Assembly: GCA_963971405.1 (NCBI GenBank)
Contig: OZ020487.1
Location: 41,079,039 to 41,143,038, forward strand
Source: Psococerastis gibbosa
Taxonomy: Eukaryota; Arthropoda; Insecta; Psocodea; Psocidae
Direction: 5' to 3'
DNA length: 64,000 nt
Below are positions 1-64,000 of the stretch, one piece after another. Under the pieces are notes generated by a model. It was not told the DNA's origin. It saw nothing but the letters and a program-made list of their open reading frames with translations, and did not search any database. Made by a program: the position numbers and the translations under genes. The first letter of the stretch is position 1, and each line of letters starts with the position of its first letter.

Positions 1-924
1 GGAAAGACGGCACATTATCAGTCTTTTCAATGCCTGGTCATAGGAGACATGGCAGGCAGGGTTGCCATCTTTTTATAAAGTTAAATATAGTATTTGCAGT
101 CATTTGGGGCAAACAATATACTGTAGTAAATGAGAGAAAAATATTAAAATATAGTATTCGTAATTTTTATTAAAAACAATTTAAGTAAGTAAGAAACGGC
201 TAGCAAAAGTAACAAAAGGCTACGTTTTTGGTAATATAAAAGAATATTAACTATAGTATTTTGGTCCAAAATACAGTAGAATACTATATAATATAGTACG
301 GTTGGTAACCCTTGAAGCAGGTGACCACAGAAATTTAAAAAAAATTTGGCGGGAAGTGAAACGTCGGGTCCCTCCTATTTAGAACTTTACGAAGACGGAG
401 CTACGGGATGTCATCATAGTGACACTCATTACATTTAGCTTCGTCTGCCTCTTTCCCAAGTAAGTTCAAATTCAAATTCATATTCAAACCGACCTCGACC
501 CTCAGTCAAATGAGGGTGAATCAGACCATCCGTATTCCATAAGACCGTATCAGGGATTGTTCTTCGTGTGAATGCCTAAAACGGACGGTCTGACTAGCTC
601 TATGCATTTTGGACCACTGACATATCAAGAAGTTGCAATAACTGAATAACAACGTTAGAACACCATATATACATTAAGTTAGTAACTTCTAGTGGCATTG
701 ATTACACAATATTAATGGATGAATGAAAACATACATGAATAAAACAAATTAGTAAACAAATTAAATGAAAGGGCACTCTTATCTTACCCAGACCGAGCAT
801 CCAGTTTGTAAGTCCTATGACAACAAGAAAATACTACTTTAGTCACGTAGTGGTAGTAATAGTATTAGAAATATCAGCGTACGGAATCTACTCTGCCATT
901 GCGCAAATCAGAGTACCCCACTAC

Positions 925-1104
925 CAAGAGCGACGCCAGGGAGGGGCAGGGGGCCCATCCGCTGCCCCCCCCCCCCCTAGAGCCTGCTACTACTCTACTG
1001 TTACATGCTAAGCTATAACCCTTCTTTTACGAAATGACTTTTTAAGGGGGTGGGGACCTACCAACTGCCCCCCCCCCCTAGCTGAAATCCTGGCGTCGCC
1101 CTTG
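925..1104. mobile_element. hAT-type MITE with C-runs
   Basis: 180 bp with inverted ends CAAGAGCGACGCCAGG...CCTGGCGTCGCCCTTG. Flanks are CCCACTAC (917-924) and CCCACTTC (1105-1112), an 8-bp duplication with one mismatch. Confidence 0.82.
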
Positions 1105-2734
1105 CCCACTTCGCGTTTTTTGTACAAAGTCGATTTTCATTTAAATATTCACTGGAAATATCGATCACAGAGCTGTCAAATATTCATTAATTAACAGAAA
1201 TGCTCCTCTACATTTTGATAAAATGACATGTGGCCTTTACAAGCACCAACTGGCCACAGTTCTTCAACTCCGCAAGACGACAAAAGCGATCGATTTACAT
1301 ACAAACCTAATTCAATAATAGTGGTCAATCTGTGTTAAAAAAATGTATTCTGTTTGTTCTGATATTGTTGACAGCTCTGCGATTGATATCAGTGGCGGAT
1401 CCAGCTTTTTATTTTAAGGGGTTAATTGCCGAAATTGTCGCCCTTTGCTTAGACAGGGTTTATGGTAGCCCATTTGATTTACATATATTTTTTATTTATT
1501 AGATAATATTCATTTGTATTAAATTTGTCTGATTTTGAGCTCCGTCAGGGCGCTTGAAGGGGGTCATAACCTTGTGGCCCAGTCCATGGTTCCGCCAGTT
1601 TGAAATTTCATGAGATATTTGATATTTACACTTGTAAGGCTTTTCCCCCTCCGGTTGTATCTATTACGCAATTGAATGGGCTAGTGTAAGAACGCCAAAT
1701 CCCAATGCTTTGATTGGTTTGACGCAAGTATTTTCCTTGTTGCCCATTGACATTTCCCACAAAATTACATTTTATAAAGTAGCATCGCATATATGCGCCT
1801 TGAAAAACTAATAAATGCACTACGGTAGTATATTTTTTGCCCGATACTATAAAGTGTAATTAGGAAGGCGATAAGCTATCCGTAAATTGCAAGCCAAATG
1901 AGTTATCACGAGGAAAAATTATGTACCTCAACTAATTAGGTCTGACAGTAACAGCTTTGGGACTTAAAATTGGTTCCCACGACATCAACTTTGGTGATGG
2001 TCATGCCCTAAAAATGGGAAACAGACCTGCCACGACCCGACCGGTCCATCTTTTTGAAAATATGGATAAAAACCGACCCATGCTATTCAAGCCAAGCTTC
2101 TGATGACGCGAATAATTGACTATCCTCCTCTGGCTAAGAGTCTTAGTGGGCCCGAAGATAATGACGTCACTATCAGGACTAACTAGGCGAGCTACTGTAT
2201 GTAACTACGCTAAGTTGAGCCATACATCACAGCAGAACAATCACCGTAAGTTGATTGAGGCATATTATTGTGTGGGAGTTGACAGTAAAGTTATCTTACA
2301 AAAGATATATTCGATACATATTTCGATTATAGCCAGCTATAGCTTGCTAGGGCTGAGCTATAGGCTACTAGCGGGGTCGCAGGTGGCTGATGACCAGATA
2401 TGGTGGCTAGCTGCGAATATAACGAATAAGCAGTCCCCGACCAAGCAGTGGCATAATCAGAGGGTGTGGTGGCAAGTCTGGTGGCGTAGGCTTGTCTAGA
2501 AAAAGCCACCGTAGCCCTAGGATGACTATGAATAGTTGCAGTCACTAAATAAGCAACCACTACTAGGGCCCCGAAGGTGGAGGAACTCAATGAAGAGTTA
2601 ACATCATAAGAATGCAGAAGGCAACGGGGAAACTACTGCATTACAATTCCCTAGTACAGCTATCATGACTAAGTACATTCGATACTCTACCTACTTGACT
2701 TCCTTTTGAGGAGTCCAAAATACGGTATCTACGT

Positions 2735-2800
2735 GTTTACAATTACCATGATGATCGCCAATCTTCGATAGAAGAGGCATTCGCTGAAGAGAAGATAGCT
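2735..2800 (+). mobile_element. LINE-A 3' end fragment
   Basis: ATGATGATCGCCAATCTTCG followed by the GAAGAGGCATT tail matches the 3' end of the LINE fragments at 50218 and 57280 (protein end MIANLR). Confidence 0.6.
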
Positions 2801-2817
2801 TACGGTAGTTCTAAGCG

Positions 2818-3052
2818 ACTTCGGTGGCAAGGCGGTAGCGTGCTTGCACTTGGGCGAGTCTCTACACACCTTGCGATCGGAGACGTGTCGTAACTCGACA
2901 CAAGTACCTATCAGGTTACTAAGTGAGGCGATTGTGACACGGTCGATCCGACTCTGGCTGGTCAGGGACTTTAATATTAGTCTATTTTATATTGTATTGT
3001 ATTGAAGAGGTTAATCGGATACATCCATTAAATAGTTTGTACGCCATCAACC
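2818..3052 (+). repeat. SINE-like repeat, family 2
   Basis: The head GGTGGCAAGGCGGTAGC resembles a pol III A box, and TTGCGATCGGAGACG is a loose B box. The body ends GAAGAGGTTAATCGGATACA. A roughly 70-bp segment (about 2930-3003) is inserted relative to the copy at 3527-3662. Other copies: 22983-23122 (-), 44100-44158 (+, partial), 55245-55400 (+) and 61965-62112 (-). Confidence 0.7.
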
Positions 3053-3526
3053 TTAAAAAAAGTTAGGAAACGTCGCCCAAGTGATACTCTGGCGTGCGGC
3101 ACCGTAAATCTGCGTAGTAACTGACAAGAAATGTGCTAAATATAGAGTGTGCTCTATTAGGAATTAGACTAAACGATAACCCACCATTTTCATAAATCCA
3201 ATCTCCATTATAGTGGACGCAATGTAGCCTATCCTACTCGCTAGTTTGAGAATTTTCGCAGAAACAATCTACCGTAATTGGCGTAAGTAGTAAAAGCAAG
3301 GTCTCGTCGCGCTCAACAAATTAAGGCCATTAATTTCCAAGTATTAGAGTAAAAGCATCAACTCAATCGTCAATTGATGGCAATAAATTTCCCTCATTCC
3401 GCCAATTACACGAAATACAAATTCGTGGCGCGTAACCTAGTTTGGGCTCAGTAGCTACAACGCATGTGTATTTCAATTAATTGCTGCCTAAATAATTAAG
3501 GATTCTAATTTTTAGTTAAAATAAAG

Positions 3527-3662
3527 ATTTCGGTGGCAAGGTGGTAGCTTGCTTGTACTTGTGCGAGTCTCTACACACCTTGCGATCGGAGACGTGTCGC
3601 AACCTATTAGGTTACTTAGTAAGGCGATTGAAGAGGTTAATCGGATACATTCATTAAATTGT
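3527..3662 (+). repeat. SINE-like repeat, family 2
   Basis: Second copy 700 bp from the first, without the internal insertion; 3' end AGAGGTTAATCGGATACATT. Confidence 0.7.
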
Positions 3663-3810
3663 TTAAATAAATTTTAAACTTTAAATAAAAAGGTTTAAAA
3701 TGTCATGTAGATATCGTATATCGTGCCCAGACATCTAACAACTGACGGGGTTGTTTCTTGCAGAATGTATGGATACGGGTTAGAAACTGCAGCGCCAGTC
3801 CTGTTCGTAA

Positions 3811-3954
3811 GGCGGGGTTTCCACATATACGTCAATGGTCAATGGTAAATATGGTTTTGACGTGGTAGCAGACATTTTTAGTATGTCTTTATTGTCTGCT
3901 AAAACGTCAATACCACATTTACCATTGACCATTGACGCATGTGGAAACCCCGCC
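3811..3954. mobile_element. Short MITE, GGCGGGGTTTCCAC family
   Basis: 144 bp, near-perfect inverted ends GGCGGGGTTTCCACATA...ATGTGGAAACCCCGCC extending inward through CGTCAATGGTCAATGGTAAAT. Contains GACGTGGTAGCAGACAT. Confidence 0.88.
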
Positions 3955-4132
3955 TATACACAGCGATCTGGCGACGTGTGTTTTGAACAGACATTCCACG
4001 TTAGTGCCACAATAAAGAACAGCAAGCTTCCAGTGATATTGCGTTTCCCGAAGCTTGTCGGCTTAACAAAATGGACCGATGTGAGCTAATACTACTATTT
4101 ATTAAATTGCAGTATTATATGGTATGCATAAC

Positions 4133-4311
4133 CAAGGCCGTAGCCAGGATTTCATTTCAGGGGGGGGGGGGTAGAAATTTCATTGGGTATTACATAGTGG
4201 TTTTCATTTTTCCACTCAAAATCCGATTCTATCTAGTATCAAGCCATTTCGTTTCGGGGGGGGGGGGGGGGGTTTTGAACCCCCATGAACCTCCCCTTGG
4301 CTACGGCCATG
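4133..4311. mobile_element. hAT-type MITE with G-runs
   Basis: 179 bp, CAAGGCCGTAGCC...GGCTACGGCCATG, flanked by TGCATAAC and TGCAGAAC (7 of 8 match). Two long poly-G tracts inside. Confidence 0.85.
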
Positions 4312-5254
4312 TGCAGAACACTGACAATAAATTAACTTCGGTTGAAGAGGTAACCTCCTCGTTATAAACGAAATTAGAGGGTATAGAAGATACTGGGGTC
4401 GAATACCACCAAGTCTAGTTTTTTCTATATCCTATATCGCTGATACTACTAAACTAATAGTCATGTAATGATAGACTCAATGCTACTCAAATGCTGCTGA
4501 AATGGCCACTTTCACCAATATCAGCTTACTAGTAGTAGTAGTAGATTTTGGCCAAGTCCCAGGCCACGGTGGGGAGCCCATAGGACACACCCCATCTTGC
4601 TCACTAGGACAACCCAATTGCGGTCGCGAAGCGCGCCACCTCCTTTGGGCGAACCTGTTTCCCTGTCTGTAGTTCTCCCATAGCAAAACCGACCGAGGAA
4701 AGACGTTCTCGCCAGACAGCCGGGCAGGCCATCAGCACGTGCCACCCGGTCTCAGCGCCAATCCTGCGAGGAAGCCTGTACACCCAAGTGAGCAAGGTGA
4801 ACCCGGAAGGGGCCGTCAGCATAGCAGCAGCAGAGCGTACTGCTCGTCGGCTGCTAACTAATTTCACAATAATAATAATAATGGGCCTGCTCGAATAAAG
4901 AACCAAGAAATTTCGAGAAAGTTGTATGTCAGATTCTGAATTGGCCAAACTGTGGGTCATGGCTACCAATCGACGTGTCGGAAACTGTCAGCCAGCGAAG
5001 CAGGCTATGCCGCAATAAAAAATATTCACATCATATGGATCACTGATAGACCACAGCGGCAGCCTTCTTCATTTCAAGTGGCCTATTTAAGTCAGCTTAT
5101 CTCAAGGCCAGCAGAACAGTATCACAAAATCATTTGGCCATGTGCTCAACACTTAACAGCCGCCGTAATAACGAGCGACAGATACTGTCTTTTGCGACTA
5201 TTTGTACAGATTTTTGCTTTCCTATTTATACGTAGTATAAGGAAAGCTTTGTGA

Positions 5255-5740
5255 TGGTCAAAATTTCCGATTCCGAGATTTCAACGGATTTTCACGTTTT
5301 GAGAGATACCAGGATCCCAAAAAATGGGTCGAAGTGAATTACGAAATGTCTGTCTGTCTCGATTTGCGGGCAAACTACTCGGTTGATTTTGCTGAAATTT
5401 GCCATGTAGGTTCACAAAAATCATACCTCGGGATCATATTTGTTATTTTGGGACAACTTAATTTTGGGGGGTTTTACCCCCAAAAAACTAAAAAAAATGG
5501 CTAAAACAATTATTTCTCTAAAACGGCTCTAACGATTTCCTTTAAATTCACATACTGTATCTTGTAGTCGTTATTAATGTTAACAAAACGCAATGGGTCA
5601 CTTGCCCTTTGATAGTTTGCATCTGGGGGTAAATAAATAAAAATGACTCAATTTTCATGAAAAATGTCTAAAAAATAATTTTTCTGCCGAAGCTTTCTAC
5701 CTTCAAGTCTGTTTTAGGTGTTAAATAGTCTAGAGTAAAA
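5255..5740. repeat. Dispersed non-coding repeat
   Basis: AAAGCTTTGTGATGGTCAAA...GCAAACTACTCGGTTGATTT is also found, diverged, at 48850-49020; the AATTTTCATGAAAAATG part also occurs at 15198. Class unknown. Confidence 0.6.
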
Positions 5741-5959
5741 AATCCGAACAGGTTGTTTCATTGACACCAGAAAATATCTTCAGAATAATAATAAATCTAC
5801 CGCTGCTGTGTTCCCTGTACTTCAGAGCGAATCGGTCACTACTAGTGTTTTTGTTTTTTGCACAAAGACGAATGTCTCACGAATGTTTGCCTACGGGTCT
5901 TCTAGTTCTACCTTGTGCCCTTGCTTCCGCCAACCTCCTGGTTGTCCTTTTTTAATCCC

Positions 5960-7210
5960 CAATAATGTAAACCTCAGGTCACAAAAGGAGGTGAACCGGG
6001 TTATATAATAAGCCAAAAAGTAGTAAAGACAACGATACCCAACCTGTTTCAACCAAGAAAAATTCTGTTATCATCAACATGTTCACCAATTTCTAGCTAT
6101 GGTGGTGAAAGGAATTCTTAACTCAACTGCTGATATAGTATAAGCTAAAACTAAAAGACTTACGTCCATTTCAAGGTTAGTTGGCACAAACCCAGGCTGG
6201 AATTAGAAGCTCATTTACCAAAGACTAGGAAGCGCTGAGAATACTAAGAAAATCTTCAAACAACATCTCATCGTCGTGAGCATGACAAGCCATATGCTGC
6301 GAGACCTTCACACTAAACAAGCACCAGTGTAAGCTTCCATTATAGCAATAGAAAATGACATGTGCGAGGGATCGTTGAGCCTTCTAATCACATCAAACCA
6401 GCAATCTATCACGGAAGCGAGAGTTGATGATTAACTTATAAAAATTGGTAGGTTTTCGACCTTGAGCTTGCATTATGTATTGCCGTATTTCCTCGTAGTT
6501 AAAACAGTGATTATATGCTAATTTCATTAAGCTTTCTTTTACTCAATTGGTTGCGAGTAAATTGTTGCGATTTATCGCCTAATTAACCACAAAGCGTACT
6601 GAAGACAAGGGCATTTGGAACGGGAGCTTTATAATGTATTCATAAAGGGACGATCACTTCTCGAACAGTCTCAGCCTGCAAAGCAATAACGGGCGAGAAA
6701 AGCATGTTAGTGCGAAAGGAAAAGAAAGGCTTTGTCTACTGGAACATGACCCCGCTATTCACAGGAGTTCTACAGAAGGAGGAAGAAAGGCGGAGAAGGA
6801 CCATTGGCATTTTTTTTTTTTAAATAATCATATTTAAATCGGTTCGAAGAGCCGCACATTCAAAACCAAAATTAAAACAACAAAATTGATTTAAACCTTA
6901 TTTTATTTTTCGTTATAATTTACACTATTTTATTTTTTATGTAACCGGTAATGTAGGGAAAGAGCCGTATCCGGCTCGTGAGCCTCATGTTGCCGACCCC
7001 TCGGGTAGGGTAAATCGTGATCTCATACGAACTGTCCTTCCAAATGTTTCATGGCCGGAGTGACCCTTTAGAGTCGCAGTTGATTAAGGCTACCATAGAA
7101 AAAAATTCAAACCGGAAGGTTTTATAACAACGAGCTCCAGGGGGCGTGGCGGCATGGACCATTAAGTAACAGTTTGGCTTCTCAAAAGTTACATTTTTGA
7201 CTTGAACTAT
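5960..7210. other. Non-coding stretch
   Basis: No element recognised; a poly-T run at about 6812-6821 and small inverted motifs only. Confidence 0.5.
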
Positions 7211-7221
7211 ACGTGTTCTCC

Positions 7222-7305
7222 CAAGACCGTAGCCAAGGGGGGGGGGGGTCATGTGTGTTCAAACTCCCCCCCCCCCCCCCGAAAGAAATCCAGGCTACGG
7301 CCTTG
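7222..7305. mobile_element. 84-bp hAT-type MITE
   Basis: CAAGACCGTAGCC...GGCTACGGCCTTG with TSD TGTTCTCC/TCTTCTCC. The middle is little more than a G-run, a spacer and a C-run. Confidence 0.83.
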
Positions 7306-8089
7306 TCTTCTCCCAACCCTGCAATAACCGCAACCAGAACTCAGATTCTTTCGGTAGACCCAGTATGGGCCGCTTATGCCGTATCTCCCCCCTGAATGCA
7401 TTATAATCTATTTCTAGACGTTTGTTTTGGTATTGAGTCATCAGACGCATAAATACCAAGGAAGGACATCGGGTGGAATGAACGCCGACGGAAGTCGCCG
7501 AGAATGGAGAAAGCGGTTGTTTGGATTAACCCATAACATTTCTACGTCATCATGTGTTAGGTAAACGCGTCATGTTGTTTACACGCCGGGCATAGTTTTG
7601 GAACCAATAATTGCGGAGTAGATGACTCAAGACAAGTTCTCTGGGTCAGAAGTAAATAGGGATGTGCGCTGTCCCGTTCCGTTCAGCCTATTTCTAAGTT
7701 TCGTTTCGCAGAAATATATGGGACGTCCCTATGTTATTACATAAAAAACGATCGTACCGGTTCACAAAATAAAAAAATAATAATAATCCCCAGAAGTAAA
7801 TATCAGGGTGGAACAATACCTTGCATACTAAATGACACACTATAAGAAATACATTTATTTCAAAAAATTTCACACGCAAAAAGCCTTCCCTAAACCAGCC
7901 TAACAAAGTCATTAGGATTGTACCCTCTGATACACTCAACTAGCGTGGCTGCCTGTTTTACAAGCCCTCCGAAGGAAATATGGCAGTGGCGAGCTTAGGT
8001 TTGGTGGGGTTATAAGCAAGTAACATTTTGAGGACATGCGGATTAAATCATAATGTTACAGTAACGACGGTTAAGTATGTATTGACATA

Positions 8090-8892
8090 GTCTTCGTCTT
8101 CTTCTTCTGGCTGTACAGTACTTCATGGGTTTTGGCCTGCTCAACAACACTCCTCCAGTTTTCTCGATTTTGTACGACGCTCCACCATCTATGGACTCCC
8201 AACTCACGGAGGTCACGCTACGGAGCCACCGAGGTACAACCTTCGAAGTCTACGCCACTGAAGATGTCGACCGCAGATGGTGACGAAAGCTTGGAAGTTC
8301 ACTTTCAATTCGACCACGGCCCATCAGCCCGGATTCTACTGGTTCTTCATTTGACTCCGGCCGTGAAAGCCTTTACATTGCAGTTCCATTCACGGAGGTC
8401 AGTTTCTAATTCAAGAGGTTTCGTGGATGTCTTCTTCCCGTCATGCTTGCTATGTACATTTTGTTCGGCATGCGGTCTTCTGAGTTCTGACATTCATACG
8501 ACGTGCCTCAGCAATCTTAAACGCTGCGCTTTTATAAAAAGTACCATGTCTTCTCCGTTGAGTATTGCGTCTATTTCCAAGTTGTTTCTTATTCGCCCCT
8601 CTCTCTGAGGCCCATATATTATCATTATCTTTCTTTCCAATACTCACAGTTTGTAGGCGTTTTTGGCGGTAAATTCTATGTTTCTGGGCCGTATGTTACA
8701 ACCGGTCTTATAATGGTTTTCTAGATCCTGAACTTTGTCATGCTGGACTTGTAATTTTAGGTTTGCGAAATATGGTCTGTTTGTCGACATTATTCTTCTA
8801 CAGGTATGTACGTCTGCGATTTTGTTGCAGTTGCTTACTTCTGTTCCTAGGTAGACGAAGCTCTTGACATTTTCATCCCTACTATGGACCAA
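8090..8892 (-). mobile_element. LINE-B 3' fragment, decayed
   Basis: The minus strand begins with an RT-like FVYLGTEVSNCNK (8892 side) and runs through a YKT(LI)-type region to a tail with GCCAGAAGAAGAAGACGAAG at 8090-8110. An unrelated block of the dispersed family CGACCACGGCCCATCAGCCC is inserted at about 8300-8390. Confidence 0.7.
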
Positions 8893-8946
8893 GTCATATT
8901 ACCATTATCCCAAAGAGGGGGGGGGGGGAGTCCAGGGGTCAAACAT

Positions 8947-9088
8947 TGTTAAAATTAACTTTGTATAGTTTTACGAATAAAATTAAATTAAAAATTCAAG
9001 TGCACTTGACGATGGCGTGAGCCGAAACCGGTTGTGAATTTTTAATTTAATTTAATTCGTAAAACTATGCAAAGTTAATTTTAACAAT
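8947..9088. repeat. Palindrome with 50-bp arms
   Basis: TGTTAAAATTAACTTTGTAT...AATTAAAAATTCA is mirrored at 9035-9088. The loop holds GATGGCGTGAGCCGAAACCG. Confidence 0.85.
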
Positions 9089-9138
9089 GAGTGACAGCAA
9101 GTTTTACAAAGTTACTAAGGAGACTATTATGTTTATCC

Positions 9139-9327
9139 CAGGGACGGTTTCAGAAAAAGTTTTCGGGGGGGGGGGGGGCGGTGCCCTGAAAAATATCGCG
9201 TTTCCCTTACTTGAGTAACAATTTCTCTTCATTTCCTTCAAAAGTCCATTCTATCTAGTATAAAGCTATTTTTCTCGGGGGGGGGGGGGGCGACCGCCCC
9301 CACCGCCCCCCCAAGGATCCGTCCCTG
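9139..9327. mobile_element. hAT-type MITE with perfect 8-bp TSD
   Basis: 189 bp, ends CAGGGACGG...CCGTCCCTG, flanked on both sides by GTTTATCC (9131-9138, 9328-9335). Confidence 0.9.
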
Positions 9328-9339
9328 GTTTATCCAGGG

Positions 9340-11090
9340 GTCAACATTGGGAAAAGTTTTGAAAAAAAAATAGGCGCGAAATAGTAGGGTTATACCCACT
9401 GCCTATTGGTAAATCCACCACTGTGAGCCAGTGTAGCCAGTGGGCAAATAGTTACTAATTTTACATTTTTCGCAACACTGTATTCTTATGCAAATACTTG
9501 AGGTATCTATACCGGCATTTAAATGATTAATGAATCTGTCCTCACGACCTGGCATATGCGGTCGTAATGGACACATTTTCATTCATCATAACTTGGATGA
9601 CTAGAAAGCGAAGGTCCCAAAGGTATACTGTTAAATGACATGACAAAGATCTCGATTCAATCGCTTAGCCTTATACTCAAACACAAAACAGATACTCATT
9701 AAAGGTGGAAAAATTCATCAGTTATAGTGAGAAATCAATAATGTCTATTATGTATGAGAATAAGATACAAGACAAATCAAAAGAAAAATAACTCTTGTCG
9801 TTATTAATCTATTGGTAAAGGTTAATGGCAATGGTGTAATATTATTATATAACAAAGGGTTAGTTGGACTTACAGGGCCTGCTGCGTTAATAGTCATTTG
9901 AGACAGGGGCCTCACATTCATCGAATAATTCTACTAATAATAAAGTAAGGAAACAAACCTCTCTCTGCTGTTGATGCAACTGCCGCATAAAATTTCTCTG
10001 ATAACCGTTCATTTTTCGTATTTATTGAATCCGATCAGTCCACAACACCTTTTAGCACATCACACTCTGTGGAGAGTAGGCACAACACTGAGTACAACTC
10101 AGATTCCACCGCTACTAGATATTACCTTACATTATGATCTGGTGTGGCCTGGATAGCCCATCCCACAAAGTGGCTAATATGAGAAACAGCTGAGCGCTGT
10201 TCACGTGGATGTATATCGGGGATTTCCGAGTACATGTGAGGCATGTTTATGTGTGTGTGAGATTCCCAGTATCTCAATTGAGCTGCGGGGAAATCCATAC
10301 CAATGGCAAATAATGGGTATACTACGAGGAAAAATCAAAGGCTTGCATTTTATAGGTACGACCCGAAGTTTTGGGAACGAGTTTTCGTTGAGGGGAATTT
10401 ATGATATAATTGGAGCGGTCGAAGTTCCCCAATTACGTCATGGGAACAAAAATTACCTTTTCCGACTATTCATAATATTGTATTTTAGGTTTGATCGCGA
10501 CTGGCAGACTGTTCTCAAGGGTTTCGTGACGTATGTCGTAAAGTTACTGCTAGAAGTTACTTCAAAATTAGATTGTAAATAGAAAATACCGACTAATTAT
10601 TTAAACCTAACATAGATTACCTCACCTATTATATTGTAAATAGTATAATATTATCGATCATAATTATTCTACATTCTCATAATCCCTACACAATAATTTG
10701 CATTTAAAAATCCTTGAATTACAGTGTATGCCGTATGTAATCAACAAGAAATGCAATGTTTTTCAGCAATAAACTCTGCCATATATGGGTACAAGCAATA
10801 CAACGTATTCACCGACAATTTAAAAAAGATTAAGAACATAGCCAACGTATTAGTTAGAGTTATTAATAAAAGCGGAAAAGGGACATATTGCCTATAGTCA
10901 GTTTAGCCTAAGTGCAGTATTATTAGGTCACTTATTAGCTATAAAAGAACGTAAGTAATTTATAGAGAAATTAAGATAGCTTAGCGCAACAAACAAACAA
11001 ACCCAAATGTCAAAGGTTTACACAATGTTTAGCAAAAGAAGCATTCACGAAACAAGCTGGTGCCGCATCCGTAATGTATTAAAAATAGGA
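9340..11090. other. Non-coding stretch
   Basis: AT-rich, no recognisable gene or element. The longest open frame (10205-10582, 125 codons) has no domain-like features. Confidence 0.55.
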
Positions 11091-11093
11091 TCT

Positions 11094-12738
11094 AATAATT
11101 ATTTATAATACCTCATTACTATAATAGGACACGGTAAGTTTCCAGAAGATAGAAGGACAGAGGGCTCCCAGCAGAAGAACATCCTGGTTGAAAAACCTGA
11201 GGCAGTGGTTTGGCAAGAGCACGACTTCTCTTTTATTACCATGTGATCGTCGATTTTCGATAGAAGAGGTATTAAAAGAAGAAAGAAGTTTCCACTGCGT
11301 TGGGGAATTTGATCCAAGCTTACCAACTCCACTGTGTTTATATTAGGTAAATACTATTGTAATATCTAATACCTATAATGCGACACGGTAAGTTTCCAGA
11401 AGATAGAAGGACAGAGGGCTCCCAGCAGAAGAACATCCTGGTTGGAAAACCTGAGGTAGTGGGTTGGCAAGAGCACGACTTCTCTTTTCAGAGCAGCAGT
11501 CTCCAAGGTACAAATTACCATGTGATCGTCGATTTTCGATAGAAGCGGTATTAAAAGAAGAAAGAAGTTTCCACTGCGTTGGGGAGTTTGATCCAAACTT
11601 ACCAACTGCACTGTGTTTATATTAGGTAAACACTATTATAATATCTAATAACTATAATACGACACGGTAAGTTTCCAGAAAATATAAGGACAGAGGGCTC
11701 CCAGCAGAAGAACATCCTGGTTGGAAAACCTGAGGTAGTGGGTTGGCAAGAGCACGACTTCTCTTTTCAGAGCAGCAGTCTCCAAGGTAGAAATTACCAT
11801 GTGATCGTCAATTTTCGATAGAAGAGGCATTAAAAGAAGAAAGAAGTTTCCACTGCGTTGGGGAATTTGATCCAAGCTTACCAACTCTACTGTGTTTATA
11901 TTAGGTAAATACTATTGTAATATCTAATACCTATAATGCGACACGGTAAGTTTCCAGAAAATATAAGGACAGAGGGCTCCCAGCAGAAGAACATCCTGGT
12001 TGGAAAACCTGAGGTAGTGGGTTGGCAAGAGCACGACTTCTCTTTTCAGAGCAGCAGTCTCCAAGGTAGAAATTACCATGTGATCGTCAATTTTCGATAG
12101 AAGAGGCATTAAAAGAAGAAAGAAGTTTCCACTGCGTTGGGGAATTTGATCCAAGCTTACCAACTCTACTGTGTTTATATTAGGTAAATACTATTGTAAT
12201 ATCTAATACCTATAATGCGACACGGTAAGTTTCCAGAAAATATAAGGACAGAGGGCTCCCAGCAGAAGAACATCCTGGTTGGAAAACCTGAGGTAGTGGG
12301 TTGGCAAGAGCACGACTTCTCTTTTCAGAGCAGCAGTCTCCAAGGTACAAATTACCATGTGATCGTCGATTTTCGATAGAAGCGGTATTAAAAGAAGAAA
12401 GAAGTTTCCACTGCGTTGGGGAGTTTGATCCAAACTTACCAACTGCACTGTGTTTATATTAGGTAAACACTATTATAATATCTAATAACTATAATACGAC
12501 ACGGTAAGTTTCCAGAAGATAGAAGGACAGACGGCTCTCAGCAGAAGAACATCCTGGTTGGAAAACCTGAGGTAGTGGTTTGGCAAGAGCACGACTTCTC
12601 TTTTCAGAGCAGCAGTCTCCAAGGTAGAAATTACCATGTGATCGTCAATTTTCGATAGAAGAGGCATTAAAGGAAGAAAGAAGTTTCCACTGCGTTGGGG
12701 AGTTTGATCCAAGCTTACCAACTGCACTGTGTTTATAA
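11094..12738. repeat. Six-unit tandem repeat, 279-bp period
   Basis: The marker GACACGGTAAG recurs at 11128, 11382, 11661, 11940, 12219 and 12498, giving spacings of 254 and then four times 279. Units are highly similar. Each contains, on the plus strand, a decayed LINE C-terminal segment (CTGGTTGGAAAACCTGAGG..., GGCAAGAGCACGACTTCTC) also present at 50218-50490 and 57280-57580. The regular minus-strand ORFs of about 80 aa are a by-product of the repeat. Confidence 0.95.
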
Positions 12739-13282
12739 ATACTATGTACTCAAAAATAATGTTACGTATGACTGTATGGCAAAGCTTACTAATCTAAAAT
12801 GGAAACATAAACTAGCAGTTGTGCCCTGCGTTTACACACAGTTGGGCGTTTTCCTATTACTACCTCAACTAGCTCCCCCTTAAGAGAAAATCGGAGGGGG
12901 TAAGGATAAACATAGAATTTATCATGAATATCAATCGAAGAGTTGATAATAATATCAGGACAAGCATTTCTTCTGAGAATTTTTATACTGTATGTATGAT
13001 TCGTATCTCAACATAGATTGGTCAACATTATTGCATTTCAAATCAAATCAAATTTATTAAATCAAATCAAAACAACATTTACAATATTAAAAAAGAAATT
13101 TGATTCATATAAAAACTATTGGTGCGGTAGTCGCGAGAAAGGAGTTCCAGAACTGTGGCCAATTAGTATTAATGATGACGACATGTCAAGCATAGAAATG
13201 TAGAGGAGCAAATGTTCTAAAGTAACGGATATTTTTGATTGCTGTATGATCCAACTTTTCCATCGTATTTGTAAAAAAAAAA

Positions 13283-13410
13283 ACTTGTATTGGGCCAGGA
13301 CCTGTACAGTAGTGACACAGACTCCAACTTTCACCCGAAAGGTTGCTGGTTCGAGTCCCACACTGGCTATATTTTCTGGCCATTATTCGGAGAGCGTCAG
13401 GCGAGGGAAG
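13283..13410 (+). repeat. tRNA-derived SINE, family 1, 5' part
   Basis: Contains GGTTCGAGTCCCACACTGGC and the TTTCTGGCCAT body, then diverges into a TATTTATTTATT tail and a segment shared with 14756-14800 (CCCCCAAAGACGTTGAAT). Confidence 0.75.
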
Positions 13411-14344
13411 TCAAGATTTATTTATTTATTGGAGGTACTCCGATTTGCTCTGAAGAATAATCTTCAGCCCCCAAAGACGTTGAATAATTAATTAATTATT
13501 TAAATAATTGTCACTGCCTTTGTTTATTATGTACAGTACTTCCAAGCTCTAGAACAAATGGAGGATTTCAATATCACGTTCAATGCCATAGTATCCGCGT
13601 GAAGGCCACACGTTCAAATCTCTACTGCTCCTTGTCCAGCCTTGTGGTTAGCTGTTCTGGAGAAAAAGCGGTTGCTATGATTGGCAGGGAGACCAGGAAT
13701 AAGATCCACACGAGTGGCCACCAAACGGCACTTCCACAACAACAACAAAACAAGCAACCTAAATAGGTACGCCCAAAGTAGACAAACCGACGAGTTACCA
13801 ATGTAAAACAGTACGAGTTGTAGTATAGTTAGATTCGGGTTGTAGCCATTGAAACGAGTTTTCGAGTGACTTATGTCATAACTGGAATGCTAAAGTGAAT
13901 GAGTGACTGCATTTAAGATATTTTTATTGAAATAAACTTAGCTGGCTGTTCTTAGGTAAGAGATTAAGAAGAATTCATTTTTATTGATCTAATATGCGAT
14001 GGGTGAGAACCATGTCAGGCTCAAAGCTTCGAGTGGACACACGAGAATATAAGTGAAGAAAAGTTGTAATGACTGTTCACTGCCCGGGGCGAAACCGCGA
14101 AGAGGGACTCACAGTAAGCATTAGACCCAGAGCCGTAATAAAAGAAACGGGGTAGTGTAACAACAGTCAAGTAAAACCACTTCCAGAAAAGGACCGGAGG
14201 AAAGTGAAAATGAACAGCCCGTGATTATAGGCAGATTAAACCAAATTATTATTTCGTAAATGAACTGAAATGTTTCCAAATGCCTACCGGATCGTTAAAA
14301 ACAAACAATAATGCTACAAATCAATTTATCATCATATTATATTA

Positions 14345-14660
14345 TATTGTCAGCACTCTTCGTAGTGATCCTGCCACCCTTCGAGCCGGTCGGTGTGTGT
14401 GTGCGGAGGTGTTGAATTATTTGGTTATTGTCGGTAGTTTTGGTTTATAATGGTTCAATATATAGGGCATTCGGTAATTATGTGTTCCACTGTTAGAGGC
14501 ACTCCGCACCTGCTGCATATAGGGGGCTGGTCTCCAGACATCAAGTATCCATGGGTAAGACGGGTGTGCCCTATGCGCAATCTAGCAAGAGCAGTCACCT
14601 TTGCTCGATTTAGGCGATATGAGGTTTGCCAATCCCCAATAACAGGCTTAATGGAGTCTT
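14345..14660 (-). mobile_element. LINE-E fragment, I/Jockey-like C-terminus
   Basis: The minus strand reads openly GDWQTSYRLNRAKVTALARL, RIGHTRLTHGYLMSGDQPPI, CSRCGVPLTVEHIITECP, then a stop. RIGHTRLTHGYL and the C..CG....VEH...EC zinc-like motif are standard at the end of I/Jockey-type LINEs. Confidence 0.85.
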
Positions 14661-15339
14661 ACATTATATGTAATGTATACTACATCACCTAATCGAAATG
14701 ATGAAGGTAAGGCAATTAGACAAAAATACTTCGCGGCCAAAATATGCATAAATAGTCTTAAGCCCCCAAAAACGATGAATAATTAATTAATAACCCAAAG
14801 GTCCAAAGTAATGCAAAGTCATCAAAGATTAATGCATAATCTATCATGGAAACATTGCTAATATATCCAGTTGGCCTTCACCTGAACAATGTCTATGCCA
14901 TGGAAAGCTGGAGAGCTCGTTTTACTGTTCACTACACGTGTAATAATAGTACAATAGACTGTGGTCCAGCGGTTAAGACGACGCCCAGGTTAGGCGTAGA
15001 TCCCACCAAGCACAGTTTTTTTTATAACCTCTAATTTCGGTTAATAGACACACATCCATGGACGGATACAAGGGGTGGCGGATAGCTCCCCAAATTTACT
15101 AAATGTGTTGAGGGTTAATTTATTACGCTTCAATTTTAATCGATACTACATGTATACATATATTGTAAAATTGTATGTAAAAATAATAAAAATGTCTCAA
15201 TTTTCATGAAAAATGACCAAAAAAACCTTTCTATCTATGCTTTCTTACTTCAGTGGCCCGATCATGGCTATTATAATACCGGGGTTAATATTAAAAAAAT
15301 ATTAAAAAATGTAAACAAGATAATTTTACACTGGAAAGG

Positions 15340-15614
15340 CGGCCATTCCACCGGCAAATTTACTTCATTTGTGATTTTGTCATTGACGTTTGTTTTGTTT
15401 TAAGGAGACTATTATGTATATACTTAACTTATCTACAGCATTATAAATGAAGTTGTAATATGTAAGAGACTTATTAATGATGTCTGCTACCATATTATAA
15501 CTTAATTTATAATAGATACGTTAAGTGTCTACATATTAGTCGCCTTGAAACGAAACAAACATCAATGACAAAATCACAAAAATTAAGTAAATTCGCCGGT
15601 GGAATGGCCGCCAA
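15340..15614. repeat. Foldback repeat
   Basis: The left arm GGCGGCCATTCCACCGGCAA...GTGATTTTGTCATTGA is mirrored at 15540-15614. A shared left end with the 47566 element lies just upstream at about 15252. Confidence 0.78.
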
Positions 15615-16418
15615 AGTGCTATTTGTTTGTTAACAGTTTTAACCCCAAGAGTAAGTTAATAACAATCGCCATAATCGGCCCACAGGTATGATTTACCTGT
15701 TAAATAGAGTAATAAAACCGAATAGGTTACTTTCCCAATCAAAGATTTGGTTTCGAACAGAAAATTATTTTTTAAAGAAATTACAAGATAATTCACTATT
15801 AATATTACTGTTTTGTATCGTATTATATTAGTCTGCCCATTCTTGACTATGCAATCGTCCGAACAATCTATGCAGTGCTTTGGGATAGGGAAACTCAAAA
15901 TTTAAACCTAGGGCAATTAGTTACCAAGGAACTATTGCAGTACCTATGCTAATTAAGTATTAAATTAGTATTAAATAGGGGCCATCACAGATTTATCTAC
16001 AGGGTCCCCACCTTCCTCTGTACTCTATATACTATATACTAGCTATATACTTCTACTACTTTTGTACTATTATTTATATTATTGTACTTTTATTTTATTT
16101 TGTTATGTATGGATGAAGGAAATAAATACATTTATTTATTTAATTGATAAAATAAGAGAGCACGTACGGGTTCACTCATACCGGTTCTTTTTACTTCGTC
16201 CACACGTTATTTAGAGTAAACTATAAATGGATGATGATTGTAGGCATATTAGTCTGGAGATTAATTCGTTATTTAGCCGACAAGTTTTGGGGAAGCTGGA
16301 GTCCTGCACCCGTCAATAAGGAGCCGCTACTATTTATGAGTAAAGAGAAAAATTGTAGGATGTTCAATTATAAATCAATAAATAAATATTGACTTTTTGC
16401 TCTATTACTAAGCTAACC

Positions 16419-16604
16419 TGTTGAAACTAAAAGTTATTTATCTTAGATTACTGCCACGTTCCGATTTGGCGGGTACGTGGCTTCAGAGAATAATAATAGT
16501 GTGTGGAAAAAAATGGCGTTGCAATGTCTGTTCGCATTATGTTTATTTAATAAAAATGTTTAATTACTGCATTCATATATATTTATTCACGTCCGAAAAC
16601 ATCA
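16419..16604 (+). repeat. Copia left LTR
   Basis: 186 bp, TGTTGAAACT...AAAACATCA, preceded by TSD TAACC. Differs from the right LTR at three positions seen by eye. Confidence 0.95.
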
Positions 16605-16637
16605 GGTTATGGGCCTAGAACGTTTATTTTTGTGAGA

Positions 16638-18211
16638 ATGCAGTCGGAACGTCTTGCGGCCTTGGTGCCGTGTTTTAATGGCACGAATTTCAACAACTGG
16701 AAGTTCGTATGCAAATAGTATTGGAGGAAATGGGCATTGAAAAGTGCGTTGATGACGACTATTGGGATGGCTACGAAGAAAAAGAAAAAAAAGAGCAAGA
16801 GGTACTATTAAAGAATGATAGAAAGTGTCGTGCAGTTATAGTAATGCGAATAGCAGATTCCCACTTGGAATTATGTAAAGACAAGGACAGTGCTCTAGAC
16901 ATGTGGCAACATCTTCAAAACACATTTGAACGCAAAGGTGTTGCAAGTCAGCTATTGTTAAGGAAAAGGCTGTTGCAGATGAAACATAGCTCAGGCAAAG
17001 GTCTTAGTGATCATTTCATCGAATTTGACAATTTAGTGCGAGACCTTAAATCTACTGGGGCAAAACTAGAAGAGTTGGACGTTGTTTGTCATCTTTTATT
17101 GACATTGCCACCGGAATACGATGCCGTAGTCACAGCTCTGGAAACCTTAAATTCAGAGAATTTAACATTACCTTTTGTAAAGACAAGACTGTTGGAAGAA
17201 GAGAGCAAGAAAGGTGAAGCTTCTTCATCTTCAATGGCTGAAGGACGTGCATTAAATATTCGAGGACATGCTAACAATTTCCGTGGACGCGGCAGAGGTC
17301 GTGGAGGAAGTAGAGGAGCTTCCAGAGGACGGGGTGGCGGCGTAATTTGCTACAATTGCAATTTGCCAGGACACAAGAGCTTCCAATGTTCCCGGAACAA
17401 AGGCAGAGAAAAGGTTACGAATGAAGAATCAACAAATAATGCTCATCAAATGATTGCGATGACCAATCAGGTAAACCTAAATTGCTTTGTTGACAAGTCG
17501 AAAAATAATCATATTAAATTTCTTATTGATTCAGGTGCAAGTAGGCATTATTTGTGTAACAAATTAAGTAATATTGTTGAAAATAAGAGGACATTGCACA
17601 CACCTGTTAATGTAACTGTTGCATCAGGAGAGGTTTATAAAATTTCAGATGAAGGTGATGTACAAGTTTTTATTGCGAACGGTGAAAAAGTATGTCTTAA
17701 GAATGTGTTAATTGCTCCATTTAAATACAATTTGTTATCTGTAGATCAAATTACTAGGGCAGGTTACTGTGTTAAATTTAACAAAAGAACGGTTGAAATT
17801 TTTAAGAATGGTGAATTGTTTATTAGTGGCCATAAACAAGGGTCATTGTACGAGGTTGAATTCGAAGTGAAAGATAATAATAATATGGCTTTCTTGTCCA
17901 GAGAGAATAGTTCTAATTTTATGTTGTGGCATAAAAGGTTTGGGCATATTTCTAATAGGAGCCTAAAATTGGTTAGCCAAATGGTGAAAGGTTTGACATT
18001 AGACAAAAAGGAGTATAATAATCTTTGTGAAGTATGTGTTGCTGGAAAACAAAGTAAGCTTCCCCATAATAGAACAAGAGTTAGGGCAAGACGACCACTC
18101 GAATTGATTCATTCGGATGTGCAGGGGCCTATTAGTCCTACGGGTAAGAACGGAGAGCGTTATGTTGTATCTTTTATCGATGATTACACTCATTTTGCCT
18201 ATATTAATTAA
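16638..18211 (+). pseudogene. Copia gag-protease-integrase portion, frameshifted
   Basis: The likely start ATG is at 16638. The frame is lost near 16703-16709, where one base appears to be missing, and is open again from 16709 to 18211. Visible in order: gag helices with the LLTLPPEYD motif, an Arg/Gly-rich stretch, a CCHC knuckle CYNCNLPGHKSFQC (17348-17389), protease DSGAS (about 17527), the GAG-pre-integrase HHCC region (about 17920-18050, LWHKRFGH...CEVCVAGKQ) and the start of the integrase core (IDDYTHFAY). A second frameshift near 18200 ends this part. Confidence 0.9.
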
Positions 18212-18760
18212 GGCTAAGTCAGAGGTAGTTGGATGCTTCAAAGCTTACGAGGCTTTAGCGACAGCGCAATTTAGTGGTCACAGAATTTGTCGGCTGAGAT
18301 GTGACAATGGGTCTGAATATATAAATCAAGAAATGAAGGAGTTCACTAAATACCGAGGAATCAGAATAGAGACGACTGTACGATATACACCACAGCAGAA
18401 CGGTGTTGCAGAACGATTTAATCGTACTATAATTGAAAAGGCTCGATGTATGCTAATCGATAGTGGAGTCGACAAAGAGCTATGGGGAGAAGCTATGTGT
18501 ACGGCCTGTTATTTAATTAATAGGAGTCCTACTTGTGCTTTGAAGAAAATGACACCTGCGGAGGCATGGTACAGGCAGCTGTAGATGTTAATAAGCTGAG
18601 AGTTTTTGGATGTGCTGTTTTTCTGAAAGATCCATGTGTTACTGGCAAGCTTTCGTCAAGAACTATCAAGTGTGTTTTTATAGGGTACCAAGCAAATGGG
18701 TACAGGCTCCTTGACTTAAAGACACATAAGATTTTTGAGAGATGTCATATTTGACGAAAT
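18190..18760 (+). pseudogene. Copia integrase remainder, frameshifted
   Basis: This continues the integrase in two further frames: CDNGSEYINQEMKEF, then TPQQNGVAERFNRTI (core catalytic region) and LINRSPTCALKK. Frame changes occur near 18200, near 18570-18585 and near 18740, the last looking like loss of one GA from a GAGAGA run. The LRVFGCAVF...VFIGYQANGYR segment (about 18600-18710) is the usual integrase C-terminal region of copia elements. Confidence 0.88.
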
Positions 18761-20453
18761 TAATTTTCCATGTAAGAATGCTGATATTGAATTAAATGAT
18801 ACTGCCAATGATTTTTCTGATACAGGCGATGATAGCTACGATGAAGAGGACAAAAATGAACCTGAAATACCAGAGGAAACCCGTCAGGTCAGATCCCGGT
18901 CAGGACGTGACATAAGGAAGCCTGCATACTTAGATGAATATGTTCAGTTTGCACTGAACGTGAATGCGCTTACTAATTTTAAGGAGGCAATGGAATCTAA
19001 AGAAGCAAACCAATGGAAGAATGCAATGAATTCTGAGATGAAAGAAATGGAGAAAAAGAAGGTTTGGGATGTAGTAAAGAGGCCTGTAAATTGTCATGTT
19101 GTAGGATCTAGATGGGTTCACGCAGTGAAGCGAGGAGAAAGTATTGTTTTCAAGGCTAGACTTGTGGCACAAGGATTTAAATCTAAATTGAGAATGAGCT
19201 ATGAAGAGACCTTTAGTCCTGTCATGTATAGGAAAACGTTGAGAATGCTTTTTGCTCTAGCAGTTATGAGAGGTTGGACAGCAGAACATATAGATGTTAA
19301 ATGTGCATACTTAAATAGCCCAATTAATGTAGAGATTTTTATGGAACAACCTGAGGGGTACCAAACTGATAAAAACTTTGTTTTGAAATTAAACAAAAGT
19401 ATCTATGGCCTACCTAACGCAAGTAAAGATTGGAATATTCATATTACTCAAATTTTGAAGGGTCTTAATTTTAAGGAGTTACAGTGTGAACCTTGCGTGT
19501 ATAAAGGTAACGATGTTATCGTTGGTGTTAATGTTGATGACATGATTGTTATTGGAGTTCAAGCCTCTATTCAGAAATTCAAAGAAAAAATCAGGAATAT
19601 CCTTGATGTAAAGGAATTGGGAAAAGTTTCGAAAATTTTGAATATAGATGTGAATTTTGAAAATGGTGAAGCCACTATGTCTCAATGTTCATACATTGAA
19701 GAGATTTTGGAAAAGTTTAGTATGTCTGAGTCAAAGCCGAAGTATACAATTCTACCTATAGATAATGTGGATGATGATTCAAGTAATGTTGTTAGTTTTA
19801 ACAAGGAAATTTATCAGAGTGCTATTGGTAGCTTACTCTATTTGTCAAGTAATACTCGCCCTGATATTTCATTTGCCGTAAATTTGTTAAGTACTAAATG
19901 TATTGATCCGAAAGTAAGTGACTGGTCTAAAGTAAAGCATTTGTTGCGATATTTAAAAGCTACTAAACATTACAAATTACACTTTCGTAAAGATGATGAC
20001 TTGTTAAAGGTGTACTGCGATAGTGATTGGGGAGGAGATAAAGAGACCAGACGCTCGGTTAGTGGCATGATTATTACTATAGCAGGGGGAGCTTGTTCTT
20101 GGTCTAGTAAAAGGCAGAGCCTCATTGCTAGGTCTATAATGGAGGCAGAATATATTTCTATGTCTGAAACATCCAGAGAAGTACAGTGGTTAAGTTTTTT
20201 CTTAAAGGAGTTGGATATTAATTTTGATAACCCTGTTCTGGTAAACTGCGATAATACTGCAGCTATTAAACTCACAGTGAGTGACAGAGTCACAGAAAGG
20301 TCAAAACATTTGGATATTATTTTGCACAAATGTAAAGAATTAGTAAATAATCGCTTAATTAGTTTTAAATATGTTTCGTCCAGTGAGAATTGAGCTGATT
20401 TATTCACAAAGGTATTGTCTAGGGAAAAGACAGTTTTGTTCTGTAAAATGTTT
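18741..20453 (+). pseudogene. Copia reverse transcriptase and RNase H with premature stop
   Basis: Open from about 18741 to 20390. RT motifs: WVHAVKRG, ARLVAQGF, TFSPVM, CAYLNSPI, KSIYGLPNASKDWN and the catalytic VNVDD (about 19528), a variant of YVDD. RNase H: CDSDWGGDKETRRSVSG, then MEAEYISMSETSREVQWL. A TGA at 20391-20393 interrupts the terminal ADLFTK box; the normal end would be the TAA near 20453. Confidence 0.9.
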
Positions 20454-20539
20454 AACGTGTATTAATGGATATCCAGTTCATTTGTTTTAAGTTGCTTGTA
20501 CTTGCATTGACATTGCCTGATCTAAGATAAAAGGGGGAG

Positions 20540-20725
20540 TGTTGAAACTGAAAGTTATTTATCTTAGATTACTGCCACGTTCCGATTTGGCGGGTACGTG
20601 GCTTCAAAGAATAATAATAGTGTGTGGAAAAAAATGGCGTTGCAATGTCTGTTCGCATTATGTTTATTTAATAAAAATGTTTAATTACTGTATTCATATA
20701 TATTTATTCACGTCCGAAAACATCA
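20540..20725 (+). repeat. Copia right LTR
   Basis: 186 bp, TGTTGAAACT...AAAACATCA, followed by TSD TAACC. Three substitutions against the left LTR, about 98.4% identity. Confidence 0.95.
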
Positions 20726-21800
20726 TAACCTAGCGGAGTTAAGGGCTATAAAGCCCTATTTTACACTCAACCAGGAAGACCCCGCCTGCTTTAAATGCCC
20801 TCCGAAGCATGACCTGAAAATGTACGAAGTGTGGGACTCTAGCAAGCAACTTTTCGGGTGAAAGTCGGAGTCTGTACCACTGCTCTACATGCCCTGCGAT
20901 ATTCTCAAGCTGATGATGAAACTGAGCCTATTCAAGGTTGCGTTTCCACTGATAGTAAATTTGAATTGTCGTGCAGTGCACCAAGCCTAACTATCATTTA
21001 TTTATTTATTGTATTGCCTACCAGCATATAGGACTAAATTATGCATTGCACAACTAAGAAAAAACTTTATAAATATAAACAATAAGTGACCTTCACTTCA
21101 CATTCTCTACCTTTTCAAACAAGATCATCATCAATCCTTTAACTACGAAGTGTAACCTTGCGGCCAGTCTATACCATATTTACCATGCCTTCGAGGCAAG
21201 TTTTTCTTTAAAGCCTTACAATTGGCGGCGTTGGTAACTTCCTTCGTTGGTTTCATTAGTTTTCTCTATCATACAAACCTTGCAGTCAATGTTTTTAACC
21301 CTTATATATTCAAAATTATGGATCGAATTGGCCTTGAAACCTATCGAGTGCTACCCTCGCACGCCGCTGGCATGACACGGCACTTCAGTTTTTGCTTACT
21401 GACGTAAAAAATAAGAAAATACACGAATTAATATTGTTATTATTATTAGGCCGAAGAAGAAGAATATTGAAATAAAAATTATCGTGTTGCAGTGAAATGT
21501 AAGAAACCACATGCTAGTAGTACGAATTGAAATATTGTAATACCCTTACATAATGCATCATCAAGTTTCTAATAAATCACAGAAAATCCCGAAGGTCTAA
21601 TTTTATTGTAAGAGCAAAGACAAGGACTAACCGATTAGATGACGATAAGTATGAGTGTCCATAAGCGACAATAAAAAAACGAATGATTAATTTGTTATTA
21701 TCACAAAATCAAAAAATTAATTTAGGACTGATACTAGATTAGTCAATGCCATAATTCAATTTGAACTTTGTTACTCGGGTGGGAACTTGTGTCAATTAAT

Positions 21801-22084
21801 CAGTAGCGGAACGAGAATGGGCCTCCCCTCCCCGGCGCATGTGTATCAATTAAAATAATTAACTTACCAAAGATTTACTAAATTTGGGGGGGGGGGTAGC
21901 TAACCCCCCTGTATCCGTCCGTCCATGACCTTCAGGTGCCTGCGCAACGGACACAAAGGTCATGCCCCCTAATTTTTTAAAGCCGCGTACATCCATGAGA
22001 ACGGCTTTCCCCATTTCTACATTGCTATAAAGGGAGGGGGCGCCCAATAATCCCCCCCTCCCTTGAAAACCTATCGTTACGCTG
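21801..22084. mobile_element. hAT-type MITE, diverged, probably with a nested one
   Basis: Ends CAGTAGCGGAACGA...TCGTTACGCTG; flanks CAATTAAT and TAATTAAT. A GTATCCGTCCGTCCATG end inside (about 21910-21927) suggests a second element. Confidence 0.65.
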
Positions 22085-22982
22085 TAATTAATGTCATATT
22101 ATATAACGCATTGCACTACCACCTTCTAAAGACGAGAAATAAGAATCCAATAAATCTTGGTTTCGGAATACTACATTGTAGTAGTATGTAGTGGACCAAT
22201 GAATAGATGGAGTACCGGCTAATAACCCAGATGGCGATTATGTAATGGTGATAAGACAGTGTATGTAGTTGTCTATTCAACCTTAAGCAATTAATTGAAT
22301 ACTCCACAGGCATGATGTGAAAACTTCAGAATATAGGTATCAATTTCTGAAATTAAACTCATAATGTTCAGTGAACATGCGAAAATTAGCCGTCGTACAA
22401 ATTAAATCAAACCATTATGTAGTCAGTTAAAGTTACAAGTTTCTGTGATGGCCTGTTTGAAGACAATTTTAAATATGCCCAAAAGAGAGAGCTGAGATAA
22501 TAATGAAATTTGGAAAGTATTTGTTAATCGCTGTTTTTATTGTAGGTGTGTGACGGTTTGATGATATCGAGACAAGCCAATGGCCCAGCTTGCAACCTAC
22601 TCGAGTTCTCGATCATTATCATACAAGTAGTTATCATTAAAGATTGCTATGATCATAGAAATATGAGAATATTTACTATGTCGATGATGAATGAATTTCC
22701 TTGATAATAAAAGCCAAGGACATCGTATGACCGTACGGTAGTAGTATTCTGCGATTTATGGCGCCCCCTACGATTTCTTGAAAAGTCGGTAAGAAATACT
22801 GGAGGGCACCGTTATGTTCCAAAAATGGAGGTGCCATCCATAATTCTTTACAGATCGTGGGAGTCATCCTAAATCGACCGTCGCAGTGCAATAGGTACTA
22901 CTTAGGTGGCGCGGCGCTACATTTCTAATAAGTTAATAGCCTACATAGAACTCAGATTTTTTTCTTTCTTTTTTAAATAAAA

Positions 22983-23122
22983 GGTTAATCGCATACAATG
23001 TATCCGGTTGACCTCTTCAGTACGTTACTACGTAACCTAATAGGTACTGACACATCTCCGATCGCAAGGTGTAGAGAATCGCACACGTACAAGCAAGCTA
23101 CCTACCACCTTGCCACCGAAGC
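22983..23122 (-). repeat. SINE-like repeat, family 2
   Basis: Reverse copy with the same head (GGCAAGGTGGTAGG on the minus strand) and tail. Confidence 0.7.
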
Positions 23123-24634
23123 CAATTTCGAATTGAAATTGTAGGCTATTACGCTATGTTTCTACATAGTACATTTATACTGCACTTATATACAGTACAT
23201 TACCAGCAGACAATTGGCCCACTGATTTCGTATTTGTTACTGAATTTTAAGCACGCATGCCTAAGAGCATATAATATAGCCTAAATAACTTAGTAATATA
23301 AATATTAACGTATTCTCCTTAGTTGATAACTATTACGTAATTACCGTCATTTTACAACCTACGCGACTTCACAGCAACCACGCAGACTAAAATTGAGGCA
23401 CTACCATTTTCAATTCTATTTTCATAACCAGGGTAATTAGGGTAGGCCTAGTTTTATTGTACAGTATACCGGTAATAACAGCCATCCCTTCACACAACAA
23501 AATTAAAAATGGCAAATTGTCATTCTCCACAATTCCACATAGCCTTAGTACCTAGCGGTGTTGGCAAGAAGGCTAACATAATAGTTCTGCTTAAATGCTT
23601 TCAATATTACACAACGGTAATAAAACACAAGGCTTTATGCTGTGTATTAATAAAAAGAAACTGCTACTGTATACTGTACATACCGTTTTTTGCTTTTTGA
23701 CATCTGAAGACATTGCACTGAAAGAATTTAATTAAAAACCACAATGGAACTGATTTAAATTCAACGAATTTGTTATGAAATGAAAACTGATTAATATGAA
23801 TTGACGTTTATGCACCGTAAGAAATTGATGTGGCAAAGAAAGAAAGTAGATTTCAAAATGATGTGTGTGTACGGGTACAGCTGAGCGACATTTTCTCTTT
23901 TCCAGTTTTAGCAGAAGACGACAAAGATATCAAGGTCGACTGGAATTGTAGGGCCCCAAAGAATTTGGCGGTAAATCAAGCTTGCATTAGAAACTTTCAA
24001 GAAAAAATTGTGTTTCATTCCCCCCGGATATTTATCAGAAATTCGATATTGTAATACCTAAATTCAGATTCAAATTGTATGCTTCTACATAAACGTTCCA
24101 AATATTTCTTCGATCGAATAAATATTAGTGTGTTATCAGTATTTTATCTATACCGTACAAATTGTACAAATTATTACACTAGCTCCGAAATGTATGGTAG
24201 TATGTTTTTAATAATATGCGTGTTTTATAAAATGCTCCTAAGATTACAAATACTTTTTATTTACTTTCCAATCATTTTTATGTAGTTTACCGCAGTTTCG
24301 ACAATCCTGCTATTGTCAACATTGCTGTAGCTACATTGAATATTTCAAGAACGGTCCACTATAATACGATATCTTAATTTAATATAGGCCTATTTTGCTA
24401 TTATAATAATGAGTTTGTAGAAAGTTAAATTCACTTCATGGGCTGTCGCGCCACACGCGTGTCCCAAAATAAAACAAAATTACTAAGAAAATAACGCATC
24501 AAAAGAACCGGTAAGAGTGAACTCGTTCATGCTTCCCTATTTATCAATTGGTATAGGTACCAAGATAGATAATATGAGCAATAGTAATGTTAAATGTTAT
24601 TAGAAATAACTGTCCTGGGGTTGAATGTCGGTTG

Positions 24635-25156
24635 CAGCGGCGCAGCCAGAACTTTTTTTTTTTTTGGGGGGGGGGGGTCCAGTTTGCATGCAACATGGTA
24701 CGATAGGTTTTAGAATGGGGTGGCGTTTCATTTGGCGCTCCAAAAGAGGAAAGCCTTTCTCATGGACGTACGCATCTCCTAATCAGGGGCATGATCTTAA
24801 TTTGGGTTTTTGAAAAAGAATAGGCCCAAAATAGTGGAATTTACGCACTTTGAAAGCAGCTACATAGGCCTATGTTCATAGTTTACATATTACAGTGGAA
24901 TGTTTTTTAAAAGATAGGCCTGAAATAGTTTGCCGGCAGAAAAGTTTTGATTTTTCAGACGATAACTTTATTAACAATATTGGAAACAGGGGGACCGGGG
25001 TTTCCTCGAGGAATTTTTTTACATCAATATCAATAAAAAAACGAATGATTAATTTGTTATTATCACAAAATGCTGTTTTGCCTAATTTTTTTCGGGGGGG
25101 GGGGGGGGAGGAGGTCCGGATCCAGCTGACCCCCCCCCTCCTTGGCTACGCCACTG
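24635..25156. mobile_element. 522-bp hAT-type nonautonomous element with perfect TSD
   Basis: Ends CAGCGGCGCAGCC...GGCTACGCCACTG, flanked by identical GTCGGTTG (24627-24634, 25157-25164). Contains G-runs near both ends. It carries a block (AAACGAATGATTAATTTGTT) also found at about 21678. Confidence 0.92.
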
Positions 25157-26383
25157 GTCGGTTGCCTCGACTTTCCCTACCAAAGTCGCACCTACATCTT
25201 TATCTTTCAATACCTAATGTTTATCTACCTAACAATAAAACTGTAACATTAAATAATATTTATTACCATAATATATATAATTTATAACACAATTGAATTA
25301 GTCAACATTTGGCAGCGTCATTGTTAGTTAAATTCTATTTAGCGGTAGGAAAGGCTATAGGTTAACACTCCACCGATTAAATAGTCAAAAAATAAATTTA
25401 CAATTAACAGCCACTCACATATGTAGCTACATAGCTTAAATTGTATATGCGCCGGTATATGCTACTAACTATTTTAATTGGTTAACAAAGCACATATTTT
25501 CGGAAGACCCTGAATTTTACGAATACAAGCCAAACTTGTTGAAATAGATGAGAGTAAGGAATAAGAAACTGATGATCCACCAAGTTTACCCATTAAATTC
25601 AGAAATATTACGGTACCTAGCATTAAAAGCCAGCATTACATTACCACAAACAGGGTTGGGGCTGTAGGTTTGTGATGAATTTAACTATTCATAATTGGCT
25701 AAGCAGAAATTATAACCTAATTGTATAATATAATAAGCTTAACTTATATCTACGCAAACACATTCATCAATCAATATAGGTAACTATTAACTATATCCAA
25801 CCATACAAGACATAATGTATACATCCCTCTCTTCTTAATAAATTACGTAGAGACATATTTTACACTACATTAGGTACTATTAAAACATAAGCTTTAAATT
25901 ACTCATGTGTTACGAAATAGTTTTCGAACAAGACTTTAACATGTCAAATACCTAGTAACTAGGCACGTGAAGTTAGTGGCATGATGGTTAGGTAGCTCTC
26001 TGGCCATGAATGATCAGTAAAGTTATCAACACATGTCGAAGAAATGTTAGAAAATAAGGAACATTGGCAAGTGTATGCTCCTAAATTTATGTAAAACAAG
26101 CTTTTGGATTAATACACCGTTGTATGTCAAAATCCTTTAAAGTTTATTTAACCCGATTTGCGTCCTTAGTTGTACTAGATTTCTTACTGGTTATAGTAAA
26201 TAAGTAAAGCTTAAATTGTTTATAACTTGCCAGTTTTTACTGGCTCATACAAGTAATGATGATGTTAGAACTCTATTATTCAGAATTTCATAACCAATAA
26301 CTTCATAACTTTACTGGTGAAATTCTCATAGAGCCCCTTTAACTTAACAAATACATAAGTATCATATACCTAATTATGAAATT

Positions 26384-26389
26384 TTTATT
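26384..26389 (-). terminator. Candidate polyadenylation signal AATAAA for the Zasp-like gene
   Basis: The reverse complement reads AATAAA about 140 bp after the stop codon, the first clear copy downstream. The region is AT-rich, so chance occurrence is likely; the real 3' UTR could run further towards 25000. Confidence 0.3.
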
Positions 26390-26526
26390 GTTAAATTGGC
26401 ACTGGTAGATTATTTGGTAATACATAATCACTTATTAAGTTGAAAATGTGACAAATTAGACTAATCTTTGTCACATGGATGACTAGGCCGGTTTTCGATT
26501 ATGTCATGACCTTCTATGCGTTGAAA

Positions 26527-26604
26527 TTAACGAGCGTGCAGCTTGCAGAAAGGTCTGCCTCCTTTTGCGAAGAAACTTTGACCTTCTAAGTTCTTCTTAC
26601 AAGT
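26527..26604 (-). CDS. Zasp52-like: Zasp-like last coding exon: end of LIM4 and stop
   Basis: Too short for ORF calling. ATTTCAG acceptor before 26604, phase 0, 25 codons and TAA at 26529-26527. It encodes TCKKNLEGQSFFAKGGRPFC then KLHAR, completing LIM4 with the usual FCKxHAR end of this family. The intron from 28018 to 26605 contains a SINE and a foldback MITE. Confidence 0.92.
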   Translation of the reverse strand, partial: TCKKNLEGQSFFAKGGRPFCKLHAR

Positions 26605-29600
26605 CTGAAATAAGAATGATAAAATATACCAATAGGAATAAGGTAGGCCTATCACTAAAAGGGAAATCTGTTAAATCATAACACAATATGACGTGTTAAT
26701 CGTGGAATGCAGGATTCATAATAAAATAACGGTATTTAGCTACTGCATCGGTGTGTGACCATGCGTTTACCAAAAAATTACTCATACACACGTATTTCAC
26801 GATTTTCTTGTCCTAAAACTGACAAACCAATTACTTCCGTAAATTTTTCGCCTATTGTATAAATTAACGATGATTATTCTAGGCTATTATTAGAAACCCT
26901 CAACATTATTATTAATTGGGGCAACTTCAACTAAGATCCTGACAACCGAAATCCGGCGGTCAAGTTATTGTCGCTATTTAGGCGCTCATTCCACCGACCA
27001 GCTAGGGCTATTTACAAAAACGGTGACGTGGTAGCAGACATTCAAGACTTAGGTGACGTTTCCATCGACCTCGCATTGCAGAATGCAAATGACATTGACG
27101 GAAATTTGAATTTTTCTTTTTATAGAAATCTATTAAAATGTTTGTACTTAACATATCCCATGACGCCATTTTTTAATTTTAGTTTGTTTGTTTGTGATTT
27201 TACTGTATGATCATTGATCAATTTTAACTATGGCATAGAGGAAAATAAACATTTCCGTCAATTCTGCAATACGAGGTCGGAGGAAACCCCACCTTAGTCT
27301 TGAATGTCTGCTACCACGTCACTGTTTTTGTAAATAGCCCTAGCCGGTCGATGGAATGCCCGGCTTAAGCTTATACATAGCTTTTTTGTTCCTATCATCA
27401 AACTCATTTTTTTGTGTACTTTAAACTGTGTTTTCGGCAAAGCTCGTCCACGTATCACGGCGAGCTCACATCGGCCCAGCAGCGAGATGAGAAGACCACA
27501 GTGAGTAACCTTAGAGTGATTCGCATATTCACTTAAATGGACAAGTATTGTCGGAGTTAGGGGGGGGGGGGGGAGCAAGATTTTTGCCCAAGCACAAGAA
27601 AGAATGAGCTTTTTCGACAAAATATATCAAATCGCACCCAGAATGTTGAATAAAAATAAAAAGGACTTTTTGTTCTATTACTAAGCCAACCTAGCGGGGT
27701 TAGGGCTATAAAGCCCTCTCTTACACTCAACTAGTAAGGCCCGGGACCGTCTGCTTTACATGCCCTCCGAAGCATGGCCAAAAAATGTAGGAAGTGTAGG
27801 ACTCAAATCAACAACCTTTCAGGTGAAAGTCAGAGTCCGTACCACTACTCTACACGTCTTGACGTTTTGAATTGTTGAGGTATACGTTTACACAACTTTT
27901 TTTTTGTATAGAATTGGGAATATATTGGAGTAATGTCTGACTGACAAGATAATAGATTAAATATAGTTTTTTTAAAATTTAACGAAAGCTATTTATGGCG
28001 TATTACTAATTATTTTACCGTGCAATTGAAGCACTGCGAGTGATAATTGTTGTTGAGGGCTTCCACCCATCGGTCGCCAGCTTCAATTGGGAATCCGCAA
28101 GCGAAGCATTTAGTAGTGAACAGCTCATTCCAGTCTGAAATTAACAAAACAAATGATAAAGGATAGTATGAAAGAATTGTTTGCAAACAGCGGACGTAAA
28201 AATTCAAGATAGGTACTCCAAGTAGCCAACTGCACAGATCTGAAGGAAATCACAAATTAACTGGCGAAACCATTATTTTTAAACAACGGGAATGCCTAAG
28301 GCTAATTGTTTTTTAAAGCTGAAATACGTTGGTTAAGTTACTAATCTAAATAATAATAGAAATAAATAATAATATACAATAAACTTTATTAATGTAACCG
28401 GTTTCGGTGAGATACCATCATCAGACTAACCTGATTAGCTCAATTTCTTTCAGAACGGCTTGTAGTTGCTGAACTTGTTTTTCAACGTGGTCAATAATAA
28501 TAATAATAATAATAAATCGTCTTTATTGAACAGCGTAGTTAGGGCCAGTGGCCCTTTCTTACACTAAACGGAATCATTAACTGTTAACCTGATTAGTTTA
28601 ATGATCGTATCTTACCGAAACGGGTTATATTTAATAAAATTTGTTGTGGATCTGTTGCGTCTTCAATTTTATATTTAGAAACACCCTGTCAGTCAACTCC
28701 CCTTTCCCCGAGGTGAACGAGTCTGCCCTTAGGGTGCCTCAAGTTAACTAACAGACTCACTCCCCCCGCCAGGCTGACAGGGTTGCTTAAAAAGCAGAAA
28801 TGCTGAAAGCAGGCGTTAGAAACAACATATTTAGAAACATGGACTTACCATTTTCGCAGTATGGCAGCCCATCTTCTAAGAAGAAAGCTGAATTTCCGAA
28901 AAGCTTGTTGCAGTAGGCGCAGACGAAGCACTCAGGGTGGAAGTGCTTCCCGATCGCGTTCAGACAGTCGCCTTTGATTTTCTGATTGCACTTGTCACAA
29001 TTTGGAGCAATATATTTCTCAAAGCAAAACTCGCAATAGAGATTACCCTGCTCTTCAACGAATCCTGAAATTGATTACTTCAAATTATAACATAAATTAC
29101 ATTTTACGACATGGCCAAACCTGTTCAGCGAGATACACTTTATTACAATGGGTAGGGAGGAACACTATTTTTTATTATTATTGAAATGGCCATGGATTAG
29201 GGAACTTACAAACCAGCAGCATTAAACGTAGAACGTATAGCCTGTTCACCTATTTTACGACTACAGGATGCACCCTTGTTCCACGTTCCCACGTTCCAAC
29301 CAACCACATATTTAGTTGACCTCTTATTTGAATATTTGGAGGGGTTTACAACCGCACGGTCGTCTTCTACCGTCGGCCAGAGAAAGACCGTGCGGTTATA
29401 TAAACCCTTCCCACGCTTCAGCTTGAGGGGGCACAGCTTGTAATTTTATGTCCACCTATTTTTGTTGTTGCGAAATACACGGGTTATCTGTCTATCTATC
29501 TAAGTAGTGTGAGGTCAATAATGGGGTTGTTTAGAGCGTGCAACAAGGTCACATCCAACGGACTATAAAAATTATTATGAAAACACCGCAATAATAATTT

Positions 29601-32600
29601 TATTGATAGTTTCCGTTAAAAAATGTCTACTTACCTATATCCGCGAGGGGACGACGGCACTGGGAAGTCGCGCAGATGAAATGGTCCGGACACCAAATCT
29701 TTCCCAAAGCGGTGATAAATGGGCCTCTGAAAATATATGCAACATCAATAAGAATGCAGTGCAATTAATTCAAAATCAAACTCAGTTGTTTTACCAATCT
29801 TATTTCTTATATTCCAATTCTTATATTTCATAGTTGCTGCCCCTTTATTATTTCCATCTCTCATTTATTTGTGTCCGTAACATGGCAACATGCGTCACAT
29901 TTGTCGTGAGACTTTTTCGGCGACTTTCTGGCCAAAATATGACCTCAAACCTTTAAGCTATATGACTCTGTCATAAACAAAAAAAAAACAAAAACTTAGA
30001 GTTAAAAAAAACTAGTTATAACAACCCGAATTAGTAAAACCCAAATAATCGTTAAGAAATTAACAACATTAACATTAACACAATCATCCCCTCTAATAGA
30101 TCTAGCTACTTAGTAGGTTAGGAATAGGTAACCAGCCACGCTCCCGCCCACCCCTTCCTCCCAGTCCTATATAAACCAAGGTTTCCTCTCCCTAGTCACA
30201 TTTGCATCTTCTCCTCGAGTTGAGCAAGTCTAAAATCGCAGATAAGGTGTAACTGTGCTAGTGGGTTTCCCTCTGTATATGGCAGTTCTTGCCGAAAGCG
30301 CTCAGGGTTTTATACTAACACAAGTGGGTTTCTTAGACAAAGTTAATTTCTTAACGATTATTTGGGTTTTACTAATTCGGTTTGTTATAACAAGTTTTTC
30401 TAAAACTCTAAGTTTTTGTTATTTTTTGTTTATTAAAATGAAATACCACGAAGTCACGAGTAATCTAATTATTTATGACTCTGTCATGAAATGTTTCTAC
30501 TGTTGATAAATAAGATGGTGTCACAATTTGTTGTATGGCAAGTCTTTTCATATTTTAGCGGGAAAGTCACCATAAACGTCGGACGACTATTATTAAGCAA
30601 CTACAATGCTTTGGTGAATACGCCTATTGAAATCTGGAGGACAATATAATTATTCCCCTGTATTAGGGCTTGGTAAACCACGGAAGCATAAACATTTACA
30701 GATATCAAATATTGTCAAAGGGATGGTCGAAGTATAAAGAAGTGACTATATGGACTTACTGAACGATTCGTTTTTCACACTTATTGCATATCCGTTTCGC
30801 GCTATCTTTAAGCTCAATTTCCTCCAGAACGCCGCGTAGATGCTGAACTTGTTTTTCAATGTGGTCAACGGAATCGTCAACTGTTAAATAATAGCAAAAC
30901 ATGCAAACAAACCACAAAACATAAATTAGTAAAAATGAATAATAATAATAATAATAATGAATATTATATGAAACGACAATAAAGCAATTTCCAAACAAAA
31001 CGGTAGGCTACTATTGTACTTTTTCCTGCACCAATAAAACCGAAAAGTCTGACGATTATTATCCATGGTTAGCATGCGGATAAAAATAAGGCTTCGGTCT
31101 GAAATAGTGAAGGAGAGCCACACTGTCGTCACAGTCAGTTAATTCAGTTGTTAGTAAATACAAAAAGACTCGGGAGCAAAATCAGTGACGTTTCAATAGC
31201 GAGATACAACATCAACGAAGCCAACGACACAACAGCATTATTAGTTAAAATTTCAATATCTACAGAAGGTTATGATTCAAAAGTTCACGACATTTTCAGC
31301 AGACACACAGGTACTTGAGTCCTCTACCTGACTTGGCCGTTGCATTGGGCGCAGAGAGGAACCCTCTGAGCATTGGGAGGATTGAGGACACCACGTCCAC
31401 GACGAGGGGCGGTCGCTCCAGCGAAAGCAGCTCCTTTACCAGCTCCTGGTCCACCTGCATCCGGCTTTGTATCAGCTGCGTTGCTATTGGGGGTTACGGT
31501 GTTTGTGGGTGCGGTAGGGGGGACTTGGCTGGGCTTACAAGGTACGGGCTTAATAGGGGAAACAACTTCCAATGGTTTAAAGGCAGACGCCGCGCTATTT
31601 GTCAGCGTCAGGCTAATTTTTCGCTCCAAACTACTTTGGAAAGCTTGAGGCGTCGAGAATGTCAGTTTTGGAGCTGTGATCTGAGACTGAGGTCCCTCTG
31701 TAATAGCGACAGGTGTTATCGGTTGAAAATGTGGTGTGGCAATTTTTCTTTGCGGGGTAGGCGTTCCAAAAGGTCGGGGGGCAATGATGGGGTCATGTTT
31801 TGGAGCAGGATATGCGTTTTTCCCCGCCAGACTAGTTTTTGGGCCGACTGGAGTAGTCGGTGCTGCTGCCGGCGTATTTGAAGTCCGCCTAGCTTCTATT
31901 TCGTTTTTCTTGGCCTGTTCCTCTTGAGCAGTGATCATGGCCTTTACGCTTCCACGTCTTGGTAAATCGAACGAATTATTTTCGTATGTATCTTGCTGCT
32001 GAATCTCTACAGAATTTATTGTTGACACTTGCTGTTGAGTAAATGTATTTATTGAGCTCTTTGAATCTTGAGTTGTTCCCGCATTGGGAATAGAGCTCCT
32101 ACTGGCGGCTCCAATATTTCTAACCGACTGTTCTCCTTGTTGATTTATTATTGTTTTTACATTAGATTGCGATGTAACATTTGGAACCTGAGTAATTGGT
32201 TGAGCTGATGGTTCCTCTTTAGGAGGCCACGATACCCTTTTTTCACTCTTTGGCTGAACCCTCCAACTAGGCAAAGGCTGTTGGTAAGATTCAGTCGTTT
32301 TCACCATATGAGGCAAAGGGACTGGCGATGTAGATCTATAAACGGCGGTTCCAGGTGCTTTAAGGTTGGACACCTGAGGGATTGTTGCCTGGGGGCCAGA
32401 ATAGCTGGCAAATTGAGATTTCGGCACGGAAATGGGTCTAGGCGACGCAGATCGATAGACTTGGTCCTGGTTATAGGTTGGAAGATTTCTATTACGTACC
32501 TCTGGGATTTGAGGTTTAGGATTATAGTCAATTTTTGGAATTGGCACTGGAGTTCGCGAACGGAAAGCTAAAGGCACATGGGAAGGCTCTGGCTTCGTAA

Positions 32601-35600
32601 CTTTTCCTCCTATAGCTGATCGAGGCCTTGGTATGAAATCTTTAGCGTCGATTCGGCCTGCCTGGGTAGCAGGAGGCAGGGGCTCTGGAACATTTTCAGA
32701 AAGTGAACTCTGGTAGGCAGGAAGCGCCGTAGGTTTTTGGAGGCCTGAAGAAGCAACCGACTGGAAATTTGAAGCTGATGCTGCAGAGCTCTTGCAAACC
32801 ACATTTTCTGAACTGGTTCTTTTAAGACCACTAATTGGATCAACCCCCCCTATAACTCGTACTTGGGTGAACTCTTTTCGAGAATGCTCTGCTACTTCTA
32901 CCACACTCCTTTTCGTCGTTTTTGTAACATTCCCTATTTGCTGCACTTGCTCAGTCTTAGTAGCACTTTTCTCTGAGCTATCTTGTTGTCTTAGAGAAGA
33001 GTATTCTCTTTGAAGTTGTTGAGTAACTGGCGGGAATCCAGGAACAGCCTGAGGGACTTCGGAATCATTTCTGCTTATTTTTTGTAATTCTAATGAGCTT
33101 GACGACTTCTCCTCTTTCCTTTCATATGAGCCCGTAATGCCATCTCCTACGATCACACCTGCTTCAGCTCCTGTTGACTTCTTTTCTTCGACAACTCCAG
33201 TAACTCCAACTTTGTCAATTACAGATTTATTGAGCTGCAGGTCTTTAACTTGATAGGTGGGTTTTATTCGTATTTCATTTGGAGGTGGACTGGGAAATGA
33301 AACTTTTTCAGCTGCCTCCAAGGATTTAGTGAGAGCAACAGCACTGCCACCGTAAACGAGAGTGGCTTGCGGCTTCTTCGCTTCAACAAATGGACTGTAA
33401 TTGCTTTCTGGTGCAATAGTTAAAGCTTCTACCATTGAAATCGGTTTTATAAGCGGCTTGCCATCAGATATTGGCAGTTCACGTTTCAAGTCAACAGCAG
33501 ATCCAAATTTTGCCTGACTTGCTATCAACTCTGCTCTTTTATCAGCCGGGGGCGGTGGCGCATATGAAATTTCATGAGAAGAAGGAAGCAACCCGAACGC
33601 AGCATCGACGGTATCCCTTCTTTTTGATGTTGAAGTTGCAGATTGTTGGGTTACAAATTGTGAAATTGCTGTTTCTTGGGATTTTAACTCACCTGTAAAT
33701 GCTGTTTGGATCTGCGAGCCTCTCAACATTTGGTAAGGCGTCCTTTGCACGTTAACACCAGGGAACCCTGAACTACGTCTACGTGCCCCATCGTACTTTG
33801 GAAATTCCGAATCAACTTCCGTTCTAGGCTCAGAAATAGGGTCTGCAGATAGAGGCTCGGTGGGCTCCAACTCAAATGGCTGTAATGGCTCTGGGGCATT
33901 AATGACAGGTTCTGATTGTAAATTAGAAGGTTCTTGTAAAACAGGCAGAGAGACTGATGCAGTAGGTAGTGTTGGAAGAGGGGAGTAAGGCCGATCAGGA
34001 GCTATAGTAAGAGCTTCCAGAAATGATGTTGGCCGAGGCAAATTTGATCCGAGACTAATTTTCTGTGGGACCTGTTGTTCTAATTGATGTCTTTGATATA
34101 AGTTTTCTTCATACGTCTTTTTAGTAGAGCATTGCAAGTCGGGAATAGTTGTCAGCGCTTGAACAAATTGGGATTGATAAGGTTCTGGCTTAGGAGTCCA
34201 CATAGGGGCGGGGGTTTTACCGTAATTATTTACACCAACAGTGCAAGGCGATTTAGTTCGCTGCTCAACATCTCTGCGAAACAGTGATTTCTGTTGCTCT
34301 GGAAGGTGCTTCAACGTGGTTAACTCCGAAATATTTTCAAATTCATAGTTTATTCCGCTGATGTTCTGAAAGAATAAGGCTTTTTCTGACTCATTTATGG
34401 ATTGATTCTCTGGTACTGGTTGCCCAATGCGAGACCTAGGTCTGTCTGCAGCTTGAATAACTTTATCAAAAGATTCATAAATATGTTTTGTTCTTTCAGT
34501 TGCGTCGTGGTGCCTTTCTTCATCTTCAAGTTCAGCTACGGGTGTTTTAGATCGTTCAAAAGCAGGTTGTGGAGCACCGAGACGCTCTTGTTTCTTGAGA
34601 AATCGCTCATTAGAAAATAATTCTTGATGAACTTGTTTCCTTTGCTCCTTGACTTGTTGCATTAGGGACTGCTTTTTAAGATCATTAGGTTGGTCTTGAG
34701 GACCTATCGAGGAAGGAGGTTGTTTCGTTTCCGATAAGGAATAATTACTTTCAAGACTAACCGAAGGCAGTGTAGGCCTTTTAATTTCTGATTGAGGCAG
34801 GTTTGTGCTAGCAGGCTGAATGGAAACTGATTGATTGGACTGACTGATTTCCGCGCAGCTGGGCAAAGAAGGCTCCGGAGCTGTTTTCTGTGGGGCGTAG
34901 GGTTTCGCAGACCCTAAATTTCTTAAATCGGGAAGCTTGAATACTTTTGGTTCCGGTTTTCCAGTTGCCTTTTTCAAATCGAACTCAAATTGAATGCCTT
35001 GAATATTTTTTAACATTAAATGGACTTCAGCGCCTGGGATAGACCCCGGATAAGGACTTACGGCTCGTCCAGGCGTACAAGGTCTGGCTGATTTTTGTAA
35101 CGTTTCTTGAGCACCTCGTTGGAGCTCCTCGTCTTCCTCTTCTTCCTGTACCAAGTGCTCGTAAGTATGAAAGATATGCTCTGTTTTCTTTGACATATCT
35201 TCGTGACGTTCATGAGCTTCAAAATCGGCAACTGGAGTTCGGGCCCTTTCCCGGTGATGATCAATTGATAGAAATTGGCTTGCTTGATTGTTTTTGGGTG
35301 CCTCAAAGGATTTAATTTCATCTGAAAATAGTTTTTCTTCTTTACATGTTTGATTTTCTTCCACACGTTTGATTTCTTTGGAGTTCCGTGAGTAGTCCGA
35401 TGAATTTTCTTTTAATGTTCTCTGATTTTCTTGGTATTTTATTTGATCTTCCGATTTTTTTCTTTCGACTTCTTCCTGTCTCCTAACAGTCTCTCTCAGG
35501 TTCCTAAGGTCACTTTCTTGAACTTGAAGTGACTGACGGCGAATTTCCTCCTCCTCTAAAAACCTGACCTTCTTCTTATTCTCTATTTCTTTCTGTATTT

Positions 35601-38600
35601 CTTCCTTCTCTAAAATTTGGTTTTGTGCGTTAATGATTAACCCTTCGATCTCTTTAATCTGAGTTTGATCAACAGACATACGTTTCTTGACGCCTAATCT
35701 TTTAATTTGCTCATACTGTTCTTGAATCTCCACCTGCTGCTGCTCGTATAATTGTTCCAACTCTACAACTGGCGTTGAGTGACTTCGAAGAAAAGCAAGA
35801 CCTGTTTCCTTATACTTTTGCTGTTGACCTTCAGACGTTTGGTAATTCTTCCAAGCTTGTTCTTGCTCAATTTTCTGAAGATTTTCTTCTTTGCTTACTT
35901 CACAATCGACAACTCTTTTAACTACCTCGTCGGCTGGAGTAGGGCTTGGACACCTCTCTTGTACTTCTAATATTTCAGATAATTGTTGTACCATGTTCTG
36001 TGTGTCCTTATGGAGTGTAGCAACCTCTTCTGAACAAATCGACATTTTCTTTTGACTACTACGGGACACTTCCTGACTAGAAAAACTTTGTGATGATTGT
36101 TCTAAATGTGAACTGCTCAGACCGGAACTCTCAAAACTGACATTCTTACTTTCTGACACGTTATATGATGATTGAGAAACGGTGGAGAAACTTTGGTAAT
36201 GTATTCCATCGGTTGTTTGATTGAGTGCTACATCTATGGTTAGTCGCAGGACAACACGCAGTTATTGAATTAAACAGGGAGGTCGGGTTAGGAAAGAAAA
36301 GAGAAGCAGAGAAATTAGCCAAAGCTATAAGCGAAAGCAGTTCAGCAATAACAATTAATGTATTTACATGTGCTAAGCTAGTCTAAATGGTTTTAATTTG
36401 CACACTGCTCTCAAGAGAATTTACTCTGTACAAAAGTTACCCTAATTTCAACAGAAGGCTGGAATTGAGAAATTCGGTATCCTAAGTTAATCTCAACTCC
36501 ATTCCATACCTAACTATATATTTCAATTATTGCATAAAGAACTGCAATATTTTTAAGTCATCATTTTTCAAAATTTTGCAGCAGAACAGATGCAAATTAA
36601 AGATAACGGGTCAAGCTTTGTCAATAAGCATTATGGAAGTGAAATTTTATTCCTAAACTTAGTGTTCGATTTGATCAATATGCTTAACTGCTGCTTATTA
36701 TCGTTAGTTATGGTAATTAGTTTATTAACTTATGGTATTGGCTAAACTGTAAAGCCATCAGCAATACGACATGCTGGGTTTGCCTCTGCATGTACCTTGA
36801 TTTGTCAATCTACATTACAACCACAAATACAATTTTGAATATTTTATTTATACCGTATTAGTTATTAAAATTATTAGTGTTCAGTCCAAGCTGCTAAAAA
36901 TTAGTAAGGTTGGGATACGACAGTACCACTTTTAGTAGCCAATATATAACTTAGTGACTCCATGCTACCAGTTATTTATATTTCTATGCCAACAAAATAC
37001 GGTTAAGTTTATTGTCCTAATTCTAATAAGGACCGTAGGCCTACTGAACTAGGCAATTTATTATTATTGCGGATGTGGACAATATTATTTGTATAATTGT
37101 ACAGTACGTAATGCTACTTGTCCAGGGAATACTGGGCGAGGAAAAGAAAGAAAGGCGCCCATTCCACCGACCAGCTAGGGCTATTTACATAAACAGTGAC
37201 GTGGTAGCAGACATTCAAGACTTAGGTGGCGTTTCCACCGACCTCGCATTGCAGAATTGACGGAAATGTTTATTTTCCTCTATGCCATAGTTAAAATTGA
37301 TCAATCATCATACAGTAAAATCACAAACAAACTAAAATTAAAAAAATGGCGTCATGGTATATGTAAAGTACAAACATTTTAATAGATTTCTATAAAAAGA
37401 AAAATTCAAATTTCCGTCAATGTCATTTGGATTCTGCAATGAGAGGTCGGTGGAAACGCCACCTAAGTCTTGAATGTCTGCTACCACGTCACCGTTTTTG
37501 TAAATAGCCCTAGCCGGTCGATGGAATGGGCGCCAAAGAGAGAGGTCACAATGCAAGTGGCCTAAAAAAATGCAGAAATCTGACGAGTTTGTTTAATTTG
37601 GTTACGCTCGCCTAAAGGGGGCAATCATATTTTTGTATGCTGTTTCATGCTGCTTCCTCAGAAAAATTCTGTATATACATCAAGATGAGCTCATATTTTT
37701 AAAGTTATAGTTATAAAGGAAATGGCCAGTAAAGTTAAAAGGTCACATGCAAAAAAAAATAGCAAATCAAATCGAACACCTTTCAATAAATTAAAAATAA
37801 ATCATACTTGTATAAATAGGCACTAAAATTAGGGCGTAACGATGTTCTAACCTACAATATTCTAGTATTCGGTAAAGCTGCCATTTTAATTCATTTTAGA
37901 GCGATAGCAAAATTCCATAATCCTTCAATAATGAACAATGTTTAACAATCCTGCATATATTAAAAACAGTACCTATATATAAATACAACAGCAGCATTAT
38001 AACATAAGACTGCAATAAACACAATCGATCACAATTCACAGGCAATTTACTGGTTCCACTCAAGGACGACGGATCCAGCCCATAATAGGGGGGGGGGGGG
38101 GTGTAGAATACGACTTACTAATATTTTTTTTTTTTTTGAGGGGGGTGGCAGCTACTACCTGTATCCGTCCTTGGTGCCACTTCACTATTCTGCACTATTT
38201 TGGGATGCGCAATGCTGCTTGATACGGAACTAGCCTCACAAAAAACCGACAAATTGAAATTTTGTAAATATAAAAACTACTTGACATATTACATTTGTGG
38301 AAGGATTATAGATTGTGAGTTAGAGCCTGCTTCGAGAGCTGCTTTAAAGATCTTCTAAATTATAATTATTGTAAAGCTATAAAATACGGTCTAGGTTTCG
38401 TGTTAAACGTTTTGTAATCTGAAATAAAAGAATAAAAATATTTACGACATTAAAAAAATCTACAATATATGTAGTCTATGTACAATAATCACTGAAAGAG
38501 AGTAAATTTAATTTCAAACAATCGTCCAACTTAAAATTTAGGTAAAACGCTCAAATATTTTTTTTTACGTTTGTTTTTTTGAGGCAGAGCGACTGAGGAC

Positions 38601-41600
38601 GATTTTGATATTTTAAATGTACTTTGAAGCAGCTCTCACAGTGCGCTATCGACAACACCTAAAACAACTTTACCTCGAAGTCCTGCCCCGGTTCTAAGTC
38701 CTCCGAAAATTCCTTAAACCCAATACCATGTTTTAAATATTTATCTATTCACCGGACCTAAACCCAAAGTCAGGGCAAATTTAAAATTTTATGTAACCCT
38801 TTTGAATGATAACGACAACAGTGATATCATATTTGAAAAAAAATATATATACTAAAACAGGAAGCAGTCAATATATATAGGAGAAAATTTGAACAAGTGA
38901 ACAAAATGGCATTCATAATAAGGGGACAGAAGAATCCGGGCCAATAGGCCGTGGTCGATATGAAAGTAGGCTTCCAAACGTTTCGTCAACAACTGCGGTC
39001 GACATCTTCCGTGACACTACGTACACGTACACTTCTAAAATTATATCGGATTATATAAGATTAGCCCGGATTCTTCTGTCCCCTTATTAGACTCCGGCCG
39101 TGAAGGCCTTCGTTATTATAAAATGACATTCTTTTTTAGTGGTCTTTTACATGGCAGCTTTGTAAGCATTCTATGTGACTGTCACATTAACTGCACTTGC
39201 GTCACTTTGAACTCAAAATTATTACAGCGAAGACAAAGAAGATTGAAATAGAGATAAACATAGACCTAACCCACCCGATAACAAAGAATAGTTATGACTG
39301 GTTGTTCCTGGTTAAGATGTTGTAAAATTGACCTCTACTGTTAAATCAATTTTTTGCATTTAAAATAACCCCCTGAATAACATATCCGCTGCATTTCGAA
39401 TTAACACAGTACGGTAGGCTGTATCGAAAAACACCAGCTTTAGTTTGAGTGACTAATAAATAGCCTCTTTCCTCTTATTAGCCTTATTTGTTATTTTCTG
39501 CTGCTTCCTGATGCGTAATCATATGTTAACAGATTCTAGGGTCTTAGATTTTGTATTGAGGGACACTTCCACTTGTTGAATACTTAAATTGCTTCACACT
39601 GCTGACGGTTACTCCATCGTGGTTACATGGGCATCGGTAAATGTGGTGTGAATAGTCAATTGCGACCACAGCTCACCAGCCCGGATATTTTTAAAACACC
39701 AATTGGCCCCGGACGCGAAAGCCTTTGCTGTTATTTCAGGTCAAATGATGTTTTTCGACGTACTCTACCGTATGAACTACAGTATTAGAAATGCAGCGGT
39801 GAATCCCATAAAAGCCGCAAAAAGAAATTGGTAATTAACCGTTACCTGAGAGGGGGCGTGGCACAGCTGGAGCAGCTCCCAGGTTCAGCTTAGGAGCCTG
39901 GAAGGTCGAGGGCTGCAGTGGTGCGTAGGTCGGTGCTGGTGCGGGGGCGAAAGTCTGCGAGGGGGCAGGTGCGTAGGTCGGTGCTGATATCTGCGACGGT
40001 GGTGGAGCATACGATGGGGCAGCCGTAGGTGCCTGAATAAGATTCAACATACCAAAATACGAGTGTAATAACAATATCAATATTTCAAAGATATTAAACT
40101 GGGAGAAAAAAAATCCTTGCTTTAGACGTTTTAAGAGGATGTGGACCGTAGATATTGGTGACCCCTGGATTAATTTTACATTTAAATTACTACGTAAGCT
40201 ATAAAGATAGAGTTGCCTATTTTCAAATGGGTCTCCGTTTAACCTTACTTATCGGTTGGGCTCGAAATCCGATTCCCTCTAAATTCCTTATCTCCCTTGG
40301 CCTTAACTCGTAATTAATATGTGGGAGCCATATTTGTTATTGTTGGCACGTGATCACAATGGCGGACACTGATTGGCTGAGGTGGAGGTAGCACGTTTTG
40401 ATCTGATTTGATGAAGGAAGAGATGGGGATAGATTTTCTTAAAAATATAGGTCTAACCATATATATTATAGTATTCTGTGGGTCTAACTTTAGAGGAGCA
40501 TTTAAAAAGGGATTTTTTTTTACGCCTGTGTTATGTCTATCTACAGGCTTTTAAACAAGGAATCCTATCCAATCAAAAACTGATATTCGAAAAAAAGGAG
40601 ATAGACCCATTTGAAAATAGGCAACTCACATGGTCTATGATGGAAGTTGTAGTGGACTACTTCATACACAATATCATAGGATATTTTTTAATTATTGGTG
40701 TTGTAATTATTCAATGAACTTAACGGAGGACTAGAGCCAGGATAAGCGAAAAACACAGGCTTTTCTGTGCAGGACCCTCTTTTATCCTAGGGCTGAGAAA
40801 TTGGCCTTGATGGCGGAGGAACTCAATGAAGAGTCAAATGCATAAAGATGCAGAAGGCAACGGGAAACAACTGCATTACTATCCCCTAGTTGGCCTCGTA
40901 CAATCATCATGACATCAATGGCCATGATGATGAAGAGGCACTCAAAGAAGAAGCCATGCAATTGCAACTTAAAACTGCAGGGTGTAAGGGATAAGAGTAT
41001 TCTTACCACAAGACACACAGTAATATTATACAATAGCTTCATTTATTCATAAACTAAGATATATAAAACCATAGCTACAAATAAGCATCGCGGAGCGCTT
41101 ACTTCTTTAAGCAGCCATAAGCAAACATGCTCCAAATATCAGCCACTACTTAACAGTTTGACAGCCTCAGTTAAACATCTAAATAGGCCTGCATAAAATT
41201 GAAAGCAAGAAAACACTATGACCAAAGATTCAAGTTAACATCAATTATAAATAAATTCTCTCTGCCCGTGTCTGTTGTTGTTTTTTCGCCGCAGCGGAGC
41301 CGTGCCAGGACACGACAAGTTCAACTACAACGCTGGAGTGGGGGGAATGATAGTCAAGCAGCCAAGGACGGATTGAAGTAAGCAAGTCCTTTTCTACTTT
41401 ATGTCGCTCCCATTTGTTTTAATATGTATTGGCGTATTATATACCGAGTTTGACTGGGCCTGCGTTTGGTGGGCGTGGCTGACTGCAACAAGTAACTTAA
41501 GCAACATTACCGTGACAAGGACGATAAAAGCGAAAAGCATTTAACTTAGGTCCCCAATTACATCACGATACAAAGAAAAAAAATTAGATCATGCCCTAAT

Positions 41601-44600
41601 TAATTCTACATAAATCTGTTTAGCCATTCATTTCTACGTACACTACAAAAATGCAACAGCAAAACTTGAAAGGAAAACAAATAGGCCTACTAAAGCGTCA
41701 GAAATAGTTGTTCAGAGACTTCACCCGGTTTTTCTGGCAAGTTTACGGTCCTTTTTTGTATGGAGGAATGGAATGCCAAGAATTTTTATGCGCTAAAAAA
41801 TTAAAACAACGAGCAAATTGTAGGCTTGTAGGCACTAATAGGGAGAAGAAGACCCATTAAAGGAGTTAGACATTGAAGGTTAGGTAGGTGCCCATTCATT
41901 TTGGGTTATAATTTCAACGTATCTGATAAAGTACTATAGTATATATATATATATTATACTGTATAAATATAGTACTATAGTTTAATTATATTAAAAATAA
42001 AGCATGTTGCGTAGAATAAGCTACAAGGACTTGAGTGCAGTAAGGGGCTATATGTAAATATCAAAGTCACCCATTGAAAGGACAAAAAGTCTCTGAACAT
42101 TTCGTGTTATATCGCCCCAAACACGCAGCTTATAAGGTATACCTGACTAAGGAAAGGTGCACTACGAGGTGCGCTCACGTGGCGTATTCCAGACTGAGCA
42201 GCCTTAAACGAGAAAAAAGCCTGCCGTAATCTTCAGTGGGAATTAAAACTCATAGATATTAACTAAGCTACACTAAATTATTAAAAGCATTATAAATAAG
42301 CAATGGAATTGGCAGAAATCATCAATTAAATTTTCATCACGAGTGCTCCTTTAACTGGTGTTCAAATACATCAAATAACAAACAATTATTTATGTAATTT
42401 CGCCACCATTAGTCCGATGAACATTAAACTCATTATTAATTTATAATTATATTATTATGAAACAAGATACATACTGTATATGTTAATATTCGTATTTTGA
42501 TTTTTCAAATAAGTTTTAAATTAGACAAGATTCTTCACATTGAAACTAAACTAATGATGATTGGATTGTTAATTGCAGGGAACCGACCTTGTTGTTTACT
42601 TGTTTCACAAGACTAAGGCTGCACGTATCTTGCACAAGGATTAACTTATTGTGTGTATGTACCTTATGCTTACACTATGCTAAAGCCAGTTTTGCTAATT
42701 TTTATACTCAGATAAACCAGAAGTTTAATCGACGGTAAGACTTACATGGAACGGTAGCGGAGCCAGGGTCCCTGGTAGAGGAGATCCTGGACCTGCTCCC
42801 GGAGACTGGACAGCAGGTTGAAAGGGAGGCAATGACGAAGGCACAGATCCAAGGGCTGAGCCAATAATAGAAGATGGCGGTTTAACTCCCCTGGAAAACA
42901 ATAATTTAATACATTTTCAGCCATTTTGTTTTGTAAGAAACATAGTGGTTACGTGTATTTCAAAAATTGGGCTATGTGAAAACACGTCCCTCTCTTTGTT
43001 TTGTTAATTTAGATTATTAGTATACGATATAACTGAGTGGTATAGAATAGATCAAATCAAACTGCATCAAGCTGTTCTCTTTTGGCTTTCTGTAGTTTAC
43101 GCCTACGCTGTTAAATAGTCTGGGAGCAGGGCTGCCTTTATTTGATTTATTACTACAAATAAGTGAGCGAACCAAGAGCGAGTATGAGAATTTATGAGTG
43201 ATCTTACAGTCATAGTCAAATTTTCTACTTAAAAGTAATTAATTAAGGAAAACTTACGGGGGAATTGTAATAGGATCTAGGTTCGGAGCTGGCGGATTTT
43301 GTCTCGCCACGAGTTTTGCATGAACATCGCAGTACAGCTTATTACTGATGTTGTAGTAGCCGACATTTTTCAATGACTGACCACATGTCGCACATTTAAA
43401 GCATTCTACGTGCAAATTCTTATCCTTGATCCGAACAAAAAGACCACTAGAATAAAGAAAAAATACGAAAATTAATTGCAACAGCAAATATACGCTAATT
43501 GAATCAAAATACATTATATGGATAAATTATTACTATGTCTTCAAATACAGGCATGTAATTACAGTAGTAAGGTATAGGGACTATAATACGTGTATTATAC
43601 CTGTCATTAAAAAAATAAATGACAAAAATGACTTCACAATTTTCAAATATGGAAACACCCCTTTTCTTTCAATGTTTATTTCACAATTTCAGTGCATTCC
43701 CCATCTACGCGTATTTTCATATGTTAATAATATGATTTAATCAAGCAAAATATCTATTGTGATTTTTTTGCCTTCTACAAATTGTTAGGGTTAATTGGTT
43801 TAGACTTAGGTCGTTATTAATGAAGACTGTTATTTACTCCAAATTCAAATTACGAGAAGTTCTTAATACAGTATAATCCTAATTTGATTCGATGCAGTAC
43901 TTTCTAAAATGAAGTAGGCCTAGTTTCTAAAAGCAGGAAAAAAGTTTCTACGTAAATTCTCATTTGTTTAATAATGGGAAGATACAGTACATGCTATTAA
44001 ATATGGGTACTGGCTGACTAGGAACTGAAAGTAACTAGCCAATGTTTTCGTTCAAATACATGAATGTGTACATTGAACATCGACTCTGATGGCAAGATAG
44101 TGTTTATAATTGTGCTAGTCTCTACAAGCCATGCAATCGGAGACGTGTCGTAACTACTGTTATATGTTATGCATATGCATAAGTATATGCTGTGTTATAT
44201 TTGCATTTGAACACTATAACAACGGTTTTACAATAGCAATATATATTGTAGGTACAACAAAACTTCACGAAGTACCAATTACCATGCTCTTTTCAGAAGA
44301 TGTGGATTACATTGCAATACGGTACCTACCTGAAAGCTTTTTTTTGGGGGGGGGGGGGGGAGTAGAGTAAAATTTGCCAAAAATCAATAAATTAAGCATG
44401 GTTCTTTGAAAATTCTTGTGCAATTTCTGAAGAAGTCTATTTCTTAAATACAGACATTTTCAATAACATACATATTTAGTACAATCCACACCCTCTTGGA
44501 AGCGTAAGGTAAAAGAAACACTCAAAACCACAAAGTAACCATGCAGTTCAAGCATACACATTGCGACGGTGCCTCCAGTTCACTATAGATGTCGGGACAT

Positions 44601-47600
44601 GCAAGTCGGAGAAAAGGAGTAATAACAAGTGATGCCGAAGTCATTAGAACAAAAGATCAAAGGATAGACAGGAGTAAAGTAGATGTGATTGGGAATCTTA
44701 CACTATGAAACGATCACAATCTGAACACTTTGGGGTGTCCGAACTAACTGCTGGTCCTGACGGCGTCGATTGAGGTTGTGATTGGGAAGGGTGAGAGGAT
44801 CCCTGCGGTGTGATTGGACGAGGAGTTGTGTCTCGTCCTCCAATAGCGTGGCTGATCGTCGAATAATAGGACTGTAAGCTAGTAGGCGCTGCACAAGCAA
44901 AAAAACCAACACTCCCAATTTTTCCTCATAAAAAATAAAGAAAACATTTCCCATGATCTGAGGATGTTACAAGTTTTGTGAATAGTGGGTAATGCCAAAG
45001 TAGCCAGTAGCTAGGTTAATTAAGTCATTAAAAATTTTTATTATCAAAACGTCAAAGACTGACAAGCCTACTTCGTAACTGCGTATATAACATTATCTTA
45101 TTATATTATTAATGAAATTCACAGTTAAGAGTTTGAGCATATGTCAATGACCAAAGATTAACATTATCCAGCCATTGCGTTGGTAGTCTTATCCTTAGGC
45201 ACTTAGATCTTGATACCGAAAGAACTGCGGTGGCTGCTGTGAGTTATGATTCACCCACTAATCACTAAACCTGACGACAACTTAAACAACGTCATTAAGT
45301 CATTCACGTCCACAATCTTATCTACAGACAATTTAATTAATAATTTAGAGACTAATTATTGACATTGGATTAAGAGCATATCGGAGCACCCCCACTACTT
45401 TTGTACATAGTCAATTTTTATCAGAAATATCGATCGTTGAGTCATCAAAAATATCCGTTATATTGGCAGAAATGCTCCTCAACATGCTGATATATTCAAT
45501 AACACCTAGTTCTTGAACTCCTTCCCCAGGACTACCACACCAATTGTTATTTTTACAAATCAAATTAAATAGTTGGAACCTCGTCCGTGTTAGGAAGAGG
45601 TACCATATATTTGTTTAAAAACAATTCTTCTGCTCTGATGTTATTGATAGCTTTACGATTGACATGTCATGAGCTATTAGATTTTCACACTAATAAGGCT
45701 TTTCCCCCTCCGATTGTCTCTTAATGATAAACTGTGCACTTAAATTTTGTAATATATGCGCTTTGTAACAAGCTACTAATAAAAGGTAAATTTAATGAGT
45801 AAGTTGTTTAAATTATCAATATTAAAATCTTCAGATCGAAGCCAATTTACAGCGTCAACAGCATGAAAGCGGAAACCATGGCCATGGGTGCCATCGACTT
45901 ACACTATGAGCCTCTCACAATCTGCACAAACATTTTGACCAGGAGGCAAAATCTTCAACGGATCTTGAGGCGCATCCAGTTTGGTCTCAGGGGCAGACAC
46001 GTGCCTCAAACCAGCTAGAGGATTGGTAACCGGTGCAGATGATACTTTTGGTGTGTTGGGAGCGGATACTGCAGCTGGTACTGTTGCTAAAAACTTTATC
46101 GGTTAAAAACTTTCTAAAGCTATGATTCATTGATTTCATAATTAAATATGCATTCGGAATAAGAGCATCACTGTAGTTCCTTTTTTTTGTAAAGTCAGCA
46201 TGGGTAGCTAAGTAGATAAAATAGGTAACTAGGCAAGGTTACATTAGTGTCGGTCGTATATGCCCAATAACCAATACGTAGGTGAGAGCGTGGATTTCGG
46301 TATATTTGGACCGTTTAACAATATATCGCAATGAGCCCTAACTGCTAATGGGTATCACGTTCGAATAGCCCACAACGGCCACGGTTTTTAAAGAAACCCT
46401 CTGAAAATCAGCTACCTTCATTAATTATCATGAACCATGAATTATTTTGTCCGTAGCTTCGTTCATATTGAGCTATAGCCAGGTAGTCACACTGCAAACA
46501 CATGTCGTACCCAGATTTAAATAGGGCCATAACCCTTACGAAATCGCTAATGAATGATGCTATTGAAATCTCGTTGCAATGTGTTCGCTCCCTATTTCCT
46601 TGTTTAAATGTATATTACTGAGCGGACGTTTTTTGATAAAGGTTGCCCCTTAAATTTATCCAACATTTCTCTACTAAGACCAACCTGGTTCAGGTTCCCT
46701 GGGCTCATTGTCGATCTCCTGGACCATTTTAAGAACTTCACTGTTGGCAGCATTATATGTTTTTTCGTTCTTCATGAAATTTACACTGCAAAAATGAAAC
46801 AATTATGTTCAATTTACACTAAATAAATACTTATTGAATGTAAGGTAATTGCAATTGGGCTTCATTTTCGTGATATGTCCATTGTAATTTGTACTTAGTC
46901 TGAATCTTGCAACGGCCGCAAGCATGTTTTTATTTATTTATCTACATGACACACTTACCCTAATACGCCACCAGCGAGGACTTCAGTCTGCGCACTAAGA
47001 GTCTCAGCAATATTTTCCTCGGAGTACATTTGGATGGGGGAATTGTAGACTTTGTTGGCCAAATTCTTAGTGGCGTCACCATTCAGCTGTTGTCCGCCGA
47101 ACGGTTTAGCCGCCACGTTGTGCTGTGAGCCCACAGCCGGGGCTGGTGCCTGTTTATACGCCAGTGACGTCTTTGTCACAGGTTGAATGTTGCTGGAGTT
47201 CTGGATGGATGGAGAGGGACCGACTGGCGTGACGGACGGCTTCCACGTTGAGCCTCCTCTGCAAATTCAAGACCAGCAATAACGTACCGTATCACTTGAA
47301 ACAAATTTGAAGATTAATTTTCATTTGGAAAACGGGCTTTTCAGGTTGAGTGAGGCCAATTAACAGCCCTAGACTTTTGATATCGATTGAGCTAGAAGCC
47401 ATGTACTATGAAGTAAGGAGATTTTAATTTTGATTAAAGATTTGATAAATGGAAACTCGTAATGATGCCTAATAATATGATGTCTAACATGGCGGCATGA
47501 TTTGGGGGCCATATTCCAAATGTTTGATACTTCTTCACTGAAATTGGCTATCACTTGACAACCTGCAGCCTGATCATGGCGATTTTAATCCCGGGGTTAA

Positions 47601-50600
47601 TTTAATACCATGTCACGTGATGGGGATAATTCAATTGTTTAAAATAAAAGACAAGCTAGTTTCAGATTTTTGTAATTTTTGATGCTGGTAATCGTCGCAG
47701 TGCTAAGCGCGGAAAATTCAAATTTAAACAATTGCATTATCTTGAGCTATATTTTTGGTGGGTTTCTTCATTTTTTCTGCATTAGATTTAGACAAATTAT
47801 TTATAATCATTAATACATTAATTCAAAATATTAAAACTTGTTTATTTCTAGGGCGATGTGTGTTTATATTTGCTATTTATATTTCTACGGCAGCGTCGCG
47901 TCAGCTCAGTTGTTTAGCATTGCCATTTAAAAATTCTGAAATTTGCTTTTCCTTTATTTTAAACAATTGAATTAACCCCATCCCGTGACATGGTATTAAA
48001 TTAACCTCGGGATTATAATCGCCATGATCAGGCTGCTGAAGGAGGTATTAACAAGGTAGATAGGGAAGAAAAACCTTCCAAGCTAGGCTGTCACATCTAA
48101 TACTATAATACATGGTTTCATCAACACATCAGTACATACCTTTGTATAGTGAGTTCAAAGCTATTACCAGCTCTGACTAGGGCATTTTGTGCGTCTTTAT
48201 GAGATAAGTTGTACAAATCAACATTATTAACTTTGATAAGCGAATCTCCCGCCTGGAGCCCAGCCTTTTCCGCAAGTGAATTTCCGTTCACCTGGAAAGA
48301 AGAAAATTACATGAATCAGTTAGATAGCATATAAAAAGCAGCGAGAACAAGCAAACTGCCAGGAATAGTTAAGAGACAATCTGAGGAGGAAAAGACTTAA
48401 TAAGTGTAAACATCCAATATCTCATCTCATATCAATCGTAGAACAGTCAAAAATATCAGGACAAACAAAAGACATTTTTCTGAGCATTTTGATTTAAGAT
48501 ATATGTATGTGCCTCTCGAATACAGATTGGCCACAATTATTGAATTTGATTTGTACAAAATACGTTTGGTGTGGTAGACCCGAGGATGGAGTTCAAGAAC
48601 TATGGTCAATTGGCTTTAGTGAAGGCTACATGTCATATGTCAAAATGTAGAGGAGCATTTCTGCTAATGAAACGGTTATTTTTGATGGCTCTACAATCGA
48701 TATTTCCTGTCAAAATCTACTTTGAACATAAAAGCGTAGTGGGAGTACTCGTTTGTTCTTAAGAAACAGCTATTGGTCCCTCGTCCAATGCCAACGACCC
48801 CATGGATTTTAGAAATGTTTGCTTTACTAGTTATACGTTAACATATAGGAAAAGCTTTGTGATGGCCGAAATGTTCGATTTCGAGATTTCAATTGATTTA
48901 CACGTTTTTAGAAAACAAAAAATATTTTTTTACGGAATGTTTGTAAATGGATTTCTGGGCAAACTACTCGATGGAAATTCGAGAAGTCATATCTCAGGAC
49001 TATTTTTTTCTATTTTGGGCTAACTCAATTTGTGTCTTGGTTAGGCTAGCAATGTCAATAGAATTTTAGAATATTTTGATATCATGTTTAATCCTGTCAT
49101 TGTCCAATCACTAAGTTGCAGAAACTCTTAAGCCATTATGTAATGTCACCAGATAGGCTAACGATTATTTATTAGCCATTTTATCATAAATTAATCTTCC
49201 GTAAAAGGCTACCTTAGACCTACCTCTTATCTCGAATCTTAATACATGCAAATCTAGGGATTTACAAGTGATCCCGGCTGAAAACATTCAACATTAATGT
49301 AAAATGCTCAAACCCTACTATTTTGCACCCATATTTTCTTAATGCTCCCCCTCAGCCCTGATGGGGAGACTCCGGACCTCTGCCCTGTTATCCGAGAAAT
49401 GCTACTGTTCATAATTAATCAATTGCTTGGGGTAGAGGAACCAATTTTCCCTTGGCCAAGGACCCAGTTGCTAGCTGAAATCCTGGCTTCGCCCTTGAAA
49501 TTAGTGCATTCTAATATACACCTAATGTAAGCAACTACATGGGTAATCATTCGGTCGTGCCCATAAATCACTTACCCCGGGGCCCTTAAAGACTCACTGC
49601 GGCTCTGATGAGGTGTAGAGGTGTAGCCAAACTGTCTGCTATTCGTCTTCGATTAGCCTGCTGCCGTACATCGTAATGTGATGGGAATGAAGCAACACAA
49701 CGTGGTTCACTTGGGTGCTTCTGTTTTTAAAGTGCGTCAAAGATAGCGGGGAGTGTGTAACATCAATAGTTGGCAAGCGTTTCTATTGGAATAGTCCGGT
49801 AGTGAGCAATCTCTCGTTAAATAGCATCCCTCGTTACATAATGCTCATTTCGTAAATAGCCTCACACACTCGAGGTTGCATGAGTGATGAAAGGTGAAAT
49901 GTGAATGGGACACAACGGCTGATGCTGGCGCTTGGAGTTAGTGCCAAAAGCTGTTATGTTTTCATATCGGGGGTCTCTTTTCCTTCAATAATGCATCCGC
50001 GGTTATGTACGTAGCCAATACATGCCTATGGTACATGGTATAGTAACCTGTTAAACAAACATCTGCCTGCCCATCCGACGCTACAGCTTGGAGTGAGCCT
50101 TCCCGCGCCACCTCTTTCCAGACATCACGGTCCCTCGTCCTGCTCTACCTCCACCTCAGGTTGTTCTATACCAAGTCCCCGACGAGAAGTAGGGCAGAAG
50201 TTAAAATCAACATTTGGCCAACAGAGAGCAAAGGAAACGGAAACTAACATACTTCTAACACACTTCGGCCATATGATGAAGAACGAAAACTATCGCTTTC
50301 TGCATGTAATAATGAAAGGGAAGGTAGAAGGGCAGAGGGTTCCCAACAGAAGAACATCCTGGTTGAGAAACCTGTGGCAGTGGTTCGGCAAGAGCAAGAC
50401 TTCCCTTTTCAGAGCAGCATTCTCCAAGGTCCAAACTGCCATAATGGTCGCCTATCTAGAAGAGGCATTAAAAGATGAAGAAGAATAACAAAGGTAATTG
50501 TATTATACGACAGTCCTCCGTCAAAAATAGAGAATAAATAACCCATGAAACAAGTACATACATGTAATTCTTGCCAGGGTAACCCTCAGCAGTGTGAAGC

Positions 50601-53600
50601 AATTCAAGTACCTGGGTAGCACAATAGCAAAAGATAATATCTCAGCAGCTGAAATAAACAGCGGCATTCAGTAAGCGAAAGTGGCCTTCAATACAAAATC
50701 CAAGATCAACATAAAAGTAAGCATCAGGAATCGGTTCCTAAAAACCTATGTATGGAGTGTTTTTGCTTTCCAATTTATTTAATCCGGATTAGAAACCCCG
50801 ATAAGGAACTAAAGAGGCTAGAATCGCTTGAAATGTGGTGTTACGGAAGGATGTTTCGGATCAGTTGGAGGGATCACGTGACGAATGAAATATATTGAAG
50901 CACAGAGAGACAGTTTCTACCTCATTTAAAAAGTAGAAGAGTGAAATGGGTAGGGCGTTTAAGACATGAAAATTTGGCACGCACCATCATTGAGGGCATA
51001 ATTTTAGAAATAGAAGAGGAAGGTCGAAGAAGGAATTTATGGAACAACGAAATAAGACGCAGGAGCTCGAATCCATCATGAACTGAAGAGGAAGATGCAG
51101 GACCGAGAGAGCTGGAAGATGATATGTACAGGGAGTTGTTGCCAGCCAATTGTTGAGACTGTGACCTTAGGCGCCCATTCCATTGACCGGCTAGGGCTAT
51201 TTCCAAAAACAGTGACGTGGTAGCAGACATTCAAGACTTAGGTTGCGTTTCCATCGATCTCGCATTGCAGAATGCAAATGACGTTGACGGAAATTAGAAT
51301 TTTTCTTTTTATAGAAATCTATTAAAATGTTTGTACTTAACATATCCCATGACGCCATTTTTTAATTTTAGTTTGTTTGTGATTTTACTGTATGATCATT
51401 GATCAATTTTAACTATGGCGTAGACGAAAATAAACATTTACGTCAATTCTGCAATGCGAGGTCGGTGGAAACGCCACCTAAGTCTTGAATGTCTGCTACC
51501 ACGTCACCGTTTTTGGAAATAGCCCTAGCCGGTCAATGGAATGGGCACCTCAGGAGAAGGCAACTTCGTCATAGGCAAAAAAAAAAAAAAAATAGATAGG
51601 CCTTTAACCTATACGTCCTCTGGCAGTTGTGTTTAGTCTATACTATGCACAAGTACCAGAAATACGAGATATACGATATTCGTATTTTTTATAATAGGCG
51701 GCTTTATTTATTTTTCTCTTTTCGTCTATGACGCAGACAAATACGGTGACGTGGTAGCAGACATTCAAGACTTAGGCGGGGTTTCCACCGACCTCGCATT
51801 GCAGAATGCAAATGACATTGACGGAAATGTTTGTTTTACTTTTTATAGAAATCTATTAAAATGTTTGTTATTAAAATACCCCATGACGCAATTTTTTAAT
51901 TTTAGTTAGTTTGTTTGTGATTTTACTCTATGATCATTGATCAATTTTAACTATGACATAGAGTAAAACAAACATTTCCGTCAATGTCATTTGCATTCTG
52001 CAATGCGAGGTCGTTGGAAACCCCGCCTAAGTCTTGAATGTCTGCTACTACGTCACCGTATTTGTATTTAGCCGTAGCCGGTCGGTGGAAACCGCGCCTA
52101 TGCTCACTTGTTATCATGAATAGCCATACACAAAACATAAACCGCTGTGAAATGACTCAGTCTCAGACATGAGTGCAGTTACAGGCCTCCGGTTGGATAC
52201 AGTTGGCGGTTTCTACCAAGGATAAAGCTCTCAAATGACGCTCAGCCTCATTTATCATTTTGTGCAAAGCAAACCTACCGCCGATATTCGCCGGCAGACC
52301 TCAATCATGGATATATCATTCATTGCTTTACGCCAAGGGCTAACATCACTGTCTATTGAATTAGGGGACGTGGAATTGCAATGGGGAAATAAAACAGCGT
52401 GATAGAAAGCAACGGCGTTTCAAGTTGGGCAAAATACATTTATTGTGTCTCCATAGATTGGAATAACCGTGACTGGGCTTTCAAAATGAATCAAATATGG
52501 CGGTAAACGGTAGCTACCTATACTAACTGTCAATGGGTATTGACAGAAAGCTGAAGGGATTTGAAATACAAATTATTGTAGCTTAACTAGTTAGTTGAAA
52601 TTTTTAGGAGACGTAGATAGTTATAAAAAATAGCGAAAGAAATAAATAAAATTTCTCCATCTCAATGTCAATCAATCCAGAGCCATAACAAAGACACAAG
52701 TTATCATCACTATACTGGCAGGCGCGGCAGAAGATGGCGGTAATGCCAAGAGTGGGTGTTGGATAAAGAAAGAAGAAGTAAAATAAAAGCGGCTCAGATG
52801 AAGTGGCTAAGACGGATTGCTGGTTGAACAAGGTGGGACCAAATCCGAAATGACCACATCAGACAAGACCTGCAAGGGTATTCCATAGAGAGAAGAATAG
52901 AGAACAAGCAACTGCAATGGTTTGGCCACGTCCAAAGGATGGATGAGACTAGGACCACCCGGACTCCCGAAGGTTGGCGGAAGCAGGGTAAAAGGGTAGA
53001 AGACCCATCGACAGACAGAGGAAAACCCTCGAGGAAAGAGTCGAACAACTCGCCGGAGCAAGAGGAAAAACAATGGCCAAGCTCTTGACGTTATCGTCTG
53101 ACTGGGTCGAGCATAAGAAATGGGTCCGGGACGACCCCCTCACGCTGCGCAGGCGGTACTGTGAGGGAAGAGGAAGAAGAAGATATTTATAAAACTTTAC
53201 ATATTGCGTGAAAAAGTTCAACTTTTTGGGAAGGAAGTTTATTTAAGATCTTCTCTTCACCGTATCTACCTCTATTCAGGCAATCTTTTACATCCTGTAA
53301 AGATGAATAAACAAATCTTTGACTGCCATGGGTGTTACTGGTTGCTACAACTCGGAAACTGACATTTTCCTTTGAAAGATTTGACCTATCAGAGTTTATT
53401 CTATTAAGATCTTAGTGCCTAAATAACTCATGTCGAATAATCAAGTCAGAAAAAGAAGAATTCAAATAATTTAGAATATTCCCAAAATTTGGCTTAAATC
53501 AATCGCCCAGAAATTCTAGGATAATACAAAAATAATCATTTGGGAACCACGTTCTACTATAGGCCCTAAAAGAATTTCGGTTACTCGCAAAATTTGACAG

Positions 53601-56600
53601 ATACAAAGCTACTGACTATCAATAACAGAGCAGTGGATTTACGTGGGCTAACGGCGGGGAAATGGCCGCACGCCAATGCAACTAGGTTACAGCCCATCGC
53701 CAAACGTCTCTCTATTTTTACACAACCGTGTTGGACAAGGAGGCTATTAGCAATCATTGCTGACAGAAGGCAGCAAAATATTGGAGGCACTCGCAACAAT
53801 GAGACCCGGTCCGAGTTTACTCGATCATGCTTTCCTATTTATCAACTAGTAGATAGATAATATGAGTAATTCCAACTCAATCTGCGCATGCGCTAAAACG
53901 GAAGAGCATTCGTACAAGATTATTCCACCAGTGCTGAAGGCTTTGGTTGCCGGGGAAATTCTAAAGAGATACTCCAACGCGACTAGCTACATTTTAAACA
54001 TGTTTTTGTTGTTTCTAACGCCTGCTTTCAGCATTTCTGCTTTAAGCAACCCTGTCAGCCTGGCGGGGGGACTCTGTTTGTTAACTTGAGGCACCCTAAG
54101 AGCAGACTCTTTCTCCTCGGAGAGAAGGGGAGTTGACTGACAGGGTGGACCTCCTGATTATTGTGGATTCCGAACCACTTGGGGAACATGGTAAAGTAAC
54201 ACGATTAAATCGGAGGTGACCAGGACTCGACACGCACGTAGACTGACTGGTATAGTCTTAGGGCGTTATCATGTCCCACCAAGTTCCTCTGCTAACGCTG
54301 TGCACACTACCAAGTTTGCCCCAGTTGGACGATTTTATCTTATACTTTACATGTATTGTATAATTTAAAGGAAATATATATTGTATTGTATTGTATTGTA
54401 AACATACTTTGCGCAATGGATTCAACATGGTAAGGCCATTGGCATTTTTAATCGTGTTTATAGGTAGACATGGCAGACTATTAAACAGAAAAGAAAAAAA
54501 ATTTAAAATTAATATTAAGCTATAGGACTTATAGGAGAATCTATGGACCCCTATATGTAAGCAAAGAGTAGCGTATGGTATAAGAAACAACTCGGAAATA
54601 GACGCAATGCTCAATTGAGAAGGCATAGTACGTTTTTTAAAAAGCGTCTAAGATGGCTGGGACACGTCGTAAGAATGTCAAAATACCGAAAAAATGAACA
54701 AAGCAAGCATGACGGGAAGAAGACTGCTGGGACCAGAGGCGTAAAGTTTTAGAATGATGGCGGGGGCAAAACTAAGTAGACCTTATGACGTCATCAGGCA
54801 GGATTTAAGGAAAAATTGAATATATAAGAGCAAAACAGTAGTGTTTTACGCATTTTAATAGCTGTAAAGTATAGCTGTAGATTTTACCTAGCTAAAAAAT
54901 GAATGTTTATGTTAATATTGCTGCAAAGGGAACCATGAAGTATGAACCACGTCTTACAATGCTCGAGGCTGGGGGGGGGGGATGCAAAGCCCCTCAAAAG
55001 GAGCTGGGGGGGCAAGTTGGACCGTGCCGCGCCCCCCCCCCCCCAACTTTACGCCCCTGGCTGGGACGTCCACAAAACCACTGGAAGGACGAATTAGAAA
55101 CCGACCTCCGCGAGTTGGGAGTCCGTAGATGGTGGAGCATCATGAAAAACCGAGATGAATGGAGGGGTGTTGTTGAGCAGGCCAAAGCCTTTCTAAGGCT
55201 GTAGAGCCAGAAGAAGAAGAAGAAGAATATTAAGCTATTTATAAGGACTTCGATGGCATAGTGGTAGCTTGTTCGTACTTGTGCGAGTCTCTACACATCA
55301 TGCGATCGGTGACCTGTCGTAACTCAACACAGGTATTACCTATAGAGGCGACTGAAGAGGTTATTCGGATACATTCATTGAATTGTTTGCATGGGAATAA
55401 TATTTTTTATTAAAAAAAAAAAAAAAAATATTAAAAAAAACACGAGGTCATGATGGCAAATAAGAATAAAATTATAAATAACTTTGTCCTTAATTCCACA
55501 AAATATTTATTTATTTATTATGCCAGCTGTTTCGGTGGTGGACGTGGACACCATCTTCAGACTAGTTCCTACAAGTGTATATTAGGCCTACACAAATCAG
55601 TTTTAATTGGTGTGGAGGGGTAATGGGCGGGGCATTTTAGACACTATATCTAGGAGAGGGGGGAAGTTTGCTTGATATTATGATAAGGTTATGTGATACA
55701 GCAATATTAAAATAAAAACACAGTTGGCAACGCGGGTAGTAAAAGCTTGATAGCAGCATTCCGTACGTAAATAAGCATTAATTTAACGCCCAAGACCTTT
55801 GAGCTTCTGAGACAAAATTGAGGGGGAGTGTACTGTGTAATTTAATGTTATGACTCAGATAACTTTATTGACTCATAAATATTGCGAGAATAATATTTCT
55901 ATATTCATAAACCGCAGTTTTTACTGCTTTGACTACTATAAATTTGTTAGTTTTGATCTTCATTTATCATCTGGACTTGACTTGCATGAAATGGCATGAG
56001 TATGGTAGTTCATAAAATCATTGACAATATGAATATGTTGGACTACTAGTAGTACGAGGTTTCCACCGACCTCTAAGTGCAAAATACACATACGGTGACG
56101 TGGTAGCAGACATTCAAGACTTAGGCGGGGTTTCCACCGACCTCTCATTGCAGAATGCAAATGACATTGACGGAAATTTGAATTTTTCATTTTATAGAAA
56201 TCTATTAAAACGTTTGTAATTAACATATTCCATGACGCCATTTTTTAATTTTAGTTTGTTAGTTTGCGATTTTACTCTATGATCATTGATCAATTTTAAC
56301 TATGGCATAGAGTAAAACAAAAATTTCCGTCAATGTCATTTGCATTCTGCAATGAGAGGTCGGTGGAAACCCCGCCTTTATTAATGATATCTGCTACCAC
56401 GTCACCGTATGTGTATTTTGCACTTAGAGGTCGGTGGAAACCGCGCCTTAGTAGGGATGAAACGGATATCAGGTCACTATCCGGTAGGCGGTATCCAGCC
56501 AAAAATTTCTATCCGAACACATACCGGATAACATGAATGAATGAATAACTACTATACTGCAATACAATTGGCGAACAATACGACTATAAACATGCAGATA

Positions 56601-56940
56601 TCCAACCGGATACGTTCTCAAAGCGTACTTCCAGAACGACCACGACCTATCATCCCGAATTCTGTTGCTGCGTTAATATGATCAAATTTGGAAAGTTCTG
56701 CAGTACATCGGCAGCAATTCACCAAACGAGTGGTACCAAAAGAGAACGACCACGGCCTATCATCCCGGATTCTACTGCTTCGTCACGCAACTCCGGCCGT
56801 AAAAACCTTTGTATTTATATATGTATATTGCTTACCTTTTGTATAGCCAAGGGTTGTCCGAAGTCTTTGCCCCCCTGCAGACGGAATCCCCAGGGTTGGG
56901 AGTCAAAGCGGGACAGCTTGACCGTCGACAGTTGTGCCAT
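26527..56940 (-). CDS. Zasp52-like: Zasp52/ALP-Enigma-like PDZ-LIM Z-disc protein (spliced, 13 coding exons per isoform)
   Basis: Members of this family are cytoskeletal scaffolds of the muscle Z-disc and of integrin attachment sites; the PDZ binds alpha-actinin and the LIM domains bind other Z-disc proteins (family knowledge). I joined exons by GT/AG borders and phase: 56940-56836, 48291-48140, 47258-46959, 46785-46685, then 46086-45903 or 44888-44702, 43446-43258, 42890-42746, 40032-39846, then 36233-31328 or 30880-30760, 29726-29635, 29064-28849, 28134-28019 and 26604-26527. With the first alternatives the sum is 6771 nt, exactly 2257 codons including the TAA stop; the short-exon form gives 661 aa. 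Layout in the long form: PDZ about 1-86, ZASP motif near 155-185, LIM1 273-323, proline-rich linker, disordered giant region 455-2090, then LIM2, LIM3 and LIM4 to the C-terminus at 2256. The start ATG has A at -3 and G at +4. Exon structure is inferred without transcripts; family identity is near certain. Confidence 0.93.
26981..27360. mobile_element. Long foldback MITE, CATTCCACCGACC family
   Basis: About 380 bp with arms of about 100 bp (TCATTCCACCGACCAGCTAG... reversed at the right end). The core contains TATAGAAATCTATTAAAATG and ATGATCATTGATCA. Lies in the last Zasp-like intron. Sisters: 37154-37534, 51170-51549, 51737-52108 and 56056-56448. Confidence 0.87.
27661..27865 (-). repeat. tRNA-derived SINE, family 1, in last Zasp-like intron
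   Basis: Same body and tail as 62237-62455; the B box is degraded (TTGATTTGAGTCC). Lies between the LIM4 exons. Confidence 0.82.
28019..28134 (-). CDS. Zasp52-like: Zasp-like coding exon: first part of LIM4
   Basis: AATTTCAG acceptor, GTAAAA donor, 116 nt, phase 1 in and phase 0 out. It encodes DWNELFTTKCFACGFPIEAG, DRWVEALNNNYHSQCFNCT, matching the fourth LIM of Zasp52 and Enigma proteins. The first Asp codon is split with the previous exon. Confidence 0.95.
28432..28583 (-). pseudogene. Decayed partial copy of the 121-nt alternative exon, disrupted by a SINE tail
   Basis: The minus strand at 28493-28444 reads DHVEKQVQQLQAVLKEIEL, very close to DHIEKQVQHLRGVLEEIEL of the exon at 30880-30760. 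The segment upstream of it (28583-28566, GTTAACAGTTAATGATTCC) matches the acceptor region of that exon. In between, about 72 bp ending in (TTA)n resembles the 3' end of SINE family 1. The half coding the LIM CxxC pair is absent, and the stretch lies after the LIM3 exon, so it cannot work as the original does. Confidence 0.82.
28495..28516. repeat. (AAT)n microsatellite
   Basis: Seven AAT units, here the tail of the SINE fragment inside the exon copy. Another (AAT)n run is at 30937-30958, just upstream of the 121-nt exon on the gene strand. Confidence 0.85.
28684..28832. repeat. CCCTGTCAGTC dispersed repeat beside the LIM3 exon
   Basis: CCCTGTCAGTCAACTCCCC...CAGGCTGACAGGG...GCAGGCGTTAGAAACAAC; the same unit is at 53990-54150 (reverse) and 57761-57900. 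The unit ends about 17 bp from the exon border. Confidence 0.8.
28849..29064 (-). CDS. Zasp52-like: Zasp-like coding exon: end of LIM2 and most of LIM3
   Basis: AATTTCAG acceptor, GTAAGTCC donor, 216 nt, phase 1 in and out. It completes LIM2 (GFVEEQGNLYCEFCFEKYIA) and encodes LIM3: CDKCNQKIKGDCLNAIGKHF, HPECFVCAYCNKLFG, then FFLEDGLPYCEN, with all zinc ligands present. A dispersed repeat of the CCCTGTCAGTC family ends only about 20 bp beyond the donor. Confidence 0.95.
29342..29407. repeat. Short strong hairpin
   Basis: GGGTTTACAACCGCACGGTC (29342-29361) pairs with GACCGTGCGGTTATATAAAC at 29386 onward, with a 24-bp loop. Confidence 0.75.
29635..29726 (-). CDS. Zasp52-like: Zasp-like coding exon: LIM2 middle
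   Basis: TTTTCAG acceptor, GTAAGTAG donor, 92 nt, phase 2 in and phase 1 out. It encodes GPFITALGKIWCPDHFICAT then SQCRRPLADI, the highly conserved LIM2 core of insect Zasp proteins with the WCPDHF signature. It accepts either upstream alternative. Confidence 0.94.
29973..30432. repeat. Foldback with 92-bp arms and a TATA box in the spacer, in intron between LIM2 exons
   Basis: Arms 29973-30064 and 30341-30432 pair at roughly 90% (inner ends CGTTAAGAAATTAAC / GTTAATTTCTTAACG). The spacer contains TATATAA at 30168-30174 after a C-rich run, oriented on the plus strand, opposite to the gene. Confidence 0.8.
30760..30880 (-). CDS. Zasp52-like: Zasp-like short alternative exon (coiled coil plus first LIM2 zinc pair)
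   Basis: TTTAACAG acceptor, GTAAGTCC donor, 121 nt, phase 1 in and phase 2 out, the same as the giant exon. It encodes DDSVDHIEKQVQHLRGVLEE (heptad-like) and then RICNKCEKRIV, a CxxC pair. Joined to 29726 it gives CNKCEKRIVQGPFITALGK, a complete LIM2. It therefore replaces about 1635 residues with 41 while rebuilding LIM2. Including both or neither exon breaks the frame. Confidence 0.85.
31328..36233 (-). CDS. Zasp52-like: Zasp-like giant alternative exon (about 1635 aa) ending in first LIM2 zinc pair
   Basis: A single 4906-nt open exon. The acceptor CTAACCATAG lies just before 36233, with a stop upstream near 36262; the donor is GTAGAG at 31327. Phase is 1 in, 2 out, consistent with both neighbours. 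The first 400 residues are Gln/Glu/Lys-rich and probably coiled coil. The middle and end are proline-rich and probably disordered, with internal repeats: a TPVA(E/D)xE...EHI module, an NI(Q/S)GI..EFE module, (V/L)EALTIAP, and RSxSPxP boxes. It ends RRGRGVLNPPNAQRVPLCAQC, the start of LIM2. Family knowledge: insect Zasp52 also has a very large disordered exon linked to oligomerisation. The GTG at 36159 is not the start; the frame is entered by splicing. Confidence 0.9.
37154..37534. mobile_element. Long foldback MITE in intron upstream of the giant exon
   Basis: Cleanest ends of the family: GGCGCCCATTCCACCGACC...GGAATGGGCGCC. Confidence 0.88.
38061..38173. mobile_element. 113-bp hAT-type MITE in Zasp-like intron
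   Basis: CAAGGACGACGGATCC...GTATCCGTCCTTG, TSD GTTCCACT/GTGCCACT. One 14-base G-run plus a T-run followed by GAGGGGGG. Confidence 0.82.
38918..39110. repeat. Foldback of the CCGGATTCT/GACTCCGGCCGTGAA family
   Basis: AATAAGGGGACAGAAGAATC is mirrored at about 39066-39090. Relatives occur at 8300-8390 (inside LINE-B), 39660-39735, 56640-56680 and 56745-56815; the last lies only about 20 bp inside intron 1 from the exon 1 donor. Confidence 0.65.
39846..40032 (-). CDS. Zasp52-like: Zasp-like coding exon: Ala/Pro repeat linker
   Basis: TTATTCAG acceptor, GTAACGG donor, 187 nt, phase 0 in and phase 1 out. It encodes an Ala-Pro-Tyr-rich stretch with repeated units PSYAPPPSQ, PTYAPAPSQ and PTYAPLQPS, ending APAVPRPLS plus one base. 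Its phase-1 exit fits both the giant exon and the 121-nt exon, so it is the common upstream partner of the second switch. Confidence 0.85.
40800..40925. repeat. Dispersed repeat shared with 2575-2670
   Basis: GGAGGAACTCAATGAAGAGT...ATGCAGAAGGCAACGGGAAA occurs in both places. Class unknown. Confidence 0.6.
41938..41990. repeat. AT-rich palindromic microsatellite
   Basis: ACTATAGTATATATATATAT...ATATAGTACTATAGT, symmetrical around the TA run. Confidence 0.7.
42746..42890 (-). CDS. Zasp52-like: Zasp-like coding exon: proline/serine-rich linker
   Basis: TTTTCCAG acceptor, GTAAGTC donor, 145 nt, phase 2 in and phase 0 out. It encodes a low-complexity linker, GVKPPSSIIGSALGSVPSSL then PPFQPAVQSPGAGPGSP, between LIM1 and the variable region. 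There is no domain; support comes from splice sites and from a frame consistent with both neighbours. Confidence 0.85.
43258..43446 (-). CDS. Zasp52-like: Zasp-like coding exon: main part of LIM1
   Basis: TTATTCTAG acceptor, GTAAGTT donor, 189 nt, phase 2 in and out. It encodes GLFVRIKDKNLHVECFKCAT, then CGQSLKNVGYYNISNKLYC and DVHAKLVARQNPPAPN. It supplies six of the eight LIM1 zinc ligands and is very close to the insect Zasp52 LIM1. Shared by both alternative first halves. Confidence 0.94.
44702..44888 (-). CDS. Zasp52-like: Zasp-like alternative LIM1 N-terminal exon B
   Basis: TTGTGCAG acceptor, GTAAGAT donor, 187 nt, phase 1 in and phase 2 out, identical to exon A. It encodes a different Ser/Pro/Gln-rich linker (for example RDTTPRPITPQGSSHP) and ends DTPKCSDCDRFIV, again the first CxxC of LIM1. 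The linker shows little similarity to exon A, so if the two arose by duplication it was long ago. Splicing A to B would shift the frame. Confidence 0.87.
45903..46086 (-). CDS. Zasp52-like: Zasp-like alternative LIM1 N-terminal exon A
   Basis: TTTTTAG acceptor, GTAAGTC donor, 184 nt, phase 1 in and phase 2 out. It encodes a Pro/Ala/Thr linker and ends PPGQNVCADCERLIV, the first zinc-ligand pair (CxxC) of LIM1. Joined to the exon at 43446 it gives C-x2-C-x16-H-x2-C-x2-C-x2-C-x17-C-x2-H. Exon B (44888-44702) has the same phases and also ends in a CxxC pair, so the two look mutually exclusive. Confidence 0.87.
46685..46785 (-). CDS. Zasp52-like: Zasp-like coding exon 4: short conserved linker
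   Basis: Found by phase: the ZM exon leaves in phase 2 and both LIM1 exons enter in phase 1, so an exon of length 3n+2 was needed between them. This 101-nt open stretch has a TTTTTGCAG acceptor and a GTTGGT donor. It encodes VNFMKNEKTYNAANSEVLKM then VQEIDNEPREPEP, and resembles the S/K-E-V-(L/Y)-K-(M/L)-x-Q-E segment that follows the ZM region in ALP-family proteins. The donor is weaker than the gene's other GTAAG-type sites. Confidence 0.84.
46959..47258 (-). CDS. Zasp52-like: Zasp-like coding exon 3: linker and ZASP motif (ZM)
   Basis: TTTGCAG acceptor, GTAAGTG donor, 300 nt, phase 2 to phase 2. After a Ser/Pro/Gln-rich stretch the exon carries NKVYNSPIQMYSEENIAETL, the ZASP-like motif that helps bind alpha-actinin in ALP-family proteins (family knowledge), then QTEVLAGGVLG. 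The reading frame is open across the exon and matches both neighbours. Confidence 0.92.
47566..48034. mobile_element. Foldback element next to the PDZ exon
   Basis: Arms of about 75 bp: GCAGCCTGATCATGGCGATT ... AATCGCCATGATCAGGCTGC, followed inward by CCGGGGTTAATTTAATACCA. Related to the end at 15250 (GATCATGGCTATTATAATAC). It ends about 100 bp downstream of the exon 2 donor. Confidence 0.82.
48140..48291 (-). CDS. Zasp52-like: Zasp-like coding exon 2: second half of PDZ
   Basis: TTTCCAG acceptor before 48291 and GTATGT donor after 48140; 152 nt, entered in phase 0 and left in phase 2. It encodes VNGNSLAEKAGLQAGDSLIK and ends FELTIQ plus a split Arg codon. The AGLQAGD turn and the helix HKDAQNALVRAG are standard for this PDZ class and complete the domain begun in exon 1. 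Confidence 0.92.
48480..48780. repeat. Dispersed repeat with core ATGTAGAGGAGCATTTCTGC
   Basis: Same unit in other places: 1110-1400 (reverse), 13130-13255, 45390-45690 (reverse) and 62520-62660. Core features: GGAGTTCAAGAACT, GGCCAATTG, ACATGTCA, AAATGTAGAGGAGCA. No coding content seen. Confidence 0.65.
50218..50490 (+). mobile_element. LINE-A 3' fragment (endonuclease-reverse transcriptase C-terminus)
   Basis: Encodes HFGHMMKNENYRFLHVIMKG, RTSWLRNLWQWFGKS and LFRAAFSKVQTAIMVAYLEE, the usual C-terminus of arthropod endonuclease-RT elements. 5'-truncated; ends in an A/G-rich GAAGAAGAATAA tail. Confidence 0.75.
50565..51150 (+). mobile_element. LINE-D fragment, heavily decayed
   Basis: Traces of a reverse-transcriptase C-terminus appear in several frames (VKQFKYLGSTIAKDN, then VSIRNRFLKTYVWS, later GARIHHELKRKMQDRESW), with many stops. 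It directly abuts the foldback MITE starting at 51170. Confidence 0.6.
51170..51549. mobile_element. Long foldback MITE in intron 1
   Basis: GGCGCCCATTCCATTGACC...GGTCAATGGAATGGGCACC; a compensating T in both arms keeps the pairing. Confidence 0.88.
51737..52108. mobile_element. Long foldback MITE, left end shortened
   Basis: Same core; the right end reads GGTCGGTGGAAACCGCGCC. Lies 190 bp from the previous copy. Confidence 0.83.
52795..53195 (+). mobile_element. LINE-C 3' fragment in intron 1
   Basis: Encodes IRQDLQGYSIERRIENKQLQ, WFGHVQRMDETRTTRTPEGW and LRRRYCEGRGRRR, a non-LTR RT C-terminus, with an in-frame stop early. The tail is GAAGAGGAAGAAGAAGA. The minus-strand ORFs here are shadows. 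Confidence 0.72.
53990..54150. repeat. CCCTGTCAGTC dispersed repeat, reverse copy
   Basis: GTTGTTTCTAACGCCTGCTT...GGGGAGTTGACTGACAGGGT. Confidence 0.8.
54372..54400. repeat. (TATTG)n microsatellite
   Basis: Four to five TATTG units; a shorter run lies at about 2987-3003. Confidence 0.75.
54600..55230 (+). mobile_element. LINE-B 3' fragment interrupted by a hAT-type MITE
   Basis: The LINE reads up to 54733 (KASMTGRRLLG) and resumes at 55060 (GRPQNHWKDELETDLRELGV, RRWWSIMKNRDEWRGVVEQA), ending in an (AAG)n tail. The 326-bp insert is described separately. Confidence 0.82.
54734..55059. mobile_element. 326-bp hAT-type MITE inside LINE-B
   Basis: CAGAGGCGTAAAGTT...AACTTTACGCCCCTG with identical 8-bp flanks GCTGGGAC (54726-54733, 55060-55067). 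The interrupted LINE reads through when the insert and one TSD are removed, confirming the borders. Confidence 0.93.
55245..55440 (+). repeat. SINE-like repeat, family 2, with A-rich tail
   Basis: The A box here is nearly perfect (TGGCATAGTGGT). The copy runs to a poly-A tail at 55408-55440, supporting a retroposed origin. Confidence 0.72.
56056..56448. mobile_element. Long foldback MITE 390 bp inside intron 1
   Basis: Arms GAGGTTTCCACCGACCTCTA...TAGAGGTCGGTGGAAACCGC; same core as the others. Confidence 0.85.
56836..56940 (-). CDS. Zasp52-like: Zasp-like coding exon 1: start codon and first half of PDZ
   Basis: 35 codons from ATG (56940-56938) to a GTAAGC donor at 56835, phase 0. The protein begins MAQLSTVKLSRFD and contains PWGFRLQGG, the carboxylate-binding loop typical of ALP/Enigma/Zasp PDZ domains, followed by GKDFGQPLAIQK. 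The context around the ATG (AGAATGG) suits initiation. The exon is separated from the rest of the PDZ by an 8.5-kb intron full of repeats. Confidence 0.92.
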
Positions 56941-57029
56941 TCTGCCGCTGATGGTTCGTTCGGAATGTTCGCCTCTCTCAACACGTCACTTATACACTCA
57001 CTGCTACAACAACACAAATACCCTTTTTA

Positions 57030-57071
57030 AGATAGCTTATCTACATCAATGACGTAACATGTTTATATATA
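57030..57071 (-). promoter_or_regulatory. Candidate core promoter of the Zasp-like gene
   Basis: On the minus strand, TATATATAAA (57071-57062) is followed by a TTACGTCA CRE-like site (57057-57050) and a GATA palindrome (57042-57030), about 120 bp before the start ATG with no splice acceptor needed between. This would give a short 5' UTR of roughly 90 nt. Real muscle genes often have remote alternative promoters, so this is only a candidate. Confidence 0.35.
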
Positions 57072-57279
57072 CATGTGGAAATATAATAAGTCAGTGGGGA
57101 TTTAGGAAAAATCGGGACGCCTCCAAAGATAATGAGTCATAACAGCGTTCTTTGGCTAAAAATCTTCTTCCCTTATTTATTTGCCTCTTCTTGCGAAGAT
57201 TGGCGATCATCGTGGTAATTTGGACCTCAGTAAGTTTAAATAGAACAGAATCAGCACATTTGAAATGTGGATATACTGT

Positions 57280-57580
57280 GTACAGACGAATGCTGCACAT
57301 ATCTTGGAGAGATGTCCCGAATGCCGAGTTGCCGCTGACGGTTAAGAAATGGAAACTAGCATACATCGGTCATGTGACGAGGAACAAAATATACCGCCCT
57401 CTGCATGGTATAATCCAAGGGAAGATAAAAGAACTGAGGGCTCTCAAACATCCTGTTTGAGAAACCTGCGGCAGTGGTTTAGCAAGAGCACGACCACCCT
57501 TTTCAGAGCAGAAGTCCGCAAGATCCAAATTGCCACGATGATCGCCAATCTTCGCTAGAAGAGGTATATAAAGTAGAAGA
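57280..57580 (+). mobile_element. LINE-A 3' fragment upstream of the Zasp-like gene
   Basis: Frames contain RRMLHISWRDVPN, YIGHVTRNKIYRPLHGIIQG and SCLRNLRQWFSKSTTTLFRA, then IATMIANLR. Frame-shifted at the join near 57400; a dead fragment. Confidence 0.75.
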
Positions 57581-57760
57581 AGATTAATGCACCTAAATTC
57601 AATGGCGGAATGTCGAATGCACGCAGATATTTACCATCACTAGAAACATTTTTGTTTACTTTGAATCAAATTATAAAATTGGACAAACCAAGTAATTCAT
57701 TTTCAATAGGTAATGGTTGGTACATAGGCCCATTGAGAGAGAAAATACCTTTATAAATAC

Positions 57761-57900
57761 CAGTCAACTCCCCTTTCCCCCGATGTGAAAGAGTCTGTCC
57801 TTTTAGTGTGCCTCAAGTTAATAAACAGACTCACTCCCCCCGTCAGGCTGACAGGGTAGCTTAAAGCAGAAATGCTGAAAGCAGGCGTTAGAAACAACAA
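57761..57900. repeat. CCCTGTCAGTC dispersed repeat
   Basis: CCAGTCAACTCCCCTTTCCC...GCAGGCGTTAGAAACAACA, third copy. Confidence 0.8.
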
Positions 57901-58381
57901 CACCTATATATTGTTTGCATCCTAATTTTTAAACTTGAATCTTATATTACCGGCTTACAATATTTTGTAATACTAGTAATAGTAATTTACTATAGTTCAT
58001 TAAAGAATAATTCCATGCTTATTGTTCCGTGAACAGGAAAACATTAAATGACCTTCAGCACAAAATAACGCTGCATGACAAAATACTTTAGATAGGCCCA
58101 ATCGCCAATACGAATACGTCAGGCAACAATTTCCGTGCAATATTATAATGACAACAATTTCCATACATGCATTCTGTGCAATGAGAATAATGGAAAATTC
58201 TCGGCAAAGAGATTCCTGAGTGAAAATTTACTACTATAATATAGGCTAGGATTTAGACGAACCACCCCCTTCCCTGTGGGTGTAAGTGAGGGAGTGTTTA
58301 TTAAGTTTTAAGGAAATATTAATTCGAATTTAAATGGTATTGGCAATTGTACTACTGCTTTTGTTGCTGACTTGCTGACCC

Positions 58382-58450
58382 CTAGTTGAGTGTAAAAGAG
58401 GGCTCTAACTCCGCTAGGGTGGTCTCAGCTAAAAATAAAGTCATTATTTA
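58382..58450 (+). repeat. SINE family 1, 3' fragment
   Basis: Matches the GTTGAGTGTAA...GGGCT...CTCCGCTAGG part and ends in a TTATTTATTTATT tail. Confidence 0.7.
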
Positions 58451-58829
58451 TTTATTAATTATTATTTACAAAACTGCACGGTGTTCCCATTGGGGACGCT
58501 CCGAACACGCGTCAATGTGCGTTCAGAAATTAACTTTTCTTTGCACCAACCTACTAGTATCTGTATTGTATATCGCAAGCATACTTGTTCCCATGATAAA
58601 TTTCACATCGTCTCACGGCGGCTTGGAACGTCCTTGTGTACCGGGCTCAAGGGGGGGGGGGACAAAAAATAAATTTTTTAAACGTATCTACCGTATATAA
58701 AAGATGTAAAAAGTGGGTATACGATAACAATTAATGACTATAAACAAATAAGTGATCATACCGTTGACAAAACAATTTTATCTGCTGCTCCTGTTGGCCA
58801 TATTCGGTCCAACACGTCGTCAGGACTTG

Positions 58830-58926
58830 GTCAACAGTGAATCTGACAATTTTGGGGGGGGGGGAGGACATATCCCCTGGTCCCCTGTGCCCCATCTCCC
58901 CCCCCCCCCCCCTGGATACGTGCTTG
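58830..58926. repeat. G/C-run repeat, probable hAT-type MITE with unclear TSD
   Basis: Contains a G-run (about 58855-58864) and a C-run, ending CCTGGATACGTGCTTG; a CAACACGT-type left end lies near 58810-58825. Flanks do not match. Confidence 0.45.
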
Positions 58927-59278
58927 ACCAGGCCTTAAGGTCTTCATTGGCAAGCGTGCAAGGGATTAGGTAGGTATGTTAACCACAATGGCCACGCAGT
59001 TGCTGGCTGTAGGGAAATTCTTAGATATAGTGGAAAAGGGTAGCGCCCATAACTCAAATTTGGCAAGAAGCCAGTCAGTGCTGAGCAGGAATGTAAAATG
59101 ACAGAAAGCCATCCCACTGATGAAAAATGTGGGTATTTTTAATGGACTTGATGCCTACACAAACTTTGCTGACAAGTCGTCTTTGAGCTAGCCCAGAGTT
59201 CAAAACTTAAAACATTTTTCAGTTTTTGGGAGACTGCGACCATCCGCTTGGCAATTGCAGTTGGTCGATACCTTGAGT

Positions 59279-59496
59279 CAGTGGCGGACTGGGACTGGAA
59301 ATCGGCCTTTTCGAATACCGCGGCCCCTCAGGTCAAAAAATGGGACGCGCACTTACATTTTAAATTAAAAATTCTGTTATAATGTTTGTTATTAACACAA
59401 ATTTGATTTTATTTTATTTTGAAATATGTTACGATGGTTTTCTTTTGGACGTCCGGCCCCAAACAACTATTTTTGGTCCGGCCCAGTCCGCCACTG
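59279..59496. mobile_element. 218-bp hAT-type MITE without G-runs
   Basis: CAGTGGCGGACTGGGACTGG...CCCAGTCCGCCACTG; TSD CCTTGAGT/CCTTGAGG. Confidence 0.85.
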
Positions 59497-59554
59497 CCTT
59501 GAGGTACAGAAAAATTATCCTTCCTCCAATCCTCTTCTTAGTGAGGGGGTCGCC

Positions 59555-60110
59555 CCAGACCCATTTCCTATACTCGACCTGGTCGGATCATAGACAAATA
59601 ACTAATATACGGTCGGATGCTACCTTCTTGAGCTCGGCCATTCTCTTCTTCTACTTCTTCCGGCTCTACAGCCCTTGGTGGGCTTTGGCCTGCTCGACAA
59701 CACTCCTCCATTCTTCTCGGTTTTGCACAACGCTCCACCATCTGGAGACTCCCAACTCGCGAAGGTCATTCTCTAACTCGTCCTTCCAGCGGTTTCTTGG
59801 CCGTCCTGGCAGTCGTCTTCCCGTCATGCTTGCTTTGTACATTTTTCGTGGCATGCGTTCTTCAGACATCCTTACAACGTGTCCCAGCCACCTTAATCGT
59901 TGTGCTTTAATGAACCTTACTATGTCTTCTCCGTTGAGAGCGGCGTCGATTTCAGTGAGCTCGGCCATTGTTTTCCCTCATGCTCCCCCTTTCCTCGAAG
60001 GTAGCCCTCAGTGTGCCGATGGGTTTTCTACGTTGTGGCCTCGCTTCCGCCAACATCCGGATGCTCCTATTATCCTATCAAGTTACCCTCAGGATTTTGA
60101 GAAAGTTCTG
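59555..60110 (-). mobile_element. LINE-C fragment split by LINE-B
   Basis: Left (59555-59628) and right (59970-60110) parts match the plus-strand LINE-C at 52795-53195: the tail side reads as the ...WSD...EY.KWV segment, the other as the WRKRG-type proline/Arg segment. A shorter relative is at about 5860-5950 (-). Confidence 0.65.
59643..59955 (-). mobile_element. LINE-B, 5'-truncated insertion with 14-bp target duplication
   Basis: Encodes an open C-terminus ([52 protein letters not shown]) with a GAAGAAG tail. The 14-bp TGAGCTCGGCCATT lies on both sides (59629-59642 and 59956-59969). It landed inside a LINE-C fragment. The open 100-aa frame uses an ATG from the target and is not a host gene. 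Confidence 0.88.
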
Positions 60111-60557
60111 GATCCGCTACTGTTTGGAGGGGGATAATATCACTATTTGAGTGCAGAATTATTGGAAGAGATAACTGTTGAATAAACAGTTCTCATTTTA
60201 AGGCGAGGCAAGAAAACAGAACCTCACATTATGGCTTATCTGAAAGATAGTAACTCGTAGCAAAAATATGCGCAAACTGCAACGCGAATTATCCGGCAAG
60301 GGGCTCGTACTGTACTTGTACTTGGTTAAGTTATGCTTTCGCCTGTTTCATTGCGTCAATGGTAAGCTTGTCTCAGCTTGTCCATTATCGCTTGTAGCCG
60401 GTGTAGGTTGACATCGAGAACGTATAACATTTGGCCAATGGCCAAAAAATTCTACGGAAACAATACAAATAATATCCGAAATCCATGGGGTCGTTGGCAT
60501 TGGACAAGGGACCTATGGGCCACTATAAGTAAGCCTAGGTTAATAAAGAGTCCTTAA

Positions 60558-60692
60558 GGCGGGGTTTCCACATACGTCAATGGTCAATGTGATATTGACG
60601 TTTTAGCAGACATAAAAGACACACTAAAAATGTCTGCTACCACGTCAAAACCATATTTACCATTGACCATTGACGTATGTGGAAACCCCGCC
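60558..60692. mobile_element. Short MITE, GGCGGGGTTTCCAC family
   Basis: 135 bp, same ends and same internal GTCAATGGTCAATG blocks as 3811-3954. Confidence 0.88.
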
Positions 60693-61083
60693 TCAGGACA
60701 TTGTTACTAACTTACATTATTAACAGGCCTTGAATTTTTTAGCATAGCAACCATGATGTTGGCCAAATGATTCATGGCTAAACATCCTCGGCTGCTCCCC
60801 GTGGCCTTGAATGATTTTAGCTAACCTCTCATTTAATGGCCACTGCTGAAAGTTCATCTCAGTAGCTTTCTTCTCGTTCTGCCAACATTAAAAGTAGCCA
60901 AGTGTTTAAATAACTCACACTGTGACGTCATTCCATTGTTATAATCATGAAACGCTTTCAGTGTGGTAATTGAAACAATCGCCTACACACATCTTTCAGA
61001 GAGTCTGCAACAAGGCTATCTAATTAATAATTAGGTATGTAAATATTCAAATTACTTTCAATTCAGACTTATTGTACTAAATA

Positions 61084-61285
61084 TTGACTTTTTGTTCTAT
61101 TACAAAGCCAACCTAGCGGAGTTTGGGCTATAAAGCCCTCTCCTACACTCAACTAGGAAGACTCGGTACCGCCTGCTTTACATGCTCTCCGAAGCATGGC
61201 CAGAAAATGTAGCAAGTGTGGGACTCGAACCAACAAACCTTTCGGGTGGAAGTTGGAGTCGGTACCACTACTCTACATGTCCTGT
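61084..61285 (-). repeat. tRNA-derived SINE, family 1
   Basis: Reverse copy, B box (GGTTCGAGTCC on the minus strand) near 61220-61230, tail at the left end. Confidence 0.82.
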
Positions 61286-61964
61286 ACTAGTACATTATAG
61301 TTAATTTTAATATGCCATATATCGCCTATTTTGCATTTCATGTAACATACAAATCTATCTCTGTGTCATTTATTACTTTTGCATCCAAGTACGGGTAGTA
61401 CCGACGGATTTGGTGCAGTTGGTCAAAAAACCACCCCAGTAAGGTGGTGAGGATAGTCTAGGGGGTCCAGACCCCCAAATATTTGCATTGTGATAGTAAG
61501 GTGTTTTAAATATAGTGACGTTACCCCCACCTCCAGTAATGTCAGATGGACCCCCCACCCCCGAAAATTCTGGCTACGGCCCTGAATGTGGTATAACCAG
61601 TATAATAATTTTCCGTTTAAATACTCGAGAGTACTAAAAGTAGATGATACCTAGTTAGCACAGGCACTGCCGCAGTGGCTTTGTAATAAATATAACGAAT
61701 AAAAGTGGGATACTGCAACTGGTCAGAAAATATGTCGAGTTATCATTATTGACATGATTTGCCATTTATTTTAGCACAAGTGTTCCACAGCATACTGCAT
61801 ACCATTACGTTTAACAGCTGCAAGCATTCAATCATCAGTTGATTTACCTGTTTTTAGCATTCAAAAGCTCATAAATAGTAATTCACCCGTCAACCTAATA
61901 GTACAATAGATATACATATTAGAATTTAATTTTTTTTAATTTGTTTTGTAAAAGGGATAATTGC

Positions 61965-62112
61965 GTACAAACAATTTAATGAATGTATCCGATTAACCTC
62001 TTTAAGTATCCTAATAGGTACTTTTGTCGAGTTACGACACGTCTCCGAACGCAAGGTGTGTAGATACTCGAACAAGTACTAACACGCTACTACCTTGCCA
62101 TCGAAGTTGTAG
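61965..62112 (-). repeat. SINE-like repeat, family 2
   Basis: Reverse copy; CTTCGATGGCAAGGTAGTAG head at its right end. Confidence 0.7.
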
Positions 62113-62236
62113 AATAAAGTGAATATGGCAAAAGTCTTCTAGAAATACTGTATATACAATGAAACACAAGAATTTAAATGTGAATACCGTGTTTTTTTTA
62201 AGAACGATAAGTCATTGAGGGTCTAAACCTGAAGCA

Positions 62237-62455
62237 GTCAGGACATGTAGCGTAGTGGTACGGACTCTGACTTTCACTCGAAAGGTTGTTGGTTCGAGTC
62301 CCACACTGGCTACATTTTCTGGCCATGCTTCGGAGGGCATGTCAAGTAGGCGGTCCCGGGTCATCCTAGTTGAGTGTAATAGAGGGCTTTATAGCCCTAA
62401 CTCCACTAGGTTGGCTTAGTAATAGGAACAATAAAAAGTCGTTATTTATTTAAGC
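62237..62455 (+). repeat. tRNA-derived SINE, family 1 (best copy)
   Basis: This copy shows an A box TAGCGTAGTGG (consensus TRGCNNAGYNGG) and a perfect B box GGTTCGAGTCC, both pol III promoter elements. A tRNA-unrelated body (TTCTGGCCATGCTTCGGAGG, then GAGGGCTTTATAGCCC) follows, with an AATAAAAAGTC-type tail. Other copies: 13283-13410 (+), 27661-27865 (-), 61084-61285 (-), 63656-63850 (-), a 3' piece at 58382-58450 (+), and the copia-split copy. Confidence 0.85.
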
Positions 62456-62654
62456 AGTGGTAGATTTAAGGGTTGATGGGGGGGGGTCATGATCCCTTAG
62501 AAAAGTTGATAGAATGGATAACACAGGTTACTGAATTTGATTTGTAAATATAGTCCAGACGTAGATTAATAACTGTGGCCAATTGATTGGCCACATATTG
62601 TCATGCATAGAAATGTAGAGGAGCATTGTTGCTAATTAATTGGCTATTTTTGAC

Positions 62655-62740
62655 TTGGCGGGATTCGAGCTCACGATCTATGCCTAGACGATGCCCTGGA
62701 TAGGCGTAGATCGTGGGTTCGAATCCCGCCAAGTCCAGTT
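62655..62740. repeat. Head-to-head tRNA-like hairpin
   Basis: GACTTGGCGGGATTCGAGCT...ATCTATGCCTA is mirrored by TAGGCGTAGATCGTGGGTTC...CCCGCCAAGTC. The right half has a perfect B box GGTTCGAATCC. Related SINE-like tails (CCAAGTC/CCAAGCACAG then T-run) occur near 4405 and 15005. Confidence 0.75.
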
Positions 62741-62900
62741 TTTTCTAAATCCTCTAATTTCGGTTCTCCCTTCAAATTACAGCCGTCTGGCTGGTTGGCA
62801 GCAACATGTGGCATCGATGCCTCCACTCCCCTCGATCCTGGCACGCCCTCTTCAGCTCCACGCATGTATTGGCCCCTACGTTCGGGTAATCGTCTCTTAA

Positions 62901-63284
62901 GGGCGAACCGGAGTCGCCGATATACCATTTTCTGTTCAAACTTCAATTTCTCATGAAATATGGAACGCAGAACAATTAAAAAATGCTGAATGGCAAGAAG
63001 AATTTTTCTCCTAATTTTGATGTATAGTATGTGGCCTTAACTAACCACAATTCGCCACAGTTGATGAACTCCTTCAACTTGAACTCCTGAGTGACCGTTA
63101 TTTTGTGCGTATCAAGTTCACTAACTATAGCCGATCAGTATTGATGATTGCAACATACTATGTATCAAAATTAGCAGAAAAAATTCTTCTTTCCATTCAG
63201 CATTTTTTCATTGTTCTGCGTTCCATATTTCATGAGAAATTAAAGTTTGCACAGAAATGGAATATCGGCGAGTCCGGTTTGCCC
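62901..63284. mobile_element. Foldback element with TTAA target duplication
   Basis: 384 bp with arms of about 140 bp at roughly 90% identity (GGGCGAACCGGAGTCGCC.../...GGCGAGTCCGGTTTGCCC), flanked by TTAA on both sides (62897-62900, 63285-63288). TTAA specificity is the mark of piggyBac-type transposition; no transposase is present. Confidence 0.82.
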
Positions 63285-63564
63285 TTAATCAATTGTAGTG
63301 AATGTTAAGTTGAATGTTGAATACAGATGGGATGGATATTACAGAATAATGCACTTGTCATTTGTCAAGCCACTTGCACTTTGCAGCTCTGCTGGCCCTG
63401 ACATCCGGGGCTTTAGCGCTGATACGGCTTCAAGGCCATAGGTGCAATAAATGATTTCAGAAAGCGTTCAATATAAGAATTTTAATCTTTTGCGTTACAT
63501 TGGTTTTAATAGGTTAAGGTGACCATTATTTATGGAATTGTGAAAACCAGGGTATTTGTGGTCC

Positions 63565-63925
63565 TCGAAAACGCGGGAAGGATGAGTTGGAACCTGAGCT
63601 TCGCGAGATGAGAGTCCGTAGATGGTAGAGCGTTGTACAAAACCGAGATAAATTATGACTTTTTGTTTTATTACTAAGCCAACCTAGCGGAGTTAGGGCT
63701 ATAAAGCGCTCTCTTTCACTCAACTAGGAAGGCCCGGCTGCTTTACATGCCCTCCGAAGCATGGCCAGAAAATGTAGCATGTGTGGGACTCGAGCCAATA
63801 ACCTTGCAGGTGAAGATCAAGAGTCCTTACCACTAATCTACATGTCCTGACTGTGATGACTGGAGGAGTGTTGTTAAGCAGGCCAAAGCTCATCAAGGGC
63901 TGTAGAGCCAGAAGAAGAAGATATT
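63565..63925 (+). mobile_element. LINE-B 3' fragment split by a SINE
   Basis: The protein segment REMRVRRW is followed, after the SINE at 63656-63850, by DDWRSVVKQAKAHQGL and a GCCAGAAGAAGAAGA tail. Confidence 0.8.
63656..63850 (-). repeat. tRNA-derived SINE, family 1, inserted in a LINE tail
   Basis: Splits a LINE-B 3' end: the LINE reads up to 63650 and resumes at about 63857. A short ATGAC occurs on both sides, a possible target duplication. Confidence 0.8.
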
Positions 63926-64000
63926 AAAGATTTGGATCATTTAAGTTGTAAAAGACTACATCGTGCATCATAATAGTAGGGTATTTTTAATTTTTGGTAC

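What the first reader, a model, noticed from the sequence alone, without database searches (positions are those of the whole stretch)
30760..36233. Second switch: a 4.9-kb exon or a 121-nt exon both rebuild LIM2
The giant exon ends VPLCAQCNGQV-R and the short exon ends RICNKCEKRIV-Q. Each completes LIM2 when joined to 29726. Phases (1 in, 2 out) match, so the frame forces one or the other. The result would be a 2256-aa form with a long disordered, repeat-rich region or a 661-aa form with a short coiled coil in its place. With the LIM1 switch this gives four isoforms that keep PDZ, ZM and all four LIM domains. I know of large disordered exons in insect Zasp52 but not of this exact arrangement.
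Basis: partly seen in the sequence, partly recalled or inferred. Interest (0 to 1): 0.85.

Follow-up and report, generated by a model that had tools for sequence, protein, structure and literature searches.

The report
Zasp52 alternative LIM2 exon pair
An insect muscle gene (Zasp52) appears able to complete its second LIM domain with either a 4.9-kb exon or a 121-base exon; the sequence supports this, but the same kind of switch is already known from fruit flies and is predicted in other insects.

Summary
The minus-strand gene is an insect Zasp52 (PDZ, ZM, four LIM domains), probably from Psocodea (it groups with the louse Menopon). The 4906-nt exon (36233-31328) and the 121-nt exon (30880-30760) are both phase 1 in, 2 out; each opens LIM2's first zinc pair and joins 40032-39846 to 29726-29635 in frame. 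Using both or neither brings stops. The short exon is not chance: a splice-and-motif scan of both strands with GTRAG donors finds only it and the two LIM1 heads. It has the LIM2b spacing C-x2-C-x6-GPF and aligns with a Halyomorpha LIM2b head (0 of 2000 shuffles as good); the giant exon has the LIM2a spacing x5. The arrangement is not new: in Drosophila LIM2A and LIM2B are named splice isoforms, and an exon-16 knockdown whose target translates to the LIM2a zinc pair was designed to spare only an exon-17 long isoform. What remains is lineage detail: linker and LIM2a head fused in one exon, a heptad helix in the short exon, and a partial copy of the short exon between inverted repeats 2.2 kb downstream. 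No transcript data were available.

The parts
31328..36233 (-). giant exon (4906 nt): low-complexity linker of about 1600 aa followed by the LIM2a head (C-x2-C-x5-GPF)
   Evidence: open, phase 1 in / 2 out; LIM2a profile hit E 8.2e-16; three ORFs of unnamed source 50-52% identical that run into LIM2a in one ORF
30760..30880 (-). short exon (121 nt): heptad helix and LIM2b head (C-x2-C-x6-GPF)
   Evidence: splice sites and phases; one of 3 strict scan hits, 0/2000 shuffles vs Halyomorpha LIM2b; top hit of LIM2b profile, E 0.0084
39846..40032 (-). common upstream exon, ends in phase 1
29635..29726 (-). common downstream exon: rest of LIM2 (GPFITALGKIWCPDHF...)
   Evidence: Pfam LIM with either head, 42.6 and 42.5 bits
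28849..29064 (-). end of LIM2 and LIM3
28019..28134 (-). LIM4, first part
26527..26604 (-). LIM4, last part, stop codon
45903..46086 (-). LIM1a head exon
   Evidence: its acceptor scores low (-3.3)
44702..44888 (-). LIM1b head exon (first switch)
   Evidence: a second type of LIM1 head also in termites and others
43258..43446 (-). rest of LIM1
46959..47258 (-). exon with the ZM motif (PF15936)
56836..56940 (-). first coding exon, start of PDZ (PWGFRL)
48140..48291 (-). second PDZ exon
42143..42202 (-). possible 60-nt in-frame exon (AAQSGIRHVSAPRSAPFLSQ)
   Evidence: acceptor scores 1.1
28376..28647 (-). partial, interrupted copy of the short exon (28587-28567 and 28494-28437) between 62-63-bp inverted repeats; lacks the zinc pair

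Best explanation
This is the LIM2a/LIM2b alternative splice of an insect Zasp52 gene, probably from Psocodea. The spliceosome joins 39846 either to the giant exon, giving a long Z-disc isoform with about 1600 residues of low-complexity linker that carries a motif conserved in long insect Zasp proteins and then the LIM2a head, or to the 121-nt exon, giving a short isoform whose linker is replaced by an about 25-residue amphipathic helix and the LIM2b head. The reading frame removes double-included and double-skipped products. Shown here: exon anatomy, phases, likeness of both heads to those of other insects, presence of the pair in predicted isoforms of other insects. Inferred: that both junctions are made in this species; that the choice is muscle-type or stage regulated by Bruno/CELF, Rbfox and Muscleblind factors as in Drosophila; that LIM2a and LIM2b forms both bind ZM domains, so the choice mainly sets linker length, partner motifs and perhaps self-association rather than the number of LIM domains.
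For: All four isoforms in frame, double or zero inclusion broken. PDZ, DUF4749/ZM and 4 LIM stretches. A 681-aa search gave 1197 hits (120 listed), the best Menopon gallinae at 68% identity over the whole query; window + Menopon support 0.998 among 42 sequences. LIM2 head spacing over the 241 proteins held (the window's own giant ORF P0001 among them): x5 in 193, x6 in 38, not recognised in 10; of the 121 over 1200 aa 109 x5, 4 x6, 8 not recognised. 15 of 17 hand-picked species have both heads. The LIM2b profile ranks the short exon first of 2848 window fragments (E 0.0084; next 0.62), the LIM2a profile the giant exon (E 8.2e-16; next 0.87). Short exon vs Halyomorpha LIM2b: 0 of 2000 shuffles as good. 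The pattern A[LM][TCVSM]x[AIV]P[DEN] (as in ALTIAPDRPYSP) occurs in 99 of 121 proteins over 1200 aa (P0001 included) and 0 of 94 of at most 800 aa. Literature: LIM2A/LIM2B are splice isoforms (PMC6910826, passages, one section); both bind OGDH (PMC10323237, passages); [quoted passage not shown] Zasp52 among genes with mutually exclusive exons, which exons not stated in the passages (PMC3303723). The two alternative exons have the longest AG-free stretches before their acceptors, 125 and 89 nt of 15 (next 79 twice).
Against: No transcript of this species was available. The short exon alone found no protein relative (2 candidates, none at E <= 10), so its membership rests on position, phase, spacing, a modest profile hit and a 31-column alignment. 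Its helix part alone is weak (53 of 2000 shuffles as good as the real match to Halyomorpha). The giant exon's acceptor is poor (-8.1). Four of 121 long proteins carry the x6 head (all four also hold an RGRG piece of a LIM2a-type head), and 22 of the 121 lack the linker motif. Most relatives are gene predictions, not sequenced transcripts.
Confidence: 0.85

Rival explanations
1. The choice is three-way: besides giant+LIM2a and LIM2b, an internal 3' splice site near the end of the giant exon makes a short LIM2a form without the linker, as other insects do.
For: 76 of the 92 proteins under 800 aa with a recognised head carry LIM2a without the giant region, among them the nearest named relative, Menopon P0002, 665 aa. 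Drosophila Bru1 promotes an alternative 3' splice site that makes a shorter version (exon 14) of Zasp52 exon 15 (PMC8742874, passages); I could not verify that this is the giant exon. 13 in-frame AGs lie in the last 400 nt, e.g. first base 31697 or 31454.
Against: Those 13 score at most 3.0, and the position matching other insects' short LIM2a form, 31454, scores -1.8, while 12 of the 15 modelled acceptors score 4.4 or more. Higher-scoring in-frame AGs (7.6 at 34451, 5.4 at 34445) would keep most of the linker. ORFs P0122-P0124 also show linker and LIM2a fused.
Confidence: 0.35
2. The short exon is a relic: splice sites remain but it is not included, and this species uses only the giant (and perhaps an internal) LIM2a form.
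For: No close protein relative. The nearby copy differs in 6 of 22 compared codons, all changing the residue, so that comparison shows no purifying selection. A mobile-element-like inverted repeat lies between it and 29726.
Against: Zinc pair, spacing, both phases and a GTAAGT donor are intact, while the nearby copy is interrupted and has no zinc pair.
Confidence: 0.1
3. The giant exon belongs to a separate transcript with its own promoter (a LIM-only type isoform such as Drosophila Zasp52-PQ), not a splice partner of 39846.
For: Weak acceptor at 36233; LIM-only isoforms exist in fly (PMC5081203, passages).
Against: The acceptor phase fits 39846. In the list the hits other than P0122, P0123, P0124 and P0127 show PDZ or ZM together with LIM domains in chains of 1251-2461 aa, i.e. 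predicted proteins that join both ends; their linkers match the window's only in short stretches.
Confidence: 0.07

Closest known systems
Drosophila melanogaster Zasp52 LIM2A/LIM2B splice isoforms (exon 16 versus exon 17, numbering of Katzemich 2011)
   Same: Exon 16 holds the first zinc pair of LIM2 (shRNA target translates CNSCNVQ; CAQCNGQ here); one alternative exon was expected to escape that shRNA (PMC3591300, passages); a downstream primer reads GPFITAL (PMC3315501); LIM2A and LIM2B both tested in yeast two-hybrid (PMC6910826, section read).
Halyomorpha halys Zasp isoforms P0133 (1746 aa, LIM2a) and P0012 (654 aa, LIM2b)
   Same: Same long/short pairing with the same two head spacings; short head aligns to the window's over 31 columns, 0/2000 shuffles.
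   Different: The helix part alone is only weakly alike (53/2000); exon structure not seen.
Vertebrate ZASP/Cypher/LDB3 (Enigma family)
   Same: N-terminal PDZ, ZM motif, LIM domains, alternative splicing (PMC5081203 and PMC9751615, passages).
   Different: Three C-terminal LIM domains; a LIM2-head switch of this kind was not tested or looked for there.

Membership tests
Insect Zasp52 (Alp/Enigma family) | N-terminal PDZ with PWGFRL motif | tested here: met
   SRFDSQPWGFRLQGG in 56940-56836; Pfam PDZ 1.4e-15; motif named in PMC5081203
Insect Zasp52 (Alp/Enigma family) | ZM motif (PF15936) | tested here: met
   DUF4749 6.3e-14, residues 154-218; PF15936 given as the ZM domain in PMC6910826
Insect Zasp52 (Alp/Enigma family) | four LIM domains | tested here: met
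   4 LIM stretches, 2.3e-44
Insect Zasp52 (Alp/Enigma family) | grouping with insect Zasp proteins in a tree | tested here: met
   window with Menopon, support 0.998; deeper nodes are poorly supported or implausible (next node joins mayflies, 0.862; then 0.099), and no outgroup gene family was included
LIM2a/LIM2b alternative heads | two exons, same phases, each completing LIM2 | tested here: met
   (42.6 and 42.5 bits)
LIM2a/LIM2b alternative heads | LIM2a x5 and LIM2b x6 spacing to GPF | tested here: met
LIM2a/LIM2b alternative heads | sequence likeness of the short exon to other LIM2b heads | tested here: met
   profile E 0.0084; shuffles as good out of 2000: Halyomorpha 0, lgn10 0, Helicoverpa 0, Cloeon 6, Cryptotermes 10, Bacillus 23, Frankliniella 45; the lgn10 match covers 9 residues round the zinc pair only; no hit when searched alone
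LIM2a/LIM2b alternative heads | mutually exclusive use in transcripts | not testable with these tools
   no RNA data; the frame makes double or zero inclusion non-productive
LIM2a/LIM2b alternative heads | muscle-type regulation by Bru1, Rbfox1, Mbl | not testable with these tools
   motifs only: one TGCATG (11 on this strand in 64 kb) and one TGTTTG (28) within 60 nt before the short exon; one TGTTTG also before 28134

The most novel reading that the evidence does not exclude
In this lineage the linker and the LIM2a head sit in one exon, so a single splice choice sets two things at once that other insects can set separately: LIM2 type, and whether Zasp52 carries a long motif-bearing linker or a short self-associating helix. 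The short exon would be a tether-or-dimerise switch for Z-disc growth, and a mobile element has traded sequence with it.
Probability: 0.15. Interest if true: 0.45.

Novelty: new member of a known kind. Interest (0 to 1): 0.25.

Why it matters
The balance of Zasp isoforms sets Z-disc and myofibril diameter in flies (PMC6910826). A second axis of choice, which LIM2 head and with or without the giant linker, shows up in predicted isoforms from mayflies to midges, and the passages I read say little about what it does. A gene with linker and LIM2a head fused in one exon gives a comparative case.

Tried and rejected
Copies of the short exon elsewhere in the genome and the organism's name from its assembly: not obtained (genome search did not complete). 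The short exon alone as a protein query: no relatives. The giant ORF as a domain protein: no Pfam family. Disorder of the giant exon: mixed, 5 of 9 blocks disordered, so I write low-complexity rather than disordered. Exonisation of the short exon from a mobile element: considered because the copy at 28587-28437 fills the space between inverted repeats, but no repeat arms were found at the real exon; capture of the exon by the element is as likely; left open. A structure model of Halyomorpha P0012 from 14 sequences is poor overall (pLDDT 48.6, pTM 0.24); it shows a helix at 454-471 (pLDDT below 50) before LIM2 (10-residue blocks of 58-83); weak support only. Katzemich 2011 and Chechenova 2013 (Z(210), an adult Zasp52 isoform) are not held; both seen only in reference lists. 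Paper searches; no paper on this switch in Psocodea appeared in their listings, which cover only the held library.
Full report
What is there. The minus strand carries a Zasp52 gene from an ATG at 56940 to a stop at 26527. I placed 16 exons, 15 of them with AG acceptors and all internal ends with GT donors: PDZ in 56940-56836 and 48291-48140, ZM in 47258-46959, two alternative LIM1 heads (46086-45903, 44888-44702), the common LIM1 remainder, a possible 60-nt exon, 40032-39846, then the giant (36233-31328) or short (30880-30760) exon, then the LIM2 remainder to LIM4. Pfam finds PDZ, DUF4749 (the ZM motif) and four LIM domains. Either LIM2 head with the common exons scores as LIM, 42.6 and 42.5 bits.

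The switch. All four combinations are open. Giant then short gives 18 stops, short then giant 136, neither 4.

Chance. A scan for an open 60-400-nt exon, phase 1 in and 2 out, ending C-x2-C-x5 or x6 before a GTRAG donor finds three places on both strands: LIM1a, LIM1b and the short exon. With any GT the minus strand gives four and the plus strand one. In the 10,118-nt interval between the flanking exons there are 1 (strict) and 2 (any GT); order-2 Markov sequences give 0.01 and 0.14 on average over 100.

Relatives. Of 1197 proteins with E <= 0.001 (120 listed; only the 7982 candidates sharing most words were scored) the best is from Menopon gallinae, 68% identical over the whole query. A tree of 42 sequences, 41 of them chosen by me, puts the window with it at 0.998; deeper nodes are not credible (mayflies next, 0.862; then 0.099). 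So Psocodea rests on one named relative. A second search with the long form gave 384 (120 listed). Over the 241 proteins held, the window's own ORF P0001 included, the LIM2 head has spacing x5 in 193, x6 in 38 and was not recognised in 10. The giant exon has x5, the short exon x6. A LIM2b profile from 34 heads ranks the short exon first of 2848 window fragments at E 0.0084, the next being 0.62; a LIM2a profile from 110 heads finds the giant exon at 8.2e-16, the next being 0.87. The short exon aligns with the Halyomorpha LIM2b head over 31 columns better than any of 2000 shuffles; lgn10 and Helicoverpa also 0, Cloeon 6, Cryptotermes 10, Bacillus 23, Frankliniella 45 of 2000; its helix part alone against Halyomorpha 53 of 2000. 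Searched alone it found nothing. Fifteen of 17 hand-picked species have both heads; Apis cerana had LIM2a and an unrecognised head, Thrips palmi only one protein in the set.

Short LIM2a forms. Of the 94 proteins under 800 aa 76 have x5, 16 x6 and 2 no recognised head. So many insects are predicted to make a short LIM2a form, Menopon among them (P0002). Here the LIM2a head is part of the giant exon, and the in-frame AGs near its end score low (best 3.0; 31454 -1.8). A three-way choice is therefore possible but not well marked in the sequence.

Giant exon. Three ORFs of unnamed source align with it at 50-52% (two from about residue 70-90 to the end, one from 535 to the end) and hold the LIM2a head in the same ORF; a fourth matches at 42-46% and stops before it. 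Two of them read on past the LIM2a end, so I take them as genomic. Named long insect proteins match mainly near the LIM2a end and in short pieces. The pattern A[LM][TCVSM]x[AIV]P[DEN], chosen after seeing repeats like ALTIAPDRPYSP in the window, occurs in 99 of 121 long proteins (P0001 included, with three, at ORF residues 702, 750 and 946) and 0 of 94 short ones; shuffled sequences of 60 long proteins gave none.

How it may work. The helix in the short exon has hydrophobic residues at 5, 8, 12, 15, 19 and 22 of the exon, a 3-4 heptad pattern (sequence). In Drosophila, LIM domains bind ZM domains and multi-LIM isoforms grow the Z-disc (PMC6910826, passages, one section); LIM2a and LIM2b both bind OGDH (PMC10323237, passages). 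So both forms here should count as growing isoforms; the choice changes linker and partner motifs (inference). Regulation in fly: Bru1 and Rbfox1 act on Zasp52 exon 14/15 (PMC8742874, passages; PMC11081514, passages) and Mbl on exons between 12 and 17 (PMC3315501, passages, one section). Before the short exon lie one TGCATG and one TGTTTG within 60 nt, and the short and giant exons have the two longest AG-free stretches of the 15 acceptors, 125 and 89 nt; a repeat adds to the former. I looked at these after the fact, so they are leads only.

Prior knowledge. LIM1A, LIM1B, LIM2A and LIM2B are splice isoforms in fly (PMC6910826). [quoted passage not shown] its target translates CNSCNVQ, the counterpart of CAQCNGQ here. 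Zasp52 is listed with mutually exclusive exons, the passages not saying which (PMC3303723). So the arrangement is known; this is a new member with some lineage features.

A side finding. Between the LIM3 and LIM4 exons a partial copy of the short exon (28587-28567, 90%, E 0.010; 28494-28437, 88%, E 9e-16) is split by an insert and sits between 62-63-bp inverted repeats, 81% alike. Over the 22 codons compared it differs in 6, all changing the residue, and keeps the hydrophobic positions apart from one I to V change. Its origin is open.

Noticed in passing
28647-28376 (-): Partial copy of the short LIM2b exon between 62-63-bp inverted repeats, interrupted by an insert; no zinc pair; captured by or source of a mobile element, unresolved.
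   Followed up: partly
26978-27366 and 37152-37537: Two copies of a roughly 390-bp repeat, itself palindromic, in inverted orientation, 93-94% complementary, flanking the giant-to-LIM4 region; could pair in the pre-mRNA.
   Followed up: no
29973-30433: Mobile-element-like inverted repeat (92-nt arms, 85%) in the intron between the short exon and 29726.
   Followed up: no
16679-20393 (+): Copia-type LTR retrotransposon pieces (gag, weak integrase, RVT_2) by Pfam.
   Followed up: partly
giant exon, residues 702, 750, 946 of ORF 36261-31324 (-): Repeated ALTIAPDRPYSP-like motif, conserved in long insect Zasp proteins; function unknown.
   Followed up: partly
36233/36227 (-): Giant exon start has two AGs six bases apart, both in phase, with a pyrimidine stretch well upstream.
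   Followed up: partly
46086/46080 (-): LIM1a exon start also has two AGs six bases apart, both in phase (TTTAG CAACAG TACC), and a low acceptor score of -3.3.
   Followed up: no
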